Shown here: piece by piece, positions 1 to 64,000 of the stretch
How positions within the stretch are numbered: position 1 is the stretch's first letter
How the letters are laid out: every line of letters starts with the position of its first letter
From: an uncultured Prevotellaceae bacterium
GTDB lineage: Bacteria > Bacteroidota > Bacteroidia > Bacteroidales > Bacteroidaceae
Direction: 5' to 3'
Assembly (NCBI GenBank): GCA_947166305.1
Contig: CAMVDV010000005.1
Location: forward strand, 39,210 to 103,209
DNA: 64,000 nt
Position numbers and translations under genes: made by a program
Notes under the pieces: model-generated
What the model was told of the DNA's origin: nothing
The model's input: the letters and a program-made list of their open reading frames with translations, nothing else
The model's database searches: none

Positions 1-862
1 CGCCCTCGATAGTATTGATGTTGTTGACGTAGGAATGAAGATTCTCGTTGAAACCGATGTTATACATGATGGCAACCTCAATGGGTATGCCTTGCTTCTC
101 TGTGTTGAGGTAGATGACATCGTCGAAGAGGTGTGTGCGGCTGCTGTCGATGTAGCGCACGAAATCGCGCACACCGCCTTCGCTGTAGAATTTCTCTGTC
201 TTTGTATTGCCTTCCTCGTCGGGTCGGAGGTCGGTGAGTGTGATTGTGATGCCGGCGTTGAGGTATGCGAGCTCACGCATACGGTTTGCCAGGATGTCAT
301 ACTTGTAGGTAGTGGTGGTGAAGATGGTCTTGTCGGGCCAGAACTGCTGCCGTGTGCCGCGCAAGTCTGTTGTGCCGATGACCTCGACGCCCGTCACGGG
401 CTTGCCGATGGCGTACTCTTGCTGATAGATCTTGCCGTCGCGATAGACTTGGCTCACCATCTTCGACGAGAGAGCGTTGACGCAACTGACGCCAACGCCG
501 TGGAGTCCGCCGGACACCTTATAGGAACCTTTGTCGAACTTGCCGCCTGCGTGGAGCACCGTCATGACCACTTCCAGGGCACTCTTGTGTTCCTTCTCGT
601 GCATATCGACGGGGATGCCGCGGCCATTGTCCTGCACCGTGATGCTGCCGTCCTCGTTGATGGTCACCTCGATGTGTGTGCAGTAGCCGGCGAGGGCTTC
701 GTCGATGGAGTTATCGACGGTTTCGTAGACAAGGTGATGCAGGCCCTTCTCGCTGATGTCGCCGATATACATCGCCGGACGCTTGCGCACTGCTTCCAGA
801 CCTTCCAGCACCTGAATGTTCGACGCGCTGTATTCCTGTGGTTGCTTTTCCAGTTCTTCCAT
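1..862 (-). CDS. gyrB: DNA gyrase subunit B, N-terminal part (runs off the window start)
   Basis: ATP-binding subunit of the type II topoisomerase that introduces negative supercoils. I translated this from the minus strand because the ORF track omits it; the 361-aa plus-strand ORF here is its shadow. About 287 codons are present, starting MEELEKQPQEYSASNIQVLE. The GHKL ATPase motifs are visible: ETVDNSIDEALAG near residue 45, DNGRGIPVDMH near 75 and GGLHGVGVSCVNALS near 110. The transducer domain begins before the window edge, and the TOPRIM and C-terminal parts lie outside. ParE is the alternative, but the motif spacing and N-terminus fit GyrB. The start is fixed by a promoter about 35 bp upstream. 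Confidence 0.93.
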   Translation of the reverse strand, partial: MEELEKQPQEYSASNIQVLEGLEAVRKRPAMYIGDISEKGLHHLVYETVDNSIDEALAGYCTHIEVTINEDGSITVQDNGRGIPVDMHEKEHKSALEVVMTVLHAGGKFDKGSYKVSGGLHGVGVSCVNALSSKMVSQVYRDGKIYQQEYAIGKPVTGVEVIGTTDLRGTRQQFWPDKTIFTTTTYKYDILANRMRELAYLNAGITITLTDLRPDEEGNTKTEKFYSEGGVRDFVRYIDSSRTHLFDDVIYLNTEKQGIPIEVAIMYNIGFNENLHSYVNNINTIEG

Positions 863-896
863 AAAGATTTGTTAGGTTTTTCGTTAAATTTGTGTG

Positions 897-927
897 CAAA
901 GATACAACTTTTCTTTCACATTTGCAA
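897..927 (-). promoter_or_regulatory. Bacteroidetes-type promoter for gyrB
   Basis: On the minus strand TATCTTTG (TAnnTTTG -7 box, 904-897) is preceded 19 nt upstream by TTGC (927-924), the -33 box. The gyrB ATG is at 862, giving a leader of roughly 30 nt. Confidence 0.7.
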
Positions 928-1488
928 GCAAATGCGTAAGAAAAACGGCCTCGCAGCCTTCTCTTTTCCGCCTTTTCCCCGCTTTTCTCAAAAAAAGAGC
1001 CCGAAGTCCCCAGAGACCCCGGCGGCCTTGCTCACTGCGAGGCCATACAAATCCCTCGCTGAGGCTGTAAAAAAACTTACAGGATTTTGCCATGTTCGGG
1101 CGAAAGCCTTGCCGGATTGAGCAATCGAGGCAGACGGATTTCTCAACGTCCTATACGGTGATGGCCAACACACTACAGGGCGTTGCCAAAAACCCTATGC
1201 CGCGATGCCCGTATGCGAGTGCCAAAATTTGCGATGGAATGGCCGATTTTTTATCCAAAAGCACGGAGAATGCTCCCTTTCTCCGCACATCGTTGTTTGT
1301 CGCCGAAAGCCAAGTCTCTGGCAGTCAAACGGATGGAAAAACGTCGAAAAACGGGCCCCGGAAGCCATCGGAGCGTGCCGAATGCGGTTTTCCCGTGCCG
1401 TGCGTCACGAATAAGGATAAAATCATTACAATTTGTTCCTGCCACAAAAAAATAATGCAGTCCGTCAGAGTAAAGTAGAATCCGCCAA

Positions 1489-1514
1489 GTAGGGACGCGC
1501 CGTGGCGCGTCCGC
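1489..1514 (+). repeat. REP-like palindrome, copy 1
   Basis: GTAGGGACGCGCC followed by GTGGCGCGTCCGC. The core GGACGCGCC/GGCGCGTCC forms a 9-bp stem. The flank AATCCGCCA(A/T)GT is shared with copy 2, so the repeat unit is longer than the palindrome. Confidence 0.85.
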
Positions 1515-1526
1515 GCAGGGGAAGCA

Positions 1527-1557
1527 GCCCCCTCCCCGCTCCCCCTTTGGGGGAGTG
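1527..1557 (+). repeat. Solo half of the purine-rich inverted-repeat element
   Basis: This 31-nt stretch, containing CCCCCTTTGGGGGAGTG, matches one arm of the 32-bp perfect inverted repeat inside the STN receptor gene at 47304-47403. Here only one arm is present. Confidence 0.8.
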
Positions 1558-1598
1558 CTTTTGAATGACAGAGCTTTCACATGTAAATAATCCGCCAT

Positions 1599-1624
1599 GT
1601 AGGGACGCGCCGTGGCGCGTCCGC
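1599..1624 (+). repeat. REP-like palindrome, copy 2
   Basis: Same 26-nt sequence and orientation as copy 1, 110 bp downstream, with the same upstream flank. Confidence 0.85.
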
Positions 1625-1666
1625 GTTGGCGGCGAAGGTGTGGTGGATGAGGATGCATCGCAGTTG

Positions 1667-1692
1667 GCGGACGCGCCACGGCGCGTCCCTAC
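1667..1692 (-). repeat. REP-like palindrome, copy 3 (inverted)
   Basis: Reverse complement of copies 1 and 2, so copies 2 and 3 form a head-to-head pair about 42 bp apart, the arrangement seen in BIME-like elements. Confidence 0.85.
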
Positions 1693-1723
1693 AGGGAGGA
1701 CGTGTCACGCCTGCCGTCGGGCA

Positions 1724-1754
1724 ACAAAAAACGGCCGCTGGGATGCGGCCGTTT
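1724..1754 (-). terminator. Rho-independent terminator of the LRR gene
   Basis: On the minus strand AACGGCCGC, a 6-nt loop and GCGGCCGTT form a 9-bp GC-rich stem followed by a run of T. It lies about 22 nt after the stop codon of the LRR gene. Confidence 0.85.
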
Positions 1755-1775
1755 GGGGGTATAGGGTGGGGGAGA

Positions 1776-2525
1776 TTACTTTGTGGCGGCTGTTCCGTTC
1801 ATGTTGATGTTGTCGGGTTTCTCCTCGCTCTCCTCGATGAAAAACTCGCGCCAAATCTCGCTGTCCTTGTATGTCTTGCTGCCTTTGGGCACATAGAGCG
1901 TGCACCATGTGCGGTCCACCTTGGAGAATGCGTTCGGCTCGCACTTGGGTGCGTCCTTGGCAAGGCAATAGATGGAGATGAGGGCCGAGCATCTCGAGAA
2001 GGCTTCCTCGCCCACGCTTGCCACACTCTCGGGGATGATGACTCCCTTGAGCGATTTGCATCCGAAGAATGTCTCGTCCTCGATGGCGGGCACGCCCTTG
2101 GGCAGCACCATCCAGGTCAGTGAGGCACAGCCCTCGAAGGCTCCCATTCCTATCTCCGTCACGCTCGCCGGGATGTTGACACTCGTCATGGCATTGCACC
2201 CATAGAAGGCGAATGTCTTGATGGCCCTCACGCTGTTGGGAATCGTGACGGAGGTGATGGACGAACAGTCGCGGAAGGCATAGTCGCCGATGCTGACCAC
2301 GTTGAAGGTCTTGCCGTTGTACGTCACCGAGGCAGGTATGGTGATAGAGCCGGTGTAGGCTGCGAAATTTTGGTCGGAGAACACCTTGTTGGTCACCTCC
2401 ACCTCTGTTGCCGAGATACGGCTGTAGTAAATGCCGTCCACCTCGCAGTCGTAGGCCATGACAGACGGCGTCATGGCAAAGAGGGCAGCCAGCGTTGCGA
2501 AGAAAGAATAAAGTGAAGTCTTCAT
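1776..2525 (-). CDS. Secreted leucine-rich repeat protein (BspA-like, LRR_5)
   Basis: A short surface or secreted protein of about 249 aa. It begins MKTSLYSFFATLAALFAMTP, a signal peptide with a likely cut after VMA. The body consists of BspA-type LRR_5 repeats of about 23 aa, such as ITSVTIPNSVRAIKTFAFYG and SVNIPASVTEIGMGAFEGC. The C-terminus has YVPKGSKTYKDSEIW, the usual capping strand that ends these proteins. There is no T9SS sorting domain or lipobox. The ORF track starts nine codons earlier, but a TATCTTTG -7 box at 2557-2550 covers that ATG, so I use 2525. BspA-like proteins in oral and gut Bacteroidales are often adhesive; the ligand here is unknown. Confidence 0.85.
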   Translation of the reverse strand: MKTSLYSFFATLAALFAMTPSVMAYDCEVDGIYYSRISATEVEVTNKVFSDQNFAAYTGSITIPASVTYNGKTFNVVSIGDYAFRDCSSITSVTIPNSVRAIKTFAFYGCNAMTSVNIPASVTEIGMGAFEGCASLTWMVLPKGVPAIEDETFFGCKSLKGVIIPESVASVGEEAFSRCSALISIYCLAKDAPKCEPNAFSKVDRTWCTLYVPKGSKTYKDSEIWREFFIEESEEKPDNINMNGTAATK

Positions 2526-2549
2526 TATCAAAAAAGTTAAATTTCGCGG

Positions 2550-2557
2550 CAAAGATA
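2550..2557 (-). promoter_or_regulatory. -7 box for the LRR gene
   Basis: TATCTTTG on the minus strand, about 25 nt upstream of the chosen ATG at 2525. The -33 box is weak. The position decides the start codon, because the longer ORF start would lie upstream of the transcript start. Confidence 0.55.
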
Positions 2558-2933
2558 GTGATTATTTTCTTTCGACGGCACTTTTTCGCTCAAAAAAATA
2601 CGCTTTATTGTAAAAATCTCTGTCCGACCCCTCGTTAAGCGCCTTGAGTTGACGCCATTTTCCCCTGAAAATCCGTCGGGAACGACACCGTTTTCGTCAG
2701 CCCGTCGGCAAGGCCGTAAGTGCCCGGGCAATTCGGCGGCAAAAGACACCCTGTTTTCTTCGTCTTTGCATATTACAGTTTTCGAGTGCATAAAAATTAC
2801 ATATCGCCGATTCCTCGCCAGATAAGCACTTATCGAAAATGTGAAGAAAAAAGGACAAGGAAGACGATTTAATGCCAAAATGGGGGTGTAAAATGAAAAA
2901 ATGTGCAAATAAGCGAAAAAAATGGGGGGGGGT

Positions 2934-2965
2934 ATTGCATATATAAAAAAGACATTTTAACTTTG
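2934..2965 (+). promoter_or_regulatory. Promoter of the fimbrial/giant-protein locus
   Basis: ATTGC (-33 box, about 2935-2938) and TAACTTTG (-7 box, 2958-2965) are separated by 19 nt, a good match to the Bacteroidetes sigma factor consensus. A G9 tract ends one or two bases upstream of the -33 box. Transcription would start near 2972, leaving a long leader. Confidence 0.7.
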
Positions 2966-3128
2966 CAGCCGATTTTAGTTGCGCATATGTTAAAACAATT
3001 AAAAATATGCATACACGCGCGAGCGAATAAATAAGTGTAGTTAACTAATACCGATAGAAAACTTAACTTACATTCAAACAAAGGAATCAACGACATTCAG
3101 GTTAACAACGTTTAACAACACGGAGAAT

Positions 3129-4775
3129 ATGGTAATAAGATTGTGGCATAGCAGAGTACATGGCATGGCAGGGAAGAGTTTCTCTGCGACAGCAGCTTCC
3201 GTTGCTGCGGCAATAGTCTTTTCCTTCCTCCTCGGCAGCGCACCGGCTGTGGCAGCGCCCGCCATACCCGCGTTCCCCATGCCCGCTCCCATCGACACCA
3301 CCGCCTATAAGTCCTACTCTTACGTCCGCTTCATCGATGGGCAGGACTCCGTGAAGCTGACCGACGAGCAGTTCTACGACATAGCCGGCAAGGTTATCTT
3401 CCCCATCAACAAGTATTATCTGCCCAAGAACGACTCGCTCATCCTCCAACTGAAGAACGAAGTGTTCCCCCTCATCAACCGCGACTCGCTCGAGCTGGCT
3501 TATATGATGCTGCGCGGTGCAGCCTCGCCCGAAGGTCCCACACGCTGGAACAAGATCCTCGGTGAGAGGCGTGCCGAAGCCCTCTTGAACTTCGTCAAGC
3601 AGAACCTCGTCGTCCCCGTCAAGGAAGACCTCGACATGGATATCGACATTGAGGACTACCGCACACTCTGCATCATGATGCGCCGCAGAGGCGACAAGGA
3701 CTACGGCTACGTCCAGGCCCTCTGCGACCAATACCTCCCCAAGGACCAGATAGCCAAACTGAAGGCCACCCTGCGCGCCACACGTCAGGGCACACTCTGG
3801 TTCCGCCTCTTCCGCGAATACTTCCCGCAGTTGCGTGCAGCACGCGTCATCTTCTTCTTCCACGCCCCGCAGAGCCACAAGAAACCCGAGGTGGTGGAGC
3901 CTATCCCAGTGGTGCCCGTGACCGTGGAGCCCGCTAAGGTGGAGCCTGAAAAGGTGGAGCCTGCACCCATCGCGAAGGACACCGCCACCGTGGTGCCCGT
4001 TTCCCCCGCACCCGCACCCCAGCCTTGGATGGAACGCTACGCACGCCGTGAGCTCCTCTCCGTCAAGACAAACCTGCTGGGCTATGTAGGCTATATGCCC
4101 AACTACGGTCGCTATTGCCCCATACCCAACGTCGCCATCGAGTACTATCCCCTGCGCGGACACTTCACATACGGCGCCTCGTTCGACTTCCCCTGGTGGC
4201 AACACTACTGGCAGCACAAGTACTTCCAGATAAGAAACTATCAGCTTGAGAGCCGATACTACTTCCGTCGCGGCGACATCGAACTGCGTCCCGAGGGACA
4301 GGGAGCCGCCTACAAGGGCCTCTACCTCCAGGCTTACGGCAACATCGCCGTCTTCGGCATCTGCTTCGACGAGCGTCGCGGCTGGGAAGGCGAAGTCTTC
4401 GGTGCCGGACTCGGAGTGGGCTATGTCCTCCCCCTCGGCAAGAGAGAGCACTGGCGCATGGAGTTCCAGCTCCAAGTGGGCTTCCTCTATGGCGGATACG
4501 ACCCCTATCAGTGGGAAAACCCCGTCAATCCCGCCTACCAGGATCACCTCTATTATTACGACTGGACGCAGAAACCGTCCTTCTTCAAAAAGCGTCAGTA
4601 CCGCTTCACCTGGGTTGGTCCCACCAGAATCGGCGTCACCTTGAGCTACGACCTGCTCTATCGCAAGGCACGCAACAAGACAAACGGCATACACACCTCC
4701 GACGATACAGAGCCGACGAAACGCTATAATCCCCTCGTGCCCTACGAGAAACGTGAGAAAGGAGACCGCCAATGA
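3129..4775 (+). CDS. DUF3575 outer-membrane protein with OmpA-like N-terminal region
   Basis: Predicted outer-membrane assembly or anchor component of the fimbrial locus, 548 aa. The N-terminus has a hydrophobic export signal (about residues 20-42). Next comes an OmpA-like stretch (about 60-160) with the telltale GAASPEGPTRWN and RRAEALLNF. A linker rich in EPV/KVEP repeats (about 255-295) follows, then the DUF3575 barrel (about 310-530) with SVKTNLLGY, PNVAIEYYPLRG and the closing WVGPTRIGVTLSYDLLY. In Bacteroidales DUF3575 genes commonly sit beside DUF5119 and fimbrillin genes, as here. The stop overlaps the next ATG by 4 bp, implying coupled translation. The exact role in pilus biogenesis is inferred from neighbours. 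Confidence 0.82.
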   Translation: MVIRLWHSRVHGMAGKSFSATAASVAAAIVFSFLLGSAPAVAAPAIPAFPMPAPIDTTAYKSYSYVRFIDGQDSVKLTDEQFYDIAGKVIFPINKYYLPKNDSLILQLKNEVFPLINRDSLELAYMMLRGAASPEGPTRWNKILGERRAEALLNFVKQNLVVPVKEDLDMDIDIEDYRTLCIMMRRRGDKDYGYVQALCDQYLPKDQIAKLKATLRATRQGTLWFRLFREYFPQLRAARVIFFFHAPQSHKKPEVVEPIPVVPVTVEPAKVEPEKVEPAPIAKDTATVVPVSPAPAPQPWMERYARRELLSVKTNLLGYVGYMPNYGRYCPIPNVAIEYYPLRGHFTYGASFDFPWWQHYWQHKYFQIRNYQLESRYYFRRGDIELRPEGQGAAYKGLYLQAYGNIAVFGICFDERRGWEGEVFGAGLGVGYVLPLGKREHWRMEFQLQVGFLYGGYDPYQWENPVNPAYQDHLYYYDWTQKPSFFKKRQYRFTWVGPTRIGVTLSYDLLYRKARNKTNGIHTSDDTEPTKRYNPLVPYEKREKGDRQ

Positions 4776-5926
4776 AGAAACTCATCATCAGCCTCCTGGC
4801 ACTCCTTGCCCTCTCCGGCTGCTACCGCAAGCCCGACCTCTACCTCTACGACTGGGAGAACCCGGCCCTCATGTTGCCTTGGGTGGACCTCGACCTCGAC
4901 CTCTTCTGGGGATACGCTCCCGACTGGCGAGCAGAATGGTACTATGGCGACTGCGGACGCCCAGGCGGATGGGACGACGAAGACAAGCGTATCTTCGGCG
5001 AACTGGAGTATGTGGAGCCAACAAACTTCTTCGTCCGCCGATACTTCACGGGCGACCTCCCCTACGGGCCGCGCCGAAGGATGTACGAGGCATACATTCA
5101 GGGCCGACACTTTCGTGCCAAGTACGACTGGGGCTACTGGGATATCCTCGCATGGAACGACATCAAGACCATCGACGGCGTGCAGAGCCTCATCTTCCGC
5201 GAACCGAAATCGCTCGACGAGGACATCATTGCCTTCACAAACCAGACCATGTATAGCTCGCGCTACCATGCTCCGCGCTATCAGAACTCCTTCTATGCGC
5301 CCGAACAGCTCTTCGCTGCCTGCGAACGAGGCATCGACATAGACGAGACCCTCAAGGGCTTCGTCTATATCCCCGAAGAAAACATGTGGCTCCGACAGCT
5401 CCGCATGACCCTCGAGCCGCTCACCTATATCTATCTGCCGCAAGTCATCATCCACCACAACAACGGCACCATCGTGGGAGCGCCCGACAAAGCTAACCTC
5501 TCCGGACTGGCCCGCGCCACGTCGCTCAACACCGGCATCGCCAGCACCGACGCCGTCTCCGTCAACTTCGACGTGCGAATGAAGCTCGACAAGGACTTCC
5601 GCCAGGGCGAGAAGGTCGACATCGTGGGCGGACGACTCATGACCTTCGGCATCTGCGGGCAGAACGGTAACCGAGTGATGCGAGTCGAGGACAGCAAAGA
5701 CCCCGAGAAACATTACCTCGACGTCAAGATGATGTTCAAGAACGGCATGGACTCCACCTTCGTCTTCGACGTTACGGAACAAGTGCGCCGACGCTATCGT
5801 GGCGGAGTCATCACGGTGGAACTCGACATGGACACCGTGCCTATGCCTGTCAGACCCGGCGGCTCTGGATTCAACGCCGTGGTCAAGGACTACGAAGACG
5901 GCGGACAGTGGGAGTTCGAGATGTAG
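4772..5926 (+). CDS. DUF5119 lipoprotein of the fimbrial locus
   Basis: A 384-aa lipoprotein starting MKKLIISLLALLALSGCYRK, with the lipobox cysteine near residue 17. Just after it comes DLYLYDWENPALMLPWVDLDLDL, matching the N-terminal strand of DUF5119, a Bacteroidales family found next to fimbrillins. The remainder looks like two beta-sandwich parts, consistent with fimbrillin-like folds (residues about 60-220 and 225-384). It lacks the S/T-RAD motif of the three following lipoproteins. Its ATG overlaps the DUF3575 stop by 4 bp. A likely role is pilus anchor or assembly factor on the outer membrane; this is inference. Confidence 0.78.
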   Translation: MKKLIISLLALLALSGCYRKPDLYLYDWENPALMLPWVDLDLDLFWGYAPDWRAEWYYGDCGRPGGWDDEDKRIFGELEYVEPTNFFVRRYFTGDLPYGPRRRMYEAYIQGRHFRAKYDWGYWDILAWNDIKTIDGVQSLIFREPKSLDEDIIAFTNQTMYSSRYHAPRYQNSFYAPEQLFAACERGIDIDETLKGFVYIPEENMWLRQLRMTLEPLTYIYLPQVIIHHNNGTIVGAPDKANLSGLARATSLNTGIASTDAVSVNFDVRMKLDKDFRQGEKVDIVGGRLMTFGICGQNGNRVMRVEDSKDPEKHYLDVKMMFKNGMDSTFVFDVTEQVRRRYRGGVITVELDMDTVPMPVRPGGSGFNAVVKDYEDGGQWEFEM

Positions 5927-6094
5927 GCATAGCAACAACGCCCCGAGCGTTAATATATATATAATAATGTATAGAACAAAAAAACATCCAAAAGAAAAAG
6001 CACAACAAAGAGCACAACAAATCAGTAAAACCAACAATTTAGAAAAAACAAGTATTAAATTATCTTTTTATTAACTCTCAAAATTCAAAAAAAA

Positions 6095-8470
6095 ATGAGA
6101 AAAGTTTATTTAACTCTCGCAACAGTTGCAGGCATGACCCTCGCTGGTTGCACAAGTGACGAAATCGTTGTCGACAACAACGTCGGCAGCTACGAGGGCA
6201 CAGAGACCCCCATCGTGTTCAGTTCCCTGCGTAAGGGCATGACTCGTGCCGACTTTGTTGGCGCAGAGGCTGCTGAGAAGCTGGGCAACAAGTTCGTTGT
6301 CAGCGGCTACAAGGGCGGTGCTACTGCTACAACAGAGCCTTCCATCGTATTCGACAACTACCTCGTTGAGTACGAAGAGAACACAGCCAACACCACCGCT
6401 TCCAACACCAACAACTGGGAGTATGTAGGCAAGGGCGTCATCAAGCACGCTGCTGACAAGGGCATCACAAGCCAGACCATCAAGTACTGGGACTACAGCA
6501 AGACTCAGTATGACTTCCTCGCATGGTCCACAGGCAAGGCAACTGCCATCTACGAAGGCGATCCCGTTGCCGGTCAGGTGCTCGTTAGCGCCATCAAGAC
6601 AGATGCTCTCGGCACAGAGGCTTACACCTTCACAGGTACAGCTGCTGACCTGAGCGACTGCTACGTTTCTGACATCGTGACAGTGAACAAGGAAGGTACT
6701 GCAGGCATAGGCGAAGTGACTGGCTACAACCAGCCCGTTACTCTCAAGTTCCGCGCTCTCGGCACGAAGGTTCGTATCGGTATCTACGAGACCATCCCCG
6801 GCTACTCTGTAAAGAACGTGACGTTCTACAGCGCCGCAGCTTCCGATGATGCTAACACCACTCCCAAGCTCTTCACCACCGCTGCCAACAACATCTTCAC
6901 CGAGGGTACTTACACCGTGACCTTCCCCACCGTTGACCAGCCCGGTAGCGAGGACAACAACCAGGCTCACGTTGCATTTGCTCCCAAGACCAGCACACAG
7001 TCCAGCTCAGTTGCATGGGGTAACTTGAACTACACCATCGCCCAGCAGAGCGAGAAGACCACAGGTGAGGTATTCCTGGGCCGCACATCCAACACTGCTT
7101 CCTTCGCAGGCGACGAGGCTGACAACTACTATGTTATCTACCTCCCCAACGAGGCTGGTACAAACCTCAACCTCCGCGTGAACTACACCCTCGAGAGCAT
7201 CGACGGTAGCGGCGAGACTATCGAGGTGAAGGGTGCAACTGCTCAGGTACCCAGCATCTACACCACTTGGAAGCCCGGCTTCGCTTACACTTATCTCTTC
7301 AAGATCAGCGACAGGACCAACGGCTTCACTGGTCCCTACGATCCCGAAAATCCCGACGCTTTGTCAACTGAAAGCAATCCCGCCGGCCTCTATCCCATCA
7401 CCTTCGACGCTGTCGTAGTGAATGCAGAGGACAACGGCCAGACGCAGGAGACCATTACTACGGTCAGCGCACCCAGCATCACCACCTACCAGAAGGGCTC
7501 TAATGTTGTCAACCAGAACGAGTATTCTGCTCCTGGCAAAATCTTCGTGACTGTGAACGACACCAATGATCCTACAAAGTCTCCTGACCTTGCTAACGGC
7601 GATCTCCAGACTCTGACTGGCAAGGCTGCCCTCTACACCATCCCCGCAGGCAAGACTGAGGCTGACGTTGTTGACGCTCTGCAGATGCAGGACGACGATG
7701 CTGCCACAGGCACCATCAAGGGTCGTAGCGAACTCGTGCTCACTGTGGCTACCTCTACGCTCACCAACAGCATTGAGTATGGCGTGGACGGCAATGCCAT
7801 CAGCGTTGGCACTGACCAGGCTCTCAGCTTCACTCCTGCTACCGGCACCACCTATGCTTTCGTTTACACGAAGAAGGCTGCCACTGCCAACACCGATATG
7901 TTCCAGCCTGTCACCAAGGCTGTGGATGAAAGTGTAGAAGGTCTCTACCGCTACGCTCTCACGGGAGCTCCTGCAGGTGATGCTCAGAAGGGTGTGAAGT
8001 ACTTCGCAAATAATGACGCTTCTACAGGTATGCTGACTCCGTTCATCGGCCAGGGCGTAAGCAACCTCTACCTCGACAACGCTGGTACAACCGTTGCTAC
8101 AGGCTATGCTGTTACAGGCACTACCTACTATTACACAACCGACGCAGGCATGACTTACACAGCAGCAACGCCCATCGCTTATGCTGATTTCAAGACTGCT
8201 ACGCTCTACACCTACGACGAGGTTACTCATACCTTCACAGCTAAGACGGAGACCGAGCCTGTCAATGGCACAGCTTACTATGCTGCCGAGGATCTCAACA
8301 CCTACTGCGTCATCCTGCCTCAGCAGACCGATGGCTGGTATGTGATTGACGAGGCAGCTGCAAAGGTTGCTTGCGGTGCTACTGACAAGGCTGTAAGCGG
8401 CATGACTTACTTCGACAAGTACGTCCAGAACGACGGCGTTTACTACACCAAGGTTATCAAGGTTCAGTAA
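6095..8470 (+). CDS. Large fimbrillin-like lipoprotein (candidate major subunit)
   Basis: A 791-aa lipoprotein with MTLAGCTSDE (lipobox Cys19). GMTRAD at residues 49-53 provides an arginine where type V pilus subunits are cut by an Arg-specific protease before donor-strand polymerisation. Residues about 35-400 resemble the fimbrillin/Mfa family, with TPIVFSS, NWEYVGKGV, IKYWDYSKTQYDFLAW and WKPGFAYTYLFKI, the last a typical end of an N-terminal fimbrillin fold. Residues about 430-791 are an extra region rich in short T/Y/G segments (GTTYYYTT, GTAYYAAEDL). The protein is longer than usual fimbrillins (about 300-560 aa). It is the first fimbrillin in the locus, so the best guess is the shaft subunit. 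Confidence 0.8.
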   Translation: MRKVYLTLATVAGMTLAGCTSDEIVVDNNVGSYEGTETPIVFSSLRKGMTRADFVGAEAAEKLGNKFVVSGYKGGATATTEPSIVFDNYLVEYEENTANTTASNTNNWEYVGKGVIKHAADKGITSQTIKYWDYSKTQYDFLAWSTGKATAIYEGDPVAGQVLVSAIKTDALGTEAYTFTGTAADLSDCYVSDIVTVNKEGTAGIGEVTGYNQPVTLKFRALGTKVRIGIYETIPGYSVKNVTFYSAAASDDANTTPKLFTTAANNIFTEGTYTVTFPTVDQPGSEDNNQAHVAFAPKTSTQSSSVAWGNLNYTIAQQSEKTTGEVFLGRTSNTASFAGDEADNYYVIYLPNEAGTNLNLRVNYTLESIDGSGETIEVKGATAQVPSIYTTWKPGFAYTYLFKISDRTNGFTGPYDPENPDALSTESNPAGLYPITFDAVVVNAEDNGQTQETITTVSAPSITTYQKGSNVVNQNEYSAPGKIFVTVNDTNDPTKSPDLANGDLQTLTGKAALYTIPAGKTEADVVDALQMQDDDAATGTIKGRSELVLTVATSTLTNSIEYGVDGNAISVGTDQALSFTPATGTTYAFVYTKKAATANTDMFQPVTKAVDESVEGLYRYALTGAPAGDAQKGVKYFANNDASTGMLTPFIGQGVSNLYLDNAGTTVATGYAVTGTTYYYTTDAGMTYTAATPIAYADFKTATLYTYDEVTHTFTAKTETEPVNGTAYYAAEDLNTYCVILPQQTDGWYVIDEAAAKVACGATDKAVSGMTYFDKYVQNDGVYYTKVIKVQ

Positions 8471-8494
8471 TCAGTCTCTGACATACTCTCTAAA

Positions 8495-8525
8495 AGCTCA
8501 TCGGGGTTCGACTCCCCGATGGGCT
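8495..8525 (+). promoter_or_regulatory. Strong hairpin after the major fimbrillin gene
   Basis: AGCTCATCGGGG, a 7-nt loop TTCGACT and CTCCCCGATGGGCT form a 12-bp stem with one G-U pair, 25 nt after the stop codon. No U-run follows, so it is more likely an mRNA stabiliser or partial attenuator than a full terminator. The loop and inner stem look like a tRNA T-arm, but no other tRNA parts are present. Confidence 0.6.
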
Positions 8526-8573
8526 GCAAAGCTAAAGACGCTAAACAGCAGTAGCGTAGGATATTGCAGGCTG

Positions 8574-8661
8574 CCGGAAATAATGCTTGGCCTTTACAGG
8601 AAGAAGGCTTGACCATTAGCGGCAGAATGCTTGGCCATTACGGAGATAATGCTTGACCATT
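8574..8661 (+). repeat. 22-nt-period repeat array (four units)
   Basis: Four units end in GGCCTTT, GACCATT, GGCCATT and GACCATT at 8595, 8617, 8639 and 8661, exactly 22 nt apart. The locus word is AATGCTTG(G/A)CCATT. The first nine bases of each unit vary. Confidence 0.8.
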
Positions 8662-8779
8662 ATTGACCGTTTGCCGCAGGGTGCGTGTCGGCACAGGCTT
8701 CCCGGCATATCCGAAACTCAAATAAATATAATGTCCGCGCACATACGAGGCCGGTGCCTCGGCGCGACGCAGAGAGAAG

Positions 8780-9934
8780 ATGACAATAAAAGACACATAT
8801 ATAGCAGGCAGGACAGCATGGATGGCAGCACTCATGGGCCTCGTGGGCCTTTGGGGCTGTTCGGGCAACGACCTGGAGGGGCCTCAATCGGGGCAGATGC
8901 CTATCAGCTTTGCCGGCAACATGCAGAAGGAGACTGCCGTGTCGCGTGCCGACAAGGGCCTGGAGGAAATGCTCGACAGCAAGACCTTCAAGGCCTGGGG
9001 CTACAAGAATATGACCGTCAGCGGCAATGACTATACCGACTATCAGGCAGTGATGTCGGGCTACAACGTCATCTACGAGGCGAACAGCGCGTCCGTCTCC
9101 AACACCTGCAACTGGGAGTACGTGAACGAGTCGGCAGGACAGTACATCAAGTACTGGGACTTCTCGGCCGCAGCCTATCGCTTCTTTGCCTATGCCCTGG
9201 GCAACGGCACGCCGACGGCTGTCAGCGAGGACATATCCGACCCGTCCAAGGCCGTGTTCTCCAGTTCGGTGAGCACATCCTCCGATGCCACCATCGATGC
9301 CGCCCCCTACTTCTCCGAGCTCTGGTTCTCCAACGACAAGCAGGCAGACTACGGCCAGGTGGTGACTCTGAGGTTCGTCAAGCCCTTCGCCCGCGTGCGT
9401 TTCCTGTTCAAGTTTGCCGACAACCTCCGCATCGGGCGTGAGTCGCTCCACTTCATCCGCTTCTATCCTAACCCGACCACCGAGGAGTCCCATCCCGTCA
9501 TTCCCACCGCAGGCAGCGTCGTTGTCGATTACCCGCTGCGGGGAACGGCAACGCAGGCTGCGTGGAAGACAATCGCCGCAAGCGGCATTTCGCAGTTCGA
9601 CATCGACTGGTATGAGGCTCCTGCTCCCGTCACCCTCCCCGCAGGCGTGCCAGCCGATGCCCTTCCCACCACATGGCCCAACACGCCCGAGAAATGGTAC
9701 AACGTCCTGCCGGCTCCCAACCAGGGCAGCTACAACGTGGAAGTGCAAGTCATGTCCGGAGAGATAAAGACGGCCACCGTCCCCGCCGAGTTCATGAGCT
9801 GGAAGCCCGGCTATCAGTACACCTACGTCTTCAAGATTATGGAGCAGGGCGGCGTTGCCATCGACGTCATCCAGGTGGCTGTGAACGACTGGAACCGCGT
9901 GATGACATTCGACCACGAAGTGTATAACTGGTAA
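8780..9934 (+). CDS. Fimbrillin-like lipoprotein 2
   Basis: A 384-aa lipoprotein with MGLVGLWGCSGN (lipobox Cys27) and AVSRAD (Arg56), the same processing-like motif as its neighbours. Fimbrillin-family signatures parallel the first subunit: MPISFAGN, NWEYVNESAGQYIKYWDFS, AAYRFFAYALG, VTLRFVKPFARVRFLF and FMSWKPGYQYTYVFKI, ending in NDWNRV. It is a single-length fimbrillin without the extra C-terminal region of the 791-aa protein, and is probably a minor shaft or adaptor subunit. An internal ATG at codon 15 (MAALMGLVG) is an alternative start that still gives a lipoprotein signal. The next gene follows after 30 bp. Confidence 0.8.
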   Translation: MTIKDTYIAGRTAWMAALMGLVGLWGCSGNDLEGPQSGQMPISFAGNMQKETAVSRADKGLEEMLDSKTFKAWGYKNMTVSGNDYTDYQAVMSGYNVIYEANSASVSNTCNWEYVNESAGQYIKYWDFSAAAYRFFAYALGNGTPTAVSEDISDPSKAVFSSSVSTSSDATIDAAPYFSELWFSNDKQADYGQVVTLRFVKPFARVRFLFKFADNLRIGRESLHFIRFYPNPTTEESHPVIPTAGSVVVDYPLRGTATQAAWKTIAASGISQFDIDWYEAPAPVTLPAGVPADALPTTWPNTPEKWYNVLPAPNQGSYNVEVQVMSGEIKTATVPAEFMSWKPGYQYTYVFKIMEQGGVAIDVIQVAVNDWNRVMTFDHEVYNW

Positions 9935-9964
9935 GGAAAGAGAGAGAAAACGAGAAAGCCTAAG

Positions 9965-11155
9965 ATGAAAAGCAAGAACTACATACGAGAGATACAGCTT
10001 CCGCTGCTTGTTGCCGTCGGCATACTGCTGCTGGCAAGCTGCCGGAACGAGACCGACGACAGCGTCGGAAACACTCCGCAGTCGGCTGTGGAGCTGGTTC
10101 CCCTCCTGTCCCCTTACCGCGACGTGCAGGAACCATCCTCCCGTGCCGACGGAATGCTCCCCGAAGGCTACCTCTCCTACGACGAGCTTTACCCCACAAC
10201 GATGCCGCCCAACAAGACCATCGGCATCTTCCTCACCCCCGACAGGTCCACGTCGCTCGGAACATTCATCTACGAAGGAAAGGTGGATGGCATCAGCAAC
10301 TGGAAATCGACCATCACCGTGGAGCAGGGCAAGCAGTACTACATCTACGGCTTCATGCCTCGCGAGGATGCCGACGGCGCATCCATCTCCTCCATCGACG
10401 GCAACTATGCCAACGGAGCCGTCCTGGAGATAGAAAAATACAAGACGCTGACAACGGCCGATGCCAGCGTGGTTGTCGGCGTGCGCAACGCCACGGCAGC
10501 AGAAAAGATAAGCGGTCCCCTGTCACCCGTCAAGCTCGGTGCCTTCTCCTACCTCGGCATGGAGGAAGGAGACAACCGCATCTTCGTGCTCCTCAAGCAC
10601 ATCTTTGCCGCCGTGCACGTCAAGGCTTTCATCGGACCCAAGTACCACAAGCTGCGCAGCATCAAGATAACGGGCGTGGACCTCGTGGCATACGACATCC
10701 CGGCCACGGTGGACATCACCATCAGGCTGGAGGCCAACGACGAGGGGAACGACCCGGTGACGGAAACCATCTACGCTCCCTCCGTTACACAGACAACCCG
10801 TACGGCCACATTGTTCCCCTACGAAGGCGTCACGGAGTATGATGTCCCGGAGAAAGCCTCCGACCCCAATCCCGAAGGCTTCCTGGCTTGCTTCATGCCC
10901 ATCATTCCCGACCCCTCACAGCCGCTCACCTTTGCGCTTCGCACCACCTACAACGTCTACGACAGCAAAGGCACCCTCATCCGCGAAGGATGCGTGGCAG
11001 AGAACAAAATTGACCACACCAAGGTGCCGGGCCTCGATGCCATCAAGGCGGGCGACCTCTTCACAGTCAATCTCGAAGTGGAGCCTGACTACCTCTATGT
11101 GCTGTCCGACCCCGACCTCGACAATCCTACCATCCAGCTAACGACCACCCCATAA
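9965..11155 (+). CDS. Fimbrillin-like lipoprotein 3
   Basis: A 396-aa lipoprotein: LLLASCRNET (lipobox Cys26) then SSRAD (Arg60). The middle has VLLKHIFAAVHVKAFI and KLRSIKITGVDLVAYD, and the C-terminus GDLFTVNLEVEPDYLYVLSDPDLDNP, resembling accessory fimbrillins that carry Mfa2/FimB- or Mfa3-like folds. It closes the run of three lipoproteins and ends one base before the ATG of the first giant protein, so the two are almost certainly cotranscribed. Likely a tip-proximal or adaptor subunit; family-level assignment is moderate and the specific role is inferred from position. Confidence 0.72.
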   Translation: MKSKNYIREIQLPLLVAVGILLLASCRNETDDSVGNTPQSAVELVPLLSPYRDVQEPSSRADGMLPEGYLSYDELYPTTMPPNKTIGIFLTPDRSTSLGTFIYEGKVDGISNWKSTITVEQGKQYYIYGFMPREDADGASISSIDGNYANGAVLEIEKYKTLTTADASVVVGVRNATAAEKISGPLSPVKLGAFSYLGMEEGDNRIFVLLKHIFAAVHVKAFIGPKYHKLRSIKITGVDLVAYDIPATVDITIRLEANDEGNDPVTETIYAPSVTQTTRTATLFPYEGVTEYDVPEKASDPNPEGFLACFMPIIPDPSQPLTFALRTTYNVYDSKGTLIREGCVAENKIDHTKVPGLDAIKAGDLFTVNLEVEPDYLYVLSDPDLDNPTIQLTTTP

Positions 11156-11156
11156 T

Positions 11157-14100
11157 ATGCCTAATATGCTCAATAAGCTCTATAAGCCAGATATGTTATA
11201 TGTGAAGCTCCTTCTGGGAGCTCTGCTGCTTTGCCCGATGCAGGTTCTCGGCCAGATCGTCATCGGCGGCAACGTCTATGGCGGCGGCAATCGCGGCGAC
11301 CTCAAGGGAACTGCCACCGTGGTCGTTCAGAGCGGCACCATTGAGGGAGACGTGTTCGGCGGAGCCCGTATGGCCGACGTGACGCCCACCACGTTCGAGG
11401 AACAGACCATCAACGGCGTCACCCTCCCGGAGGACTATGCCACCCATGTGCTGATATGGGGCGGCAACGTAAATAATGTATATGGCGGCAACGACATCAC
11501 AGGCAACATCACCGGCGGCACCAACGTGGAGATATACAGCAACGTGGGCGGCGACGTCTATGGCGGCGGCAACGGCTCCTATGTCTATACAGACCAAACC
11601 TCACTGAAGGACGACATCACCTACGGCGACCTCTTCTATGAGGTGGGCGAGGGACAGACATCGGTGCAGGCGCTCAATGCCTTCCGTCCCAACATCGACA
11701 AGACATTGGTCCACATCTCCGGCAAGAGCGCCGAACTCACCGGCAGCACAGAGCAGACCACCTACATCGCCGGCCGCGTGTTCTGCGGCGGCAACAGCGC
11801 CACGCTCCGCTCCTCGGCCGGCGACCCCTTGGCCGAACTCAGGATAGGTTCTCATGTCGTGGCAAACAATGTCTTCCTCGGCTCCAACGGTGAGAACATG
11901 GTCAACACCACCACTCTCCAGAACTATGCCGACGCTTCCGTCAACAGCATGGACCTGACCGATGCCGGCACCTTTGCCGACTATATGCTCGGCGTGGACA
12001 TGAACATCAACCCGACGGTTTCCTTCGATGCAAACTATGCCGAAGAGACGGCCTACATCGGTTCCTTCTTCGTCGGAGGCAACGTGGGCAGTATGTCTGC
12101 CGCAGGCACCTTCGACATCAGCTTCCCGCACAAGGTTCTCATTTACAACAAGCTTGTGGGCGGTTGCAACCAGGCCAACGTCCCCTATTCCGAATACAAT
12201 GCAGCCCATGAGGGTGGCATCACCACTGCGGCCAATCCCAAGGTCGTCCTCAATCTTGCAGGCCTGAAGCTTGAACCGCGTCTGCTCAATTTCGACACGT
12301 CCACCAATACCTATTCCCTCGACTGGAACAAGACGGCCGACAATATGCTCATCGGCGGCAATGTCTATGGCGGCTGCTATAACAGCGGCTACGTCAATGG
12401 TGGCGTGAACATCAACCTCTGGGCCGATGCCATATCGCCCGCAGTCAGAACGGCTGCCGACGGCACCACCTTGAAGACGCTTGTCGACCATCGCGACGCT
12501 GTGCTCAACACAGCTCTCAGCATCTTCGGCGCCGGCTATGGCGAGGACTCCGAGATTTGGGGCAACACAACCATCAACATCTCCGACAAAGCCGACATCG
12601 TCAAGGTCTTCGGCGGCGGCGAGAAGGGCGTCGTGGGCAACCTGACCCGTGATGCCAACGGCGTTCGTACAGGAGGAGTTGATGCGGTTTCCAATACGAC
12701 GATTAACCTCACCGCGGGCAACGTCGGCAAGATCTACGGCGGCGGCTTCGAGGGAGGAGTCACAGGTCATACCACCGTCAACCTCGTCGGCGGCACAGCC
12801 TACGACGTCATCGGCGGTGCCTGCAATGCCGAGATCGGTGAATATGCCGAGACATACATCGGTAAGGCCGGCACTTCCACCATGCCTAACATTATTAATA
12901 ATGTATATGGTGCCAACGACTTTGGCGGAGTGATAAAGGGTTCAAAGAGCTATGCAGACCGTGTCACTTCCGAGGCTTCTTCTCAGGTTTACAACAACAG
13001 CCTGCTCACGACATCTGCCTACGTAGAGTACCTCAAGGGAAAGGTCAACTATATCTTCGGCGGCGCCAAAGCTTCTTACGACTACAAAGACCAGACCCTC
13101 TACTCTGCTTACGCCAATGCCGACGGAACAGCGAAGGATGGTTTTGAGAAGCCCTCCATCAGCGGAGCCTTTGTTAACTTCCGCCCCGAGTATTCTGTCG
13201 ATAGCAGAGTGGCCCGTGTCTATGGTGCAGGCCAAGGATACTTCAATGAGATAGACAAGGACCTCCTTCAGGATCATGGCTATGTCCTCATCGACATTCC
13301 GGCCGACGTGGAGAACTTCGGTCGTCTGGAAGTGTTCGGTGCAGGCGACTATAGTGGCATCGGCATGGAAGTCCCTGCCGCTGCGGTTCGTACTAACGAA
13401 GAAACAGAAGGCGACGTCACAGCAGCAGCCGTCATCGACCTCGTGCGCGGCAACATTAACTCTGTCTATGGCGGAAGCTATAAGCAAGGCTTCACACGTC
13501 GCACCATTGTGAACGTGCCCGAAGGCTCAACCATCGACTTGAACTACCTCTATGGTGGTGCATACGGCGTTTCAGCTGCCGACGGCAATTTGCTCGGCAA
13601 TCTTTATCCTTGCGACGTTTACGAATCGAATGTGAACTTCAAAGGCAAAGACGCCCGCGTCAGGACAATCTACGGCGGCAACAACAGCTATCGCCGTACA
13701 CTCTATGCGCACGTCAACATTCACACGCCGGTGAAGTATGTGCATCAATCCTATGGACTGACCCACGCCAACATCTTCGGCGCAGGTTATGGTGAGAACA
13801 CCTGGGCACAATATACAGAAATAAACCTGCTCGACAACGCTGCGGTTTATGAAACTTACGGCGGCGGCGAGGCAGGTAGTGTATATAATAAGGTATCAGC
13901 ACAAGCTCTGGCCGATGCGAATGGCTGGAGCCTTGCCATGCCTGGTGACTACGGAACGACAGATGCTTCTTATGACCACGGCGGCCTTGACAATGCCTTG
14001 GCTCACTCCAACCAGCTCTATGCTGACTACGGACCGACCAACGACAATGTCAACGTAGCAGAGAAGTATAATACTAATGTACATATTAATAAAGGTACAA

Positions 14101-17100
14101 ACGTATTGAACTATGCCTATGGTGCCGGTCTGGGTAGCCATATCTATACTTACAAGTTCGACGGCAACTTTGCAGGCAACACTCAGCCCCAGCCGTCAGA
14201 CTATATTTCTGGAGCCACGTCTCCCGATGACTTGGATGCAGAGGCAAGGGCTAAGTATCAGTCTGCACTGGAGGCTTACAATGCATACAGTGCTTACACC
14301 AGCGGAACAATTGTAGGTGCCAATGAGTACAATGCTTTCAACGATACGCAGAAGTCGCATTGGAATCTGGAAGCACAGCGCACCACAGCCGTCGTGAGCG
14401 GAACCTCCTATATTGAACTTTTGGGCGGTACAGTAGCAAAGGACCTTTATGCAGCCGGCACAGTCGGTGCCGTGCAGGACACGCTCCGTCTCGGTACGGG
14501 CGTCTTCACCGCATCGTCAACGGCATACGTCAGGGGTGGAACAGCACGTAACGTCTATGGCGGCGGTTGGGAAGGTCCTGTCGGCAAGCACGACATGTCG
14601 AAGGCTGCCAACTTCCTCGACGAGGATGAATTGGGCGTGACCAACGTCATCGTAGGCCGTCCAGAGGAAGATATTGCAACGGACTATGCAGCAGCACTTG
14701 CAGGCGATGCAACGCTCGACAAGCAAGAGTTCTACTACTACAATGGCATCCCGGCTATCTTGCGCGACGTCTATGCCGGTGGTGAAGGAGGTGTGGTACG
14801 TGGCACGGCCAACCTCGATATCTTCAACGGAATGGTTGGCTATCGTTACAAGGACAAGTCTGCCATTACAGCAGGAGAGAAGAACTACTATAAGATTACG
14901 ACCGACGGTGATGGTAACATCACTTATGTACCCCTTAAGGACGGCGACGACTTGAGCGCCGAGAAGAGCCTCTATGTTGAAGAAGTCGACCAGGACAATG
15001 TCGGCGACAACATCTTGTTCGAAGCCGGCAATGCCTTCGGTGGCGGCTATGCAGCCAACAGTGATGTCGATATCGCTAACATTACTCTTTGGGACGGCAT
15101 CATCCGCAACAGTATGTATGGTGGCGGTGAGATTGCTACCATTGGCCGAGGCACTCAGGCCAAGAATGCTTCAAATGAATTTGAAGTAACTGTCAACAAG
15201 CCCGGCGAGACTCACGTCACCATGATGGGTGGCCATGTGCTGCGCGACGTCTTTGGCGGCGGCCGTGGTTTCAATGCATGGAAGACCGAGGATAAGACGG
15301 AAGGCAATACCAACGGCTATGTCTTCGGACAGACCGACGTCAACATCCACCTTGGCACGATTGGCACTCTCGAGGGAGTGTCAAAGGGTTATGGCAATGT
15401 ATTCGGCGGTGGTAACGTCGGATTCGTCTATAGCCAATATGGCAAGCAAGCAGACGGATGGTATTATGAAGATTACAGCACGAAGAAGCTCTCTGAAGAC
15501 ACTCGTGTAGAAGTGAAGGCTTATGGCAGGGCTTTGGAAGCTGTCAGCATTGACGGCACCACCTACCAGAAGCGCGACTACATTCCTAACACCAAGCTCG
15601 ACAAGCTGACCAACAGCGATGCCGACAAGCAGTTGTGGGCAAAGGTAGATCAGAGCGGCATCACCATCTACAATGCCGTCTTTGCCGGTGGCAACGTTTC
15701 GGCTGGTAGTGATAAGATTATGGCCTTCTCGAAGACCGTTTACGGCAACTCCACTGCCGCAGTCATCGACGTCTATTCGCGAGACCTCATCAGTGTCGGA
15801 GGCAAAGGCGTAGGCGGACTCTATGGCGACGGCAACCTCACTTTCGTCGACGGCTACCGCGAACTCAACATCACCAACTACGGCACCGACTGGTACTCGC
15901 TCTCCGGAGGCGTGGACTCTGACGAGGAGTTCAATGCGCTGACAGTCCGCCAGCAGTCGTTCTATACCACACAGTACGAATGCGTCGAGGCATATTCTCC
16001 TTATGAAAAGGGCGACATCATCCTGCACGACGTGTTCCTCTTGGTGGACGATGCAGACAAGGACAAATGGAAGCGCAAGCAGTCTATTGTCAATGAAGGA
16101 CGCTTCATCAACACAGTCCAGCGTTGCGACTTCTGTGGCATCAAGGGCAGCCGACTGGTGCTCCACGGAGCCATCGACCGTGCACAGGATGAGGCTGAGG
16201 CCGACTATACCAACTACACTATCAACCGTGTGGGCGAGCTCTCTCTCAACCAGAACCAAGAACATGGCAGCTACTTCGGCATCAACAACGTGGTGAAGTT
16301 CCTCGGTGGCGTCACGTCCGATGTGAACTTCTCAGAAGTGCGCAAGACGAACAGTGCCGTTACAGGCGACTATGCAGCAGACGGAAAGACCTATTACGAA
16401 TGGAAGGAGGAACACATCAACGATAACATGCGCAACGATGGCAGTGCTCCCAACAAAATTGCACTTTCCTCTGGCGTGTTCCTCGAAATCGTGAAGGAGC
16501 TTGATACGAGTGGCAACAAGGTCTATGGCCCCATCACTGGTGTCGTAGAGCTCGACTTGCTCAATGTCTCTCCCGGTGAAGGTGGTGGCTATGTATATGC
16601 CAAGAACATCCATGGTGTGCCCACGCACACTCCCATGTATGCCGACGTCATCTCCGATGCCAACCAGAACCTCGTCACGAACCGTGCGTTCACCTATGCC
16701 GAGGCTACTGCCGACAACGAGATGCAGACCTCTGGCAACTTCATCCATTCGCTGCCCAAGCACATCCTTGATGACTGCTTCCCCGAGTCGAAGAAGTATG
16801 TAGGTGCCAATGCCTCACCCGCTCACTATTGGTACATCCGTGGTGAGTACTATGTATATGAGCAGCTTGTGTCGGCCTATACAGGCGGAGCCGATGCTTA
16901 TAATACCGAGATGAGCATCCCGCTCACCATGTCCATCCAGGGCAATGCCAAACTGCGTCTGCTCAACGTGATACCCGGCCTTTATGCCGATCCTTCCCAG
17001 TTGGCACTTCGCTCCTACAATTCGGCCGATCCTTCCCTTTCCATCTCCGACTCCATCTCCATCGCCCGCAACGCTGTGGTCAAGACCTACGGACAGGGTG

Positions 17101-20100
17101 ACCCCATCAGCTACTGGGATTGGTACAATGCCACCACTGCCGAGCGCAGCATGTTCGTGATGGAAGGCGATGCCATGGTCTGCAACACAGAGGCAACCAT
17201 CGATGGCAGGAAGTATTACCCGCGCGAAGCCATCACTCGGAGTGCCTACGAAGCACTTGCCGGCAAGACGGCGTATGATGACAGCGGCAATGTCATCCTC
17301 GACGAGGACACCATGCAGCCCGTCGATGCCCAGAGTCTCTTCTTCGTCATCAATGAGGTGAACCACGACAATGGCTACCTGCTCACTCTCGACTTCTCCA
17401 ATCCTTCCAGCCGCGACGACTACTATCGCCTCATCAGCGAGGCAGGCGGCACTCCGATAAAGAAGAAAGACTGGGCGGCACTCTCCGACCTGGAGAAAGA
17501 GAAGTATGTCAAGAGCGCCACGTTCACCTGCAACGCGTCGGGCACCTACGGACAGTATGTGTTCCGCAAGGAGGACATCATCTCTCACAACGTGTACACG
17601 ATGCAGACGTCCGACGTCCAAAACAACGCCACTCAGACCCAGGCTGAGTTCAATCCTGCATACCTTGCAAAAGAAGACTGTGAGGTTAACGTGGGAGGCC
17701 TGTTGAAATCCTTCACTAAGGGCACGCCTATATCGTCGACAGACTACGCCGTTATTGCCAATGCCTCCGACTACTTCGAGCCAGCCTACATTTGTGTCAG
17801 CACAGTCCTCGTAGGCAGCGGAGACTACCGCGTGCTCAACCAGCTGGTAGGAGAGTCTGAGTATAGCGCATGGGGTGGCGACATCCAAGAGAGGTTCCAG
17901 CAGGCATACTATTGTACGAAGGACGGCTCATGGGGCGGTAAGTACTATGAGGCGGGCAAGAACTACAATGGTGTCGACTACTGCCAGTTGCTGCCGGAGG
18001 AACGCGCCCACTTCGACTACAACTACGATGCGCTCGATGCTCTCCTCTATAATAATTATGCATCAAATCATGCCCAGGGTGCATACCACTACGGTTCGAT
18101 TGGCGACTACACGAGCTACATCAACCAGGTGGGCGGCACCAACCACAACTCTGCAATCAGCGTGTTCGACCGCCCCGGACAGCCCTTCTATTCCGCTTCT
18201 GCAAGGCTCGATTACAGGGCAACGTTCAACTCTGAGAATGCCGACAACAACTTCCAGTATGCGAAGGATACCGACGACATCGCCGTCTCGGAAGGCACAG
18301 TGCTCAACAACGAGCAGTATGAGAACCTGCCCAACGACCGCAAGTTCTATGCAAGCTTTGCCGTGAGCGATGCTCACCTCAAAGACATGGACGACAACGA
18401 CTGGGCCGATGGCAACTACCATACGTTCATCGTCAAGAACACCTTCGAGGTGGCCGGCAATATGTATAATGCTGGTAAGACAATTTCGCACAAGGATTAC
18501 AGCAACCTCACCACTACACAGCAAGGATATGTCGATGAGGTTGTCATACCTTACAGCGAGGAAGGCACTCACGGCATAGGCACATATTACTTCTGTATCG
18601 AGGAGTATCCGGTGGGAGCCAACGACGGCAGCATCACAAGCCACGGTTCCGGCATACCCGACTTCCCGACTGAGGTGACAGACATCAACAACACGACCTA
18701 TGCCAAGGGCTCGTCTGTCCCCGTCGGAACAGTCATTAACTCTGCCACGATGGCATCCATCCCGAACTATCAGATGCACTTCAATATCACAGGCGAGATA
18801 CCTATCGAGGAGACCACTCTCTATGTGCCCGTATCGGCCGACATCGACGCCCTGCAGCGCGATCGTTATGTCACAGCCATCTACGAGTATTCCTACACCG
18901 AGAGCGACGCCAGCGGCATGAACTACGAGACACGTGTGGAGAAACACATCATCAACATCCGCATCAAGTTCCTCAGTGGCACGCCCGTCATCGGTTCGCT
19001 CAAGGAGCCCGACCTCGTGCTTCCGCTCGAAACGGTTGCCCTCGACATTCCAAGCATCCAGGAAGGCGCCTTCCCGATACTGGGTGGCGGATGGGAAATC
19101 TATCCCACCGAGGACAATGCCAAGCACCATCGCAACGGACGCGAATACGTCAACGGCGGCGAGCCACTCTATTTCTACCAGAACGACTACTATGTCGCCT
19201 ACTACGCACTGACCCGCATGGGCAAGACCTTCTCCGATCCTGTGCCCGTCCATGTGGCTAACTACCAACGTATGGCCGACGTCATCAACAACCCCTTCCA
19301 CATGTATATCAACCACCGCGACAACGACCGCGATCCGAAGATATACATCGACGGACGTTCTGTTGACACCTATGGCGAGGCCATCAGGGATAAGGACGAG
19401 GCCGAGGTGGTTCGCGAGTACAACAACGAGCTGGACGCTATGCAAGCCGTTTGGCGTATCGTCAACACAAGCTACGGTAGCCAGTACAACGAGGAAGTGG
19501 ATGGCAAGTCGCGCAACATCACTGGTGCCAACGGACTTGAGTTCTTCCTCCAGAACGAGGTTGGTTCGCAGTTGCCGTCGTGGACGCCTATCGGTGACAA
19601 CACCCAGTGTTTCGCAGGTATCTTCCATGGTAACGGCAACACGGTGACGGGCTTGAACAACTCCCTCTTCGGTCATCTCTGCGGACGCGTCTATAACTTG
19701 GGCGTCATGGGTAACTTCACCACCGGAGGCGTTGCCAATACTGGCGAGGGACGTATCGAGAATGCTTGGGTATGGACTTCTGCCACACCTTCCGGCCAGG
19801 CTGTTTATGCCAACCCGGATGCAGGTGCAAGGGTCATCAACACCTACTATCCCGATGCCAACAGCACCTTCACGGGCTCTACCGGCAACCTCGAGATAAC
19901 GGAACGTCCGGTCGAGGACTTCGTGAACGGCTCCGTGGCCTACGACCTCAACCGCTATTACCTTGAGGCACGCCATCGCCTCTTCGGACAGAAGACCGAC
20001 GGCACCGTCAACGACAACATCTTCTACCGCCTGCCCAACGGCTCTCTGCAGAAGGACAAGACCACGCAGATTGCCGACGCTAACGGCAAGAACCCGGGCG

Positions 20101-22154
20101 ACGAAGGATATGTCACCACGTATGCCAACATGGTTTACACGCTCAACTATGCCGACACCGACTACGCTCGCTTCGACAAGACGACGGGCGGCAAGGTGGG
20201 TTACGTCGAGAAGTACGTCGACGACGGCGACTTCCGCTTCTCCGACGGCAAGAAGCCTTTGAAGCCCGACATGCGCTTCTCTTCCGACTACGGCTATCTG
20301 CCGCTCTTCCCCGACGACTACATCTTCTTCGGACAGAAGCTTACGTACAACATCCAGACTGGCGCCGGCGGCGCTGTCATCCCCCACGCCTTGCATCCGC
20401 AGGCTGTGGCCAAGAGCCACACCATTGGCAGCGACGAGGATGTCGACAACAGCCGTCACGGTCTGCTCATCAACGACATCAACGATCGCTCGGAGAACCG
20501 CATCTTCCGTGCACCGGCCTACTATCGCAACGGCACCTACGGGCGGTATGCCATCTTCAATGCCCGTGCCGTCTTCGTCGATAACTTCGACTTCACGGCT
20601 GGCGGAGCGTCCTATCACACCACGCCGCACGAGGGCATGACGGCCATCGACTTCACCGGTGGCAACGGCGACACCCACGGATATCAAGGCGTAGTGGCTG
20701 GCGTTGAGGACAAGGAAGGTGTGGCCGGCGACTTCACCGACCGCGCTCATGGCTATCGTCCGTTGCTCGACTTCGAGCGCCTCGATGCCTTCCAGACGCA
20801 GGGCCTCACCCAGAACCTGTTGGCCTACACGCCGCCCACCGGACAGGAGGGCACTAAGAACCAGCAGACGCACGATGTGCTCGCAAACTACTTCCACGAT
20901 CTCAGCTATGCCGAGGAGGACGACAACTATCGCACCGTCTCAGTGCAGAACGCACAGAACGTCAAGGGTCACGTCGTGCTGCAGGCCGGCACAGAGCTCG
21001 TTGACGGCGAGTACAGCTACGTCACCGATGTCGATCACTTCCTTGTGGACAAGCAGGACTTCAACGCACCGATTCCGTTCAAGTATGCGGCCGACAAGCG
21101 TATGTGGTACCAGCGTACGCCCGACAACTACGTAGAGGCCACCTGGAGCGACGATGCCACGCCTGTTCGCACCACCAAGGGTTGGGAAGGCGTCTGCCTG
21201 CCCTTCCAGGCCGAGCTCGTCACCACGCAGCAGAAGGGTGAGCTCACCCACTTCTACGACGGCAGCACTTATGGCCATGAGTACTGGCTCCGAGGCTTTG
21301 CCGACGGCGGTACGCTCAATGGCGACATCTATGAGGCCAACTTTGTCTATCCCGAGGCCGGCACCAACGAGAAGGACTACACCAACACCTTCCTTTGGGA
21401 CTACTACTATCAGTACTCCAGCAGCAACCGTCAGGACGACAATACCGACGAGTACCAGCAGCGCTACTATGCTGCAGCCAAGCAGTATGCCGACTATCCC
21501 TTCTCCACGGCAGGCAAGCCCTACATCGCAGGCTTCCCAGGCACTACGTACTATGAGTTCGACCTCAGCGGAACGTTCGTGCCCGAGCACCCGCTGCAGG
21601 ATGTCGAGGCACTCGATGCACAGGTCATCACCTTCGCTTCCGCAGCCGGTGGCAGCATCGCCAAGAGCGACACCGAGCTCACTGCAGGAGCCGACGGCAG
21701 CACCTTCGGCGGATACGTCTTCACGCCCACCTATCTCAACGCGGCAGTCAGCGCCGGAGCCTACATGCTCAACGCCGACGGTAGCAGCTACGTGCTCACC
21801 GATGCCGAGACGCAGGCAGTGCCCTTCCGCCCGTACTTCACGCAGGCAGGCGGAGGAGTCAAGGAGTACAAGCCGGCCCTTGCACGCGCCATCAGCTTCA
21901 AGCGCGTCAGCACCGACATCCAGAGCGAAGAGCAGGCGGAGGGCGACAAGAACCTCGACGGACAGCTTGTCATCACATCAAGGCACAGACGCATCATCGT
22001 CAACTCCGGACTCCACGAGGAGACCACGGTGCGCATCTACAACACCTCCGGTGCCATCGTGCGCGTCTTCGACATACAGCCCGGACAGACCGTCGAGACC
22101 CAAGTCGCACCAGGCATCTACATCGTCAACAAGAAAAAGATATCAGTAAAGTAA
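11157..22154 (+). CDS. Giant surface protein with VYGGG repeats and T9SS sorting domain (3665 aa)
   Basis: A predicted secreted, surface-attached giant. The signal peptide is LLLGALLLCPMQVLGQ (about residues 17-32). Residues about 35-1350 carry imperfect GGNVYGGG/VFGGG repeats separated by TTVNLxGG-like strands, which may be beta-helical. Residues about 1040-2580 contain a recurring motif G-x-x-I-x4-Y-x2-L-x4-Q-x2-Y (KTISHKDYSNLTTTQQGYV, TPIKKKDWAALSDLEKEKYV). An Ig-like stretch lies near 2600-2710 and a GLUG-like segment near 2790-2870 (FAGIFHGNGNTVTGL, CGRVYNLGVMG). The final about 60 residues match the type A T9SS sorting domain: VRIYNTSGAIVRVFDI, GQTVETQV, PGIYIVNKKKISVK. It starts one base after fimbrillin 3 stops, suggesting a pilus-associated adhesin, compare Mfa5 of Porphyromonas. 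The GGG repeat family is not one I can name. Confidence 0.75.
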   Translation: MPNMLNKLYKPDMLYVKLLLGALLLCPMQVLGQIVIGGNVYGGGNRGDLKGTATVVVQSGTIEGDVFGGARMADVTPTTFEEQTINGVTLPEDYATHVLIWGGNVNNVYGGNDITGNITGGTNVEIYSNVGGDVYGGGNGSYVYTDQTSLKDDITYGDLFYEVGEGQTSVQALNAFRPNIDKTLVHISGKSAELTGSTEQTTYIAGRVFCGGNSATLRSSAGDPLAELRIGSHVVANNVFLGSNGENMVNTTTLQNYADASVNSMDLTDAGTFADYMLGVDMNINPTVSFDANYAEETAYIGSFFVGGNVGSMSAAGTFDISFPHKVLIYNKLVGGCNQANVPYSEYNAAHEGGITTAANPKVVLNLAGLKLEPRLLNFDTSTNTYSLDWNKTADNMLIGGNVYGGCYNSGYVNGGVNINLWADAISPAVRTAADGTTLKTLVDHRDAVLNTALSIFGAGYGEDSEIWGNTTINISDKADIVKVFGGGEKGVVGNLTRDANGVRTGGVDAVSNTTINLTAGNVGKIYGGGFEGGVTGHTTVNLVGGTAYDVIGGACNAEIGEYAETYIGKAGTSTMPNIINNVYGANDFGGVIKGSKSYADRVTSEASSQVYNNSLLTTSAYVEYLKGKVNYIFGGAKASYDYKDQTLYSAYANADGTAKDGFEKPSISGAFVNFRPEYSVDSRVARVYGAGQGYFNEIDKDLLQDHGYVLIDIPADVENFGRLEVFGAGDYSGIGMEVPAAAVRTNEETEGDVTAAAVIDLVRGNINSVYGGSYKQGFTRRTIVNVPEGSTIDLNYLYGGAYGVSAADGNLLGNLYPCDVYESNVNFKGKDARVRTIYGGNNSYRRTLYAHVNIHTPVKYVHQSYGLTHANIFGAGYGENTWAQYTEINLLDNAAVYETYGGGEAGSVYNKVSAQALADANGWSLAMPGDYGTTDASYDHGGLDNALAHSNQLYADYGPTNDNVNVAEKYNTNVHINKGTNVLNYAYGAGLGSHIYTYKFDGNFAGNTQPQPSDYISGATSPDDLDAEARAKYQSALEAYNAYSAYTSGTIVGANEYNAFNDTQKSHWNLEAQRTTAVVSGTSYIELLGGTVAKDLYAAGTVGAVQDTLRLGTGVFTASSTAYVRGGTARNVYGGGWEGPVGKHDMSKAANFLDEDELGVTNVIVGRPEEDIATDYAAALAGDATLDKQEFYYYNGIPAILRDVYAGGEGGVVRGTANLDIFNGMVGYRYKDKSAITAGEKNYYKITTDGDGNITYVPLKDGDDLSAEKSLYVEEVDQDNVGDNILFEAGNAFGGGYAANSDVDIANITLWDGIIRNSMYGGGEIATIGRGTQAKNASNEFEVTVNKPGETHVTMMGGHVLRDVFGGGRGFNAWKTEDKTEGNTNGYVFGQTDVNIHLGTIGTLEGVSKGYGNVFGGGNVGFVYSQYGKQADGWYYEDYSTKKLSEDTRVEVKAYGRALEAVSIDGTTYQKRDYIPNTKLDKLTNSDADKQLWAKVDQSGITIYNAVFAGGNVSAGSDKIMAFSKTVYGNSTAAVIDVYSRDLISVGGKGVGGLYGDGNLTFVDGYRELNITNYGTDWYSLSGGVDSDEEFNALTVRQQSFYTTQYECVEAYSPYEKGDIILHDVFLLVDDADKDKWKRKQSIVNEGRFINTVQRCDFCGIKGSRLVLHGAIDRAQDEAEADYTNYTINRVGELSLNQNQEHGSYFGINNVVKFLGGVTSDVNFSEVRKTNSAVTGDYAADGKTYYEWKEEHINDNMRNDGSAPNKIALSSGVFLEIVKELDTSGNKVYGPITGVVELDLLNVSPGEGGGYVYAKNIHGVPTHTPMYADVISDANQNLVTNRAFTYAEATADNEMQTSGNFIHSLPKHILDDCFPESKKYVGANASPAHYWYIRGEYYVYEQLVSAYTGGADAYNTEMSIPLTMSIQGNAKLRLLNVIPGLYADPSQLALRSYNSADPSLSISDSISIARNAVVKTYGQGDPISYWDWYNATTAERSMFVMEGDAMVCNTEATIDGRKYYPREAITRSAYEALAGKTAYDDSGNVILDEDTMQPVDAQSLFFVINEVNHDNGYLLTLDFSNPSSRDDYYRLISEAGGTPIKKKDWAALSDLEKEKYVKSATFTCNASGTYGQYVFRKEDIISHNVYTMQTSDVQNNATQTQAEFNPAYLAKEDCEVNVGGLLKSFTKGTPISSTDYAVIANASDYFEPAYICVSTVLVGSGDYRVLNQLVGESEYSAWGGDIQERFQQAYYCTKDGSWGGKYYEAGKNYNGVDYCQLLPEERAHFDYNYDALDALLYNNYASNHAQGAYHYGSIGDYTSYINQVGGTNHNSAISVFDRPGQPFYSASARLDYRATFNSENADNNFQYAKDTDDIAVSEGTVLNNEQYENLPNDRKFYASFAVSDAHLKDMDDNDWADGNYHTFIVKNTFEVAGNMYNAGKTISHKDYSNLTTTQQGYVDEVVIPYSEEGTHGIGTYYFCIEEYPVGANDGSITSHGSGIPDFPTEVTDINNTTYAKGSSVPVGTVINSATMASIPNYQMHFNITGEIPIEETTLYVPVSADIDALQRDRYVTAIYEYSYTESDASGMNYETRVEKHIINIRIKFLSGTPVIGSLKEPDLVLPLETVALDIPSIQEGAFPILGGGWEIYPTEDNAKHHRNGREYVNGGEPLYFYQNDYYVAYYALTRMGKTFSDPVPVHVANYQRMADVINNPFHMYINHRDNDRDPKIYIDGRSVDTYGEAIRDKDEAEVVREYNNELDAMQAVWRIVNTSYGSQYNEEVDGKSRNITGANGLEFFLQNEVGSQLPSWTPIGDNTQCFAGIFHGNGNTVTGLNNSLFGHLCGRVYNLGVMGNFTTGGVANTGEGRIENAWVWTSATPSGQAVYANPDAGARVINTYYPDANSTFTGSTGNLEITERPVEDFVNGSVAYDLNRYYLEARHRLFGQKTDGTVNDNIFYRLPNGSLQKDKTTQIADANGKNPGDEGYVTTYANMVYTLNYADTDYARFDKTTGGKVGYVEKYVDDGDFRFSDGKKPLKPDMRFSSDYGYLPLFPDDYIFFGQKLTYNIQTGAGGAVIPHALHPQAVAKSHTIGSDEDVDNSRHGLLINDINDRSENRIFRAPAYYRNGTYGRYAIFNARAVFVDNFDFTAGGASYHTTPHEGMTAIDFTGGNGDTHGYQGVVAGVEDKEGVAGDFTDRAHGYRPLLDFERLDAFQTQGLTQNLLAYTPPTGQEGTKNQQTHDVLANYFHDLSYAEEDDNYRTVSVQNAQNVKGHVVLQAGTELVDGEYSYVTDVDHFLVDKQDFNAPIPFKYAADKRMWYQRTPDNYVEATWSDDATPVRTTKGWEGVCLPFQAELVTTQQKGELTHFYDGSTYGHEYWLRGFADGGTLNGDIYEANFVYPEAGTNEKDYTNTFLWDYYYQYSSSNRQDDNTDEYQQRYYAAAKQYADYPFSTAGKPYIAGFPGTTYYEFDLSGTFVPEHPLQDVEALDAQVITFASAAGGSIAKSDTELTAGADGSTFGGYVFTPTYLNAAVSAGAYMLNADGSSYVLTDAETQAVPFRPYFTQAGGGVKEYKPALARAISFKRVSTDIQSEEQAEGDKNLDGQLVITSRHRRIIVNSGLHEETTVRIYNTSGAIVRVFDIQPGQTVETQVAPGIYIVNKKKISVK

Positions 22155-22468
22155 CGCACACACTCTCTCATCACCTCGCACGCGGAGCTTCAGGACTCCG
22201 CGTGCGAGGATAGCAAACACCGCACGCGACAACCGGCATCGCCGCACGCGACGACCGCCAACACCGCACGCGAAAATTCACACCCTCACTCACCCCATCC
22301 ACGCAACACCCTGTCAACGACATGACAACAACGCATACACCAACCGACACGCCGCAGCAGGCAGACCCCATGCTTTGCTTGCAAGGATATGCTATACCCA
22401 TCCGCAAAACCATCGAGACCGACTCATAAAACGGTACGAATCGCAATAACTTAACCATCGAAACGACT
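22155..22468. other. Spacer between the two giant genes
   Basis: About 310 bp. The first 130 bp hold a five-unit 22-nt-period array beginning 21 nt after the stop codon. The remainder is low in recognisable signals and I see no TAnnTTTG box, so it is unclear whether the second giant has its own promoter. Confidence 0.5.
22175..22284 (+). repeat. 22-nt-period repeat array (five units)
   Basis: Units end at 22196, 22218, 22240, 22262 and 22284. The word is (G/A)CCGCACGCGA, with the linker ending GCAAAC, GGCATC or GCCAAC. Units one and two are inverted relative to each other and form a perfect 13-bp stem: CTCGCACGCGGAG pairs with CTCCGCGTGCGAG across an 8-nt loop. Confidence 0.85.
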
Positions 22469-25400
22469 ATGCAGTTCAATATGTTCAATAGAAAAGTATC
22501 AAAGGCTCTTCTGTGCCTTGCCCTCCTGCTGACAACTTTTGCAGCGCAGGCGCAGACGGAGATAACTTCTCTGGACCAGATAACGAATGAGGACGGCAAC
22601 TACAAGCTGACGAGCGATGCCTCCGGCACTCCCGGCGTCACCACCTTCCGAGGCACACTCGAGGCCGCTATCGACCCCACAACGAAGATGCCCTACCGCA
22701 TCACGGGTCTCGACAAACCGCTGTTCACCACCCTGACCGGAACAGTGAAGAACCTCGTCCTGGAAGATGTCAACATCAGCGGCAACACCGGCAACACCGG
22801 CGCCATCGCAGCCACTGCCGAGGGCGCTGCCCGCATCTACAACATCGGCATCCTGAGCGGCTCGGTTGGCGGCACAGACAACACCGGCGGCCTGGTAGGT
22901 TTGCTCCGCGGCACAGCCCACGTGGTGAACTGCTACAGCTATGCCACCATCACTGGCGGCAGCAACGTAGGCGGCATCGTTGGTAACAACAATACCACCA
23001 CCACCGCTGCCAGCATCAAAACCATGGTGATGAACTGTATGTTCTACGGCGACATCACAGGCGGCTCCACCGTCTCGCCTGTTTTTGGTGGCACCAATAT
23101 CGCCAACCTCAACAACGGCGGTCTCAACACCTTCAACTATTATGCCTACGACGAGTTGAAGACCAAAGCCATCAGCAACAACAAATACAACAGCGCCCTG
23201 GCCGTGGAGCAGAAGTTTTTGAACCGCTTCGAGTTCTACCGTCTGCTGCTGAACAGCAACAAGAAGCTGGCAGCCTTCTACGCAACGGGCAATGTGGCCG
23301 ACGGTGGCCAGATGCTCAAGTGGGTGCTTGAAACGGCCGACCGCACCATCGACAATCCCAAGCCTTACCCCATACTGAAAGCCCAAGGCAAGTATCCCTC
23401 CATCATCAACCCCGACATCGAACACGCTCCCGACAGTGCAACAGTCGGACGCAACCATGGCGGAAAGTTAAGCAACAAGTCAGGCGGCACCAAGACGCTT
23501 TCTGTAACGATTAGCGGCGTGGGCAGTAATGCTCCAAGCGGTGCGAGCATCACGCAAGGGAACCTTACCCTGATACGTACCGACAAGGACTTCGATCGCT
23601 TCAACTTCAACTACGACAAGGTGCAGCTGCCCTACTACAACGACGTCGGTACAGGCAACTGCACAGGCAACCGCGTGGTGACAGGCTGGAAGATTACGGC
23701 CATCACAGCCATAGACAGCGACCCCTATACCGCGGCCAACTATCCCACCACGGGCATCAAGGACTTCCCCGACCATAACTACGCCGACCGCCGCAGCTCC
23801 AACAAGGACCTCTACAGCGTCAGCAAGCGCGTCTTCTCGCAAGGTGCCTACTTCGACGTGCCCTACGGTGTGACCTCCATCACCATCGAACCCTACTGGG
23901 GCAAGGCATACTATATCGCCGACCAATACTACGATGTTGTTTATTCGGCTAATTATCAAACAAAACAGGGTGTGAGTCAAACCGGCACGCAGGTGAACAC
24001 GAGTTCCACGCTGTTTAATGGGCAAAAAGTAGAAACGAGTATTGAGCGAGCCTTAAACAAGATAACCAGCGAACTGGGTGGCTTAGGTTCTACCGTCTAT
24101 GACAATGCTCTCGTACTCGTGGGCAATCTTCATTTGAACACTGTGCCGCAAAACGGAACCACACCATTCACCATGACATCGGTGGACATGGACAACGACC
24201 ATGAGCCAGACTACAGCCTTATCTATCACCATACGGGCAGATTGAGCATAACTCCCATACGTTACGACTTCCTGAACATTCCCGGTACAGCGCAGGCGCA
24301 GAAACCCAACGGCGCCAGCCTTATCTGCAACTTCACCATCTTCAAGACAAGAGGATGGTTCGAGACCACCAATACAGCACTTTTCTACACCTCTCAGCTG
24401 GAGTATGAGAATTTGGATAACAACACCAAGACCGATGCTCCACTCATCTTGCTTGGCGGCGTGGTTGACCAGTTTGTATCGACGCAGAGCAAGGCTGTCA
24501 CCGGTAAAACTATCTACATCCATGTCGGCGGCAATGTATGGATCCAAGAGTTCGGCATGGGCACCCATAGTGATGGTAGTCAGTCCACCCCCCACGTTCC
24601 CGTATCAGTGACGGGAGGCGAGTTCCCAGGCTTCTACCTCACGGGAACCTACAATGCCAATGCGACTATCAGGGAAGACAATGCCGAATGCTACATCAGC
24701 GGCGGTTACTTCCATGAAGTGGCAGGAGCATCGCAGGAAGGCATCAAGGGCAACGTACACTGGCAAATCTACAATGCCGATATCGATCAGTTTTTTGGAG
24801 GCGGCATCAACGAGGCCAGACCCATACAGGGAACCGTCACTACCGACATCTACAACAGCCATGTCACACTCTTCTGTGGCGGACCGAAGTTCGGCAACAT
24901 GACAACGGGAAAGGCTGTCACGACCAACGCCGAGGGCTGCACATTTGGCAACTTCTTCGGCGCAGGCTATGGCGGCAACTCTTATAGCCGAAAGAAATAC
25001 TACGATAAAGATGGAGACCAAAACTGGACAACTCTTCAAAACTATTATGTTAACGACCGCGGCGAATACTACAATGGAACAAGCACCGGCTCGTCGCAAA
25101 CTTCAGGAAAAGACTACGGCAAGAAAGGTCCCGGCGTAGCTACGGACTTCGACTATGAGTTCTTCGTCTGGAGTTCCGGAACCACCGGTGCCCGTCTGTT
25201 TGTGAAGTTCGTCTCTTTCTCATTGGCACAATGCGATAGTGTCTCTTCCACGCTGAAGAAGTGTACCATCAACGAGAATTTCTATGGCGGCGGCAGTCTC
25301 GGCAAAGTGTCGGGAACAGCCAGGTCGGAACTCGAAGACTGCACCGTGATGGGCAATGCCTTCGGTGCCGGCTATTCCGCTACCCTGCCCACCATCCCTG

Positions 25401-28400
25401 TCAGAAATGGTGGTTTCACGACGGATCCTAATTACAACAAGAACTCAGGTATGTTCGAGCCTGGTATCTATACAGGCACAACAGAATACACATGGGAGCA
25501 AGTCGCCAACTACCCTGCAGAGGGTGGTGCGGGCTTCGACGGCACACAGGTCATCACCACGCAGAACCTCGATAAGACCAACCTCGGCTCTGTCGGCAAC
25601 GTCCAGCTCACCATCAAAGGCACCACCGAGGTGAAAGGCAGTGTCTATGGCGGCGGCGAAGAGTCCATAGTGACCGGCAATACAGTCGTCAACATCGAGG
25701 GCGGCACCATCGGCACCGGTGGCTTGGGCGGTGCAGACTTTGGCAACGTCTATGGCGGCGGTAAGGGAATGAAAAACGACGTCAAGGCAGGATGGGTTCA
25801 GGGAAATACCACCGTCAACATCAGCAGCCTGCCCGACAACAACAAGACAAAAGTGCTGCACAACGTCTATGGCGGCGGCGCCTTCGGCTCGGTGGGTACC
25901 TTCACTTACGCTGCCGACAGTACGATAACGGGATACACCTCCGGCGGTCAGGCCACGCTGAACATCTTATCCGGCACCTTCGGCACCGATGGACACGACA
26001 ACGGCATGATTTTCGGTTCTTCTCGTGGTCAGGAAGGCAATCCCCTCACAGATACCAATATCGACAAATTGGCTTGGGTGTACAACACCGTAGTCAACGT
26101 CGGCACGGCAGGCTCTGCCACCGGCCCCATGGTCAACGGCTCCGTCTATGGCGGCGGCGAGAACGGACACAACTACCAGAATGCCGCAGTCAACATCCAC
26201 AGCGGCACCATCGGCTATACATCCTACGACCCCACGTCCGGCTACAATTGCGGCAGTGTCTTCGGCGCTGGCTGCGGCACAGACAAATACACCGTTGGCG
26301 AAGTGCAGCACTACAATCCCCTGGCCGGTACGGTCTGGGGCAATACCACCATCGCGATTGACGGCGGACACATCCGTCACAACGTCTATGGCGGCGGTGC
26401 CATCGGCTCGGCTGGCAAGGCCGACGGCTCCAATGGCAAAGCCACCATCACCGTCACCGGAGGCCGCGTCGGTACCGACGGCAATGACAACGGTAACATC
26501 TATGGTGCTCCACGAGGCGACAGCGATGCGACAGATGCCGATATCGCTCAGGTGGTAGATACAGAAGTAAACATTAATTACGCCACCACGCCCACCGGCG
26601 ACAATACGGAGCATACGGCCCAACTCATTGCGGGCTCTGTCTTCGGCGGCGGTCAGTCGGGTGTCGTCAGACATAGCGTCGTCGTCAACATGAAAGGCGG
26701 ACTCGTGCTTCGCGACCTCTATGGCGGCAGTGCGCTGGCCAATACGAACATCGGCAACGCCACGAACTACGGCACCAGTAGCGAAGCCATATCTTCCACT
26801 TCGACCTATACCACAACGCTGAACCTCCACGGCGGCATCGTCGGACACAATGTCTATGGCGGCGGCTTGGGACGCAAGGCCGCTACGGGCGTGGCACCTG
26901 TGGCAGCCCTCGTTTATGGTGATGTAATGGTGAAGCTGAACGAGACCATCGCTACGGACAATTGCAGAGTAAAGGGGAATGTCTTTGGCTGCAACAACTA
27001 CAACGGAACGCCGAAGGGAATACCTACTGTCCACGTTTACAAGACCGTGGGCTACGACGAAAGCCACAAGAAATCGACGGATAAGGACGACACCACTTAC
27101 GACGTCCATGCGGTCTATGGCGGCGGCAACGAGGCGGCTTACCAACCCGCCTTGAGCACCTCCTCCACCAACGTCATCATCGACGGCTGCGACCTGACGA
27201 GCATACAGTACGTCTATGGCGGCGGCAACGCTGCACCGGCTCCTGCCACACAAGTGACCGTCAACAGTTGCTACGAGATAGGCAGTCTGTTCGGCGGCGG
27301 TAATGGTTACGACGATTTGGAAGACGGCTCGCCTAACCCTGGTGCTGATGTCGGTCTCATCAATGGCTCACCCTATGGCTCAGGCGATGCCAATACCATC
27401 ATCTACGGCGGCACAATCCACGAAGCCTATGGAGCCAGCAACCAGAAAGGCTCCATCCGAGGCTCCATCAACCTCAACGTGCAGGAAGACGGCGCCTGCC
27501 CCCTGAACATCGACAAGATGGTAGGTGCCGGCAGGAACGCTGACATCGACGGCGACGTTATCCTCGTCATGGGCTGTATGCCCGACACGAAGACGGCACT
27601 CGTCTTTGGCGGTGCCGACAATGCCAACGTCAATGGCAACGTCGAGCTGACCATCACCAGCGGCACGTTCGGGCAAGTGTTCGGCGGCAACAACCTGGGT
27701 GGCATCATCAAGGGCCACCTCAAGGTCAACATCGAGGAGACAGGCTGTCGCCCCATCAAGATTGACGAGCTCTATCTCGGCGGCAACGAGGCTGCCTACT
27801 CCGTCTTCGGTTACTACGACAGCGGAGAGACCGACACCTTCGACAGGCCGATTTATCTGCCCAGAGTGTCGGCCGACGATGCAAATGCAGCCATCGCCAA
27901 TCCTGCAGCCGATGCCAATCACTCCTTCCCCTACGCTCAGCCAGTGCTCAATGTCATCTCCTGCACGAGCATCGGCAAGGTGTTCGGCGGCGGACTCGGT
28001 ACGGGAGCGGCCATGTATGCCAACCCGACGGTCAACATCAATATGATACCAGGCAAGTATGCCAATCTCTTGCCCGACGACGAGAACAACCCCAACCGGC
28101 TCGGCGCAGTGGAGAACGTCTATGGCGGCGGCAACGAAGCTGCCGTCCACGGCAACACCACAGTCAACGTGGGCACTACGATAGGGCAGGAGATAACTCT
28201 GGCATCCACCGGAGCCACGGCAAATGTCCTGGGAGCATACATCACCGGCACCGTCTATGGCGCAGGCAAGGGCATCGCTTCCGACCCCGATGCTGCCATC
28301 GTGACGGGCAATACGCAGGTCAACCTTGGCGGCGGTCATGTATTGCGCAGCATCTATGGCGGCGGCGAACTTGGCTCTGTCGGCACCTTCACTGAGAAGT

Positions 28401-31400
28401 GGGACGCAAACCAGTTCGATTCCGACAAGAAGGCTTGGCACTTCAAGGACGAACCCAAGGCTTGTAAGGAAGGAACGGGCTTGGCTGAGGTCATCATCAC
28501 CGGAGGACAGGTGGGCCTCAACGGACAGCTCATGCCCGACCCCACAAAGCCGACGGCCGACGACGACTTCGGCTACGTCTTCTGCGCCAGCAAGGGCATT
28601 GCCGACTCCCTCACCTACGAGAAGGCCAACCTGCTCGCCGTGGTAGGCAATACACACCTCGAAGTCAGCGGCGGCCTCATCATCGCTTCCGTCTATGGCG
28701 GCTCCGAGAACGGAGAGGTGCTCACCGACACGCATGTCGAGATAAAGGGCGGTCAGATTGGCACAGGCCACTACAAGGAAGGCGAAGAAGATCGCTGGGA
28801 CGGCATATACGAAGAGGATGCCTGGACGGCAGCCATTGCCAAGGTCAAGGACGGCACCTTCACCGATGCCGATGCCGAAGGCTTCCACCTGTGCGACGCC
28901 TGGCCCTTCGGTCCGGAAGGCGACCGCCATGTCTACGACCACTATGCCGGCACGGAAGGCTATGATGCCAAGGGCGGAGCCTCTCCCGGCAGCGACGGTC
29001 ACAGCTACTTCGGCCACGTCTTCGGTGGCGGCAGCGGATACTATCCCTTTGCTGCTGGCATGTGGCGCCGTACGGCAGGTCGCGTTTGCGGCAATACAAA
29101 AGTAGACATCACAGGCGGACACATATTAACTAATGTATATGGCGGCAACGAAATCACCGACGTGCTCGGCACGAGCCGGGTGGAGATGACGGGAGGCACC
29201 GTCGGCGTGCCACGCACACTGGCCGACATACAGGGACGCCCCGTCAACTGCAACCTCTTCGGTGCCGGCATGGGCGACCCGCGCGTCCTCTTCAACGGAT
29301 GGTCCAACGTGGCTTCCACCGAAGTCATCGTCAGGGGCGAGGCCGTCGTCTTCGGTTCCGTCTTCGGCGGCGGCGAGGACGGACACGTCTGGGGCAACGC
29401 CAGCACGACAATCGAAGGCAACGCCGTGGTAGGCACCTTCGGCTCCTCGGGCGTCGACGGCAACGTCTTTGGCAGCGGCCGCGGCTTCTCGGGCATCGCA
29501 CTCACGGCAGGCGTGGTCTGCGGCAACGTCGAGGTCAACATCAACGGCAAAGCCAAGGTTTATGGCTCTGTCTTCGGCGGCGGCCGTATGGCAGCCGTTG
29601 GCACCTACCTCGCGGCTGATGACAACGAAAACTATGGCGCAATGCAGTCAGGAGCTGACCATGGCAACGTCACGGTCAACATCACCGGCGGCACCATTGG
29701 CAACCTGACGAAGATGAACGACAACGAGTTCAGCACGGGCGACGTCTTCGGCGGCAGCAAGGGCGTGCTCTTGGACGAATGGGCCAAGAGCCAGAAGCTC
29801 GGCCTGGTGAAGAACACCACGGTGAACATCTCTCAGGCCGATGCAGCAAGCCCCACCACCATCTACGGCAACGTCTACGGCGGCGGCGAGATTGCCTCTG
29901 TCGGCTACTATAAGTATGCTACGGCAGAAGAGGCTGCCAGCTACAACGCCACCCACACCTTCGAGGAGAGGTCTGTGGGCGACGTGTATGCCCTGCTCGA
30001 CGAGAATGCAGGCACGGCCACCATCAACATCACCGGCGGCACCATCGGCCAGAACAGCACTACCGACACTCATGGCCTTGTCTTCGGCGGCTGCCTCGGA
30101 AGGTCCGGCAAAGACTACTCCGGCTATTCCTTCGTGAACAAGTCCTTCGTCACCCTCGACGGCGGCACCGTCTATGGCTGCGTCTTCGGCGGCGGCGAGA
30201 ACGGACACGTCTTCAACGACACTGATGTGGAGATCAAGAGCGGCACCGTCGGCATTCCCTTGGACAAGGAGCACATCGCCGATGCTGCCCTCGTGGACAA
30301 CCTTATATATAGAGGTAACGTCTATGGCGGCGGTCGAGGCATCGACTTGACCCCTGGCGGCGACTATAGCATCACGGCCGGCAAGGTGGCAGGCAACACC
30401 GTGGTCAACGTCACGGGCGGCATCATCTATCGTAACGTCTATGGCGGTGGCTCGCTTGCCTCGGTGGGTGACCCCAACGAGACGGCCGATACCGACGGCA
30501 ACTTCAGCACCGGCCTTGCCACAGTCAACATCACTGGCGGACAGATAGGCACCGACGGCGCTGCCAGCGCCAACGACTATACCAGCACTTCCACTACTCC
30601 CATCCGCGAACACCGCAGGGAGAACGGCTTCGTCTTCGGCTCCGGCCGTGGTATGGCAGCAGGCTCTGTGGGCAACAAGACGCTCGTGGACATGGCTTAC
30701 GTCAAGAACACCCTCGTCACCATCGCTGGCGAGGCAAACGTCACGGGCTCCGTCTTCGGCGGCGGCGAGAACGGCCATGTGCGCAAGGACACCAAGGTCT
30801 ATGTCAAGGAGAACTGCTTCATCGGCACCGAACTGAATGATGCCGAGCATGAGATAGACGATAACGGTCGAGGCCGACTCCTCTATCGTGGCAACGCATA
30901 CGGTGGCGGCCGAGGCATCGACCACATGGTCGATGATCCTTCGCAGTACAGCCTCACCGCCGGACGTGTGGAGGGCAACACCTTCATCGAAGTGAGCGGC
31001 GGCAAGATTTACCACGACGTCTTCGGCGGTGGTTCGCTGGCATCTGTCGGCAAGGCTACGGTGAACAACGTGACCGGCGAGGTGACCTACGAAGGCGATA
31101 CCGGCAACAGCGAGGTACACATCAAGGGAGGCATCATCGGCTACTCTTCCGATGCCGACAAGCAAGGCTTCAACTGCGGCTTTGTCTATGGCGGCTGCCG
31201 CGGTCTGGCCGTAGCACCCTACGACGATGCCGTGAAGATGGCTTATGTCCACAATGCCCGAGTCTATATCGAGCCGGGAGCCGACGTCAAGGGTTCCGTC
31301 TTCGGTGGCGGTGCCAATGGTCATGTGAAGGGCAACACCTATGTTGAAATCACTGGCGGTTCCGTAGGCACAGCACTTCAGTCCGAAGAAGTGGGCTTCG

Positions 31401-34400
31401 ACGATTATGGTGTAGCCGTGAAGCCTGTGTTCCGAGGCAACGTCTATGCCGGCGGACGCGGCGTGGACCTCTATCAGCAGGAAGGCACCGACCGCTTCAG
31501 TCTGACGGCAGGTGCTGTCTATGGCAATGCCGAACTGAAGATGACGGGCGGCCACGTCTGGCACAATGTCTATGGTTCCGGCGCTATGGCATCGGTAGGT
31601 ACCGTCGAGGCCAAGCCTGCGGGCGTTCATGTCCACGACGAGATAGTTGACGACGGCGGCAACATCGTCAACCCCGACGGCAGCGACGTGAACTACCTGA
31701 CCGGCGTCTTCACGGAGAACACCGGCAAGGTGACCGTAACCATCACGGGCGGCACCGTGGGCGACACTACTCCCGGCCACGAAGGGCGCAACAATGGCCG
31801 CGTCTATGGTGCAGGTCGAGGCGTATCGGCAAGCCGAAGCGACCATGTGGCCAGCATGGAGTATGTGAACGACACTTATGTCAACATCGGCACCAGCGGG
31901 CAGCAGCCCTCCGACTACAGCGGCAGCGCACCTGGCGAACTGAACTATCCTTATATATATGGTGCCGTGTTTGGCGGAGGAGAGAACGGTCACGTCAAGT
32001 CCGACACCCACGTCAACATCTACAGCGGCATCATCGGCTGGCCTCTCGACGAGGGTGAAAGCCAACAGCACAAGACTTCGGCCGACGGCACATCGAAGAA
32101 TCCTCGCCGAGGCCACGTCTATGGCGGCGGACGCGGTGTGGATCCCCTCTATCACTCGTCGTCCGAGACCCGAAGCTCTACGGCCGGCCGTGTCTATGGC
32201 CACGCCTATGTCACGATGACGGGCGGTGTGGTTCGCCGAGCCATCTATGGTGGTGGCAACCTGGCCTCCGTGGGTATCTACAGACTGGCACAGTCCGACC
32301 TCCACATCGTCGACATGATAGAGGATGAAGAAGATTCTGGCGATGCCACCATCAATATCAGTGGCGGCATCATCGGCAACGTCAACCCCGACGGAACAGC
32401 CCTCAGCGGAACTTCCACCACTGGCCTTCCCTTCCTTGCCCCAGGCGACAACAACGGCCATGTCTTCGGTTCCGGCTGCGGCATGGTGGCCGACAACTAC
32501 ATAGAGGACGGCGTTGCCATCGACCAGCAGTATCGTCAGATGGGTTACTCGCACTCCACTCATGTCAACATCAGTGGCGGACAGCTCTATGGCAGCGTGT
32601 TTGGCTCCGGCGAGAACGGCCACGTCTGGGAAGACACCCGCATCAACATCACTGGCGGCACTATAGGTAGCGAGGAAAGCACGCTCATCTACTCCGGCAA
32701 CGTCTATGGTTCCGGCCGAGGTGTTGACCATCCGCACTTCCATGTCAGTGAGACAGCCGGCAAGGTGCGTGGCAACACGACGGTGAACATCACCGGCGGC
32801 ACCGTATGGCGCGACGTCTACGGCGGCGGCTCCCTGGCCTCCGTTGGTGAAGAAGGCGAGACGGGCGACGATTCCCATATCAACGTCACCGAGGACCCGC
32901 TGACCACCAATCCCTTCCCCTTCTCTTCGGGTCTGACGCGCGTCTACGTCAACGGCACTTCGGCCACCCCCGTCATCCACGGTTCCGTCTATGGCAGCGG
33001 GCGCGGCGTAGCCAGCAGCAACACCGAGTACAGGCAGGCCGCTTACGTCAAGAACACGCTCGTCACCGTCGGCAAGGCCCACGTCTTCCAGAACGTATTC
33101 GGCGGCGGCAATGCCGGCCACGTAAGGCGTAACACGACGGTGAGCATCCTGGACGGCGCCAAGGTGGACGGCAACGTCTACGGCGGCGGCGCGGGCAGCA
33201 TCAAGTCGCCCACGGCCGGCCTCGTGAACCACGACGTCACGGTGAACATCGAAGGCGGCCTCGTGGGAGGCGACGTCTACGGCGGCGGTGCCATCGCCAA
33301 CACCAACACCCACGACAAGCGCAACAACCCGAGCCTCTATGCCGACGGCACGACAGCCAAGGCCCGCACCTCCGTCTACGGCAATCCCTCCGAGGACGCC
33401 CTCTGCAAGACCGCAGTGAACCTGACCGGCGGCATCGTCCTCGGCAACGCCTACGGCGGCGGACAAGGTGTCATCCCCGAGGCCGGCGCCTCGGCCGCCG
33501 ACATCGCCAACGCCGGCGCCCTGGTGCGCGGCGACGTGACCGTCATCCTGAACGGCACAGCCTTCCATCCCACCACAACGACCGACGACCAGGGCAACAC
33601 CATCGCCGCCACCGGCCGCGTCTTTGGCTGCAATAACCTCAACGGCACGCCGCAGGGCACGGTGCTCGTGCATGTGCTCCGCACGAGAGGCGTCACGGAG
33701 AGCGGCGGCACATACACTGTCAACGATACCAAGCCGGAGAAGGGCACCGAGACCTACGAGGTGCAGGCCGTCTATGGCGGCGGCAACCTGGCAGCCTACG
33801 AGCCGTGGGTGGATACAGCCGACGGCCAGTACACCGCAAACTCCCACGTTGCCACTCAGCGACCCCTGCAGGTAGTCGTAGATGGCTGCGACGAGGCGAG
33901 CATCGAGTACGTCTATGGTGGCGGCAACGCTGCTGCCACTCCCAGCACCGACGTGCTCATGGTGGGCTGCTACGAGGTGGGCTACCTCTTCGGAGGCGGT
34001 AACGGTAAGGACCGCATCTACAAGAGTGAGACGTGGCAGGCCAATCCCGGTGCCGACGTAGGCTACACGGATGGCACCGTCAGCTACGGCACCGGCGAGG
34101 CCATCGTGGAGGCTTTGGGCGGCACGATAGGCAGCATCTTCGGCGGATCCAACACCAAGGGCAACGTCCGCCACTCTTCTGTGGCCTATCTCGACGAGGG
34201 GGGCGACTGCCCGCTGGATATCGACGAGGTCTATGGCGGCGGCAACGAGGCATTCATGGCTGGCAACTCTCAGGTGAAACTCGGTTGCATCACCCGTCTG
34301 AAGGCGCTCTACGGCGGCGCCAAGGCTGCTGATGTGGGTGGCGACATCAACCTGACTATCACGAGCGGACACTACGATCGCGTCTTTGGCGGCAACAATA

Positions 34401-34969
34401 TCAGTGGCGAAATCAGTGGCTCCATCACGGTGAACGTTGAGGAGACCGGCTGTCACCCCATCACCATCGGCGAGCTCTACGGCTGTGGCAACCAGGCAGC
34501 CTACACCACTCAGGCGGGCAAGGCCGACCCTGTCGTCAACGTGAAGTCGTTCACCAGCATCGGCCGCATCTTCGGCGGCGGACTGGGCGAGGGGGCTGTG
34601 GTGAAAGGCAACCCGACGGTCAACATCAACGAAGTGACCGGCCTGCGCTCCACCTATTCGCCCTGGGCATATCCCGGCACGACCATCACCTACAAAGACG
34701 GCACCAGTGTCACTCTGCCCACGCATGAGTCGGGCAAGATAGGCGCCATCGGTACCGTCTTCGGCGGCGGCAACGCGGCTAAGGTGGAGGGCAATACCAG
34801 CGTGAACGTCGGCACCGAAGAGAACGTCGTCTTCGTGACGCCCGAGACCGACAGCGAGGCCGACAGGACGAAGGCCGTGGAAGGTGTCAACATCCTGGGC
34901 AACGTCTTCGGCGGCGGCAACGAGGCCGAAGTCTCAGGCAAGTCCAATGTCGTGATAGGAAGAAAATAA
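22469..34969 (+). CDS. Giant VYGGG/VFGGG-repeat surface protein (4166 aa)
   Basis: A predicted exported giant repeat protein. The signal peptide ends TTFAAQAQ|TE near residue 29. Residues about 105-175 are GLUG-like (GGLVGLLRGTAHVVNCYSYA). Residues about 330-770 are non-repetitive. From about 775 to the end the protein is almost entirely glycine-rich modules: G(S/N)V(Y/F)GGGENGHV, a TxVxIxxGxIG strand, RGNVYGGGRGID, TAGKVxGNTxVNxTGG and VYGGGSLASVG. Nine ENGHV-type supermodules can be followed between about residues 1225 and 3560. A block of about 340 residues (from FGCNNxNGTPxG to NPTVNIN) occurs twice, near 1500-1860 and 3720-4060. It ends SNVVIGRK with no T9SS domain, unlike its neighbour. 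Predicted beta-helix or beta-solenoid adhesin; I do not recognise a named family. Confidence 0.72.
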   Translation: MQFNMFNRKVSKALLCLALLLTTFAAQAQTEITSLDQITNEDGNYKLTSDASGTPGVTTFRGTLEAAIDPTTKMPYRITGLDKPLFTTLTGTVKNLVLEDVNISGNTGNTGAIAATAEGAARIYNIGILSGSVGGTDNTGGLVGLLRGTAHVVNCYSYATITGGSNVGGIVGNNNTTTTAASIKTMVMNCMFYGDITGGSTVSPVFGGTNIANLNNGGLNTFNYYAYDELKTKAISNNKYNSALAVEQKFLNRFEFYRLLLNSNKKLAAFYATGNVADGGQMLKWVLETADRTIDNPKPYPILKAQGKYPSIINPDIEHAPDSATVGRNHGGKLSNKSGGTKTLSVTISGVGSNAPSGASITQGNLTLIRTDKDFDRFNFNYDKVQLPYYNDVGTGNCTGNRVVTGWKITAITAIDSDPYTAANYPTTGIKDFPDHNYADRRSSNKDLYSVSKRVFSQGAYFDVPYGVTSITIEPYWGKAYYIADQYYDVVYSANYQTKQGVSQTGTQVNTSSTLFNGQKVETSIERALNKITSELGGLGSTVYDNALVLVGNLHLNTVPQNGTTPFTMTSVDMDNDHEPDYSLIYHHTGRLSITPIRYDFLNIPGTAQAQKPNGASLICNFTIFKTRGWFETTNTALFYTSQLEYENLDNNTKTDAPLILLGGVVDQFVSTQSKAVTGKTIYIHVGGNVWIQEFGMGTHSDGSQSTPHVPVSVTGGEFPGFYLTGTYNANATIREDNAECYISGGYFHEVAGASQEGIKGNVHWQIYNADIDQFFGGGINEARPIQGTVTTDIYNSHVTLFCGGPKFGNMTTGKAVTTNAEGCTFGNFFGAGYGGNSYSRKKYYDKDGDQNWTTLQNYYVNDRGEYYNGTSTGSSQTSGKDYGKKGPGVATDFDYEFFVWSSGTTGARLFVKFVSFSLAQCDSVSSTLKKCTINENFYGGGSLGKVSGTARSELEDCTVMGNAFGAGYSATLPTIPVRNGGFTTDPNYNKNSGMFEPGIYTGTTEYTWEQVANYPAEGGAGFDGTQVITTQNLDKTNLGSVGNVQLTIKGTTEVKGSVYGGGEESIVTGNTVVNIEGGTIGTGGLGGADFGNVYGGGKGMKNDVKAGWVQGNTTVNISSLPDNNKTKVLHNVYGGGAFGSVGTFTYAADSTITGYTSGGQATLNILSGTFGTDGHDNGMIFGSSRGQEGNPLTDTNIDKLAWVYNTVVNVGTAGSATGPMVNGSVYGGGENGHNYQNAAVNIHSGTIGYTSYDPTSGYNCGSVFGAGCGTDKYTVGEVQHYNPLAGTVWGNTTIAIDGGHIRHNVYGGGAIGSAGKADGSNGKATITVTGGRVGTDGNDNGNIYGAPRGDSDATDADIAQVVDTEVNINYATTPTGDNTEHTAQLIAGSVFGGGQSGVVRHSVVVNMKGGLVLRDLYGGSALANTNIGNATNYGTSSEAISSTSTYTTTLNLHGGIVGHNVYGGGLGRKAATGVAPVAALVYGDVMVKLNETIATDNCRVKGNVFGCNNYNGTPKGIPTVHVYKTVGYDESHKKSTDKDDTTYDVHAVYGGGNEAAYQPALSTSSTNVIIDGCDLTSIQYVYGGGNAAPAPATQVTVNSCYEIGSLFGGGNGYDDLEDGSPNPGADVGLINGSPYGSGDANTIIYGGTIHEAYGASNQKGSIRGSINLNVQEDGACPLNIDKMVGAGRNADIDGDVILVMGCMPDTKTALVFGGADNANVNGNVELTITSGTFGQVFGGNNLGGIIKGHLKVNIEETGCRPIKIDELYLGGNEAAYSVFGYYDSGETDTFDRPIYLPRVSADDANAAIANPAADANHSFPYAQPVLNVISCTSIGKVFGGGLGTGAAMYANPTVNINMIPGKYANLLPDDENNPNRLGAVENVYGGGNEAAVHGNTTVNVGTTIGQEITLASTGATANVLGAYITGTVYGAGKGIASDPDAAIVTGNTQVNLGGGHVLRSIYGGGELGSVGTFTEKWDANQFDSDKKAWHFKDEPKACKEGTGLAEVIITGGQVGLNGQLMPDPTKPTADDDFGYVFCASKGIADSLTYEKANLLAVVGNTHLEVSGGLIIASVYGGSENGEVLTDTHVEIKGGQIGTGHYKEGEEDRWDGIYEEDAWTAAIAKVKDGTFTDADAEGFHLCDAWPFGPEGDRHVYDHYAGTEGYDAKGGASPGSDGHSYFGHVFGGGSGYYPFAAGMWRRTAGRVCGNTKVDITGGHILTNVYGGNEITDVLGTSRVEMTGGTVGVPRTLADIQGRPVNCNLFGAGMGDPRVLFNGWSNVASTEVIVRGEAVVFGSVFGGGEDGHVWGNASTTIEGNAVVGTFGSSGVDGNVFGSGRGFSGIALTAGVVCGNVEVNINGKAKVYGSVFGGGRMAAVGTYLAADDNENYGAMQSGADHGNVTVNITGGTIGNLTKMNDNEFSTGDVFGGSKGVLLDEWAKSQKLGLVKNTTVNISQADAASPTTIYGNVYGGGEIASVGYYKYATAEEAASYNATHTFEERSVGDVYALLDENAGTATINITGGTIGQNSTTDTHGLVFGGCLGRSGKDYSGYSFVNKSFVTLDGGTVYGCVFGGGENGHVFNDTDVEIKSGTVGIPLDKEHIADAALVDNLIYRGNVYGGGRGIDLTPGGDYSITAGKVAGNTVVNVTGGIIYRNVYGGGSLASVGDPNETADTDGNFSTGLATVNITGGQIGTDGAASANDYTSTSTTPIREHRRENGFVFGSGRGMAAGSVGNKTLVDMAYVKNTLVTIAGEANVTGSVFGGGENGHVRKDTKVYVKENCFIGTELNDAEHEIDDNGRGRLLYRGNAYGGGRGIDHMVDDPSQYSLTAGRVEGNTFIEVSGGKIYHDVFGGGSLASVGKATVNNVTGEVTYEGDTGNSEVHIKGGIIGYSSDADKQGFNCGFVYGGCRGLAVAPYDDAVKMAYVHNARVYIEPGADVKGSVFGGGANGHVKGNTYVEITGGSVGTALQSEEVGFDDYGVAVKPVFRGNVYAGGRGVDLYQQEGTDRFSLTAGAVYGNAELKMTGGHVWHNVYGSGAMASVGTVEAKPAGVHVHDEIVDDGGNIVNPDGSDVNYLTGVFTENTGKVTVTITGGTVGDTTPGHEGRNNGRVYGAGRGVSASRSDHVASMEYVNDTYVNIGTSGQQPSDYSGSAPGELNYPYIYGAVFGGGENGHVKSDTHVNIYSGIIGWPLDEGESQQHKTSADGTSKNPRRGHVYGGGRGVDPLYHSSSETRSSTAGRVYGHAYVTMTGGVVRRAIYGGGNLASVGIYRLAQSDLHIVDMIEDEEDSGDATINISGGIIGNVNPDGTALSGTSTTGLPFLAPGDNNGHVFGSGCGMVADNYIEDGVAIDQQYRQMGYSHSTHVNISGGQLYGSVFGSGENGHVWEDTRINITGGTIGSEESTLIYSGNVYGSGRGVDHPHFHVSETAGKVRGNTTVNITGGTVWRDVYGGGSLASVGEEGETGDDSHINVTEDPLTTNPFPFSSGLTRVYVNGTSATPVIHGSVYGSGRGVASSNTEYRQAAYVKNTLVTVGKAHVFQNVFGGGNAGHVRRNTTVSILDGAKVDGNVYGGGAGSIKSPTAGLVNHDVTVNIEGGLVGGDVYGGGAIANTNTHDKRNNPSLYADGTTAKARTSVYGNPSEDALCKTAVNLTGGIVLGNAYGGGQGVIPEAGASAADIANAGALVRGDVTVILNGTAFHPTTTTDDQGNTIAATGRVFGCNNLNGTPQGTVLVHVLRTRGVTESGGTYTVNDTKPEKGTETYEVQAVYGGGNLAAYEPWVDTADGQYTANSHVATQRPLQVVVDGCDEASIEYVYGGGNAAATPSTDVLMVGCYEVGYLFGGGNGKDRIYKSETWQANPGADVGYTDGTVSYGTGEAIVEALGGTIGSIFGGSNTKGNVRHSSVAYLDEGGDCPLDIDEVYGGGNEAFMAGNSQVKLGCITRLKALYGGAKAADVGGDINLTITSGHYDRVFGGNNISGEISGSITVNVEETGCHPITIGELYGCGNQAAYTTQAGKADPVVNVKSFTSIGRIFGGGLGEGAVVKGNPTVNINEVTGLRSTYSPWAYPGTTITYKDGTSVTLPTHESGKIGAIGTVFGGGNAAKVEGNTSVNVGTEENVVFVTPETDSEADRTKAVEGVNILGNVFGGGNEAEVSGKSNVVIGRK

Positions 34970-34993
34970 CCGCTCCGAGCGGTCATAGAAAAC

Positions 34994-35081
34994 GTCGCAC
35001 GCGAAGTCGGTCGATTTCGCGTGCGACGATTCGTATCATCGCGTGCGACGATTGGCATCGCCGCACGCGACGTTTTTCAAC
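34994..35081 (+). repeat. 22-nt-period repeat array (four units)
   Basis: Starts 24 nt after the giant gene stop. Units end at 35015, 35037, 35059 and 35081 with linkers GTCGAT, CGTATC, GGCATC and TTCAAC. The word is GTCGCACGCG or its inverse. The first unit pairs with the second over 12-13 bp. Confidence 0.85.
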
Positions 35082-35164
35082 CCCGTGGGCGGGGCGGAAA
35101 CACGTTATTTGCATACTTTTCGTAAAAAACAGGCGGCAAGTGTGTGTTTGTATCAAAAAAAACG

Positions 35165-35172
35165 TAACTTTG
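35165..35172 (+). promoter_or_regulatory. -7 box for the SpoIIE-type phosphatase operon
   Basis: TAACTTTG 38 nt upstream of the ATG at 35210. A TGTGTTTG stretch lies upstream but its spacing to the -7 box is shorter than ideal. Confidence 0.55.
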
Positions 35173-35209
35173 TGGGGCAAAGAACACCGTTTGAAAGCAT
35201 CGTCCTAAC

Positions 35210-37528
35210 ATGAGCAAGCCGAGCAGATTCCTCATCTTCCTGTCCAAGAGGCGCGCGCTGCTGATAGTCATCGTGGCCGCCCTGCTCATCGAGCTGCTCT
35301 CCGCAGTGCAGTATGTCTTCACGCACCGGCTGCTGGAGGACGAACTGGAACGGCGTGCCGAGCTGGAGCTGACGCTCAAGGCCATCATCACCAAGGGACT
35401 TATTCAGGACTCGGAGCGCACCGTCAAGAGCCACATCAAGGAGGTGAAGAGCAACCTCTCGAATCCCGACTCGCTGGCCGGCATCGTGGCCTGGACTCTC
35501 AAGCACGCTCCCCACCTCGAGGGCTGCGGCATCGCTTTCAGCCCAGGCTATTACGGCGGACGCCACGAGCTCTTCGAGCCGTACGCCCTGCGCACCGACA
35601 GCGGCATCCTCAGCCTGGAACTGGCCGGAGAGGAGTTTGACTACACACGCTACGGCTTCTACAACGACATACGCAAGCGCAAGGAGAACAGCTGGGTGGG
35701 CCCTTACTACGACCACTACCTCCACGAGCAGATCGTATCCTACGCCGTGCCCATCTACGACGAGTCGGGCGACACCGTAGCCGTCTATGGCATCGACATC
35801 CACACCGGCGACCTGGGCGACACACTCAACTACCGGCACCTCTATCCCTCCTCCTTTGTCTTCCTCCTCACAGAGCATGGACAGCTTCTGGCAGGCCCTA
35901 AGGACCCGGAGCAGCAGCAGCGCGTGGAGCAGATGACCGCCCTCATGGGCGACAGCACCGTGGAGAAGCGGTGGAACCAGCGCGGCACGATGCGCATCAT
36001 CTCCCACTACGACCGCGAGGCCGACGACAATCTCACCCTCTTCTTCGCCAACATGCGCGGACAACCCCACTGGCAGGTGGCCGTCGTCTGCTACGACGAC
36101 GAGGTTTATGCCCCCCTCATCTGGCTTCGCCTGCGCCTTTTGCTGTTCTCCCTGCTTGCCTTCGGCATCCTCCTCTTCCTCATTAGCGCCTTCGCCCGCA
36201 GCGAACAGAAGCTCAGGCAACGCACCATGGAGCAGAATCGCATAGCGGGCGAGCTGCGCATCGCCGCCGACATACAGCAAGCCCTGTTGCCTGCCGAGGA
36301 ACCCTCCCTTCTGGGTCGCACCGATGTCAGCGTCGAGGGACGGCTCATCCCCGCCAAAGCCGTGGGAGGCGACCTTTACAATGCCTTCGTGCGCGACGGC
36401 AAACTCTTCTTCTGCATAGGCGACGTCAGCGGCAAGGGCGTGCCCGCCGCCCTCATCATGGCCATCGTTCAAGCCCTCTTCCGCACCATTGCGACGCGCG
36501 AGGACAACCCTGCCCACATCATGAGACACCTCAACGAGTCGGCATGTCAGGGCAACACCAAAAACTTCTTCGTCACGCTCTTCATCGGCGTCCTCGACCT
36601 TCCCACAGGTCACTTCCGCTATTGCAACGCAGGCCACGAGGTGCCACTCGTCATTGACCATTCACCATTGACCATTGACCTTTCTTCCCCGTTGAGCATT
36701 GATCATTCGCAGCAAGGCACAGCGGCAGGAGAATGTTCAATGTTCAATGTTCAATGTTCAATGGAAAAAGGTCAGTGTTCAATGTTAGACTGTTTGCCTA
36801 ACCTCCCCATCGGCATCCTCGACGACTTCGACTACCAGATGCAGTCGATGACGATGAAGCCAGGTTCGGCACTCTTCCTCTACACCGATGGCCTCACCGA
36901 AGCCCGCAACGAAGAGAACAAACTGCTGGGCAGGGAAGCGGTGTTGCAGATGGTCAGCAAATTCAACACCTCTGAGCCGAAAGAGCTCGTCGCGAAGGCC
37001 ATCCAGGCATGGCACGCCTTCGTTGGCTCCACGGAGCAAAGCGATGACCTCACGCTCCTGGCAGTACGTTATACTCCTATGCACGCCCAAGAACTGTTCA
37101 GCGAAGCGCTCACGCTCGGGAACGATGTGCAGGAAGTGGAAGCCCTGGGAGCGTTCGTCAAAGGCATTGCCGCCAAACTCTCGCTCGAAAGGTCGCTGGC
37201 CTCCAAGCTTCGCCTCGCCGTGGAGGAAGCCGTGGTGAACGTTATGGAGTATGCCTACCCGAAGGGAACCACAGGACAAGTGGACATTCGCGCCACCTCC
37301 GACGGCCAAAGGCTACGCTTTGTCATCACAGACAACGGCATCCCTTTCAATCCGACCGAAGTCTCTCAAGCCGACACAACGCTCTCCGCCGAGGAACGAC
37401 CCGTGGGAGGGCTTGGCATACTGCTCGTCAGGCAGCTCATGGATAGCATCAATTACGAGCGCATCGGCACGCAGAACGTGCTGACTTTGCAAAAGACGCT
37501 CCCCAAAACGGTCAATCCCACGAAGTGA
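35210..37528 (+). CDS. Membrane sensor-SpoIIE phosphatase fused to RsbW-like kinase domain
   Basis: A 772-aa partner-switching regulator. TM1 lies at about residues 14-34. A periplasmic Cache-like sensor spans about 40-300 (SWVGPYYDHYLHEQIVSYAVP, VAVYGIDIHTGDL), followed by TM2 at about 303-328. The PP2C/SpoIIE domain spans about 345-620 with GGDLYNAF, IGDVSGKGVPAAL, LYTDGLTEARN and SDDLTLLAVRY, so its metal ligands look intact. A C-terminal HATPase_c_2 (RsbW-like) covers about 625-765, with EEAVVNVMEYAYP as N box and VGGLGILLVRQLMD. One protein thus carries both kinase and phosphatase for a STAS antagonist, which is encoded 34 bp downstream. Residues about 483-525 are translated from tandem ATTGACC/GTTCAAT 7-mers inserted in the phosphatase domain. 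Confidence 0.88.
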   Translation: MSKPSRFLIFLSKRRALLIVIVAALLIELLSAVQYVFTHRLLEDELERRAELELTLKAIITKGLIQDSERTVKSHIKEVKSNLSNPDSLAGIVAWTLKHAPHLEGCGIAFSPGYYGGRHELFEPYALRTDSGILSLELAGEEFDYTRYGFYNDIRKRKENSWVGPYYDHYLHEQIVSYAVPIYDESGDTVAVYGIDIHTGDLGDTLNYRHLYPSSFVFLLTEHGQLLAGPKDPEQQQRVEQMTALMGDSTVEKRWNQRGTMRIISHYDREADDNLTLFFANMRGQPHWQVAVVCYDDEVYAPLIWLRLRLLLFSLLAFGILLFLISAFARSEQKLRQRTMEQNRIAGELRIAADIQQALLPAEEPSLLGRTDVSVEGRLIPAKAVGGDLYNAFVRDGKLFFCIGDVSGKGVPAALIMAIVQALFRTIATREDNPAHIMRHLNESACQGNTKNFFVTLFIGVLDLPTGHFRYCNAGHEVPLVIDHSPLTIDLSSPLSIDHSQQGTAAGECSMFNVQCSMEKGQCSMLDCLPNLPIGILDDFDYQMQSMTMKPGSALFLYTDGLTEARNEENKLLGREAVLQMVSKFNTSEPKELVAKAIQAWHAFVGSTEQSDDLTLLAVRYTPMHAQELFSEALTLGNDVQEVEALGAFVKGIAAKLSLERSLASKLRLAVEEAVVNVMEYAYPKGTTGQVDIRATSDGQRLRFVITDNGIPFNPTEVSQADTTLSAEERPVGGLGILLVRQLMDSINYERIGTQNVLTLQKTLPKTVNPTK
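36649..36790 (+). repeat. 7-nt-period repeats inside the phosphatase gene
   Basis: Left side: ATTGACC, ATTCACC, ATTGACC, ATTGACC in tandem. Right side: GTTCAAT four times, then GGTCAGTGTTCAATG. The two sides are inverted relative to each other around a unique spacer. The reading frame stays open, adding roughly 45 residues that do not belong to the PP2C fold. Confidence 0.8.
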
Positions 37529-37562
37529 AACAATAAAAAACAAAACAAAAAAAACATACAAC

Positions 37563-37865
37563 ATGAAGACAACAATCGAACAACAGGAAGGCAAGTATCT
37601 CGTCACGCTTGTTGGCGAACTCGACACGGCTGCTGCGGCAGAGGTTGAGCAAACGTTGCAACCTCTCTACACGGCCAGCGGCAAAGACGTCGTCATTGAT
37701 TGCGCCGGACTGGACTACATTGCATCCAGCGGCCTGCGTATCCTCATCAGCATCCTCAAGGCGGCTAAGGCAGGAGGCAGCAAGGTGGTGCTCAAGGACA
37801 TGAACGACGACATCAAGACGGTGTTCCGTCTTACAGGATTCATCAACATATTCGAAGTGGAATGA
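37563..37865 (+). CDS. STAS-domain anti-sigma-factor antagonist
   Basis: A 100-aa cytoplasmic STAS protein, full length for the SpoIIAA/RsbV family. The phosphorylatable serine is in VIDCAGLDYIASSGLRIL (about residues 39-56). The C-terminus has GSKVVLKDMNDDIKTVF. It lies 34 bp after the SpoIIE-RsbW fusion gene and is the obvious substrate of both its kinase and phosphatase domains. Its stop overlaps the ATG of the next gene by 4 bp. No dedicated sigma factor is encoded nearby, so the downstream target is unknown. Confidence 0.9.
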   Translation: MKTTIEQQEGKYLVTLVGELDTAAAAEVEQTLQPLYTASGKDVVIDCAGLDYIASSGLRILISILKAAKAGGSKVVLKDMNDDIKTVFRLTGFINIFEVE

Positions 37866-39205
37866 AAGCGAGAGCGGCAATGATGGTGCTGCTCGCCTGG
37901 ACTACGGTTTTGGCCTGGGGCGAGCAACCTGCCGACAGTTTGCAACAGGCAGAGCCGAAGAACCAGATCGACGTTGACCTCGACTTGCTTGGGCACGGCG
38001 AGATGCGCTTCGGCGGACTGGGCAATACGGAAAACGAGGACGGCACATACGACGACCGCGCACAGTTTCTCATGGGAAGGACACGCCTCTCCATCGGCTA
38101 CAAACGTCCCTACATCGCGGCAAAGGTGACGGCACGGCATCAAGGCGTGTGGGGACAGAATGGCGGCGGAAGTTTCAACCTCTACGAAGCCTGGGTGCAG
38201 CTTACGGCCAAGATGGGCTTCTTCGCCAAGATGGGTCGCCAAGTGCTTTCCTACGACGATGAACGTATCATCGGTTCCAACGACTGGGCCATGGCATCCC
38301 TCTCTCACGATGTCATCAAACTCGGTTATGAAGGCTACGGACACAAGGTTCATGCCATCCTTGGCTTCAACCAGAATGCTGAGAACGTCAGCGGCGGCAC
38401 ATACTATGTCAACGGCTCACAGCCCTACAAGGTGATGCACACGCTCTGGTATCACTTCGACGTGCCCCGCACACAGCTCGGCCTTTCCTTGCTCTTCATG
38501 AACATCGGTATGCAAGGAGGCGAGAAGGACGGCGTGGGCGACAACGAGCCTCGCAACCGCTACCAGCAGCTCGTGGGTGGATACCTCTCCTACAACTTCT
38601 GGAAACTCTCCACCGAAGCCTCCTATTACCATCAGCTCGGGCGCAACGAGCATAACGTCAAGATAGACGCATGGATGGCGAGCGTGAAGGCAAAGCTGCA
38701 ACTGGACCGTCACTGGGGCTTCCACACAGGCTTCGACTACCTGAGCGGCGACGACTATTTTGCCGTGAGGGACAAAGGCAAGATGGGCCTGGTGCAACAC
38801 AAGACCATCAAGTACTTCAACCCAGTTTACGGCTCTCACCACAAGTTCTACGGCATGATGGACTTCTTCTATGTGCAGAACTTCACCGACGGCTTCAGCC
38901 CAGGCCTGCAGAACCTCTACGCCGGCGTGAGCTACAGCCCGTTCCATAAGCTGAAACTGAGCGCCACGTACCACTATCTGGCCATGGCCACGAAGCTCGA
39001 AGGCCTGAATATGTCGCTGGGACACGACATCGACTTCGAGGCATCCTATCAGATCTTGAAGGACGTGAACCTCTCCCTCGGCTTCTCCTACATGAAGAGC
39101 AACGACACGATGGAGAAACTGAAGCGAGCCGACAAGAACACCGACCTCAAGTGGGCCTGGTTCTCGCTCTACGTCTCGCCACGCATCATATCAAAAAAGT
39201 GGTGA
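37862..39205 (+). CDS. Outer-membrane beta-barrel protein, alginate-export-like
   Basis: A 447-aa predicted outer-membrane porin. The signal peptide MKARAAMMVLLAWTTVLAWG is followed by alternating beta strands to a terminal aromatic segment (WAWFSLYVSPRIISKKW). GRQVLSYDDERIIGSNDWAMA near residue 130 is the hallmark segment of alginate_exp-type barrels, in which GRQ-x-LxYGDxRLxG-like motifs recur. A polysaccharide or anionic-ligand substrate is only family-based inference. The start overlaps the STAS stop by 4 bp, tying the barrel to the partner-switching module. A 22-nt-period array begins 20 nt after the stop. Confidence 0.75.
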   Translation: MKARAAMMVLLAWTTVLAWGEQPADSLQQAEPKNQIDVDLDLLGHGEMRFGGLGNTENEDGTYDDRAQFLMGRTRLSIGYKRPYIAAKVTARHQGVWGQNGGGSFNLYEAWVQLTAKMGFFAKMGRQVLSYDDERIIGSNDWAMASLSHDVIKLGYEGYGHKVHAILGFNQNAENVSGGTYYVNGSQPYKVMHTLWYHFDVPRTQLGLSLLFMNIGMQGGEKDGVGDNEPRNRYQQLVGGYLSYNFWKLSTEASYYHQLGRNEHNVKIDAWMASVKAKLQLDRHWGFHTGFDYLSGDDYFAVRDKGKMGLVQHKTIKYFNPVYGSHHKFYGMMDFFYVQNFTDGFSPGLQNLYAGVSYSPFHKLKLSATYHYLAMATKLEGLNMSLGHDIDFEASYQILKDVNLSLGFSYMKSNDTMEKLKRADKNTDLKWAWFSLYVSPRIISKKW

Positions 39206-39225
39206 GGCTGACGGAGTGACAGATT

Positions 39226-39313
39226 TCCGCCTGCGGGGATGTCCATCGCAGCACGCGACGACAGCCATCGCCGCACGCGGAGATGCCCGTCGCCGCACGC
39301 GGAGATTTCTGAC
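39226..39313 (+). repeat. 22-nt-period repeat array (four units)
   Basis: Units end at 39247, 39269, 39291 and 39313 with linkers GTCCATC, AGCCATC, GCCCGTC and TCTGAC. The word is GCCGCACGCG. The array ends are inverted copies of each other: AGATTTCCGC on the left, GCGGAGATTTCT on the right. Confidence 0.85.
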
Positions 39314-39381
39314 CCCCCCGGCCGACGGACTCGAAGATACAAGTCAAACAAAGTAAAAAACCTGTAAATCATAGACCAACC

Positions 39382-42300
39382 ATGACGACTCCTTTAAGCA
39401 AGACGCAGTACGGCATCTACGTAGAATGCGTCAAACACAGTGGCGAAATCTGCTACAATCTCCCATTTCTCTATACGTTCAGCAGAGACCTCGATGCAGA
39501 AAAGTTCTGCAAGGCCGTTGAGACGGCTGTGAAGGCACACCCGACGCTCTTCACCCGCATACGCCTCGACGACGAGGGCGAGCCGGTGCAAGTCATCGAA
39601 GCGGACGAGGACTTCAAGGTCTCCGTAGAAGACATCAGCGAAGACATCGCAGTGAAAAGAGAGTCGTTGATAAAGCCCTTCGACATCTACGCCGACCGCC
39701 TCTTCCGCATCCACGTGCTTCGCGATGCCAGTCACCTCTATCTCTTCGTCGATTATCACCACATCATCGTGGATGGTGGCTCGATAAAACTCATGATTTC
39801 TACCATCGACAAGGCATATCATGGTCTCGCGCCCGACGCCGAGGAACTGACACTTGCCGAGAAAACCATGGAAGAACAGGGCGTGCGGGAGACGGAAGCC
39901 TTCCGCGAGGCAAAGGAATGGTATGCCCGCAGCTTCGATTGTGGCGACGTTTACTCGCCGTTGATGCCCGATGTGGACAACGGCCAGACACCGGTTCCAG
40001 GGCAAGAGACAGAGACGATGCGCGTCAGGGCACTCCATACGGACAAGGGGCGCGTGGAAGCCTTCTGCCGGGAAAACGGCATCTTCAAGAGCACCCTGTT
40101 CACTGCGGCTTACGCTTTCCTGCTCGCCAAGTACAACAATGAGCAGGAATCGCTCTTCACGACGGCCTATAGCGGCAGGCAAGACAAGCGACTCAAGCAT
40201 ACGGTCGGTATGTTCGTCAAGACCATTCCTTCCTACTACAAGTTCAGCGCAGACACCTCCGTGCTCGACTTTCTCCGTGCCGGCCAGGAGCAAATGTCAG
40301 GATGCCGTCAGCACGAAGCCTACGCCTTCAGCGACGTGATGACCGACCTCGGCCTGCAGTTGGCTACGACGTTTGCCTGGCACGGCGAAACCATCAACAA
40401 CGATGCCTTCGACGGCAAGACAGTGACGGCACCGGTCCTTGTGAACAACACGCGCGATGTACCCATCTATCTCAAGGCTTACATCGTGGGGCAGCAATGT
40501 TTCATCGATGCAGAATACAACACCACACAGTATTCTGAGGCATTCATCCAGCAACTTTTGGAGAGCTACGAAGCTGTGGTGGAAGGATTCCTTGCCAAGG
40601 AATACCTGCGCGACATCAGCATCATCAGTCCCGAACAAGTTCGGTTGCTCGACACCTTCAACAACACAGACCAGCCTTACGATGAAAGTCAGACAATAGT
40701 CTCACTGTTCCGACGTCAGGCACAAAGTGCACCCGACAAGACTGCCGTCGTCTTCCGCGAGAATCGGTACACCTACAAGGAGGTGGACGAACTGAGCGAC
40801 CGCATTGCCGGCTTTATCATCGAAAAGGGATTGGGTGCCGAAGATGTCGTGGCGATACTCATTCCTCGGTGCGAATGGATGGCGATAGCATCCCTCGGCG
40901 TACTGAAAGCCGACTGTGCTTTCCAGCCGCTCGATCCAAGTTACCCTAAGGACAGGCTGAACTTCATGGTGCAGGACACCAAAGCTCGCTTGCTGATAGC
41001 AGACGAAGCCCTGCTGCCGATAATGGACGAGTACAAGGGAGAAATCCTTCTGACCAAGGACCTGAAGAGCCTGAAGGACTCGAAAAGCACCAGAGACCCG
41101 AGGCCCGACAGCCTCTTTACCTTAATATACACCAGCGGCTCGACCGGCGTGCCCAAGGGAGGCATGTCCGAGCATCGCAATTGGGTAGCGTTTTGCCACA
41201 TGCATCAACAAGGGCTACACATCGACGCCCAGAGCCGTGTGGCAGCATACGCAAGCTTTGGCTTCGATGCCTCACCCATGGAAATCTTCTCCGCGCTGAC
41301 TATTGGAGCAGAACTCTACATCATCCCCGAGGAGCTGCGACTCGACCTGATTGCCCTGAGCGACTACTTCGAGGCAAATGGCATCACGCATACTTTCATG
41401 ACCACGCAGGTGGCCTATCAGTTTGCCACCAGCATAGAGAACCACTCCCTGCAAGTGCTGATGACGGGCGGCGAGAAGCTGCCTTCCCTGACACCGCCCG
41501 CGACATTCAGCCTCACCAATGGCTATGGTCCGTCGGAAACAATATGTTATGTCACCAATTATTGGGTGAAGGAACAGAAGAAGAACATCCCTATTGGAAA
41601 GGCCGTGCAGAACTGCAAACTCTATATCGTGGACAAGGAAGGCTTCCGCTTGCCTGCAGGAGCCTGCGGCGAGTTGTGGGTGGCTGGTCCGCAAGTGACG
41701 CGTGGCTATCTGAACCGCCCCGAAAAGACGGCCGAGGTGTATATCAGCAACCCGTTTACTGATGAGCCTAAGTACAACCGCATCTATAAGACTGGCGACA
41801 TCGTGCGCTACTTGCCCGACGGCAACATCGAGTTTGTGGGAAGAAGAGACGGACAAGTCAAGATCCGTGGCTTCCGAATTGAGTTGAAGGAGGTGGAATC
41901 TGTCATCCGCGAGTTCCCTGGCATCAAGGATGCTACGGTGCAGGCATTCGACATGGAAGGCGAAGGCTCCGGCAAGTACATTGCTGCTTACATTGTCAGC
42001 GACGAGAAGATTGACATCGACGCACTCAACAACTTCATTCTCGAAGAGAAGCCGCCCTACATGGTGCCTGCTGTCACGATGCAAATCGACGCCATTCCTC
42101 TCAATCAGAACCAGAAGGTCAATAAACGTGCGCTGCCCAAACCGGAGAAGAAGGCAGAGGCTGTCGAGGCAGTCAGCGCACCAATGAATGTGCTCGAGCA
42201 GGAGTTGTTCGACTTGATAGCAGGCATTGTGAACAACAAGGAGTTCGGCATTACAACTATCCTTGGCTATGCCGGGCTCACATCCATCTCAGCTATCAGG

Positions 42301-45300
42301 CTCGCGGTGCTCATCAGCAAGCGTTACGGCGTTGCCATTGATGCCAAATCGCTCGTCAAGACAGGCACTTTGCAAGGCATCGAGAACGAAATCCTAAAGA
42401 GCTTGATGCAACCGGGGGCTGTCCATTCGCCACAAGAAACGCCCGCACAGCCTGCTCAGGAACTGCAAAAAGTTCCGCTCTCCTACGCTCAGATGGGTGT
42501 TTATGTGGACTGCATGAAGAATCCCACCTCTACCATATATAATATCCCGCTGAAGATTGCCTTCCCGCCCTCTGTCGATGTGCAGGAACTCAAGGCGGCA
42601 TTGACAACTTTTGTGAAGGCTCATCCGGAGCTTAGCATACACTTCGAGACGGAAAACACAGAGATAACTCAGGTTCAGGACTTGGGACAAACCGTCAACA
42701 TCGCGTTGAGCGAGATGACAGAGGAAGCGCTGTCGGGCTACAAACTGGAGTTCGTGAAGCCCTTCAACCTGAGTAAAGGACCGCTATACCGGCTGGAGAT
42801 TGTGAAGACACCGCAGAAGGTCTATCTGCTCTCCGACTTCCATCACCTCGTGTTTGACGGAGGTTCCTACGATCTCTTCCTCCATCAGTTGTGCGACCTG
42901 ATGAACGGTGGCGAGATTGAGGCAGAGGACATGAGCTATGCGGCCTTCGTCGTCAGGGAGAAAGAGGCAGAGAAGGGTGCGGAATATGCTGCCGCCCGCG
43001 ATTTCTTCCAGAGCCAACTTGGTGCCGTCGAAGGGCCGACTGTGATTCAACCCGACTTGACTAATCCGCACGACCAAGGCATCATCGGGGTGACCTCTTC
43101 TGCAATCGACATCGAAGCCATCAGCGAATTCTGTCGAAAGCACCAGATAACACCGGCTCACCTCACTTTGTCTGCCGTTTTCTACGCGCTGTCGCGCTTC
43201 TCCAACAACGAGCGTCTTTGCATCACCACCATCAGCAACGGTCGTAGCAACCTGAGAATCCAAGGCACGATAGGCATGTTTGTCAACACACTTGCCCTCA
43301 GTGCCAATATCGGAACGCAGAGTGTGATGGAGTTCATCAAGGAGACGAGCGAGGACTTCGACACAACATTGACCCACGAGAACTATCCTTTTGCTCAAAT
43401 CGCATCCGACTTCGACCTGACTGCCGAGATAATGTTTGCCTATCAGATTGGGGTGTTCAGCGACTACCAGTGCCAAGGTGTACCGTTGGAAATAGAAAAT
43501 CTCGAGCTAAACGTGCCGAAGTTTAGCATAGCCTTCTACATAAGGGAGTACAATGGCAGGGATTGTGTGTATATAGAGTACGACGATGGTCGGTATAGCC
43601 AAAGCCTGATGCAAAGTTTGGCCGATGCGGTCAGTGCGGCCGTCGTTGCCTTTATGCGTCAGCCCGATGCACCTTTGCTGAGCGTGTCGTTGCTCAATGA
43701 CAAGCAGAAGGCACTGCTCGACAGCTTCAACCAAACGGATGTTGACTACGATGCCTCGCAGACTATCGTTTCTCTCTTTGCCGAGCAAGCCAAACGTGTG
43801 CCGGACAACATTGCCGTTGTCTATAAGGATATACATTATACATATAAGGAAGTGGACGAGATAAGCGACCGTATTGCTGGCTTCATCGCTTCGAAGGGAC
43901 TGAAGGCAGAGGACGTCGTGTCTGTGCTCATCCCGCGTTGCGAATGGATGGCGCTTGCCTCGCTTGGCGTGCTGAAGGCCGGTTGTGCCTATCAGCCGCT
44001 TGACCCAAGCTATCCGAAGGAGCGGCTGAACTTCATGATGCAGGACGCCGATGCCAAACTGCTGATTGCAGACGAGACGTTGCGGGACATCGTGGACGAA
44101 TACAAAGGCGACGTCTTGCTGACGAAGGACATACCAAATCTGCCGAGTTCTCAGGGGATTCCTGCCACTTCGATTGCTCCTTCTTCTCTTTTCATCCTTC
44201 TCTACACCTCGGGCTCCACTGGCGTTCCGAAGGGATGCCAGTTGACGCACGGCAATCTCGTGGCCTTCTGTCATTGGTATCAGCGTTACTATGAGCTTAC
44301 TTCCGAGAGCCGTGTGGCTGCATACGCCAGCTATGGCTTCGATGCTTGCATGATGGATATGTATCCAGCCTTGACGTGTGGCGCATCGGTCTACATCATA
44401 GGTGAAGACATTCGCTTGAATCTGCCCGATTTGAACGAGTACTTCAACGCCAACGGCATCACGCATTCGTTCATCACGACGCAGGTGGGCTACCAGTTTG
44501 CCACGAATGTCGACAACCATTCGCTGCGCCATTTCTCCGTCGGGGGCGAGAAACTTTCCGCGCTCAACCCGCCAAAGAACTATCAGATGCACAATGGATA
44601 TGGTCCCACGGAGTGCACCATCTTCACGACCACCTACCCGCTGAAGGACTATGAGGCCGACATTCCTATCGGCAAGCCGCTCGACAACATCCGTCTCTAC
44701 ATTGTCGATCCGCAGTTCCACCGTTTGCCTCTTGGTGCCGCCGGCGAGCTTTGGGTGTCGGGCCCACAGGTGGGAAGGGGCTATCTGAACAGGCCGGAGA
44801 AGACAGCGGAGAGCTTCATCAGGAATCCCTTCACGTCGGAAGAGAAATACAGCCGCGTCTATCGCACCGGCGACATTGTGCGTTACTTGCCGGACGGCAA
44901 GGTGCAGTTCGTGGGACGGCGCGACGGACAGGTGAAGATCCGCGGCTTCCGCATCGAACTGAAAGAGGTGGAGGCGGTCATTCGGCAGTTCCCGGGCATC
45001 AAGGACGCCACCGTCCAGGCCTTTGATTACGAGAATGGAGGCAAGTTTATTGCTGCCTATGTCGTGAGCGACGAGCAGGTGGACGTCAAGGCCCTCAGCC
45101 AGTTCATCCTCTCGCAGAAGCCCCCGTACATGGTTCCGGCAGCCACGATGCAGATTGATGCCATTCCGCTGAACCAAAACCAGAAGGTGAACCGCAAGGC
45201 TTTGCCGGCGCCTGTCATCCAGACCAGCGACCGCGAATACGTGGAACCCAAGGGCGAGCAGGAACGTTTGTTTGCCAAAATCTTCGGGGACGTGCTGCAG

Positions 45301-46701
45301 TTGGACAAGGTGGGGGCAACGGATAACTTCTTCGACCTTGGCGGCACGTCGTTGATGGTGACGCGGGTCATCATCGAATGCGACAAGGCGGGACTCCATG
45401 TGGCCTACGGCGACATCTTTGCCAACCCGACGCCCCGGCTCCTGGCGCGCTTCGTGTCGGGTGACACGGCGGAGGAGAACTTCGACGAGATAACGGGATT
45501 CGACTACACGCCCATCAACAACCTGCTGCAAGGGAACACCGTCGAGGCCTTCAAGCGCGGCGAGCGTCAGGAGTTGGGGTGCGTCCTGCTGACAGGCGCC
45601 ACAGGCTATCTGGGCATCCATGTGCTGAGGGAACTGATTGATTCCGAAGCCACCAGCATCTATTGCCTTGTGCGTGGCGAGACGCAGGAGAAGGCCGAAA
45701 GCCGTCTGCGCACGTTGCTCTTCTACTACTTCGACGATGCCTTCAAGGAACTCTTCGGCAGGAGATTGCACGTCATCCTGGGCGACGTCACCGAAGACCT
45801 CACGGCAAAACTCCAGATGCCCAATGGTCAATCCTCAATGGTCAATGATAAAATCTCCACAGTTATCAACTGTGCAGCTAACGTGAAGCACTTCTCGAAG
45901 GGCACCGACATTGAGGACGTGAACATCGGAGGCGCGCGGCGGTGCGTGGAATTCTGCCTGAAGACGGGCGCACGCCTGGTCCATGTCTCCACCACCAGCG
46001 TGGGGGGAACCTCCATCAACGGTTATCCGGCAGCCGACGTCCTGCTCAATGAGCAGCGACTCTACTTTGGACAGTACCTGGGCAACCAGTACATCTACTC
46101 CAAGTTTATGGCCGACCGCATCATCCTCGACGCCGTGGCCCGGCACGGACTCAATGCCAAAGTCATGCGCGTGGGCAACCTTGCAGCCCGAAGCACCGAT
46201 GGTGAGTTCCAGGTAAACTTCCAGTCTAACAGCTACATGGGGCGCATACGCGTCTATAACATGCTGGGCTGTTGCCCATTCTCCCACTATGATGCGCTCG
46301 CCGAGTTCTCCCCCATCAACGAGACAGCCCGTGCCATCGTGCTGCTGTCGGCCACGCCGAAGGAGTGCGTCGTGTTCCATCCCTACAACAACCACGTCGA
46401 GCTCATGGGCGACATCCTCACCCAGCTGGCCGGCATCACGGGCGGCATCCGATTTGTCGACCCCCAGGAGTTCGACGACGCGATGGAACAGGCCAAGAAC
46501 GACCCGCAGAAGGCCAAGGCACTCTCCAGTATGCTTGCCTACAAAGACTTGGCTCACGGACAGAAGTCGGCGATGGTGGACCGCCAGAACAACTACACTT
46601 CCGAGGTTCTCCACCGCCTGGGCTTCTACTGGAGCACCACGTCGCAGGACTACATCGAGCGGATGCTGACCGCCATCGCGGGCTTCGGTTTCTTCGAGTG
46701 A
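39382..46701 (+). CDS. Dimodular nonribosomal peptide synthetase, C-A-T-C-A-T-R
   Basis: A 2439-aa NRPS. C1 is about 1-430 (HHIIVDG at about 125). A1 is about 442-915 (YTSGSTGVPKGG, NGYGPSET, YKTGDIVRYLPDG). T1 is about 938-1006 with serine in AGLTSIS, lacking the usual GGxS. C2 is about 1033-1440 (HHLVFDG). A2 is about 1463-1940. T2 is about 1952-2030 (DLGGTSLM). A terminal thioester reductase is about 2065-2439 (LLTGATGYLGIHVL, YIYSK as YxxxK). Reductive release should give a dipeptide aldehyde that can cyclise to a pyrazinone-type product. By alignment to GrsA the specificity residues read approximately DAMFMGGCY (A1) and DAMFSGGIF (A2); I cannot assign amino acids from these. The leading C domain suggests N-acylation or a truncated upstream module. 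No phosphopantetheinyl transferase or MbtH gene is nearby. Confidence 0.9.
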   Translation: MTTPLSKTQYGIYVECVKHSGEICYNLPFLYTFSRDLDAEKFCKAVETAVKAHPTLFTRIRLDDEGEPVQVIEADEDFKVSVEDISEDIAVKRESLIKPFDIYADRLFRIHVLRDASHLYLFVDYHHIIVDGGSIKLMISTIDKAYHGLAPDAEELTLAEKTMEEQGVRETEAFREAKEWYARSFDCGDVYSPLMPDVDNGQTPVPGQETETMRVRALHTDKGRVEAFCRENGIFKSTLFTAAYAFLLAKYNNEQESLFTTAYSGRQDKRLKHTVGMFVKTIPSYYKFSADTSVLDFLRAGQEQMSGCRQHEAYAFSDVMTDLGLQLATTFAWHGETINNDAFDGKTVTAPVLVNNTRDVPIYLKAYIVGQQCFIDAEYNTTQYSEAFIQQLLESYEAVVEGFLAKEYLRDISIISPEQVRLLDTFNNTDQPYDESQTIVSLFRRQAQSAPDKTAVVFRENRYTYKEVDELSDRIAGFIIEKGLGAEDVVAILIPRCEWMAIASLGVLKADCAFQPLDPSYPKDRLNFMVQDTKARLLIADEALLPIMDEYKGEILLTKDLKSLKDSKSTRDPRPDSLFTLIYTSGSTGVPKGGMSEHRNWVAFCHMHQQGLHIDAQSRVAAYASFGFDASPMEIFSALTIGAELYIIPEELRLDLIALSDYFEANGITHTFMTTQVAYQFATSIENHSLQVLMTGGEKLPSLTPPATFSLTNGYGPSETICYVTNYWVKEQKKNIPIGKAVQNCKLYIVDKEGFRLPAGACGELWVAGPQVTRGYLNRPEKTAEVYISNPFTDEPKYNRIYKTGDIVRYLPDGNIEFVGRRDGQVKIRGFRIELKEVESVIREFPGIKDATVQAFDMEGEGSGKYIAAYIVSDEKIDIDALNNFILEEKPPYMVPAVTMQIDAIPLNQNQKVNKRALPKPEKKAEAVEAVSAPMNVLEQELFDLIAGIVNNKEFGITTILGYAGLTSISAIRLAVLISKRYGVAIDAKSLVKTGTLQGIENEILKSLMQPGAVHSPQETPAQPAQELQKVPLSYAQMGVYVDCMKNPTSTIYNIPLKIAFPPSVDVQELKAALTTFVKAHPELSIHFETENTEITQVQDLGQTVNIALSEMTEEALSGYKLEFVKPFNLSKGPLYRLEIVKTPQKVYLLSDFHHLVFDGGSYDLFLHQLCDLMNGGEIEAEDMSYAAFVVREKEAEKGAEYAAARDFFQSQLGAVEGPTVIQPDLTNPHDQGIIGVTSSAIDIEAISEFCRKHQITPAHLTLSAVFYALSRFSNNERLCITTISNGRSNLRIQGTIGMFVNTLALSANIGTQSVMEFIKETSEDFDTTLTHENYPFAQIASDFDLTAEIMFAYQIGVFSDYQCQGVPLEIENLELNVPKFSIAFYIREYNGRDCVYIEYDDGRYSQSLMQSLADAVSAAVVAFMRQPDAPLLSVSLLNDKQKALLDSFNQTDVDYDASQTIVSLFAEQAKRVPDNIAVVYKDIHYTYKEVDEISDRIAGFIASKGLKAEDVVSVLIPRCEWMALASLGVLKAGCAYQPLDPSYPKERLNFMMQDADAKLLIADETLRDIVDEYKGDVLLTKDIPNLPSSQGIPATSIAPSSLFILLYTSGSTGVPKGCQLTHGNLVAFCHWYQRYYELTSESRVAAYASYGFDACMMDMYPALTCGASVYIIGEDIRLNLPDLNEYFNANGITHSFITTQVGYQFATNVDNHSLRHFSVGGEKLSALNPPKNYQMHNGYGPTECTIFTTTYPLKDYEADIPIGKPLDNIRLYIVDPQFHRLPLGAAGELWVSGPQVGRGYLNRPEKTAESFIRNPFTSEEKYSRVYRTGDIVRYLPDGKVQFVGRRDGQVKIRGFRIELKEVEAVIRQFPGIKDATVQAFDYENGGKFIAAYVVSDEQVDVKALSQFILSQKPPYMVPAATMQIDAIPLNQNQKVNRKALPAPVIQTSDREYVEPKGEQERLFAKIFGDVLQLDKVGATDNFFDLGGTSLMVTRVIIECDKAGLHVAYGDIFANPTPRLLARFVSGDTAEENFDEITGFDYTPINNLLQGNTVEAFKRGERQELGCVLLTGATGYLGIHVLRELIDSEATSIYCLVRGETQEKAESRLRTLLFYYFDDAFKELFGRRLHVILGDVTEDLTAKLQMPNGQSSMVNDKISTVINCAANVKHFSKGTDIEDVNIGGARRCVEFCLKTGARLVHVSTTSVGGTSINGYPAADVLLNEQRLYFGQYLGNQYIYSKFMADRIILDAVARHGLNAKVMRVGNLAARSTDGEFQVNFQSNSYMGRIRVYNMLGCCPFSHYDALAEFSPINETARAIVLLSATPKECVVFHPYNNHVELMGDILTQLAGITGGIRFVDPQEFDDAMEQAKNDPQKAKALSSMLAYKDLAHGQKSAMVDRQNNYTSEVLHRLGFYWSTTSQDYIERMLTAIAGFGFFE
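45828..45852 (+). repeat. Short 7-nt-period repeat inside the NRPS reductase domain
   Basis: AATGGTC, AATCCTC, AATGGTC, AATGATA in tandem. It encodes NGQSSMVND between the Rossmann strand ending DVTEDLTAKLQM and the next strand STVINCAANV, where reductase domains normally have a short loop. Confidence 0.7.
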
Positions 46702-46718
46702 AGGCGACCTCCGGAAAC

Positions 46719-46806
46719 GCCGCGTGCGACGATGTCCATCGCCGCACGCGATGATGCCCGTCGCCGCACGCGACGTTGGACATCGTCGCACGCGAAGTTT
46801 CCGGGC
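46719..46806 (+). repeat. 22-nt-period repeat array (four units) between convergent genes
   Basis: Begins 17 nt after the NRPS stop and ends 30 nt before the stop of the convergent receptor gene. Units end at 46740, 46762, 46784 and 46806 with linkers GTCCATC, GCCCGTC, GGACATC and CCGGGC. The outer ends CCGGAAAC and GTTTCCGG are inverted copies, so the whole array can fold back on itself. Confidence 0.88.
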
Positions 46807-46835
46807 ACTGCCTTCGGCGTTCGTCAGGACCGCAG

Positions 46836-49800
46836 CTAAGGTCTCTTTTGAGGCTTCTTGTCGAGGCGATAGACGACGTGCAGGAGTCCGTAGCGCGGCA
46901 GCACGCCTGTGTAGGTTTCCGTGCGCCCTTGTGCATTGATGGTGCGCGTCACGTTCGAGAGCTGCCCGAGGATGTCGAAGCCGTCGAGCATGACTATCCA
47001 TTTTCCCTTGAACAAAGCCCGGCTCAAGCGCGCGTTCCAAACCACGTCGGCCGTGTTGAGGCTCGCATCGTTGTAGCCCGTTCGCCCGTAGAGGGTGAGG
47101 TCTGTCGTCAGGTCGAACTGCCAGGGAAGGTGGATGATTGCGTCCGCGCCGATGCGATATTGCCAGGCCGATATGCTTTGGAACGTTGCGCGGTCGCTCG
47201 TATAGCGGTTCCAACTGATGGCCGACGAGAAGCCGAGCGTGTGTTTCCCTAACGAAAGATTCACTTTTGGCTCAAGAGAAAGGGTGACGGAGCGTACCAC
47301 ACTGGCCCCCTCCCCGCTCCCCCTTTGGGGGAGTGCCTCATTGCCGCTTGCCTCTCCTGCTGCCGTAGAATCACTCCCCCAAAGGGGGAGCGGGGAGGGG
47401 GCCTTGTCGACACTGTTCCTATAGCTGAACAATGTGACCATACCGGCACTGTGTTTCTTGCCGTCGCCAAAGCTGTAGTTGACGGTATGCTTGGCCGAAG
47501 CGTCCCAGTTGCCGTTGACATTCGTGGGGATGAAAGTGCGGCGGCCGGTCGTGCGGTCATAGACTTGTCCCATACTTATAGCATTGTGAGTGAAGCCATA
47601 GCTGAGGTCGATGCGGTTATGCAAACGCTTTTCCAGGGAATACAGATTGCCGTCCAGGACGGCATCGGTGCGGATGGCGTATCGAAGGTCAGGGTTGCCG
47701 ATGCGGATGTTCATGGGGTCCGTGTCGTCGACGATGCCAGCTTCGTTCAGAAGCTCGGGCGCCTCGCTCCTCACCCGCACTTCCAGTCCGGCATGATGCC
47801 CGTCCTTTGTCCTCAGCCAGGGCTTCGTCTTGAACTCGAACGTCGGGCTGAAGCGGTGGAGAACGGTGTCGACGATGCCTCTCTCGATGTCGTGTCTTTG
47901 TGCATTCAGCGTGGCATCAATCCTGAAATCGAGGTAGAACTGTCCCCATTCCTTCTCCCCCAAGCCGTATTTGAAGTCGGCCCAAAAGGCGTTTGTGTTG
48001 TCGATGTAATGCGCCAAATGACTGTTCGCGCGGTCGAAGACCTGCTGATATTCGGTTACGCTGGGCAGCAAGTCGATGGGTTTAGAGAAGCTTGAGTCGG
48101 CATTCGCCAGGCAGTCCAGGCGATAGATGCTCTCCTGTTCGCGCCGATTGCTGTGGGAGAACCGATAGCCCAACACGAATTGTCGGTAGTGTTCGCCAAG
48201 CATGAAGGTATATTGGACGAAGGAATTGAGTTTGAACTTACTGCGAGGCGGGGTGTCGGCGTACTGGTGTCGGAAGATCGTGCCTGCCTGTTGTCGGCTG
48301 AACTCCTGCCTTTTGTTCTCCTCATAGCTGCCGTTTATGCCGAAGTTCATATAGTCGCCCGAGCCTTTTATCTTCAGTGTCTCGTACAGATAGGCAGTTG
48401 TCTCGATGTCGTGCCCCGTGCCTTTGCTCTCGCGCAGCTGGCGGTTGATGAGAGTGTCGCGCAGGTTCGGACGGGAAGATGTCGGGGAGAAGAGGTCGTC
48501 GAGCAGGCTGCGACTGACCTCGACGGGCGCAGAGAAGAGGGCCGACGTGCTGCCGGAGGCATTGCGGAAGTAGCGGTAGCTGGCATCTGCCGTTGCGTAA
48601 GTCCGCAGTCGCTTGCCGTTATGGATGAAGCGGTTCCACAGCGAGACGTCCCACGCTTCGTTCTTCATATTGCCGAAGCCATAGTCGTATGTGTCGCCGT
48701 CGGGCAGGAAGGTCTGCGTCGTGGTGCGCGTGTCCTGCCATTCCTTCCTGTGATTCGCCTCGACATAGACAAAGTAATCGCGCTTCTTGTCGTCGGACAT
48801 CAAGTTGGCATCCACGCGAACCAACTCGTTGCGACTCAGTTTGCCGGATCTGTCGGGCTGCCATCCGTCGCCCCAGACCATGTCGCCCGAGCCTTCGTCG
48901 TTCAGGTTGTTGGCTTTCGCAAAGAACCGTATGTGCGATCGCTCATCGCTCCGCATGGCAAAAAGGCGTGCCAAGTAAGGTGTTTCGTCCTGCCGAAAGC
49001 CTGCTCCAGCCTCGGCGTTTGCTATCCAACCGACCTGGTATTCTCGCTTCAACCGCACGTCGATAACGTGGTGTTGGCTGCCCTCGTCGGTCCGACCGAG
49101 CCACTCATTTTCCTCTGTTTGCTTGTCGTAGACGGCCACATCCTTCACGGTGTAGGCCGGAAGGTTCTCGAGCATCAGCTTCCGACTGCCTTTGAAAAGG
49201 TCTTTTCCGTTGAGGAGGAGGTCGTCCACGAACTTGCCATTGTGGTAGATTCGCCCGTCGCTCTTGAGCTCGACGCCCGGCAACTGACGGAGAAGGGCGT
49301 CGAGCATCGACCCTTCGGCCAGTTGGAATTGGCTGGCATCGTACACGACGGTGTCGCCCCTGAAGTAGAATTTCACTCGAGATGCCCTGACAGTCACCTC
49401 CTGGAGGGTCTTGGAAATCTTATGAATGTAGAAGGGTGACAGGTTGCGCGACGTTTCGCGTCGGCCCACTTTGTCTATGACGTAGTCAAAGCAGACGGTG
49501 CGATAGTCGTCCATCGAAATGCGGAAGATGTAGTGGCGGGGTAGGGCGGGCACCTCCAGGGCGTAGCGTGGCATGTCGTAGTCCACTTGGCGTCCGCTTC
49601 CGTCGTAGTAGAAGGCGCTTTGTCTGGCACGCACCGAGTCGATGAGCGTGCTGTCCTCACTGAGGAGTTCCACCTTCGCGTCCATTAGAGACTCACGCGT
49701 CCGGGCATCGCAGACTATGCCGGAGAGCTTGATGGTGCGTGGCTTGTAGCTGCGGTCGTACTGGATGAAGATGTCTTTTCCCTTTATCTTTGCCTTGACG

Positions 49801-50036
49801 GGCTGTCCCTGGCAGAGGCGTTTGACGGCCTCCGTCATGGAAAGTCCCGTGAGGTCGGCATGGACGGGCAACTGCTCGAGGTCGTTTGCGATGAAGTTAA
49901 TCGTGTAGTCCGACCTGATGTCCCTGAGGGTGGCGAGTGCCGTGGCAAGCGATTCGCCGCGGAAGTGGAGGTCGCGCGCCGTGGCGTTCAGGCAGAAACC
50001 TATATATATAATAAGGTATATGGCGAGGCGTTTCAT
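46836..50036 (-). CDS. STN-domain TonB-receptor-like outer-membrane protein
   Basis: A 1066-aa outer-membrane protein encoded last in a sigma/anti-sigma operon. The signal peptide covers residues 1-20. An STN (secretin/TonB short N-terminal) domain at about 22-95 (LHFRGESLATALATLRDI) is the part that signals to an anti-sigma factor. A carboxypeptidase-like regulatory region at about 100-205 is followed by a plug-like region at about 210-330 (LQEVTVRASRVKFYFRGDTVVYDAS, GSMLDALLRQLPGVELKSDG) and a large OMP_b-brl_3-type barrel. No SusD partner follows. Residues of about 910-945 are read through a 100-bp inverted-repeat element. The start overlaps the anti-sigma stop by 4 bp. Ligand unknown. Confidence 0.82.
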   Translation of the reverse strand: MKRLAIYLIIYIGFCLNATARDLHFRGESLATALATLRDIRSDYTINFIANDLEQLPVHADLTGLSMTEAVKRLCQGQPVKAKIKGKDIFIQYDRSYKPRTIKLSGIVCDARTRESLMDAKVELLSEDSTLIDSVRARQSAFYYDGSGRQVDYDMPRYALEVPALPRHYIFRISMDDYRTVCFDYVIDKVGRRETSRNLSPFYIHKISKTLQEVTVRASRVKFYFRGDTVVYDASQFQLAEGSMLDALLRQLPGVELKSDGRIYHNGKFVDDLLLNGKDLFKGSRKLMLENLPAYTVKDVAVYDKQTEENEWLGRTDEGSQHHVIDVRLKREYQVGWIANAEAGAGFRQDETPYLARLFAMRSDERSHIRFFAKANNLNDEGSGDMVWGDGWQPDRSGKLSRNELVRVDANLMSDDKKRDYFVYVEANHRKEWQDTRTTTQTFLPDGDTYDYGFGNMKNEAWDVSLWNRFIHNGKRLRTYATADASYRYFRNASGSTSALFSAPVEVSRSLLDDLFSPTSSRPNLRDTLINRQLRESKGTGHDIETTAYLYETLKIKGSGDYMNFGINGSYEENKRQEFSRQQAGTIFRHQYADTPPRSKFKLNSFVQYTFMLGEHYRQFVLGYRFSHSNRREQESIYRLDCLANADSSFSKPIDLLPSVTEYQQVFDRANSHLAHYIDNTNAFWADFKYGLGEKEWGQFYLDFRIDATLNAQRHDIERGIVDTVLHRFSPTFEFKTKPWLRTKDGHHAGLEVRVRSEAPELLNEAGIVDDTDPMNIRIGNPDLRYAIRTDAVLDGNLYSLEKRLHNRIDLSYGFTHNAISMGQVYDRTTGRRTFIPTNVNGNWDASAKHTVNYSFGDGKKHSAGMVTLFSYRNSVDKAPSPLPLWGSDSTAAGEASGNEALPQRGSGEGASVVRSVTLSLEPKVNLSLGKHTLGFSSAISWNRYTSDRATFQSISAWQYRIGADAIIHLPWQFDLTTDLTLYGRTGYNDASLNTADVVWNARLSRALFKGKWIVMLDGFDILGQLSNVTRTINAQGRTETYTGVLPRYGLLHVVYRLDKKPQKRP
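47304..47403. mobile_element. MITE-like element with 32-bp perfect inverted repeats, inside the receptor gene
   Basis: The left arm 47304-47335 and right arm 47372-47403 are exact reverse complements of 32 bp, with CCCCCTTTGGGGGAGTG at the inner end. Thirty-six bases separate them. The element is translated in frame in the receptor (APSPLPLWGSD and LPQRGSGEGA), at a predicted barrel loop. No transposase is encoded. A related half-copy lies at 1527-1557. Confidence 0.82.
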
Positions 50037-50689
50037 CTCTTGTCCTCCTTCGTTTCTTCCGGTTCGACATAGAGTGTGTAGAATTCCTGCGTGATGCGGA
50101 AGCCGTCGAACACGTTCAAAGTCTCCACAAAGTCGTTGAGTTTCTGCGAAGTCCGGCAGGTGATGTAGAGCCTGAGGTGCTTCGGGGCGTTGTCCATGAA
50201 GACGACTTCCCGGCCATAGTGCCTGCCTACTACGGAGAGGATGCTGTCCAGGCGGATGTTCTCGAAGCGGAAGATGGTGTCGCCGTCCTGCACATCATAG
50301 GTGAAACGCTGCCGGACGACCTCCGTCGTGTCGGCCTTTGCCTGAACTTTCGGCGTGCGATTCCAGCCAGAGACGAAGTGGTATCCGGCCAACGACATGA
50401 AGCCGAGGAACATGAATGCAACGAGGATAGCGGCAATGCGGACCCTCTCCCGACCTCTCCCTTGCAGGGAGAGGAGTAGTTTGTGCTTTCGTCCAGAAAG
50501 ACAGTCACTTCCCTCCCTGCAAGAGAGGGGTTGGGGGTGGGTCAGTCGGGAGAGGGTCTTCTCCCATGCCAGCGCTGTGTCCGGCTCCTTGTCAAGCTCA
50601 GTCATTGCCTGTTCCAGCTGCTCGTCGGAGTATCGCTCCGGGTGTTCCTGCATGTCGAGCAACAGCTCTTTGTCATACGAAGGGTTCAT
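50033..50689 (-). CDS. FecR-like anti-sigma factor with short cytoplasmic part
   Basis: A 218-aa inner-membrane protein between the ECF sigma and the STN receptor. The cytoplasmic N-terminus is about 1-80, a single TM at about 83-104 (IAAILVAFMFLGFMSLAGYHFV), and the periplasmic C-terminus about 105-218 ends in a DUF4974/STN-like fold (IRLDSILSVVGRHYGREVVF, LRLYITCRTSQKLNDFVETL). Family role: hold the sigma factor inactive until the loaded receptor signals through its STN domain. It is shorter than typical FecR proteins because the central FecR domain is missing. Residues about 48-80 (THPQPLSCREGSDCLSGR) come from an inverted-repeat element inserted in frame just before the TM segment. Both ends overlap neighbours by 4 bp. 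Confidence 0.75.
   Translation of the reverse strand: MNPSYDKELLLDMQEHPERYSDEQLEQAMTELDKEPDTALAWEKTLSRLTHPQPLSCREGSDCLSGRKHKLLLSLQGRGRERVRIAAILVAFMFLGFMSLAGYHFVSGWNRTPKVQAKADTTEVVRQRFTYDVQDGDTIFRFENIRLDSILSVVGRHYGREVVFMDNAPKHLRLYITCRTSQKLNDFVETLNVFDGFRITQEFYTLYVEPEETKEDKR
50441..50558. mobile_element. MITE-like element with 14-bp terminal inverted repeats, inside the anti-sigma gene
   Basis: GACCCTCTCCCGAC (50441-50454) and its exact reverse complement (50545-50558) bound 118 bp. Inner palindromic words CCTCTCCCTTGCAGGGAGAGG and CCTCCCTGCAAGAGAGGGG sit next to each end. It is read through in frame and codes for the linker before the TM helix. Confidence 0.78.
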
Positions 50690-51228
50690 AGGCTTCTCGG
50701 GTTAAACTGTTTCTTGATGGACGCGATGATGTGCGAGAGGTGTTTCCACACGGCCACCTTGCTGATGCCCTCGGCCAGGGCTATCTCCTCGTAGCTGCAT
50801 CCTTCCCGGAAGCGCAGGCCGAAGATGCGCCTGTCCTGCTCCGAGAGATGGCTCGCCACGTACTCCACGATGTCGTCCAGCCTGTCGTCCGACGAACATT
50901 GACCATTGACCATTGACCATTGACCATTGTGTATTGGATCTTCGCCATTATTGGCTGTGCCATTTGCCGCTGCGAAATGGTCAATGGTCAATGATGAATG
51001 TTCAATGGCCTCATGCCTGAGTCGCTTCAGACAGCGGTTCCTGACGCTCGTCATCAGGTAGGCTTCCTCCGTCTCCGGCACGAGAACCGTCTCGCCACGG
51101 AGCAGGCTCTCGAAGATGTCCACACAGACATCCTCGCTCTCCTGAGCATCCAGAAGCAGCGTACGCGCCACCCTGTGCATCCGGGCATAGTGCTGCATGA
51201 ACAGCTGCCTAACGGTCTCTCTTTCCAT
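50686..51228 (-). CDS. ECF-type RNA polymerase sigma-70 factor
   Basis: About 180 aa. Region 2 is at about 10-60 (HYARMHRVARTLLLDAQESEDVCVDIFESLL). Region 4 is at about 125-175 (LSEQDRRIFGLRFREGCSYEEIALAEGISKVAVWKHLSHI), a complete helix-turn-helix. The ORF track starts at a TTG (51255); I prefer the ATG at 51228, giving MERETVRQLFM. The linker between regions 2 and 4 is lengthened by about 40 residues (SSLTIDHFAAANGTANN...NGQWSMVNGQCSSDD) that are translated from 7-nt tandem repeats. It is followed by its anti-sigma gene with an ATGA overlap. In this family it switches on its own operon when the receptor is loaded. Confidence 0.88.
   Translation of the reverse strand: MERETVRQLFMQHYARMHRVARTLLLDAQESEDVCVDIFESLLRGETVLVPETEEAYLMTSVRNRCLKRLRHEAIEHSSLTIDHFAAANGTANNGEDPIHNGQWSMVNGQCSSDDRLDDIVEYVASHLSEQDRRIFGLRFREGCSYEEIALAEGISKVAVWKHLSHIIASIKKQFNPRSL
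50893..51007. repeat. 7-nt-period inverted repeats inside the sigma-factor gene
   Basis: Left: four tandem ATTGACC units and a partial one (from about 50897). Right: AATGGTC twice, then AATGATG, AATGTTC, AATGGC (from about 50978). The two blocks are inverted copies around a spacer. The reading frame is kept, adding the long region 2-region 4 linker. Confidence 0.82.
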
Positions 51229-51292
51229 CGCGCCTTTACCTATAATACCCTTCAAAGGCAGAAAAAACTAACCCTGAAAACAATTTTTTTCG

Positions 51293-51300
51293 CAAAGGTA
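51293..51300 (-). promoter_or_regulatory. -7 box for the sigma/anti-sigma/receptor operon
   Basis: TACCTTTG on the minus strand, 65 nt upstream of the sigma ATG at 51228. The -33 region is weak, as expected for a promoter helped by a regulator or by the ECF factor itself. Confidence 0.5.
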
Positions 51301-51386
51301 GTGTTTTTCTGCCGATTTCCCTCGTTCCGATGGCGAATTTCTGCTTCCGCGCGACGTGACACGACACACATGGTCGGCAAACATGG

Positions 51387-51474
51387 CAGGGATACTTCGT
51401 TGCTTCATCATGATGAAGCAATTGCTTGTACATGATGAAGCAATTGCTTATACATGATGCAGCAATCAACTATG
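51387..51474 (+). repeat. 22-nt-period repeat array (four units)
   Basis: Units end at 51408, 51430, 51452 and 51474. Unit two is CATGATGAAGCAATTGCTT plus GTA; unit three differs only at one or two bases. The first unit carries the word inverted (TTGCTTCAT). Here the word fills most of the unit and the GCCAAC linker is absent, so this is the most divergent array. Confidence 0.8.
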
Positions 51475-51500
51475 CAGGGCATGTTGTCTGGGACGAAAGC

Positions 51501-51543
51501 AAAAAGGGAGCGACACACCGTGCAGAACGATGTGCCGCTCCCT
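51501..51543 (-). terminator. Rho-independent terminator of the pseudouridine synthase gene
   Basis: On the minus strand GGGAGCGGCACA and TGTGTCGCTCCC form a long stem with one mismatch, followed by TTTTTGC. It lies 17-18 nt after the stop codon at 51560. Confidence 0.82.
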
Positions 51544-51559
51544 GTCTTGTCGGCCGGAT

Positions 51560-52279
51560 CTATTCTGCTCCGAGGCCTTTGGCTATCTCCCTCCAGAGAG
51601 GTTCTTCGGGCAGCGGCGCCTCGATGGTAATGGGCAGATGTGAGACGGGGTGCTCCAGTTCGAGCCTCCAGGCATGGAGCGAGATGCTGCCGTCAGGGTT
51701 GCTGCGAGGCGCACCATACTTCAGGTCGCCCCGGATGGGACAGCCTATCTTGGCGAGCTGGCAGCGTATCTGATGATGACGGCCTGTCTGCAGCTCCACT
51801 TCGAGGAGAAAGTAACGCTCCGACGCAGCGACGAGCCGGTAGTGCAGCACGGCCTTCTTGCTGCCGGGCACTTCGCGGTCGTAGGCTCGGGCCATGTTCT
51901 TCTGCTCGTTGCGCGTGAGCCAGTGGGTGAGCGTGCCTTCCGTTTCGGGCGGACGGCGCGCGACGATGGCGAGATAGGTCTTGCGCACGCCCTTGTGCTC
52001 AGCAAACATCTTGTTGAGCCTGGGCAGGGCTTTGCTCGTCTTGGCAAAGAGTACGACGCCACTGACAGGCCGGTCGAGCCGATGGACCACGCCGAGCCAG
52101 GCTTCACCCGGTTTGCTGTACTTCTCGCGGAGAAAGGTTTTCACCATATCGCACAAGGGGACATCGCCGGTCTTGTCGCCCTGCACGATGTCCCCTGCTC
52201 GCTTCGAGACTGCTATGAGGTGGTTGTCCTCGTAGATGATTTCACGATTTGACAATTTCACAATTTCACAATGTGACAA
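51560..52279 (-). CDS. RluA-family RNA pseudouridine synthase
   Basis: About 235 aa; converts specific uridines in rRNA or tRNA to pseudouridine. The catalytic aspartate is in VVHRLDRPVSGVVLFAKT, the invariant RLD motif of the RluA group. Further family blocks are YEDNHLIAVSKRAGDIVQGD at the N-terminus, LEVELQTGRHHQIRCQLA and CPIRGDLKYGAP, and ISLHAWRLELEHP near the end. There is no S4 domain. The start is odd: no ATG precedes the conserved block, and the only in-frame starts (TTG 52279, GTG 52261, TTG 52255) lie inside an 8-nt-period ATTTCACA repeat. The true start is therefore uncertain. It is third in a minus-strand run behind TetR and FabG. Confidence 0.88.
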   Translation of the reverse strand: MSHCEIVKLSNREIIYEDNHLIAVSKRAGDIVQGDKTGDVPLCDMVKTFLREKYSKPGEAWLGVVHRLDRPVSGVVLFAKTSKALPRLNKMFAEHKGVRKTYLAIVARRPPETEGTLTHWLTRNEQKNMARAYDREVPGSKKAVLHYRLVAASERYFLLEVELQTGRHHQIRCQLAKIGCPIRGDLKYGAPRSNPDGSISLHAWRLELEHPVSHLPITIEAPLPEEPLWREIAKGLGAE

Positions 52280-52384
52280 TCCTAATCAATTTACGATTTG
52301 ACGATTTACTATTTACGATTTATTTTCGATATGACGATATAACGATATAACGTTTTAACGACAGAACGTTTTAACTTTTTAACA
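52241..52384. repeat. 8-nt-period repeats between fabG and the pseudouridine synthase
   Basis: Two adjoining arrays. The first has ATTTCACG, ATTTGACA, ATTTCACA, ATTTCACA, ATGTGACA, then less regular ATTTACG words. The second runs ATATAACG, ATATAACG, TTTTAACG, ACAGAACG, TTTTAACT at exact 8-nt steps from 52337 and continues into the fabG stop codon. Both gene ends are thus built from repeat sequence. Confidence 0.8.
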
Positions 52385-53137
52385 GTTCATGCCGCCGTCC
52401 ACCTGGATGACCTGTCCGCTGACGTAGCTACTCATGTCGCTTGCGAGGAATGTGGCTACGTTGGCAATGTCGTCCACCTGTCCGCCGCGGCGCAGAGGGA
52501 TTTTCTTTTTCCACTCCTCGCGTATTTCCTCACTGAGTTGGGCGGTCATGGCTGTCTCGATGAATCCGGGTGCTATGGCGTTGGCGCGTATGCCCTTTGG
52601 CCCCATCTCCTGTGCGATGCTCTTGGCGAGGGCTATCATTCCGGCTTTGGAGGCGGCGTAGTTGGCCTGACCTGCATTGCCATGTACGCCTACGACGCTG
52701 GCCATGTTGATGATGCTACCGCTGCGCTGGCGCATCATGACAGGGATGCAGGCGTGGGTGAAGTTGAAGGTGCTCTTGAGGTTGACGTTGATGACGGCAT
52801 CCCACTGCTGTTCGGTCATGCGGAGCATGAGTCCGTCCTTGGTGATGCCTGCGTTGTTGACGAGGATGTCGATGGTTCCGAAGTCTTCCTTTATTTTCTT
52901 CACGACTTCTTCTGTGGCGTTGAAGTCGGCGGCGTTGCCTGCGTAGGCGCGGCAGGTGACGCCCACGGCTTCTATCTCCCTGCGTGTGGCCTCGAGAGCG
53001 GCTGCCATGTCGTCGTTAAGGACGAGGTCTGTGAATGCTATGTTAGCGCCTTCGGAGGCGAACTTCAGGGCGATGGCTTTGCCGATGCCCCTGGCTGCAC
53101 CCGTGATGAGTGCGGTTTTTCCTTCAAGTAATCCCAT
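52379..53137 (-). CDS. fabG: 3-oxoacyl-[acyl-carrier-protein] reductase, FabG-like SDR
   Basis: A 252-aa classical short-chain dehydrogenase, predicted NADPH-dependent reduction of 3-oxoacyl-ACP in fatty acid elongation. The dinucleotide motif TGAARGIG is at about residues 12-19, followed by NNAG (about 92), the catalytic serine in NMASVVG (about 144), YAASK (about 157-161) and PGFIETAMTAQL. The end VSGQVIQVDGGMNC is typical of FabG. It is full length. It lies about 150 bp downstream of a TetR gene in the same direction, an arrangement suggesting local control. 8-nt repeat arrays flank it on both sides. Confidence 0.92.
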   Translation of the reverse strand: MGLLEGKTALITGAARGIGKAIALKFASEGANIAFTDLVLNDDMAAALEATRREIEAVGVTCRAYAGNAADFNATEEVVKKIKEDFGTIDILVNNAGITKDGLMLRMTEQQWDAVINVNLKSTFNFTHACIPVMMRQRSGSIINMASVVGVHGNAGQANYAASKAGMIALAKSIAQEMGPKGIRANAIAPGFIETAMTAQLSEEIREEWKKKIPLRRGGQVDDIANVATFLASDMSSYVSGQVIQVDGGMNC

Positions 53138-53141
53138 TTTT

Positions 53142-53189
53142 ATTTGACAAATTTACGATTTTACGATTATACGATTTGACAATTTCACA
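53142..53189. repeat. 8-nt-period repeat array upstream of fabG
   Basis: Six units at exact 8-nt steps: ATTTGACA, AATTTACG, ATTTTACG, ATTATACG, ATTTGACA, ATTTCACA. It begins 5 bp from the fabG start codon, so it forms most of the fabG leader. Confidence 0.85.
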
Positions 53190-53219
53190 ATTTTTGGCAG
53201 GGGCGGCAGCAAATTATTC

Positions 53220-53288
53220 ACTTTTCACTCTTCCCTTTTCCCTTCTCACTCTTCCCTTTTCCCTTCTCACTCTTCCCTTTTCCCTTTC
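53220..53288. repeat. 21-nt pyrimidine tandem repeat after the TetR gene
   Basis: ACTCTTCCCTTTTCCCTTCTC is repeated about three times, immediately beyond the TetR stop at 53289. It can be read as a triple 7-mer (ACTCTTC, CCTTTTC, CCTTCTC). Confidence 0.8.
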
Positions 53289-53897
53289 TCAGAGGTACTG
53301 TCCGAAGTGTCTGTCGGGTCGGCAGAGTGCTTTGTGTATGAGTTTCTGCACGATGCCTCGGCTCATTCCCTGTGGCATTCCGTCGGCCAGGCGGCCGTAG
53401 ATGTAGGGGATTTCGAGTCCTTTGACGCAGTAGTGCATGATGTCGGAGCAGAGGGGTATGCTGTCTATCTCGAAGCGTCCTTGCTGTACGCCTTCGGCCA
53501 TGATGGATGCGAAGAGTCGCTGTTCGTTGCGGTCGAAGTTCTTGCGCACCTTTTCCACCATGATGATGTTGCGGAAGAACTCTGCCCGCAGGTTTCCGTT
53601 GCGCTGCACGGCTTCCTTGATCATGTTGAGGTGTGTGTAGATGACTTCCATGAGCTTGTCTTCCGGCTCCATGGGCTGTGTGGCCACCTCGTTCATGCGT
53701 TCGTTGATGCGTTCAAGCTCGCCTTCGATGACGGCCCAGTAGATTTCCTCCTTGCTCTTGAAGTAGGTGTATAGTGTCCGCCGGCCCTTGCCTGATGCCA
53801 GGGCAATGTCGTTCATCGTGGTGTTCTCGAGTCCTTTCTTGGCGAACAGTTGCCGGGCCACGTCCACGAGTTTTATGCGTGTCTTCACTACTGCCAT
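53289..53897 (-). CDS. TetR/AcrR-family transcriptional regulator
   Basis: A 202-aa DNA-binding repressor-type protein. The N-terminal helix-turn-helix is MAVVKTRIKLVDVARQLFAKKGLENTTMNDIALASGKGRRTLYTYFKSKEEIYW in shortened view: FAKKGLENTTMNDIA and GRRTLYTYFKSKEEI are the hallmark segments (residues about 17-55). The C-terminal ligand-binding domain is all helical (about 60-195). It precedes fabG in the same direction, so fatty-acid-linked control is plausible but unproven. A well-formed promoter ends so close to the ATG that the transcript leader would be only a few bases. Confidence 0.9.
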   Translation of the reverse strand: MAVVKTRIKLVDVARQLFAKKGLENTTMNDIALASGKGRRTLYTYFKSKEEIYWAVIEGELERINERMNEVATQPMEPEDKLMEVIYTHLNMIKEAVQRNGNLRAEFFRNIIMVEKVRKNFDRNEQRLFASIMAEGVQQGRFEIDSIPLCSDIMHYCVKGLEIPYIYGRLADGMPQGMSRGIVQKLIHKALCRPDRHFGQYL

Positions 53898-53905
53898 TTC
53901 GTTTG

Positions 53906-53937
53906 CAAAGTTAGCACATTTCGATGAATTTGTGCAA
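53906..53937 (-). promoter_or_regulatory. Promoter of the TetR gene
   Basis: On the minus strand TTGC (53937-53934) and TAACTTTG (53913-53906) are 20 nt apart. The ATG at 53897 is only 8 nt below the -7 box, implying a nearly leaderless mRNA. Confidence 0.7.
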
Positions 53938-54027
53938 TAAATTCCTGTTAAAAATGCTCAAACGCCCCTTTTTTGTGCAAGAAAAGTCAAAAAAGCGCGT
54001 CAGAATGCATATTTTTGAATTATGGAT

Positions 54028-54058
54028 TTTGTATTTTGAATAAATTGTCGTACCTTTG
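54028..54058 (+). promoter_or_regulatory. Promoter of the initiator tRNA gene
   Basis: TTTG (54028-54031), 19-nt spacer, TACCTTTG (54051-54058): a full consensus match to the Bacteroidetes housekeeping promoter, 21 nt upstream of the tRNA. Confidence 0.82.
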
Positions 54059-54079
54059 CAGCGCAAATCGAGAAAACAT

Positions 54080-54152
54080 CGCGGGGTAGAGCAGTTGGTA
54101 GCTCGTCAGGCTCATAACCTGGAGGTCGCCCGTTCGAGTCGGGCTCCCGCAA
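54080..54152 (+). tRNA. Initiator tRNA-Met (CAT anticodon)
   Basis: A 73-nt cloverleaf with acceptor CGCGGGG pairing with TCCCGCA, D-arm GAGC/GCTC, anticodon loop CTCATAA and T-arm GCCCG-TTCGAGT-CGGGC. Position 1 is C opposite A72, the unpaired end that marks initiator tRNA. The anticodon stem reads CAGG/CCTG, so only two of the three usual initiator G-C pairs are present. The 3' CCA is not encoded. Confidence 0.93.
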
Positions 54153-54163
54153 CGAGGGTGGTT

Positions 54164-54201
54164 GCGCCCCGGAGACATTCGTGTCCCGGGGTGCTTTTTT
54201 T
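54164..54201 (+). terminator. Rho-independent terminator of the initiator tRNA
   Basis: GCGCCCCGG and CCGGGGTGC form a 9-bp stem (one G-U pair) followed by seven T residues, 11 nt after the tRNA. Confidence 0.88.
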
Positions 54202-54270
54202 GTGGTGGCTTTTTCCGTGGGGTTTGGGTGCTTCCTGCGTTCGGCTTGCCTTGCCGGTCTGTGGAATGTC

Positions 54271-54362
54271 TGAAAACGCCCCGTGGAGCGTTGGCCATCG
54301 CCCCACGGGGAAATTGCCAACGCTCCACGGGGCGTTTGCCATCGCCGCACGCGGCGTTTTCA
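54271..54362 (+). repeat. 22-nt-period repeat array with a 22-bp perfect inverted repeat
   Basis: Between the tRNA terminator and the convergent GH3 stop. Units have words GCCCCGTGGAGCG, GCCCCACGGGG, GCTCCACGGGGCG and GCCGCACGCGGCG with linkers GGCCATC, GCCAAC, GCCATC and CAGTC. 54274-54295 and 54316-54337 are exact reverse complements. The outer ends TGAAAACGCC/GGCGTTTTCA are also inverted copies. Confidence 0.88.
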
Positions 54363-54370
54363 GTCGCGGC

Positions 54371-56485
54371 CTACCGTGTTATCTTCAGTTGCTTGCCGCC
54401 TACTTCGACGACGAACTGTCCGGGCATGATGCGCATGGCGTTGGATTTGGGGTCCCACCACTCGAAAGCCGAGTCGGGAAGGGGAATGCTTACGGTCTGC
54501 GTGGTGCCGGCCGGGACGTCGACGCGCTTGAATGCTCTCAGGGTACGCACGGGACCTTCGGCATCGCCCACCTTCTTGATGTAGACAAGCACGGTCTCCG
54601 TGCCGTCGCGCTCCGACTTGTTGGAGAGCGGGAGCGAGAGCGTTCCGTTGGCGAAGCGGGGCTTGCCATAGACAAACTTGCTGTAGCTGAGTCCGTAGCC
54701 AAAGGGATAGAGCGGTTCGCCGCGGAAGAATCGGTAGGTGTGGCCTTCCATGTCGTAGTTCTCGTAGTCGGGAAGCTGGTCCACGTTCTTGTAGAAAGTG
54801 ACGGGGAGCTTGCCGCTCGGGTTGACGCGGCCGAAGATGACCTCTGCCACGGCCTGTCCGCCGGCCTCTCCGCCGTACCATACCTGCAGAATGGCGTCGG
54901 TGGACTGCTGTTCGGGCACGAGTCCAATGGCGCTGCCCGAGCAGTTGGCCAGGATGACGCGCTTGCCAGCCTTGTGGAGGGCGGCCATGACGTCGCGCTG
55001 TGCCTGCGGCATTTCAATCATCGTGCGGTCTCCTTTCTTGAACCCCGGTTCGTCCACGTCCATCTCCTCGCCCTCGAGCTTGGGAGAGATGCCTCCGCAG
55101 AAGATGACCGTCTTGGCGTCCCTGGCCGCATCCAGTTGCTTCTGCACGTCTTTCTCCCATGGTATGAGCCTGGCCGACGGGCAGATGCTCCGGATGCCTT
55201 CGGAGATGGTGATGGTGTGCTCGGGCGTTCCGTTGTAGTTGCCCCACATCATCGTGCTATCGGCAGCGTTGGGGCCCATGATGCAGAGGCCCTCCGTCGT
55301 CTGTTCGCTCAGGGGCAGGATGTTCTTCTCGTTGCGGAGCAGGACAATGCCCTTGCGTGCAGCCTCCAGCGCCAGCGCCTTGTGGTAGGGCGTGCAGAGG
55401 CTGTCGTCGGGAATCCTCATCCAGGGCACCTCGTCGGGCGTGTCGAAGTCGCCCACGCGGAAGCGCGCTTCGAGCAGACGGACTACGCTCTTGTCGAGAA
55501 CCTCCTCCTTGATGTTGCCATCGCGCACAGCCTTCGCCAGATTTTCGAAGCTCTCGCCGCACTCCACGTCAGTGCCTGCCGTGGCAGCCTGCACGATGGC
55601 CTCATCCTTACTCTTGCTGTATCGGTGCGCCTTCTCGTCCCAGAAGTCATTGATGGCACCGCAATCGGTCACAACCACTCCCTGATATCCCCACTCGTCG
55701 CGCAGGATGTGCTGCAAGAGGCGGTCGCTGCCGCAGCAAGGCTTGCCCTCGAAGCGGTTGTAGGCACACATCACCTGCGCCACCTTTGTTTCCTTGACCA
55801 GTGCACGGAAGGCGTAGAGGTACGTCTCGTAGAGGTCTCTCAGCTTGATGTTCTCGGCGTTGAAGCTGTGACGGTTCCACTCTGGGCCGCTATGCACGGC
55901 AAAGTGCTTGGCACAGGCCAGCAGCTTCTGGTAGCGAGCATCGGCAGGTCCCTGCAAACCCCTCACGACGCTCTTGCCCATGACTGCCGTCAGGTAGGGG
56001 TCTTCGCCGTAGGTTTCCTGTCCACGTCCCCAGCGTGGGTCGCGGAAGATATTGATGTTCGGTGTCCAGACGGACAGGCCGTGGTACATCCATCCCTGCG
56101 TGCCGAGTCGCCGCGCCTGGTTGTTCTTGACGCGACCCTCGTCGCTGACCGTGGAGAAGATGCGCTCGACGAGTGTAGAGTCGAACGTCGAGGCCATAGC
56201 CATCGTGATGGGATAGACGGTGGCAGTGCCGTTGCGTGCATAGCCGTGCAGCGCTTCGCTCCACCATTGGAAGGAAGGCACGCCGAGCCTCTCAATGATG
56301 TGGGGATGACGGCGCATCAGTTTCGCCTTGTCATCCACTGTGAGGCGATGACAAAGGTCAACGGCTCGCTCGTGAGGGCTGAGGTTTGGGTTCTGATAGG
56401 GATAGCGATAAGTTTTCGCAAAGACGCTGGCTGATGCCAGCAAGCCTGCCCCTATGAGGCAGAGGAGAGAAGTGTTCTTTTTCAT
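54371..56485 (-). CDS. Glycoside hydrolase family 3 beta-glycosidase (xylosidase-like)
   Basis: A 704-aa exported GH3 enzyme cleaving terminal beta-linked sugars. The signal peptide MKKNTSLLCLIGAGLLASASVFA is followed by a TIM-barrel domain (about 40-330) with WWSEALHG, SVWTPNINIFRDPRWGRGQETYGEDP and the nucleophile aspartate in VVVTDCGAI (about 272). A second alpha/beta domain (about 360-590) contains GPNAADSTMMWGNYNG and the loop VWYGGEAGGQAVAEVIFG. A C-terminal fibronectin-III-like domain (about 620-704) includes YPFGYGLSYSKF. WWSEALHG and TMMWGNYNG resemble the Prevotella/Bacteroides beta-xylosidase branch of GH3; beta-glucosidase is the alternative. No lipobox, so periplasmic location is likely. 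No SusC/D pair is adjacent. Confidence 0.9.
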   Translation of the reverse strand: MKKNTSLLCLIGAGLLASASVFAKTYRYPYQNPNLSPHERAVDLCHRLTVDDKAKLMRRHPHIIERLGVPSFQWWSEALHGYARNGTATVYPITMAMASTFDSTLVERIFSTVSDEGRVKNNQARRLGTQGWMYHGLSVWTPNINIFRDPRWGRGQETYGEDPYLTAVMGKSVVRGLQGPADARYQKLLACAKHFAVHSGPEWNRHSFNAENIKLRDLYETYLYAFRALVKETKVAQVMCAYNRFEGKPCCGSDRLLQHILRDEWGYQGVVVTDCGAINDFWDEKAHRYSKSKDEAIVQAATAGTDVECGESFENLAKAVRDGNIKEEVLDKSVVRLLEARFRVGDFDTPDEVPWMRIPDDSLCTPYHKALALEAARKGIVLLRNEKNILPLSEQTTEGLCIMGPNAADSTMMWGNYNGTPEHTITISEGIRSICPSARLIPWEKDVQKQLDAARDAKTVIFCGGISPKLEGEEMDVDEPGFKKGDRTMIEMPQAQRDVMAALHKAGKRVILANCSGSAIGLVPEQQSTDAILQVWYGGEAGGQAVAEVIFGRVNPSGKLPVTFYKNVDQLPDYENYDMEGHTYRFFRGEPLYPFGYGLSYSKFVYGKPRFANGTLSLPLSNKSERDGTETVLVYIKKVGDAEGPVRTLRAFKRVDVPAGTTQTVSIPLPDSAFEWWDPKSNAMRIMPGQFVVEVGGKQLKITR

Positions 56486-56518
56486 GTTATTAAGATAGTG
56501 TTACGGAAAAAATCTCCA

Positions 56519-56526
56519 CAAAGGTA
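56519..56526 (-). promoter_or_regulatory. -7 box for the GH3 gene
   Basis: TACCTTTG on the minus strand, 34 nt upstream of the ATG at 56485; -33 box weak. Confidence 0.55.
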
Positions 56527-56633
56527 CGATTTTTTAAGGAATAATGAAGAAGGAAAAGGGAAAAAGATGTCACCGCAACGTCCTTTTGTACGTTATTTTT
56601 TGCTTTTTGCTTTCCTCTGTACGCTTTTTATCG

Positions 56634-56641
56634 TAACTTTG
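56634..56641 (+). promoter_or_regulatory. -7 box for the barrel gene at 56672
   Basis: TAACTTTG, 31 nt upstream of ATG 56672. It lies downstream of the ORF-track start (56498), which argues for the later start codon. Confidence 0.6.
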
Positions 56642-56671
56642 CACGGAAAAGTAACCAAACGCTGCTTCCCG

Positions 56672-58885
56672 ATGACACATCTCCACGCCCTGCTGCCGTT
56701 CATGCTCTTTTGTCTGCTCCCTCTGGGGCTTTCTGCACAGGAGAAGGCCGAACCTCTCGACACCACACTCCTGAAGGAAGTGAGCATTAACGGCCAGCGC
56801 AGCCGCATCAGCTACCGTCCGGGACGGCAGAAGATCGACGCCTCGCAAGTGCTCACCGCCAGCGGAGGCACGGCGCTCGACGTGCTTCGGGCTGTACCGG
56901 GAGTCGTGGTGGATGCTGACGGAAGCCTTTCCTACCGCAGCAGTCAGGAGTTTCTCGTCTATGTGGACGGCAAGTTGTCGCCCCTCACGGGCACCGAAGC
57001 CTTGCAGATGATAGGCGCGGCCAGCATCAAGGACATCGAGATTCTGACCACACCCTCCGCCAAGTACAGGACAGAAGGCGACGTGGGCATCATCAACATC
57101 GTCACCCGCCGCAGTGAAACCGACGGATGGGACGTTGTCGTCAACGGCACCGCGTCCACATGGCGAACGCTCTCGCTCGACACGAAAATCAACTTCCGTG
57201 CAGGACACCATAATATATATATAGGAGGCCAAGGTTCCGACGTGAGGAACAAGAGCCGCTTCGAGCAGGAAAAGCAGACCACGGCAGGCGATGTGTCCGT
57301 CACTTCCTATGCCGACGGCAGCCGTTTCCGCCACTTCCGGACGTTCCTCGGCAGTGGAGGCTATGAGTTCAACAACAGCAGGCACAGCCTTGGCATCGAC
57401 CTTCAGGGCGGCCGCACCATCAATCCTCGCGGCGGCGACATGCTCTACACGACCCAGACAGAACAGCACACGGGCCATCTGTCCAATACCAACTTAAATA
57501 GCCACGACCGCTACAAACTTACGAAGTACCTCTTTCAGGCTTCGACCGACTACACTTGGAGGCTCAACAATCGAGGCGATGAGTTCAGCATCTCAAACCG
57601 TTTCCGCTACGACCGCTTCTCCGAGGAATACACCGAGAGCAATATGTTCTCGCCCGAAGGCAACAGGCAGGAAGGCACAAGAGGCTATGAGACGGAGCAT
57701 CACTGGGACTGCGACGGCACCGCTTCCTACAAGCTTCACTACAGGCAGACGGGCTTGCTGGAGCTTGGATACCAGTACACCACCTACAGCGAGCACGGCG
57801 ATTATCGCATGAAGACCCTCTCTGACTCCCCCTTAAAGGGGGAGGATAAGGAGTCTCCCTTTAAGGGAGATTCAGAGGGTCTCTTCCTCTGGCAGGACGA
57901 CCTCTACGCGCCGTTCTACTACAGAAGGCAGACCCACAGCCCTTATGCCATGCTTTCCGACCGCATAGGGCGCTTCCAGTTCGATGCCGGACTGCGCATC
58001 GACCGCATTCTGGACGATATGGATCTGCCCACCATCACCAGCCGTCATAACCGACGGACCGAGCTTTATCCCTCCGCCCACCTTGCCTATACGGACGACA
58101 AGGCAGGCACGTTCACCATCGGCTACTCGCGCCGGACCAACAGGCCAGGCATCTGGAAGCTCGAACCTTACATCACCTACGAGGACTATCACACGCGTAT
58201 CATCGGAAATCCTGACCTCGAATCGGAGTTCGTCCACTCGCTTGAGTTCTCTTGGCGCAAGACGATGGGCACGACGCAACTCTCGGCGACGGTCTTCGCC
58301 CGGCGCAGAAAGGGCGTGGTGGACTACATTCGGCGCGCATATTCACTCGGCGTGACGCTCGACAGCATCATCAACGCGGGCAACGAATGGCGCGAAGGGC
58401 TGGAACTGCAAGCCGTCACGAAGCCCACCGAATGGTGGCAGCTCACCCTCAGCGGCACGCTCTCGCTCTACAACTACCGTGCTTCCTACGAAGGCTGCAC
58501 CAGTGCCCACGGCACGACAGGCACGGTGGGATGGATCAACAACCTGCGACTGACGAAGACCACCGCGCTCCAGTTCGACGGACACTACGTCGGCCGTCAG
58601 CATCTGACGCAGGGACGCGAGTCGGCCTACGTCTATTTCGACCTCGCCGCACGCCAGTCGCTCCTCCACGACAAATTGCAGCTGGGACTCGTCTGGCACG
58701 ACATCTTCCACACGGCACGCTATCACAGCCTGCGCACCTCGGCATTGCTGAGCAGCGAGACATGGGTGAGACCCAGCTTCCCCTGCATCGTCTTCTCCGT
58801 CGCCTACCGCTTCCGGCAGCCATCCGCCAAGGCAAAAGGAGGCGCACTGAGCACCGATGCCGAGTTCACGGGAAAGGACTTCTGA
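56672..58885 (+). CDS. TonB-receptor-like outer-membrane beta-barrel protein
   Basis: A 737-aa outer-membrane protein from the chosen ATG. It begins MTHLHALLPFMLFCLLPLGLSAQ, a clear signal peptide that the longer ORF (start 56498) would bury. A plug-like domain follows at about 35-160 (GTALDVLRAVPGVVVDADG, EILTTPSAKYRTEGDVGIINIVTRR), then an OMP_b-brl_3-type barrel to the C-terminus (VRPSFPCIVFSVAYRFRQP). There is no STN or carboxypeptidase-like N-terminal domain. Residues about 385-403 are encoded by an inverted-repeat element (SDSPLKGEDKESPFKGDSEG) in a predicted loop. It is divergent from the GH3 gene and followed after 82 bp by an exported oxidoreductase. Substrate unknown. Confidence 0.82.
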   Translation: MTHLHALLPFMLFCLLPLGLSAQEKAEPLDTTLLKEVSINGQRSRISYRPGRQKIDASQVLTASGGTALDVLRAVPGVVVDADGSLSYRSSQEFLVYVDGKLSPLTGTEALQMIGAASIKDIEILTTPSAKYRTEGDVGIINIVTRRSETDGWDVVVNGTASTWRTLSLDTKINFRAGHHNIYIGGQGSDVRNKSRFEQEKQTTAGDVSVTSYADGSRFRHFRTFLGSGGYEFNNSRHSLGIDLQGGRTINPRGGDMLYTTQTEQHTGHLSNTNLNSHDRYKLTKYLFQASTDYTWRLNNRGDEFSISNRFRYDRFSEEYTESNMFSPEGNRQEGTRGYETEHHWDCDGTASYKLHYRQTGLLELGYQYTTYSEHGDYRMKTLSDSPLKGEDKESPFKGDSEGLFLWQDDLYAPFYYRRQTHSPYAMLSDRIGRFQFDAGLRIDRILDDMDLPTITSRHNRRTELYPSAHLAYTDDKAGTFTIGYSRRTNRPGIWKLEPYITYEDYHTRIIGNPDLESEFVHSLEFSWRKTMGTTQLSATVFARRRKGVVDYIRRAYSLGVTLDSIINAGNEWREGLELQAVTKPTEWWQLTLSGTLSLYNYRASYEGCTSAHGTTGTVGWINNLRLTKTTALQFDGHYVGRQHLTQGRESAYVYFDLAARQSLLHDKLQLGLVWHDIFHTARYHSLRTSALLSSETWVRPSFPCIVFSVAYRFRQPSAKAKGGALSTDAEFTGKDF
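57813..57881. mobile_element. Short inverted-repeat element inside the barrel gene
   Basis: Outer ends GACCCTCTCTGA and TCAGAGGGTC are near-inverted copies. Inside are CTCCCCCTTAAAGGGGGAG and CTCCCTTTAAGGGAG, each a palindrome. The outer end GACCCTCTC is shared with the element in the anti-sigma gene. It is read through in frame. Confidence 0.75.
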
Positions 58886-58906
58886 TGCAGCACTCCGGAA
58901 AGAATG

Positions 58907-58946
58907 ACATCACGTTATAACGTCATAACGTTATCACGAAAAAACG
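58907..58946. repeat. 8-nt-period repeat array (five units)
   Basis: ACATCACG, TTATAACG, TCATAACG, TTATCACG, AAAAAACG at exact 8-nt steps, between the barrel gene stop and the oxidoreductase start. Same period and AACG ending as the array beside fabG. Confidence 0.82.
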
Positions 58947-58967
58947 ACAACCTAAAAGACTCCCTTT

Positions 58968-60053
58968 ATGAAGAAGATTCTTTTCATCCTGAGCCTCATG
59001 GCATCGCTGCTCGTGTCGGCCCAGCAGACAAGCGGCCCGCTGCGCGTCGGCGTGGCAGGCGTGGCCCACGGACATCTCTGGAACCTCATCTCCGCCATGC
59101 ATCGCGGCGACTTCGTCATCGTCGGCGTGGCAGAAGAGAACGACGACTTCCGCCGCCACAACAACCTCGTGGGCCGACTCCCCGAGGAGAAATTCTACGC
59201 CTCGCTCCCCGAGATGCTCGACAAGGAGCGGCCCGAAGTCGTGGTTGACTACGGAAGCATCCTCCACCATGCGCAGACGGTGGAAGCCTGTGCGCCCAGA
59301 GGCATCCACGTCATGGTGGAAAAACCACTCGCCACCACCTACAAGCAAGCACTCCGAATGCAGGAACTCGCCCGGAAGCACGGCATCAAAATCATGACGA
59401 ACTACGAGACGACATGGTACGCCGCCAATCATCACATCAAGCAACTCGTGGACCGCGGACAGTTCGGCCGCCTGACGCGCATCAACGTCTACGACGGACA
59501 TCAGGGACCGAAAGAGATAGGATGCGACCAGATGTTCCTCTCTTGGCTCACCGACCCCAGGCAAAACGGCGGCGGTGCCGTCATAGACTTCGGCTGCTAC
59601 GGCATCAATCTCGCCACATGGCTGCTCGAAGGCAAGGCACCGAAGAGCGTCAGCTGCGTCCTCGCCCACAACAAGCCCGACATCTATCCGCTTGTCGACG
59701 ACGACGCCACCATCACCCTCGACTACGGCGACTGCGTCGTGCAGGTCATGGCCTCATGGTGCTGGCCGCTCAACCGCAAGGATATGTACGTCTACGGACA
59801 GCGCGGCTATGCCTACCAGCGCACAGGCAGTCGCCTGCAGCTCCTCATCGACGGCAAGCAAGGTCCAGAGTTCACAGCCCCGCGACTGCTGTCTCCCCGC
59901 GACGACTCCTATCGCTATCTCGCCGCCCTCGTCAGAGGTCAGATAGAAGAACGTCCGTCCGACCCCTCCGCCCTGCAGAACAACGTCCTCGTCTGCCGCA
60001 TCCTCGAGGCCGCCATCCGCAGTGCCCGCACCGGCCGCGCCGTCAAACTTTAG
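58968..60053 (+). CDS. Exported Gfo/Idh/MocA-family oxidoreductase
   Basis: A 361-aa NAD(P)-dependent sugar oxidoreductase-like protein with a signal peptide (ILFILSLMASLLVSAQQ). The Rossmann motif is VGVAGVAHGHLWN, a variant of GxGxxG. The EKP motif is in VMVEKPLATT (about 115). The GFO/IDH C-terminal domain contains GGAVIDFGCYGINLATWLL, where the D-x-x-x-H catalytic pair of many members reads D-F-G-C-Y, so the usual histidine is absent. Exported members in Bacteroidales are often linked to glycoside processing, and the neighbours here (GH3, TonB-like barrel) fit that. The exact substrate cannot be given. Confidence 0.85.
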   Translation: MKKILFILSLMASLLVSAQQTSGPLRVGVAGVAHGHLWNLISAMHRGDFVIVGVAEENDDFRRHNNLVGRLPEEKFYASLPEMLDKERPEVVVDYGSILHHAQTVEACAPRGIHVMVEKPLATTYKQALRMQELARKHGIKIMTNYETTWYAANHHIKQLVDRGQFGRLTRINVYDGHQGPKEIGCDQMFLSWLTDPRQNGGGAVIDFGCYGINLATWLLEGKAPKSVSCVLAHNKPDIYPLVDDDATITLDYGDCVVQVMASWCWPLNRKDMYVYGQRGYAYQRTGSRLQLLIDGKQGPEFTAPRLLSPRDDSYRYLAALVRGQIEERPSDPSALQNNVLVCRILEAAIRSARTGRAVKL

Positions 60054-60125
60054 CCCAGCAAGCCACCCTCCGCCCGTCCGCTCCGCAGGCATCCTCATCC
60101 CCATCCACAGCCCCCGTCTGCAAAA

Positions 60126-60316
60126 AGCACACGAGAAGTCTGCCATCTCCTCATGTGCTTTTTGCCAACTCCTCGTGAGGTTTTTGCCAACTCCTCATGA
60201 GCTTTTTTCCATCTTCTCATGAAGAGTTCTCAAACCACCCGTGAGGAGAAGCCGATTTACTAATGAATGAATGCCGATTTACTAATGGATAAATGCTGAT
60301 TTACTAAGGCATAAAT
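60126..60316 (+). repeat. Composite 22-nt-period array
   Basis: Units end at 60147, 60169, 60191, 60213 and 60235 with linkers GCCATC, GCCAAC, GCCAAC, TCCATC and TCAAAC, and words TCCTCATGTGC, TCCTCGTGAGG and TCCTCATGAGC. Three further 22-nt units start at 60251, 60273 and 60295 with a different word, GCCGATTTACTAATG. GCAAAAAGCACA (60120-60131) pairs with TGTGCTTTTTGC downstream. Confidence 0.85.
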
Positions 60317-60365
60317 CGCAAACCATCCAATAGTAAATTACTTTTACTCGTTAGCAGTCTTCATC

Positions 60366-60453
60366 CGACACGTTTACTTCGCCAAATAAACGTGTTTAGT
60401 TGCCCAACTAAACGTGTTAACAACGCAAACTAAACGTGTTTAGCAGTGCCCCA
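60366..60453 (+). repeat. 22-nt-period array with AAACGTGTTTA word
   Basis: Units end at 60387, 60409, 60431 and 60453. The word AAACGTGTTTA starts three units; the first unit has it inverted (ACACGTTTA). Linkers are GCCAAAT, GCCCAACT, CGCAAACT and TGCCCCA. It runs directly into a REP-like palindrome. Confidence 0.85.
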
Positions 60454-60479
60454 GTAGGGACGCGCCGTGGCGCGTCCGC
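60454..60479 (+). repeat. REP-like palindrome, copy 4
   Basis: GTAGGGACGCGCC and GTGGCGCGTCCGC, identical to copies 1 and 2 near gyrB. Confidence 0.85.
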
Positions 60480-60677
60480 AAATGTCACACAGAAATCACA
60501 GAAACAATTATTGCAAGCACCCGTTCTGTCGGATTTGCTGGTCCGACAGCATTTAATATAAGCATTTGTAATGCGCTGAAACTTGTTATAGCGGGATTGC
60601 AAATCCCTATACTCCCAACGTGCGGATTACAAATCCGCACGAACGAGACAACCCTTTCTGGAAACGAATTGAAATAA

Positions 60678-61100
60678 TTATAATAACGTCAGTTCAGCAT
60701 AAACAGTCGCGCTGTAGGGACGCGCCACGGCGCGTCCGCAACAATAGGCGGAGAGAAACGAAAAAAATAAAAATAGGCGGCGCATCTGCCATTTCCGCAG
60801 ACCTGTCAGCGTTCCATCGGATTCAAACGTCAACCGCTCGAAGAATCGTTGCCGCTCGCCGATGCGTTCAAGGTGCCATGTACCGACAAGTAGCGGCCCA
60901 TATTGCTCCTGAAGTTGCACTGTCTTTTCGTGTGCTTCTTGGTCTGCCCATTGTGGTTCTTCGCTGCTGCATGAGGCGAGGAAGAAAACAGTAAGAACCA
61001 TAAAAGCAATTGCATAAATCGCTTTTGCTCGGCCATTAGCAAACGAGTTTGCATAGCTCTCACTAAATCGCGTTTTTCTCAATAGGTTTATCATTCTCAT
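60678..61100 (-). pseudogene. Truncated lipoprotein gene
   Basis: The ORF gives 140 aa. Residues about 32-45 form a lipoprotein signal (MVLTVFFLASCSS). The next 60 residues look like the start of a small lipocalin-like or beta-sandwich lipoprotein (LLVGTWHLERIGERQRF, RLTFESDGTLTGL). After about residue 105 the similarity to a normal protein ends, and the C-terminus (CGRAVARPYSATVY) is translated from a REP-like palindrome and its flank. I read it as a gene that lost its 3' part. It could instead be a functional short protein, so the pseudogene call is moderate. I saw no convincing promoter. Confidence 0.5.
60714..60739 (+). repeat. REP-like palindrome, copy 5, at the broken lipoprotein gene
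   Basis: GTAGGGACGCGCC and ACGGCGCGTCCGC: same as the other copies except that the central GT is AC. It supplies the last codons of the truncated lipoprotein ORF. Confidence 0.85.
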
Positions 61101-61175
61101 TACGTATGAATGTTTTGTTGTTTCTTACTCTTTTTTATAAACGCTCACAGGGCGTAGATATTGTGAAGGGTGACA

Positions 61176-62207
61176 TTAAGTTCTTTTCAGATTGTCCATC
61201 AACCGATAAGTGTCATTTATTGTTTCGAGAGTCGAAATGACGTGGCTATCATGATGTTCAACGGCTTCCACGAAAGTGGCCAATTCATTGTAATATCCTT
61301 GTGAATAGACCCGATTGGCCGACAATATTGGGGTGAAGCTGTTGTTCTGATAGAGATATTCTACCGTTGTTTTGTGAGGGCGCAATTTCTCCATTGGGAT
61401 GCCTGAGACAGTCCGTGACGAAGGGGTAAAAGAGAGTTCTTCCATTTGTGAAAGGCGATAAATGCCAGAACGGGTGCATACCTTCAGCGACTCTTCTGCA
61501 TCAGTCCATGAGTAAGCTGTGGAGAGTTCGAGCGTGCCGACGATGTGGGGATGACGGAGCATGAGGATGTAAGAACCTTTGGCAATCTGACGGTAGGCAA
61601 GGATTTCGGGTTTGCCAAACAGGAAGCAGACGAGGTCGAGAGGATGGATGTAGAGGTCTAAAAGTGCATCACCCTCTGGGTATACGCCTGTGAGATAATG
61701 CAAATCGTAATTGATTAGGTGCTCCTTGTTGAGACGCTTCTTTAGCAGCTGGATGGCTGGGGCATAGCGTTTCTGCAAGCCGACCATGACGACGGGCGAG
61801 CCGTGGAGTCGCTGTAAATCAATGAGCGTGTCGAGTTCTTCCAATGTCCGGCAGGGTGGTTTCTCGATGAAAAGCGATTTGCCACTGCGAAGCACTTGCG
61901 AGGCTATGGAGAAATGGGCTGTTGGAGAGGCTGAAACGAAAATGCCTTTGATTGCTTCATCGTTCAGAATCTCGTTGAGCGAGGTCGTGGCTTTCACATC
62001 AGGAAACTTCTGCTCTATCAGTCGGGCTTTTCTTGCCGACGTGACGCAGATGTATTTCAGTGGCACTCCGAGGTAATGAAGAACGGGATAGAGATTGGTC
62101 AGCGAGTGCTGCCCCATGCCTACGAAGGCATATTGATATTGATATGTTTGGCGCAGGAAACGCTCTGTACGCATCTGCTTGTATCGTTTGATGAGTGCTT
62201 GTATCAT
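61176..62207 (-). CDS. Gfo/Idh/MocA-family oxidoreductase (cytoplasmic)
   Basis: A 343-aa NAD(P)-dependent oxidoreductase without a signal peptide. The Rossmann motif is YAFVGMGQHSLTNL (about 26-39). EKP is in LFIEKPPCRTLEELD (about 112), followed by MVGLQKRYAPAI. The C-terminal region has GDALLDLYIHPLDLVCFLFG, with the family's conserved D-x-x-x-H-like segment reading DLYIHPLD, so the catalytic histidine is probably present. Its ATG overlaps the stop of the upstream radical SAM gene by 4 bp, so the two are likely one pathway. The sugar or other substrate is unknown. Confidence 0.85.
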   Translation of the reverse strand: MIQALIKRYKQMRTERFLRQTYQYQYAFVGMGQHSLTNLYPVLHYLGVPLKYICVTSARKARLIEQKFPDVKATTSLNEILNDEAIKGIFVSASPTAHFSIASQVLRSGKSLFIEKPPCRTLEELDTLIDLQRLHGSPVVMVGLQKRYAPAIQLLKKRLNKEHLINYDLHYLTGVYPEGDALLDLYIHPLDLVCFLFGKPEILAYRQIAKGSYILMLRHPHIVGTLELSTAYSWTDAEESLKVCTRSGIYRLSQMEELSFTPSSRTVSGIPMEKLRPHKTTVEYLYQNNSFTPILSANRVYSQGYYNELATFVEAVEHHDSHVISTLETINDTYRLMDNLKRT

Positions 62208-63265
62208 TGTATTGCTTTTAGATGTTTGCGGTATGTTTGCTTAGGGCTTGCCGTCCATTGATACGGACCGTAGAACTTCTCAATGAGCCATTTGGGCAAC
62301 ATTCGCTCAAAGTTGCGCACGAGAATGATGTCATACTTACGGTGGAAGTTTATCCAGCACTCATTGCAGTCCTTGGAATACTGGCATTGGGTCTGACATG
62401 CCGATGCACCGTTGAAAATCTCGTCGAGAGATTGCTCATGGATATTCCCCAGCACCACATCAAGATTCTGGCAGAGCGGTACGTCACCGTTGCTATGCAC
62501 GACGAGGCAACTCATGATGCTTTGGCAGCGCAAACGCAAATGCCCATTGCGCCACTGGTCGTAGAGTGCTACAAAGTCGAAATTCTCTTGTGTCTGGTGG
62601 ATGCTTTGCGGTATCTGCTTCACGAAGTCCGAAGTCGTCAGCAGTTCGCTTGTTGTGTCGAAGAAGGCCATTGTTCCATAGATGCCGATGCGAACGTCTA
62701 TATCGTAGTGCTTGGCAACGTCTATGACATAAGCCATATCTTCGAATGTGTTCCATGGAGACAGACAGAACATCAGCGATAGCGGCACCTCGTCTTTGAG
62801 CGCTTCGACCACCTCAATCACTCGGTCGTAGCCATCGCAGCCACGCATTCTTTGGTAAGTCTCGCGGCCACCGTCGAGAGAGACATACAGATGCCGGGGC
62901 TGATAGCGACGGACGGCATCTATGACACGACGGGGCGCGAGACAGTTAGATAGCAGCGTGTAGTTAGGGTGATTTTTCTGAAACCACGCCATGATCTCCT
63001 CAGCCTGCGGATGAAGGATAAACTCGCCGCCCTCCAGTCCTACGGTAGTCCTTCGTGTCACACATTTACTCTGGATGATCCGCTGAATGTCATTGAGCAA
63101 AAGATGCTCCACAGGTCGTTTCTGCCAGATGTTACAGTGCTTGCATTTCGACTGGCAGAGCGTAGTCGAATAAATCATCAGTTGCGATAGGCGCTTGTGC
63201 TTTGGCCTCATGACGTTGTTCAGATAGAGTAGCCCATTATAGGCGTAATCATAAATACTATACAT
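62204..63265 (-). CDS. Radical SAM protein with SPASM-like C-terminus
   Basis: A 353-aa radical S-adenosylmethionine enzyme. The cluster-binding motif is CQSKCKHC (Cys37, 41, 44; CX3CX2C). Further landmarks are VGLEGGEFILHP (about 75), which takes the role of the GGEP motif, and LYVSLDGGRETYQRMRGCDGY. The C-terminal cysteines (SCLVVHSNGDVPLCQNLD, ACQTQCQYSKDCNECW) resemble a SPASM/twitch auxiliary cluster site. No short precursor peptide gene was found next to it, so RiPP maturation is not supported. Coupled by ATGA overlap to a Gfo/Idh/MocA gene, it may act in modified sugar or surface-glycan metabolism; this is inference. Confidence 0.87.
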   Translation of the reverse strand: MYSIYDYAYNGLLYLNNVMRPKHKRLSQLMIYSTTLCQSKCKHCNIWQKRPVEHLLLNDIQRIIQSKCVTRRTTVGLEGGEFILHPQAEEIMAWFQKNHPNYTLLSNCLAPRRVIDAVRRYQPRHLYVSLDGGRETYQRMRGCDGYDRVIEVVEALKDEVPLSLMFCLSPWNTFEDMAYVIDVAKHYDIDVRIGIYGTMAFFDTTSELLTTSDFVKQIPQSIHQTQENFDFVALYDQWRNGHLRLRCQSIMSCLVVHSNGDVPLCQNLDVVLGNIHEQSLDEIFNGASACQTQCQYSKDCNECWINFHRKYDIILVRNFERMLPKWLIEKFYGPYQWTASPKQTYRKHLKAIQ

Positions 63266-63268
63266 ACA

Positions 63269-63318
63269 ATTCGTTGCAATTATGTTCTCTACTTATAAAG
63301 TCCAAAATTGCAACGAAT
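63269..63318. promoter_or_regulatory. 13-bp perfect inverted repeat upstream of the radical SAM gene
   Basis: ATTCGTTGCAATT (63269-63281) and AATTGCAACGAAT (63306-63318) flank 24 bp of AT-rich sequence between the barrel stop (63330) and the radical SAM ATG (63265). It could be an operator, a hairpin in the leader or part of a terminator; no T-run follows on the minus strand. Confidence 0.55.
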
Positions 63319-63329
63319 GACTGCACCGA

Positions 63330-64000
63330 TTACCACGTAAATCTGATGCCTATGGGCAATGTAAAGTTGAACGGATGCTCAGTGCGGTATGTTTCAATTT
63401 GTGTACCCGTCGGAATGTAGTATTGCAGACTTGGTTCTGCGAACAGTCCGATGTTGGGAGAGAAATTGTATTGCACGCCAAGACCTGTACCTACCGACCA
63501 CTGCCACGGAGCGTGGATGGTTGACTTGTCGGTAGCTTCCAACATGCCGTGCAAGTAGTAACTTGTGCTGAGCGGCGAGTAGAGAGGTATCTCCGTGGTA
63601 ACGCCGAGACTTTCGTAGAGGCTCCACGCCTTCCTATTATATATATTATAGGTGCCCTTCACGGGAATGCCGAGATAGTGGATGGTCTGCTGCTCATTGA
63701 TAGTATTACCATTTGAACCCATCTCAAATTCCGACTTCAACCTACTGTAGCTCAGCCCTGTCTCCAGTGCAAAGCGATTATTCAGTCTGTACTTTAATGC
63801 CAACGAGAAGTTGATGGGCATGTAGTGGTGGCTCTTACGGACAATCTTATCTGTGCCTGTACCTGTACCTTGCGCATCTCCGGCATTATTCAGTGCAATG
63901 TTCATAATGACGCTTCGGCTATGGCTGCTGCCGTCATCTGGCATCTCTGCCAAGAAGGCCGCATAGTCGCTCCAGTTCTCAAAGGTGACAGGCGATGGGG
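63330..64000 (-). CDS. Outer-membrane beta-barrel protein, partial (N-terminus outside window)
   Basis: The frame is open to the window edge; the track starts at a TTG inside it, but upstream codons (FENWSDYAAFLAEM) continue in frame. The visible part has a linker, then a small eight-stranded-type barrel: INFSLALKYRLNNRFALETGLSYSRL, YLGIPVKGTYNIYNR, WSVGTGLGVQYNFSPNIGLFAEPSLQYY and the terminal LPIGIRFTW. This matches PorT/OMP_b-brl-type porin-family proteins of Bacteroidales, which often have an N-terminal cytoplasmic-membrane anchored part. The function is unknown. It lies upstream of the radical SAM gene in the same direction. Confidence 0.8.
   Translation of the reverse strand, partial: PSPVTFENWSDYAAFLAEMPDDGSSHSRSVIMNIALNNAGDAQGTGTGTDKIVRKSHHYMPINFSLALKYRLNNRFALETGLSYSRLKSEFEMGSNGNTINEQQTIHYLGIPVKGTYNIYNRKAWSLYESLGVTTEIPLYSPLSTSYYLHGMLEATDKSTIHAPWQWSVGTGLGVQYNFSPNIGLFAEPSLQYYIPTGTQIETYRTEHPFNFTLPIGIRFTW

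Follow-up and report, generated by a model that had tools for sequence, protein, structure and literature searches.

The array at 46719–46806 of the window (the whole 64-kb stretch of DNA analysed here) consists of four units of 22 nt and lies between two convergent genes, an NRPS gene and an OMP gene; the symmetry of the array is extended by its flanks CCGGAAAC/GTTTCCGG. A two-module non-ribosomal peptide synthetase with a terminal reductase domain is encoded at 39382–46701. Arrays with a 22-nt period had been listed at nine places of the window in an earlier note on this DNA, and the period was borne out at all nine coordinates, none of the arrays being assigned a strand. Five of the nine carry the same word, CCGCGTGCGGCGATnGCnATCn (family A): besides 46719–46806, these are 22175–22284 (five units, 20 nt past the stop codon of a 3665-aa ORF), 34994–35081 (four units, 24 nt past the stop codon of a 4166-aa ORF), 39226–39313 (four units, 20 nt past the stop codon of a porin-like gene), and 54271–54362 (four units, between the 3′ end of a GH3 gene and a convergent tRNA-Met gene). 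The distance of 17–25 nt after a stop codon that the note had given for four arrays is right by our own gene calls. The two giant ORFs of 3665 and 4166 aa are adjacent (11157–22154 and 22469–34969).

The remaining arrays belong to other word families. The one at 8574–8661 has four units of family D (CTTCACCGTTATnGGCAGAACC) and lies in a co-directional gap (8470/8780), while that at 51387–51474 has about three units of family C, whose CATG and GCAATTGC dyads are spaced 11 nt, and amounts to a single long inverted repeat. What had been taken for a single array at 60126–60316 is actually two arrays of two families, namely 60126–60250 with a family B-like word (TCCTCATGAG) and, directly abutting it, 60251–60316 of family E (ACTAACGAGTAATTGGCGATTT). 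The array at 60366–60453 is of the same family as the one at 60126 (family B, AACTAAAC-AC-GTTTAGTT followed by GGCA) and adjoins a GTAG-tagged REP. Repeats of a different kind were seen within coding sequence at 36652–36786 and 50897–51008, where a CATTGAC heptamer array is followed about 50 nt further on by an AATGTTC/AATGGTC heptamer array; the genes concerned are that of a SpoIIE-type phosphatase and one directly upstream of a FecR gene.

Period, spacing and word families

Repeat clusters in the window numbered 11 at lag 22, 8 at lag 44 (twice 22), and 0–5 at the other lags between 8 and 60, and the shuffled window gave about none. A census of 864 kb of the same genome (29% of 2.94 Mb; 71 contigs; genome 84% complete), in which our own gene calling by a simple codon model gave 596 genes, recovered 156 lag-22 arrays, 150 intergenic and 6 other, mostly of 3–5 units, compared with 16 arrays at lag 21 and 4 at lag 23. 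The enrichment over shuffled sequence for which the earlier note had proposed a scan of the intergenic DNA was thus found, and scaling by length we infer roughly 500 arrays per whole genome. The highest unrelated lag in the 864 kb was 16, with 42 arrays (38 intergenic). This second strongest intergenic lag of the genome may be compared with the period-8 intergenic arrays of the TTTACGAT and TAACGTTT types found in the window at 52239–52383, 53142–53194, and 58908–58946.

Each locus had been thought to possess its own word, which proved wrong: the 864 kb contain about seven word families common to 5–68 loci each, together with a few small families and singletons. Family A (CCGCGTGCGGCGATnGCnATCn) is present at 68 loci, family B (ACACGTTTAGTTTGCCAACTAA) at 24, family C (ATGATGCaGCAATTGCtTgnTC) at 16, and families D, E, F, and G at 13, 10, 8, and 5 loci, respectively. 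In families A, B, and C the units are nearly palindromic and a dyad axis recurs every 11 bp (as in the AACTAAAC-AC-GTTTAGTT unit with its GGCA); the centre of A and B units is almost invariably AC or GT, a dinucleotide without self-complementarity. The pattern of the main superfamily (I) is TNGCNAA between CACG spaced every 22 nt. Two details of the earlier description needed correction: a GCCA(A/T)C linker is present in one superfamily and is not shared by all arrays, and in the main family inverted terminal units occur in a minority, most arrays having all their cores in the same orientation. The words are nearly confined to arrays and single units are few, with CGCCGCACGCG occurring 74 times within arrays, 9 times elsewhere in intergenic DNA, and 8 times in coding sequence.

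For the spacing test, single cores were scanned without an assumed period. At the stricter threshold, all 168 family A core spacings of 20–24 nt and 83 of the 85 in family B were exactly 22 nt. Neighbouring units of family A are 70% identical (about 6.6 differences per unit), and neutral bacterial DNA with so many substitutions is expected to hold many indels. The spacing is kept far more strictly than the sequence, and therefore something maintains the period, which supports the generating or maintaining mechanism that had been suggested; the constant period with changing sequence held both within the genome and between species. Within an array, units tend to deviate in the same way (0.41 vs. 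0.20 expected by chance), and so the arrays grow or homogenise locally by whole units.

Gene gaps and relatives

The share of gene gaps occupied by arrays depended on gap type among gaps of 100–200 bp (convergent 50%, co-directional 19%, divergent 0%), and among gaps > 300 bp it was 58–71% whatever the type (18 of 29 for divergent gaps). This occupancy fits an avoidance of promoter space with filling of the remainder and shows no restriction to 3′ ends; much the same distribution would be expected if free intergenic space were used neutrally. In gut and rumen-type Bacteroidales of one group, an array is found in about half of the longer gaps; the species keep it, with its spacing, at that place and exchange its sequence, a pattern suggestive of a chromosome-wide protein-binding system not described before. 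Replacement of terminators by arrays was also considered and rejected, as no association with intrinsic terminators was found.

Orthologous gaps were compared at three loci (recA, groES, and GH3/tRNA-Met) in genomes that are apparently draft or metagenome assemblies, one per species. Between recA and rny, the recA terminator and the end of rny are conserved in four species (G111, G008, G086, and G117) and an array lies between them, with four 22-nt units, or five in G086 after an insertion of about one unit; the units align internally without gaps, and the linker is kept while the word differs. Upstream of groES, an array precedes the conserved groESL promoter in 14 of 15 array-rich species (G045 included), often directly past the upstream stop codon, and in 1 of 16 other species, G123 having one further upstream. 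The words found there are the A word, TTTACTAGTGTGACGTTTGCGA, and TTAACGTGTTACGTTGGCGATT, as well as the unrelated AGTTTTCCCACGGTGGGACTCG, ATGGTTAACCATTnTGCCCATA, and ACGAGGTTTTGCTCCGAAGCTC, i.e., even the superfamily differs between species. In the GH3/tRNA-Met gap, the array at 54271–54362 of this genome (G000) with its A word corresponds to an array with its own word in G008, to one remnant unit in G024, and to nothing in G020. One further gap has an array in this genome and is precisely shorter, without array, in G045. Two readings remain for the change of word at a kept position, in-place rewriting or loss followed by re-gain at permissive spots. Arrays of the AGTTTTCCCACGG type upstream of groES (L327, L331, and L332) terminate in a long hairpin whose loop contains a T tract (AGTCCTCC...TTTTT..GGAGGACT), a terminal hairpin that was absent from the arrays of other superfamilies upstream of groES.

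Superfamily I was searched in relatives as CACG every 22 nt with TNGCNAA between, allowing up to 3 mismatches. Matches numbered 331 in this genome (3 with the reversed control) and 20–485 in each of about 30 among 139 congeneric species, most others having none or a handful; the reversed-pattern controls were close to 0. Among 294 other Bacteroidales, four had matches, with one or two each. On a recA tree of 30 species the array-rich label needs three changes, which is compatible with one gain and two losses. Array-poor congeners still contain a few lag-22 arrays, built from other words, and in 13 kb of a named Prevotella MAG (L141) there are six lag-22 clusters, likewise with other words. In one array-poor species (G113, contig L134), an array with an 11-nt period (AGCCTAGAAGC), exactly half of 22, was seen about 360–450 nt past recA.

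Possible readings: binding sites, mobile repeats or RNA elements

When a family A half-site deviates, neither its mirror half-site (0.153 vs. 0.155) nor the neighbouring unit (0.153 vs. 0.154) compensates, with slight compensation against each array's own consensus (0.105 vs. 0.064). Between families and species, the arms nevertheless change symmetrically (fraction of complementary mirror pairs 0.68 vs. 0.36 permuted; 0 of 5000 permutations as high), in a test of 23 words whose list was copied by hand and in which words of the same genome are not independent. If a dimeric DNA-binding protein changed its specificity, half-sites would be expected to vary independently within a family and the arms to change symmetrically between families, as observed here. 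We weighed several explanations, and the one we favour, at a probability of roughly 0.45 and judging from sequence, is that the arrays are tandem sites for one or more cooperatively binding dimeric DNA-binding proteins with fast-changing specificity, probably at the boundary between transcription units. Among the roles suggested in the earlier note, a protein-binding array with two-turn spacing fits best.

Each array would then offer 3–5 contiguous near-palindromic 22-bp sites, on which adjacent dimers, at a distance of two helical turns, would bind cooperatively to the same face of the DNA; cooperativity would fix the spacing, and the word would need only to match the current protein. The bound stack would act at the DNA level, independently of orientation and where gaps are free of promoters, and its most likely function would be that of a boundary element (a roadblock to read-through, a topological insulator, or a nucleoid anchor), and the words would drift symmetrically as the specificity of the protein changes, with array positions persisting. 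Spacing, symmetry, and half-site independence point to binding, the position of the arrays suggests the boundary function, and the protein, its cooperativity, and the co-evolution of word and protein are postulated. Expansions of ParB, HU, and HU-HIG were considered as the binding protein, and their counts fail to separate array-rich from array-poor species. More tentatively, the arrays might constitute a chromosome-wide, spacing-encoded boundary system, in which a protein family reads 22-bp-phased palindromic stacks at the boundaries of transcription units and hundreds of sites are rewritten together with the protein across species while positions and spacing are kept.

It is unlikely, in our estimation, that the arrays are instead selfish or non-autonomous mobile palindromes of REP/MITE type spreading into permissive gaps, a transposase or hairpin-processing enzyme needing the 22-nt unit and new families overwriting old ones. 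Such mobility would agree with the dispersal of one word over up to 68 loci, with flanks that some loci share beyond the array (86% over 211 bp), with the frequent abutment of family B arrays on the GTAG REP, with the gap that is occupied here and lacks the array in G045, and with the patchy distribution within the genus. However, array-end alignments of families A and B gave AAAAC-like edges only, with no conserved terminal motif beyond ~AAAAC at family A ends, few units stand singly, the spacing is exact despite old and divergent units, and viral contigs yielded no related match. Y1 transposases do not track the arrays either, as none were found in the array-rich G008, G052, and G024, and many array-poor species have them; a Y1/RAYT transposase as driver was rejected on this failure to separate the two groups. 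Phage carriage was likewise rejected, the sole pattern match in viral contigs (L292, 120–200) being an unrelated AT-rich contig in which a 22-nt unit (CCGTGACAACTTCGCTACCTAT) occurs four times in tandem.

The 3′-end formation or mRNA protection mentioned in the earlier note would place the element at the RNA level, with array transcripts folding into hairpins that form or protect mRNA 3′ ends, and as the main role this is improbable. The arrays can self-pair (mean best hairpin score 11.2 vs. 6.8 in Markov shuffles), several begin 17–25 nt past a stop codon, and convergent gaps are the most often occupied among those of 100–200 bp. Nevertheless, core orientation relative to transcription has no strand bias (40 vs. 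42), family A pairing partners do not covary, 21 arrays lie in divergent gaps, 18 of the 29 divergent gaps > 300 bp are occupied, the recA array comes after a conserved terminator, and intrinsic-terminator-like sites are about equally frequent with and without arrays, i.e., neither replaced nor enriched. Since strand bias is lacking and pairing partners in the main family covary hardly or not at all, the arrays are unlikely to serve as sense RNA or as terminators. In the window, no array matched Rfam above the gathering score, the only Rfam match being a tRNA. Hairpins may have a role in families C and B, since C is a long inverted repeat with strong compensation from end to end and B has some dyad covariation. 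Finally, a functionless by-product of replication slippage and quasi-palindrome template switching, which would create and homogenise tandem palindromes, accounts for the likeness of units within an array (the same-letter deviations above) and for arms turning symmetric together, but it predicts varied periods and many 1–2 nt shifts, of which almost none were seen, leaves both the words shared at unlinked loci and the same-gap retention across species unexplained, and, already weakened by the spacing test, is hardly credible.

Comparison with known repeats

No description of arrays with a 22-nt period, or defined by their period, was found in the open-access literature, and no described family matched, in keeping with the earlier statement that no named family is known to have these properties. 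REP/BIME elements are marked by a GTAG or CGTC tag (PMC3733652) and associated with RAYT transposases (PMC2817692). The arrays resemble them in being intergenic, palindromic, clustered, and present in high copy (the 150 intergenic arrays in 864 kb), with word families differing between species. They differ in that the GTAG/CGTC tag is absent from the aligned ends of families A and B, in the distribution of Y1 described above, and in their head-to-tail arrangement at an exact 22-nt period, the few singletons, and the replacement of words in the same gap between species. A separate, true GTAG-tagged REP (GTAGGGACGCGCCGTGGCGCGTCC) is present in about 50 copies in the 864 kb, often as inverted pairs and adjoining family B arrays (window sites 60454–60477, 1489, 1599, 1669 on the minus strand, and 60714); Y1 transposase matches in this genome are weak only, and GTAG repeats are unlisted for Bacteroidetes in PMC3733652.

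BrickBuilt elements (PMC4596501), minisatellites that in Porphyromonas gingivalis are enclosed in a MITE having a leader, a tail, and terminal inverted repeats, are likewise short intergenic tandem repeats in a Bacteroidales species. No MITE leader, tail, or terminal inverted repeats were seen in the arrays. The array ends of families A and B are not conserved; family C resembles a single inverted repeat. The TAACTGA heptamer direct repeats of Beggiatoaceae, Cyanobacteria, and some Bacteroidetes (PMC4679880) are similar as genome-wide intergenic short tandem repeats with patchy distribution and no assigned role. However, they have one fixed 7-nt word without dyad and often lie upstream of start codons, whereas in the arrays the word varies and the 22-nt period is fixed. 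In contrast to CRISPR, the whole unit measures 22 nt and the linkers are repeated rather than being unique spacers, and the strand-specific hairpin with U tract that characterises intrinsic terminators was not found.

Plasmid iterons and segregation (ParR) site arrays are tandem sites of ~20–22 bp that place proteins on one DNA face; they occupy one locus per replicon with one word, while the arrays fill hundreds of chromosomal gaps with several words. In eukaryotic satellite DNA the unit length is conserved and the sequence turns over, suggesting phased protein packing, but the arrays are very short and lie at fixed positions in bacterial gene gaps. If a protein maintains them, they would be a bacterial counterpart of satellites that evolve fast yet conserve their function, and would allow a direct test of the joint change of chromosome-wide sites and their protein. 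The arrays concern a large share of the intergenic DNA in an abundant, little-studied Bacteroidales group. Sequence is what defines the repeats and site arrays known from bacteria, whereas in these arrays the spacing and the position in the gap are conserved and the sequence is replaced, even at orthologous places.
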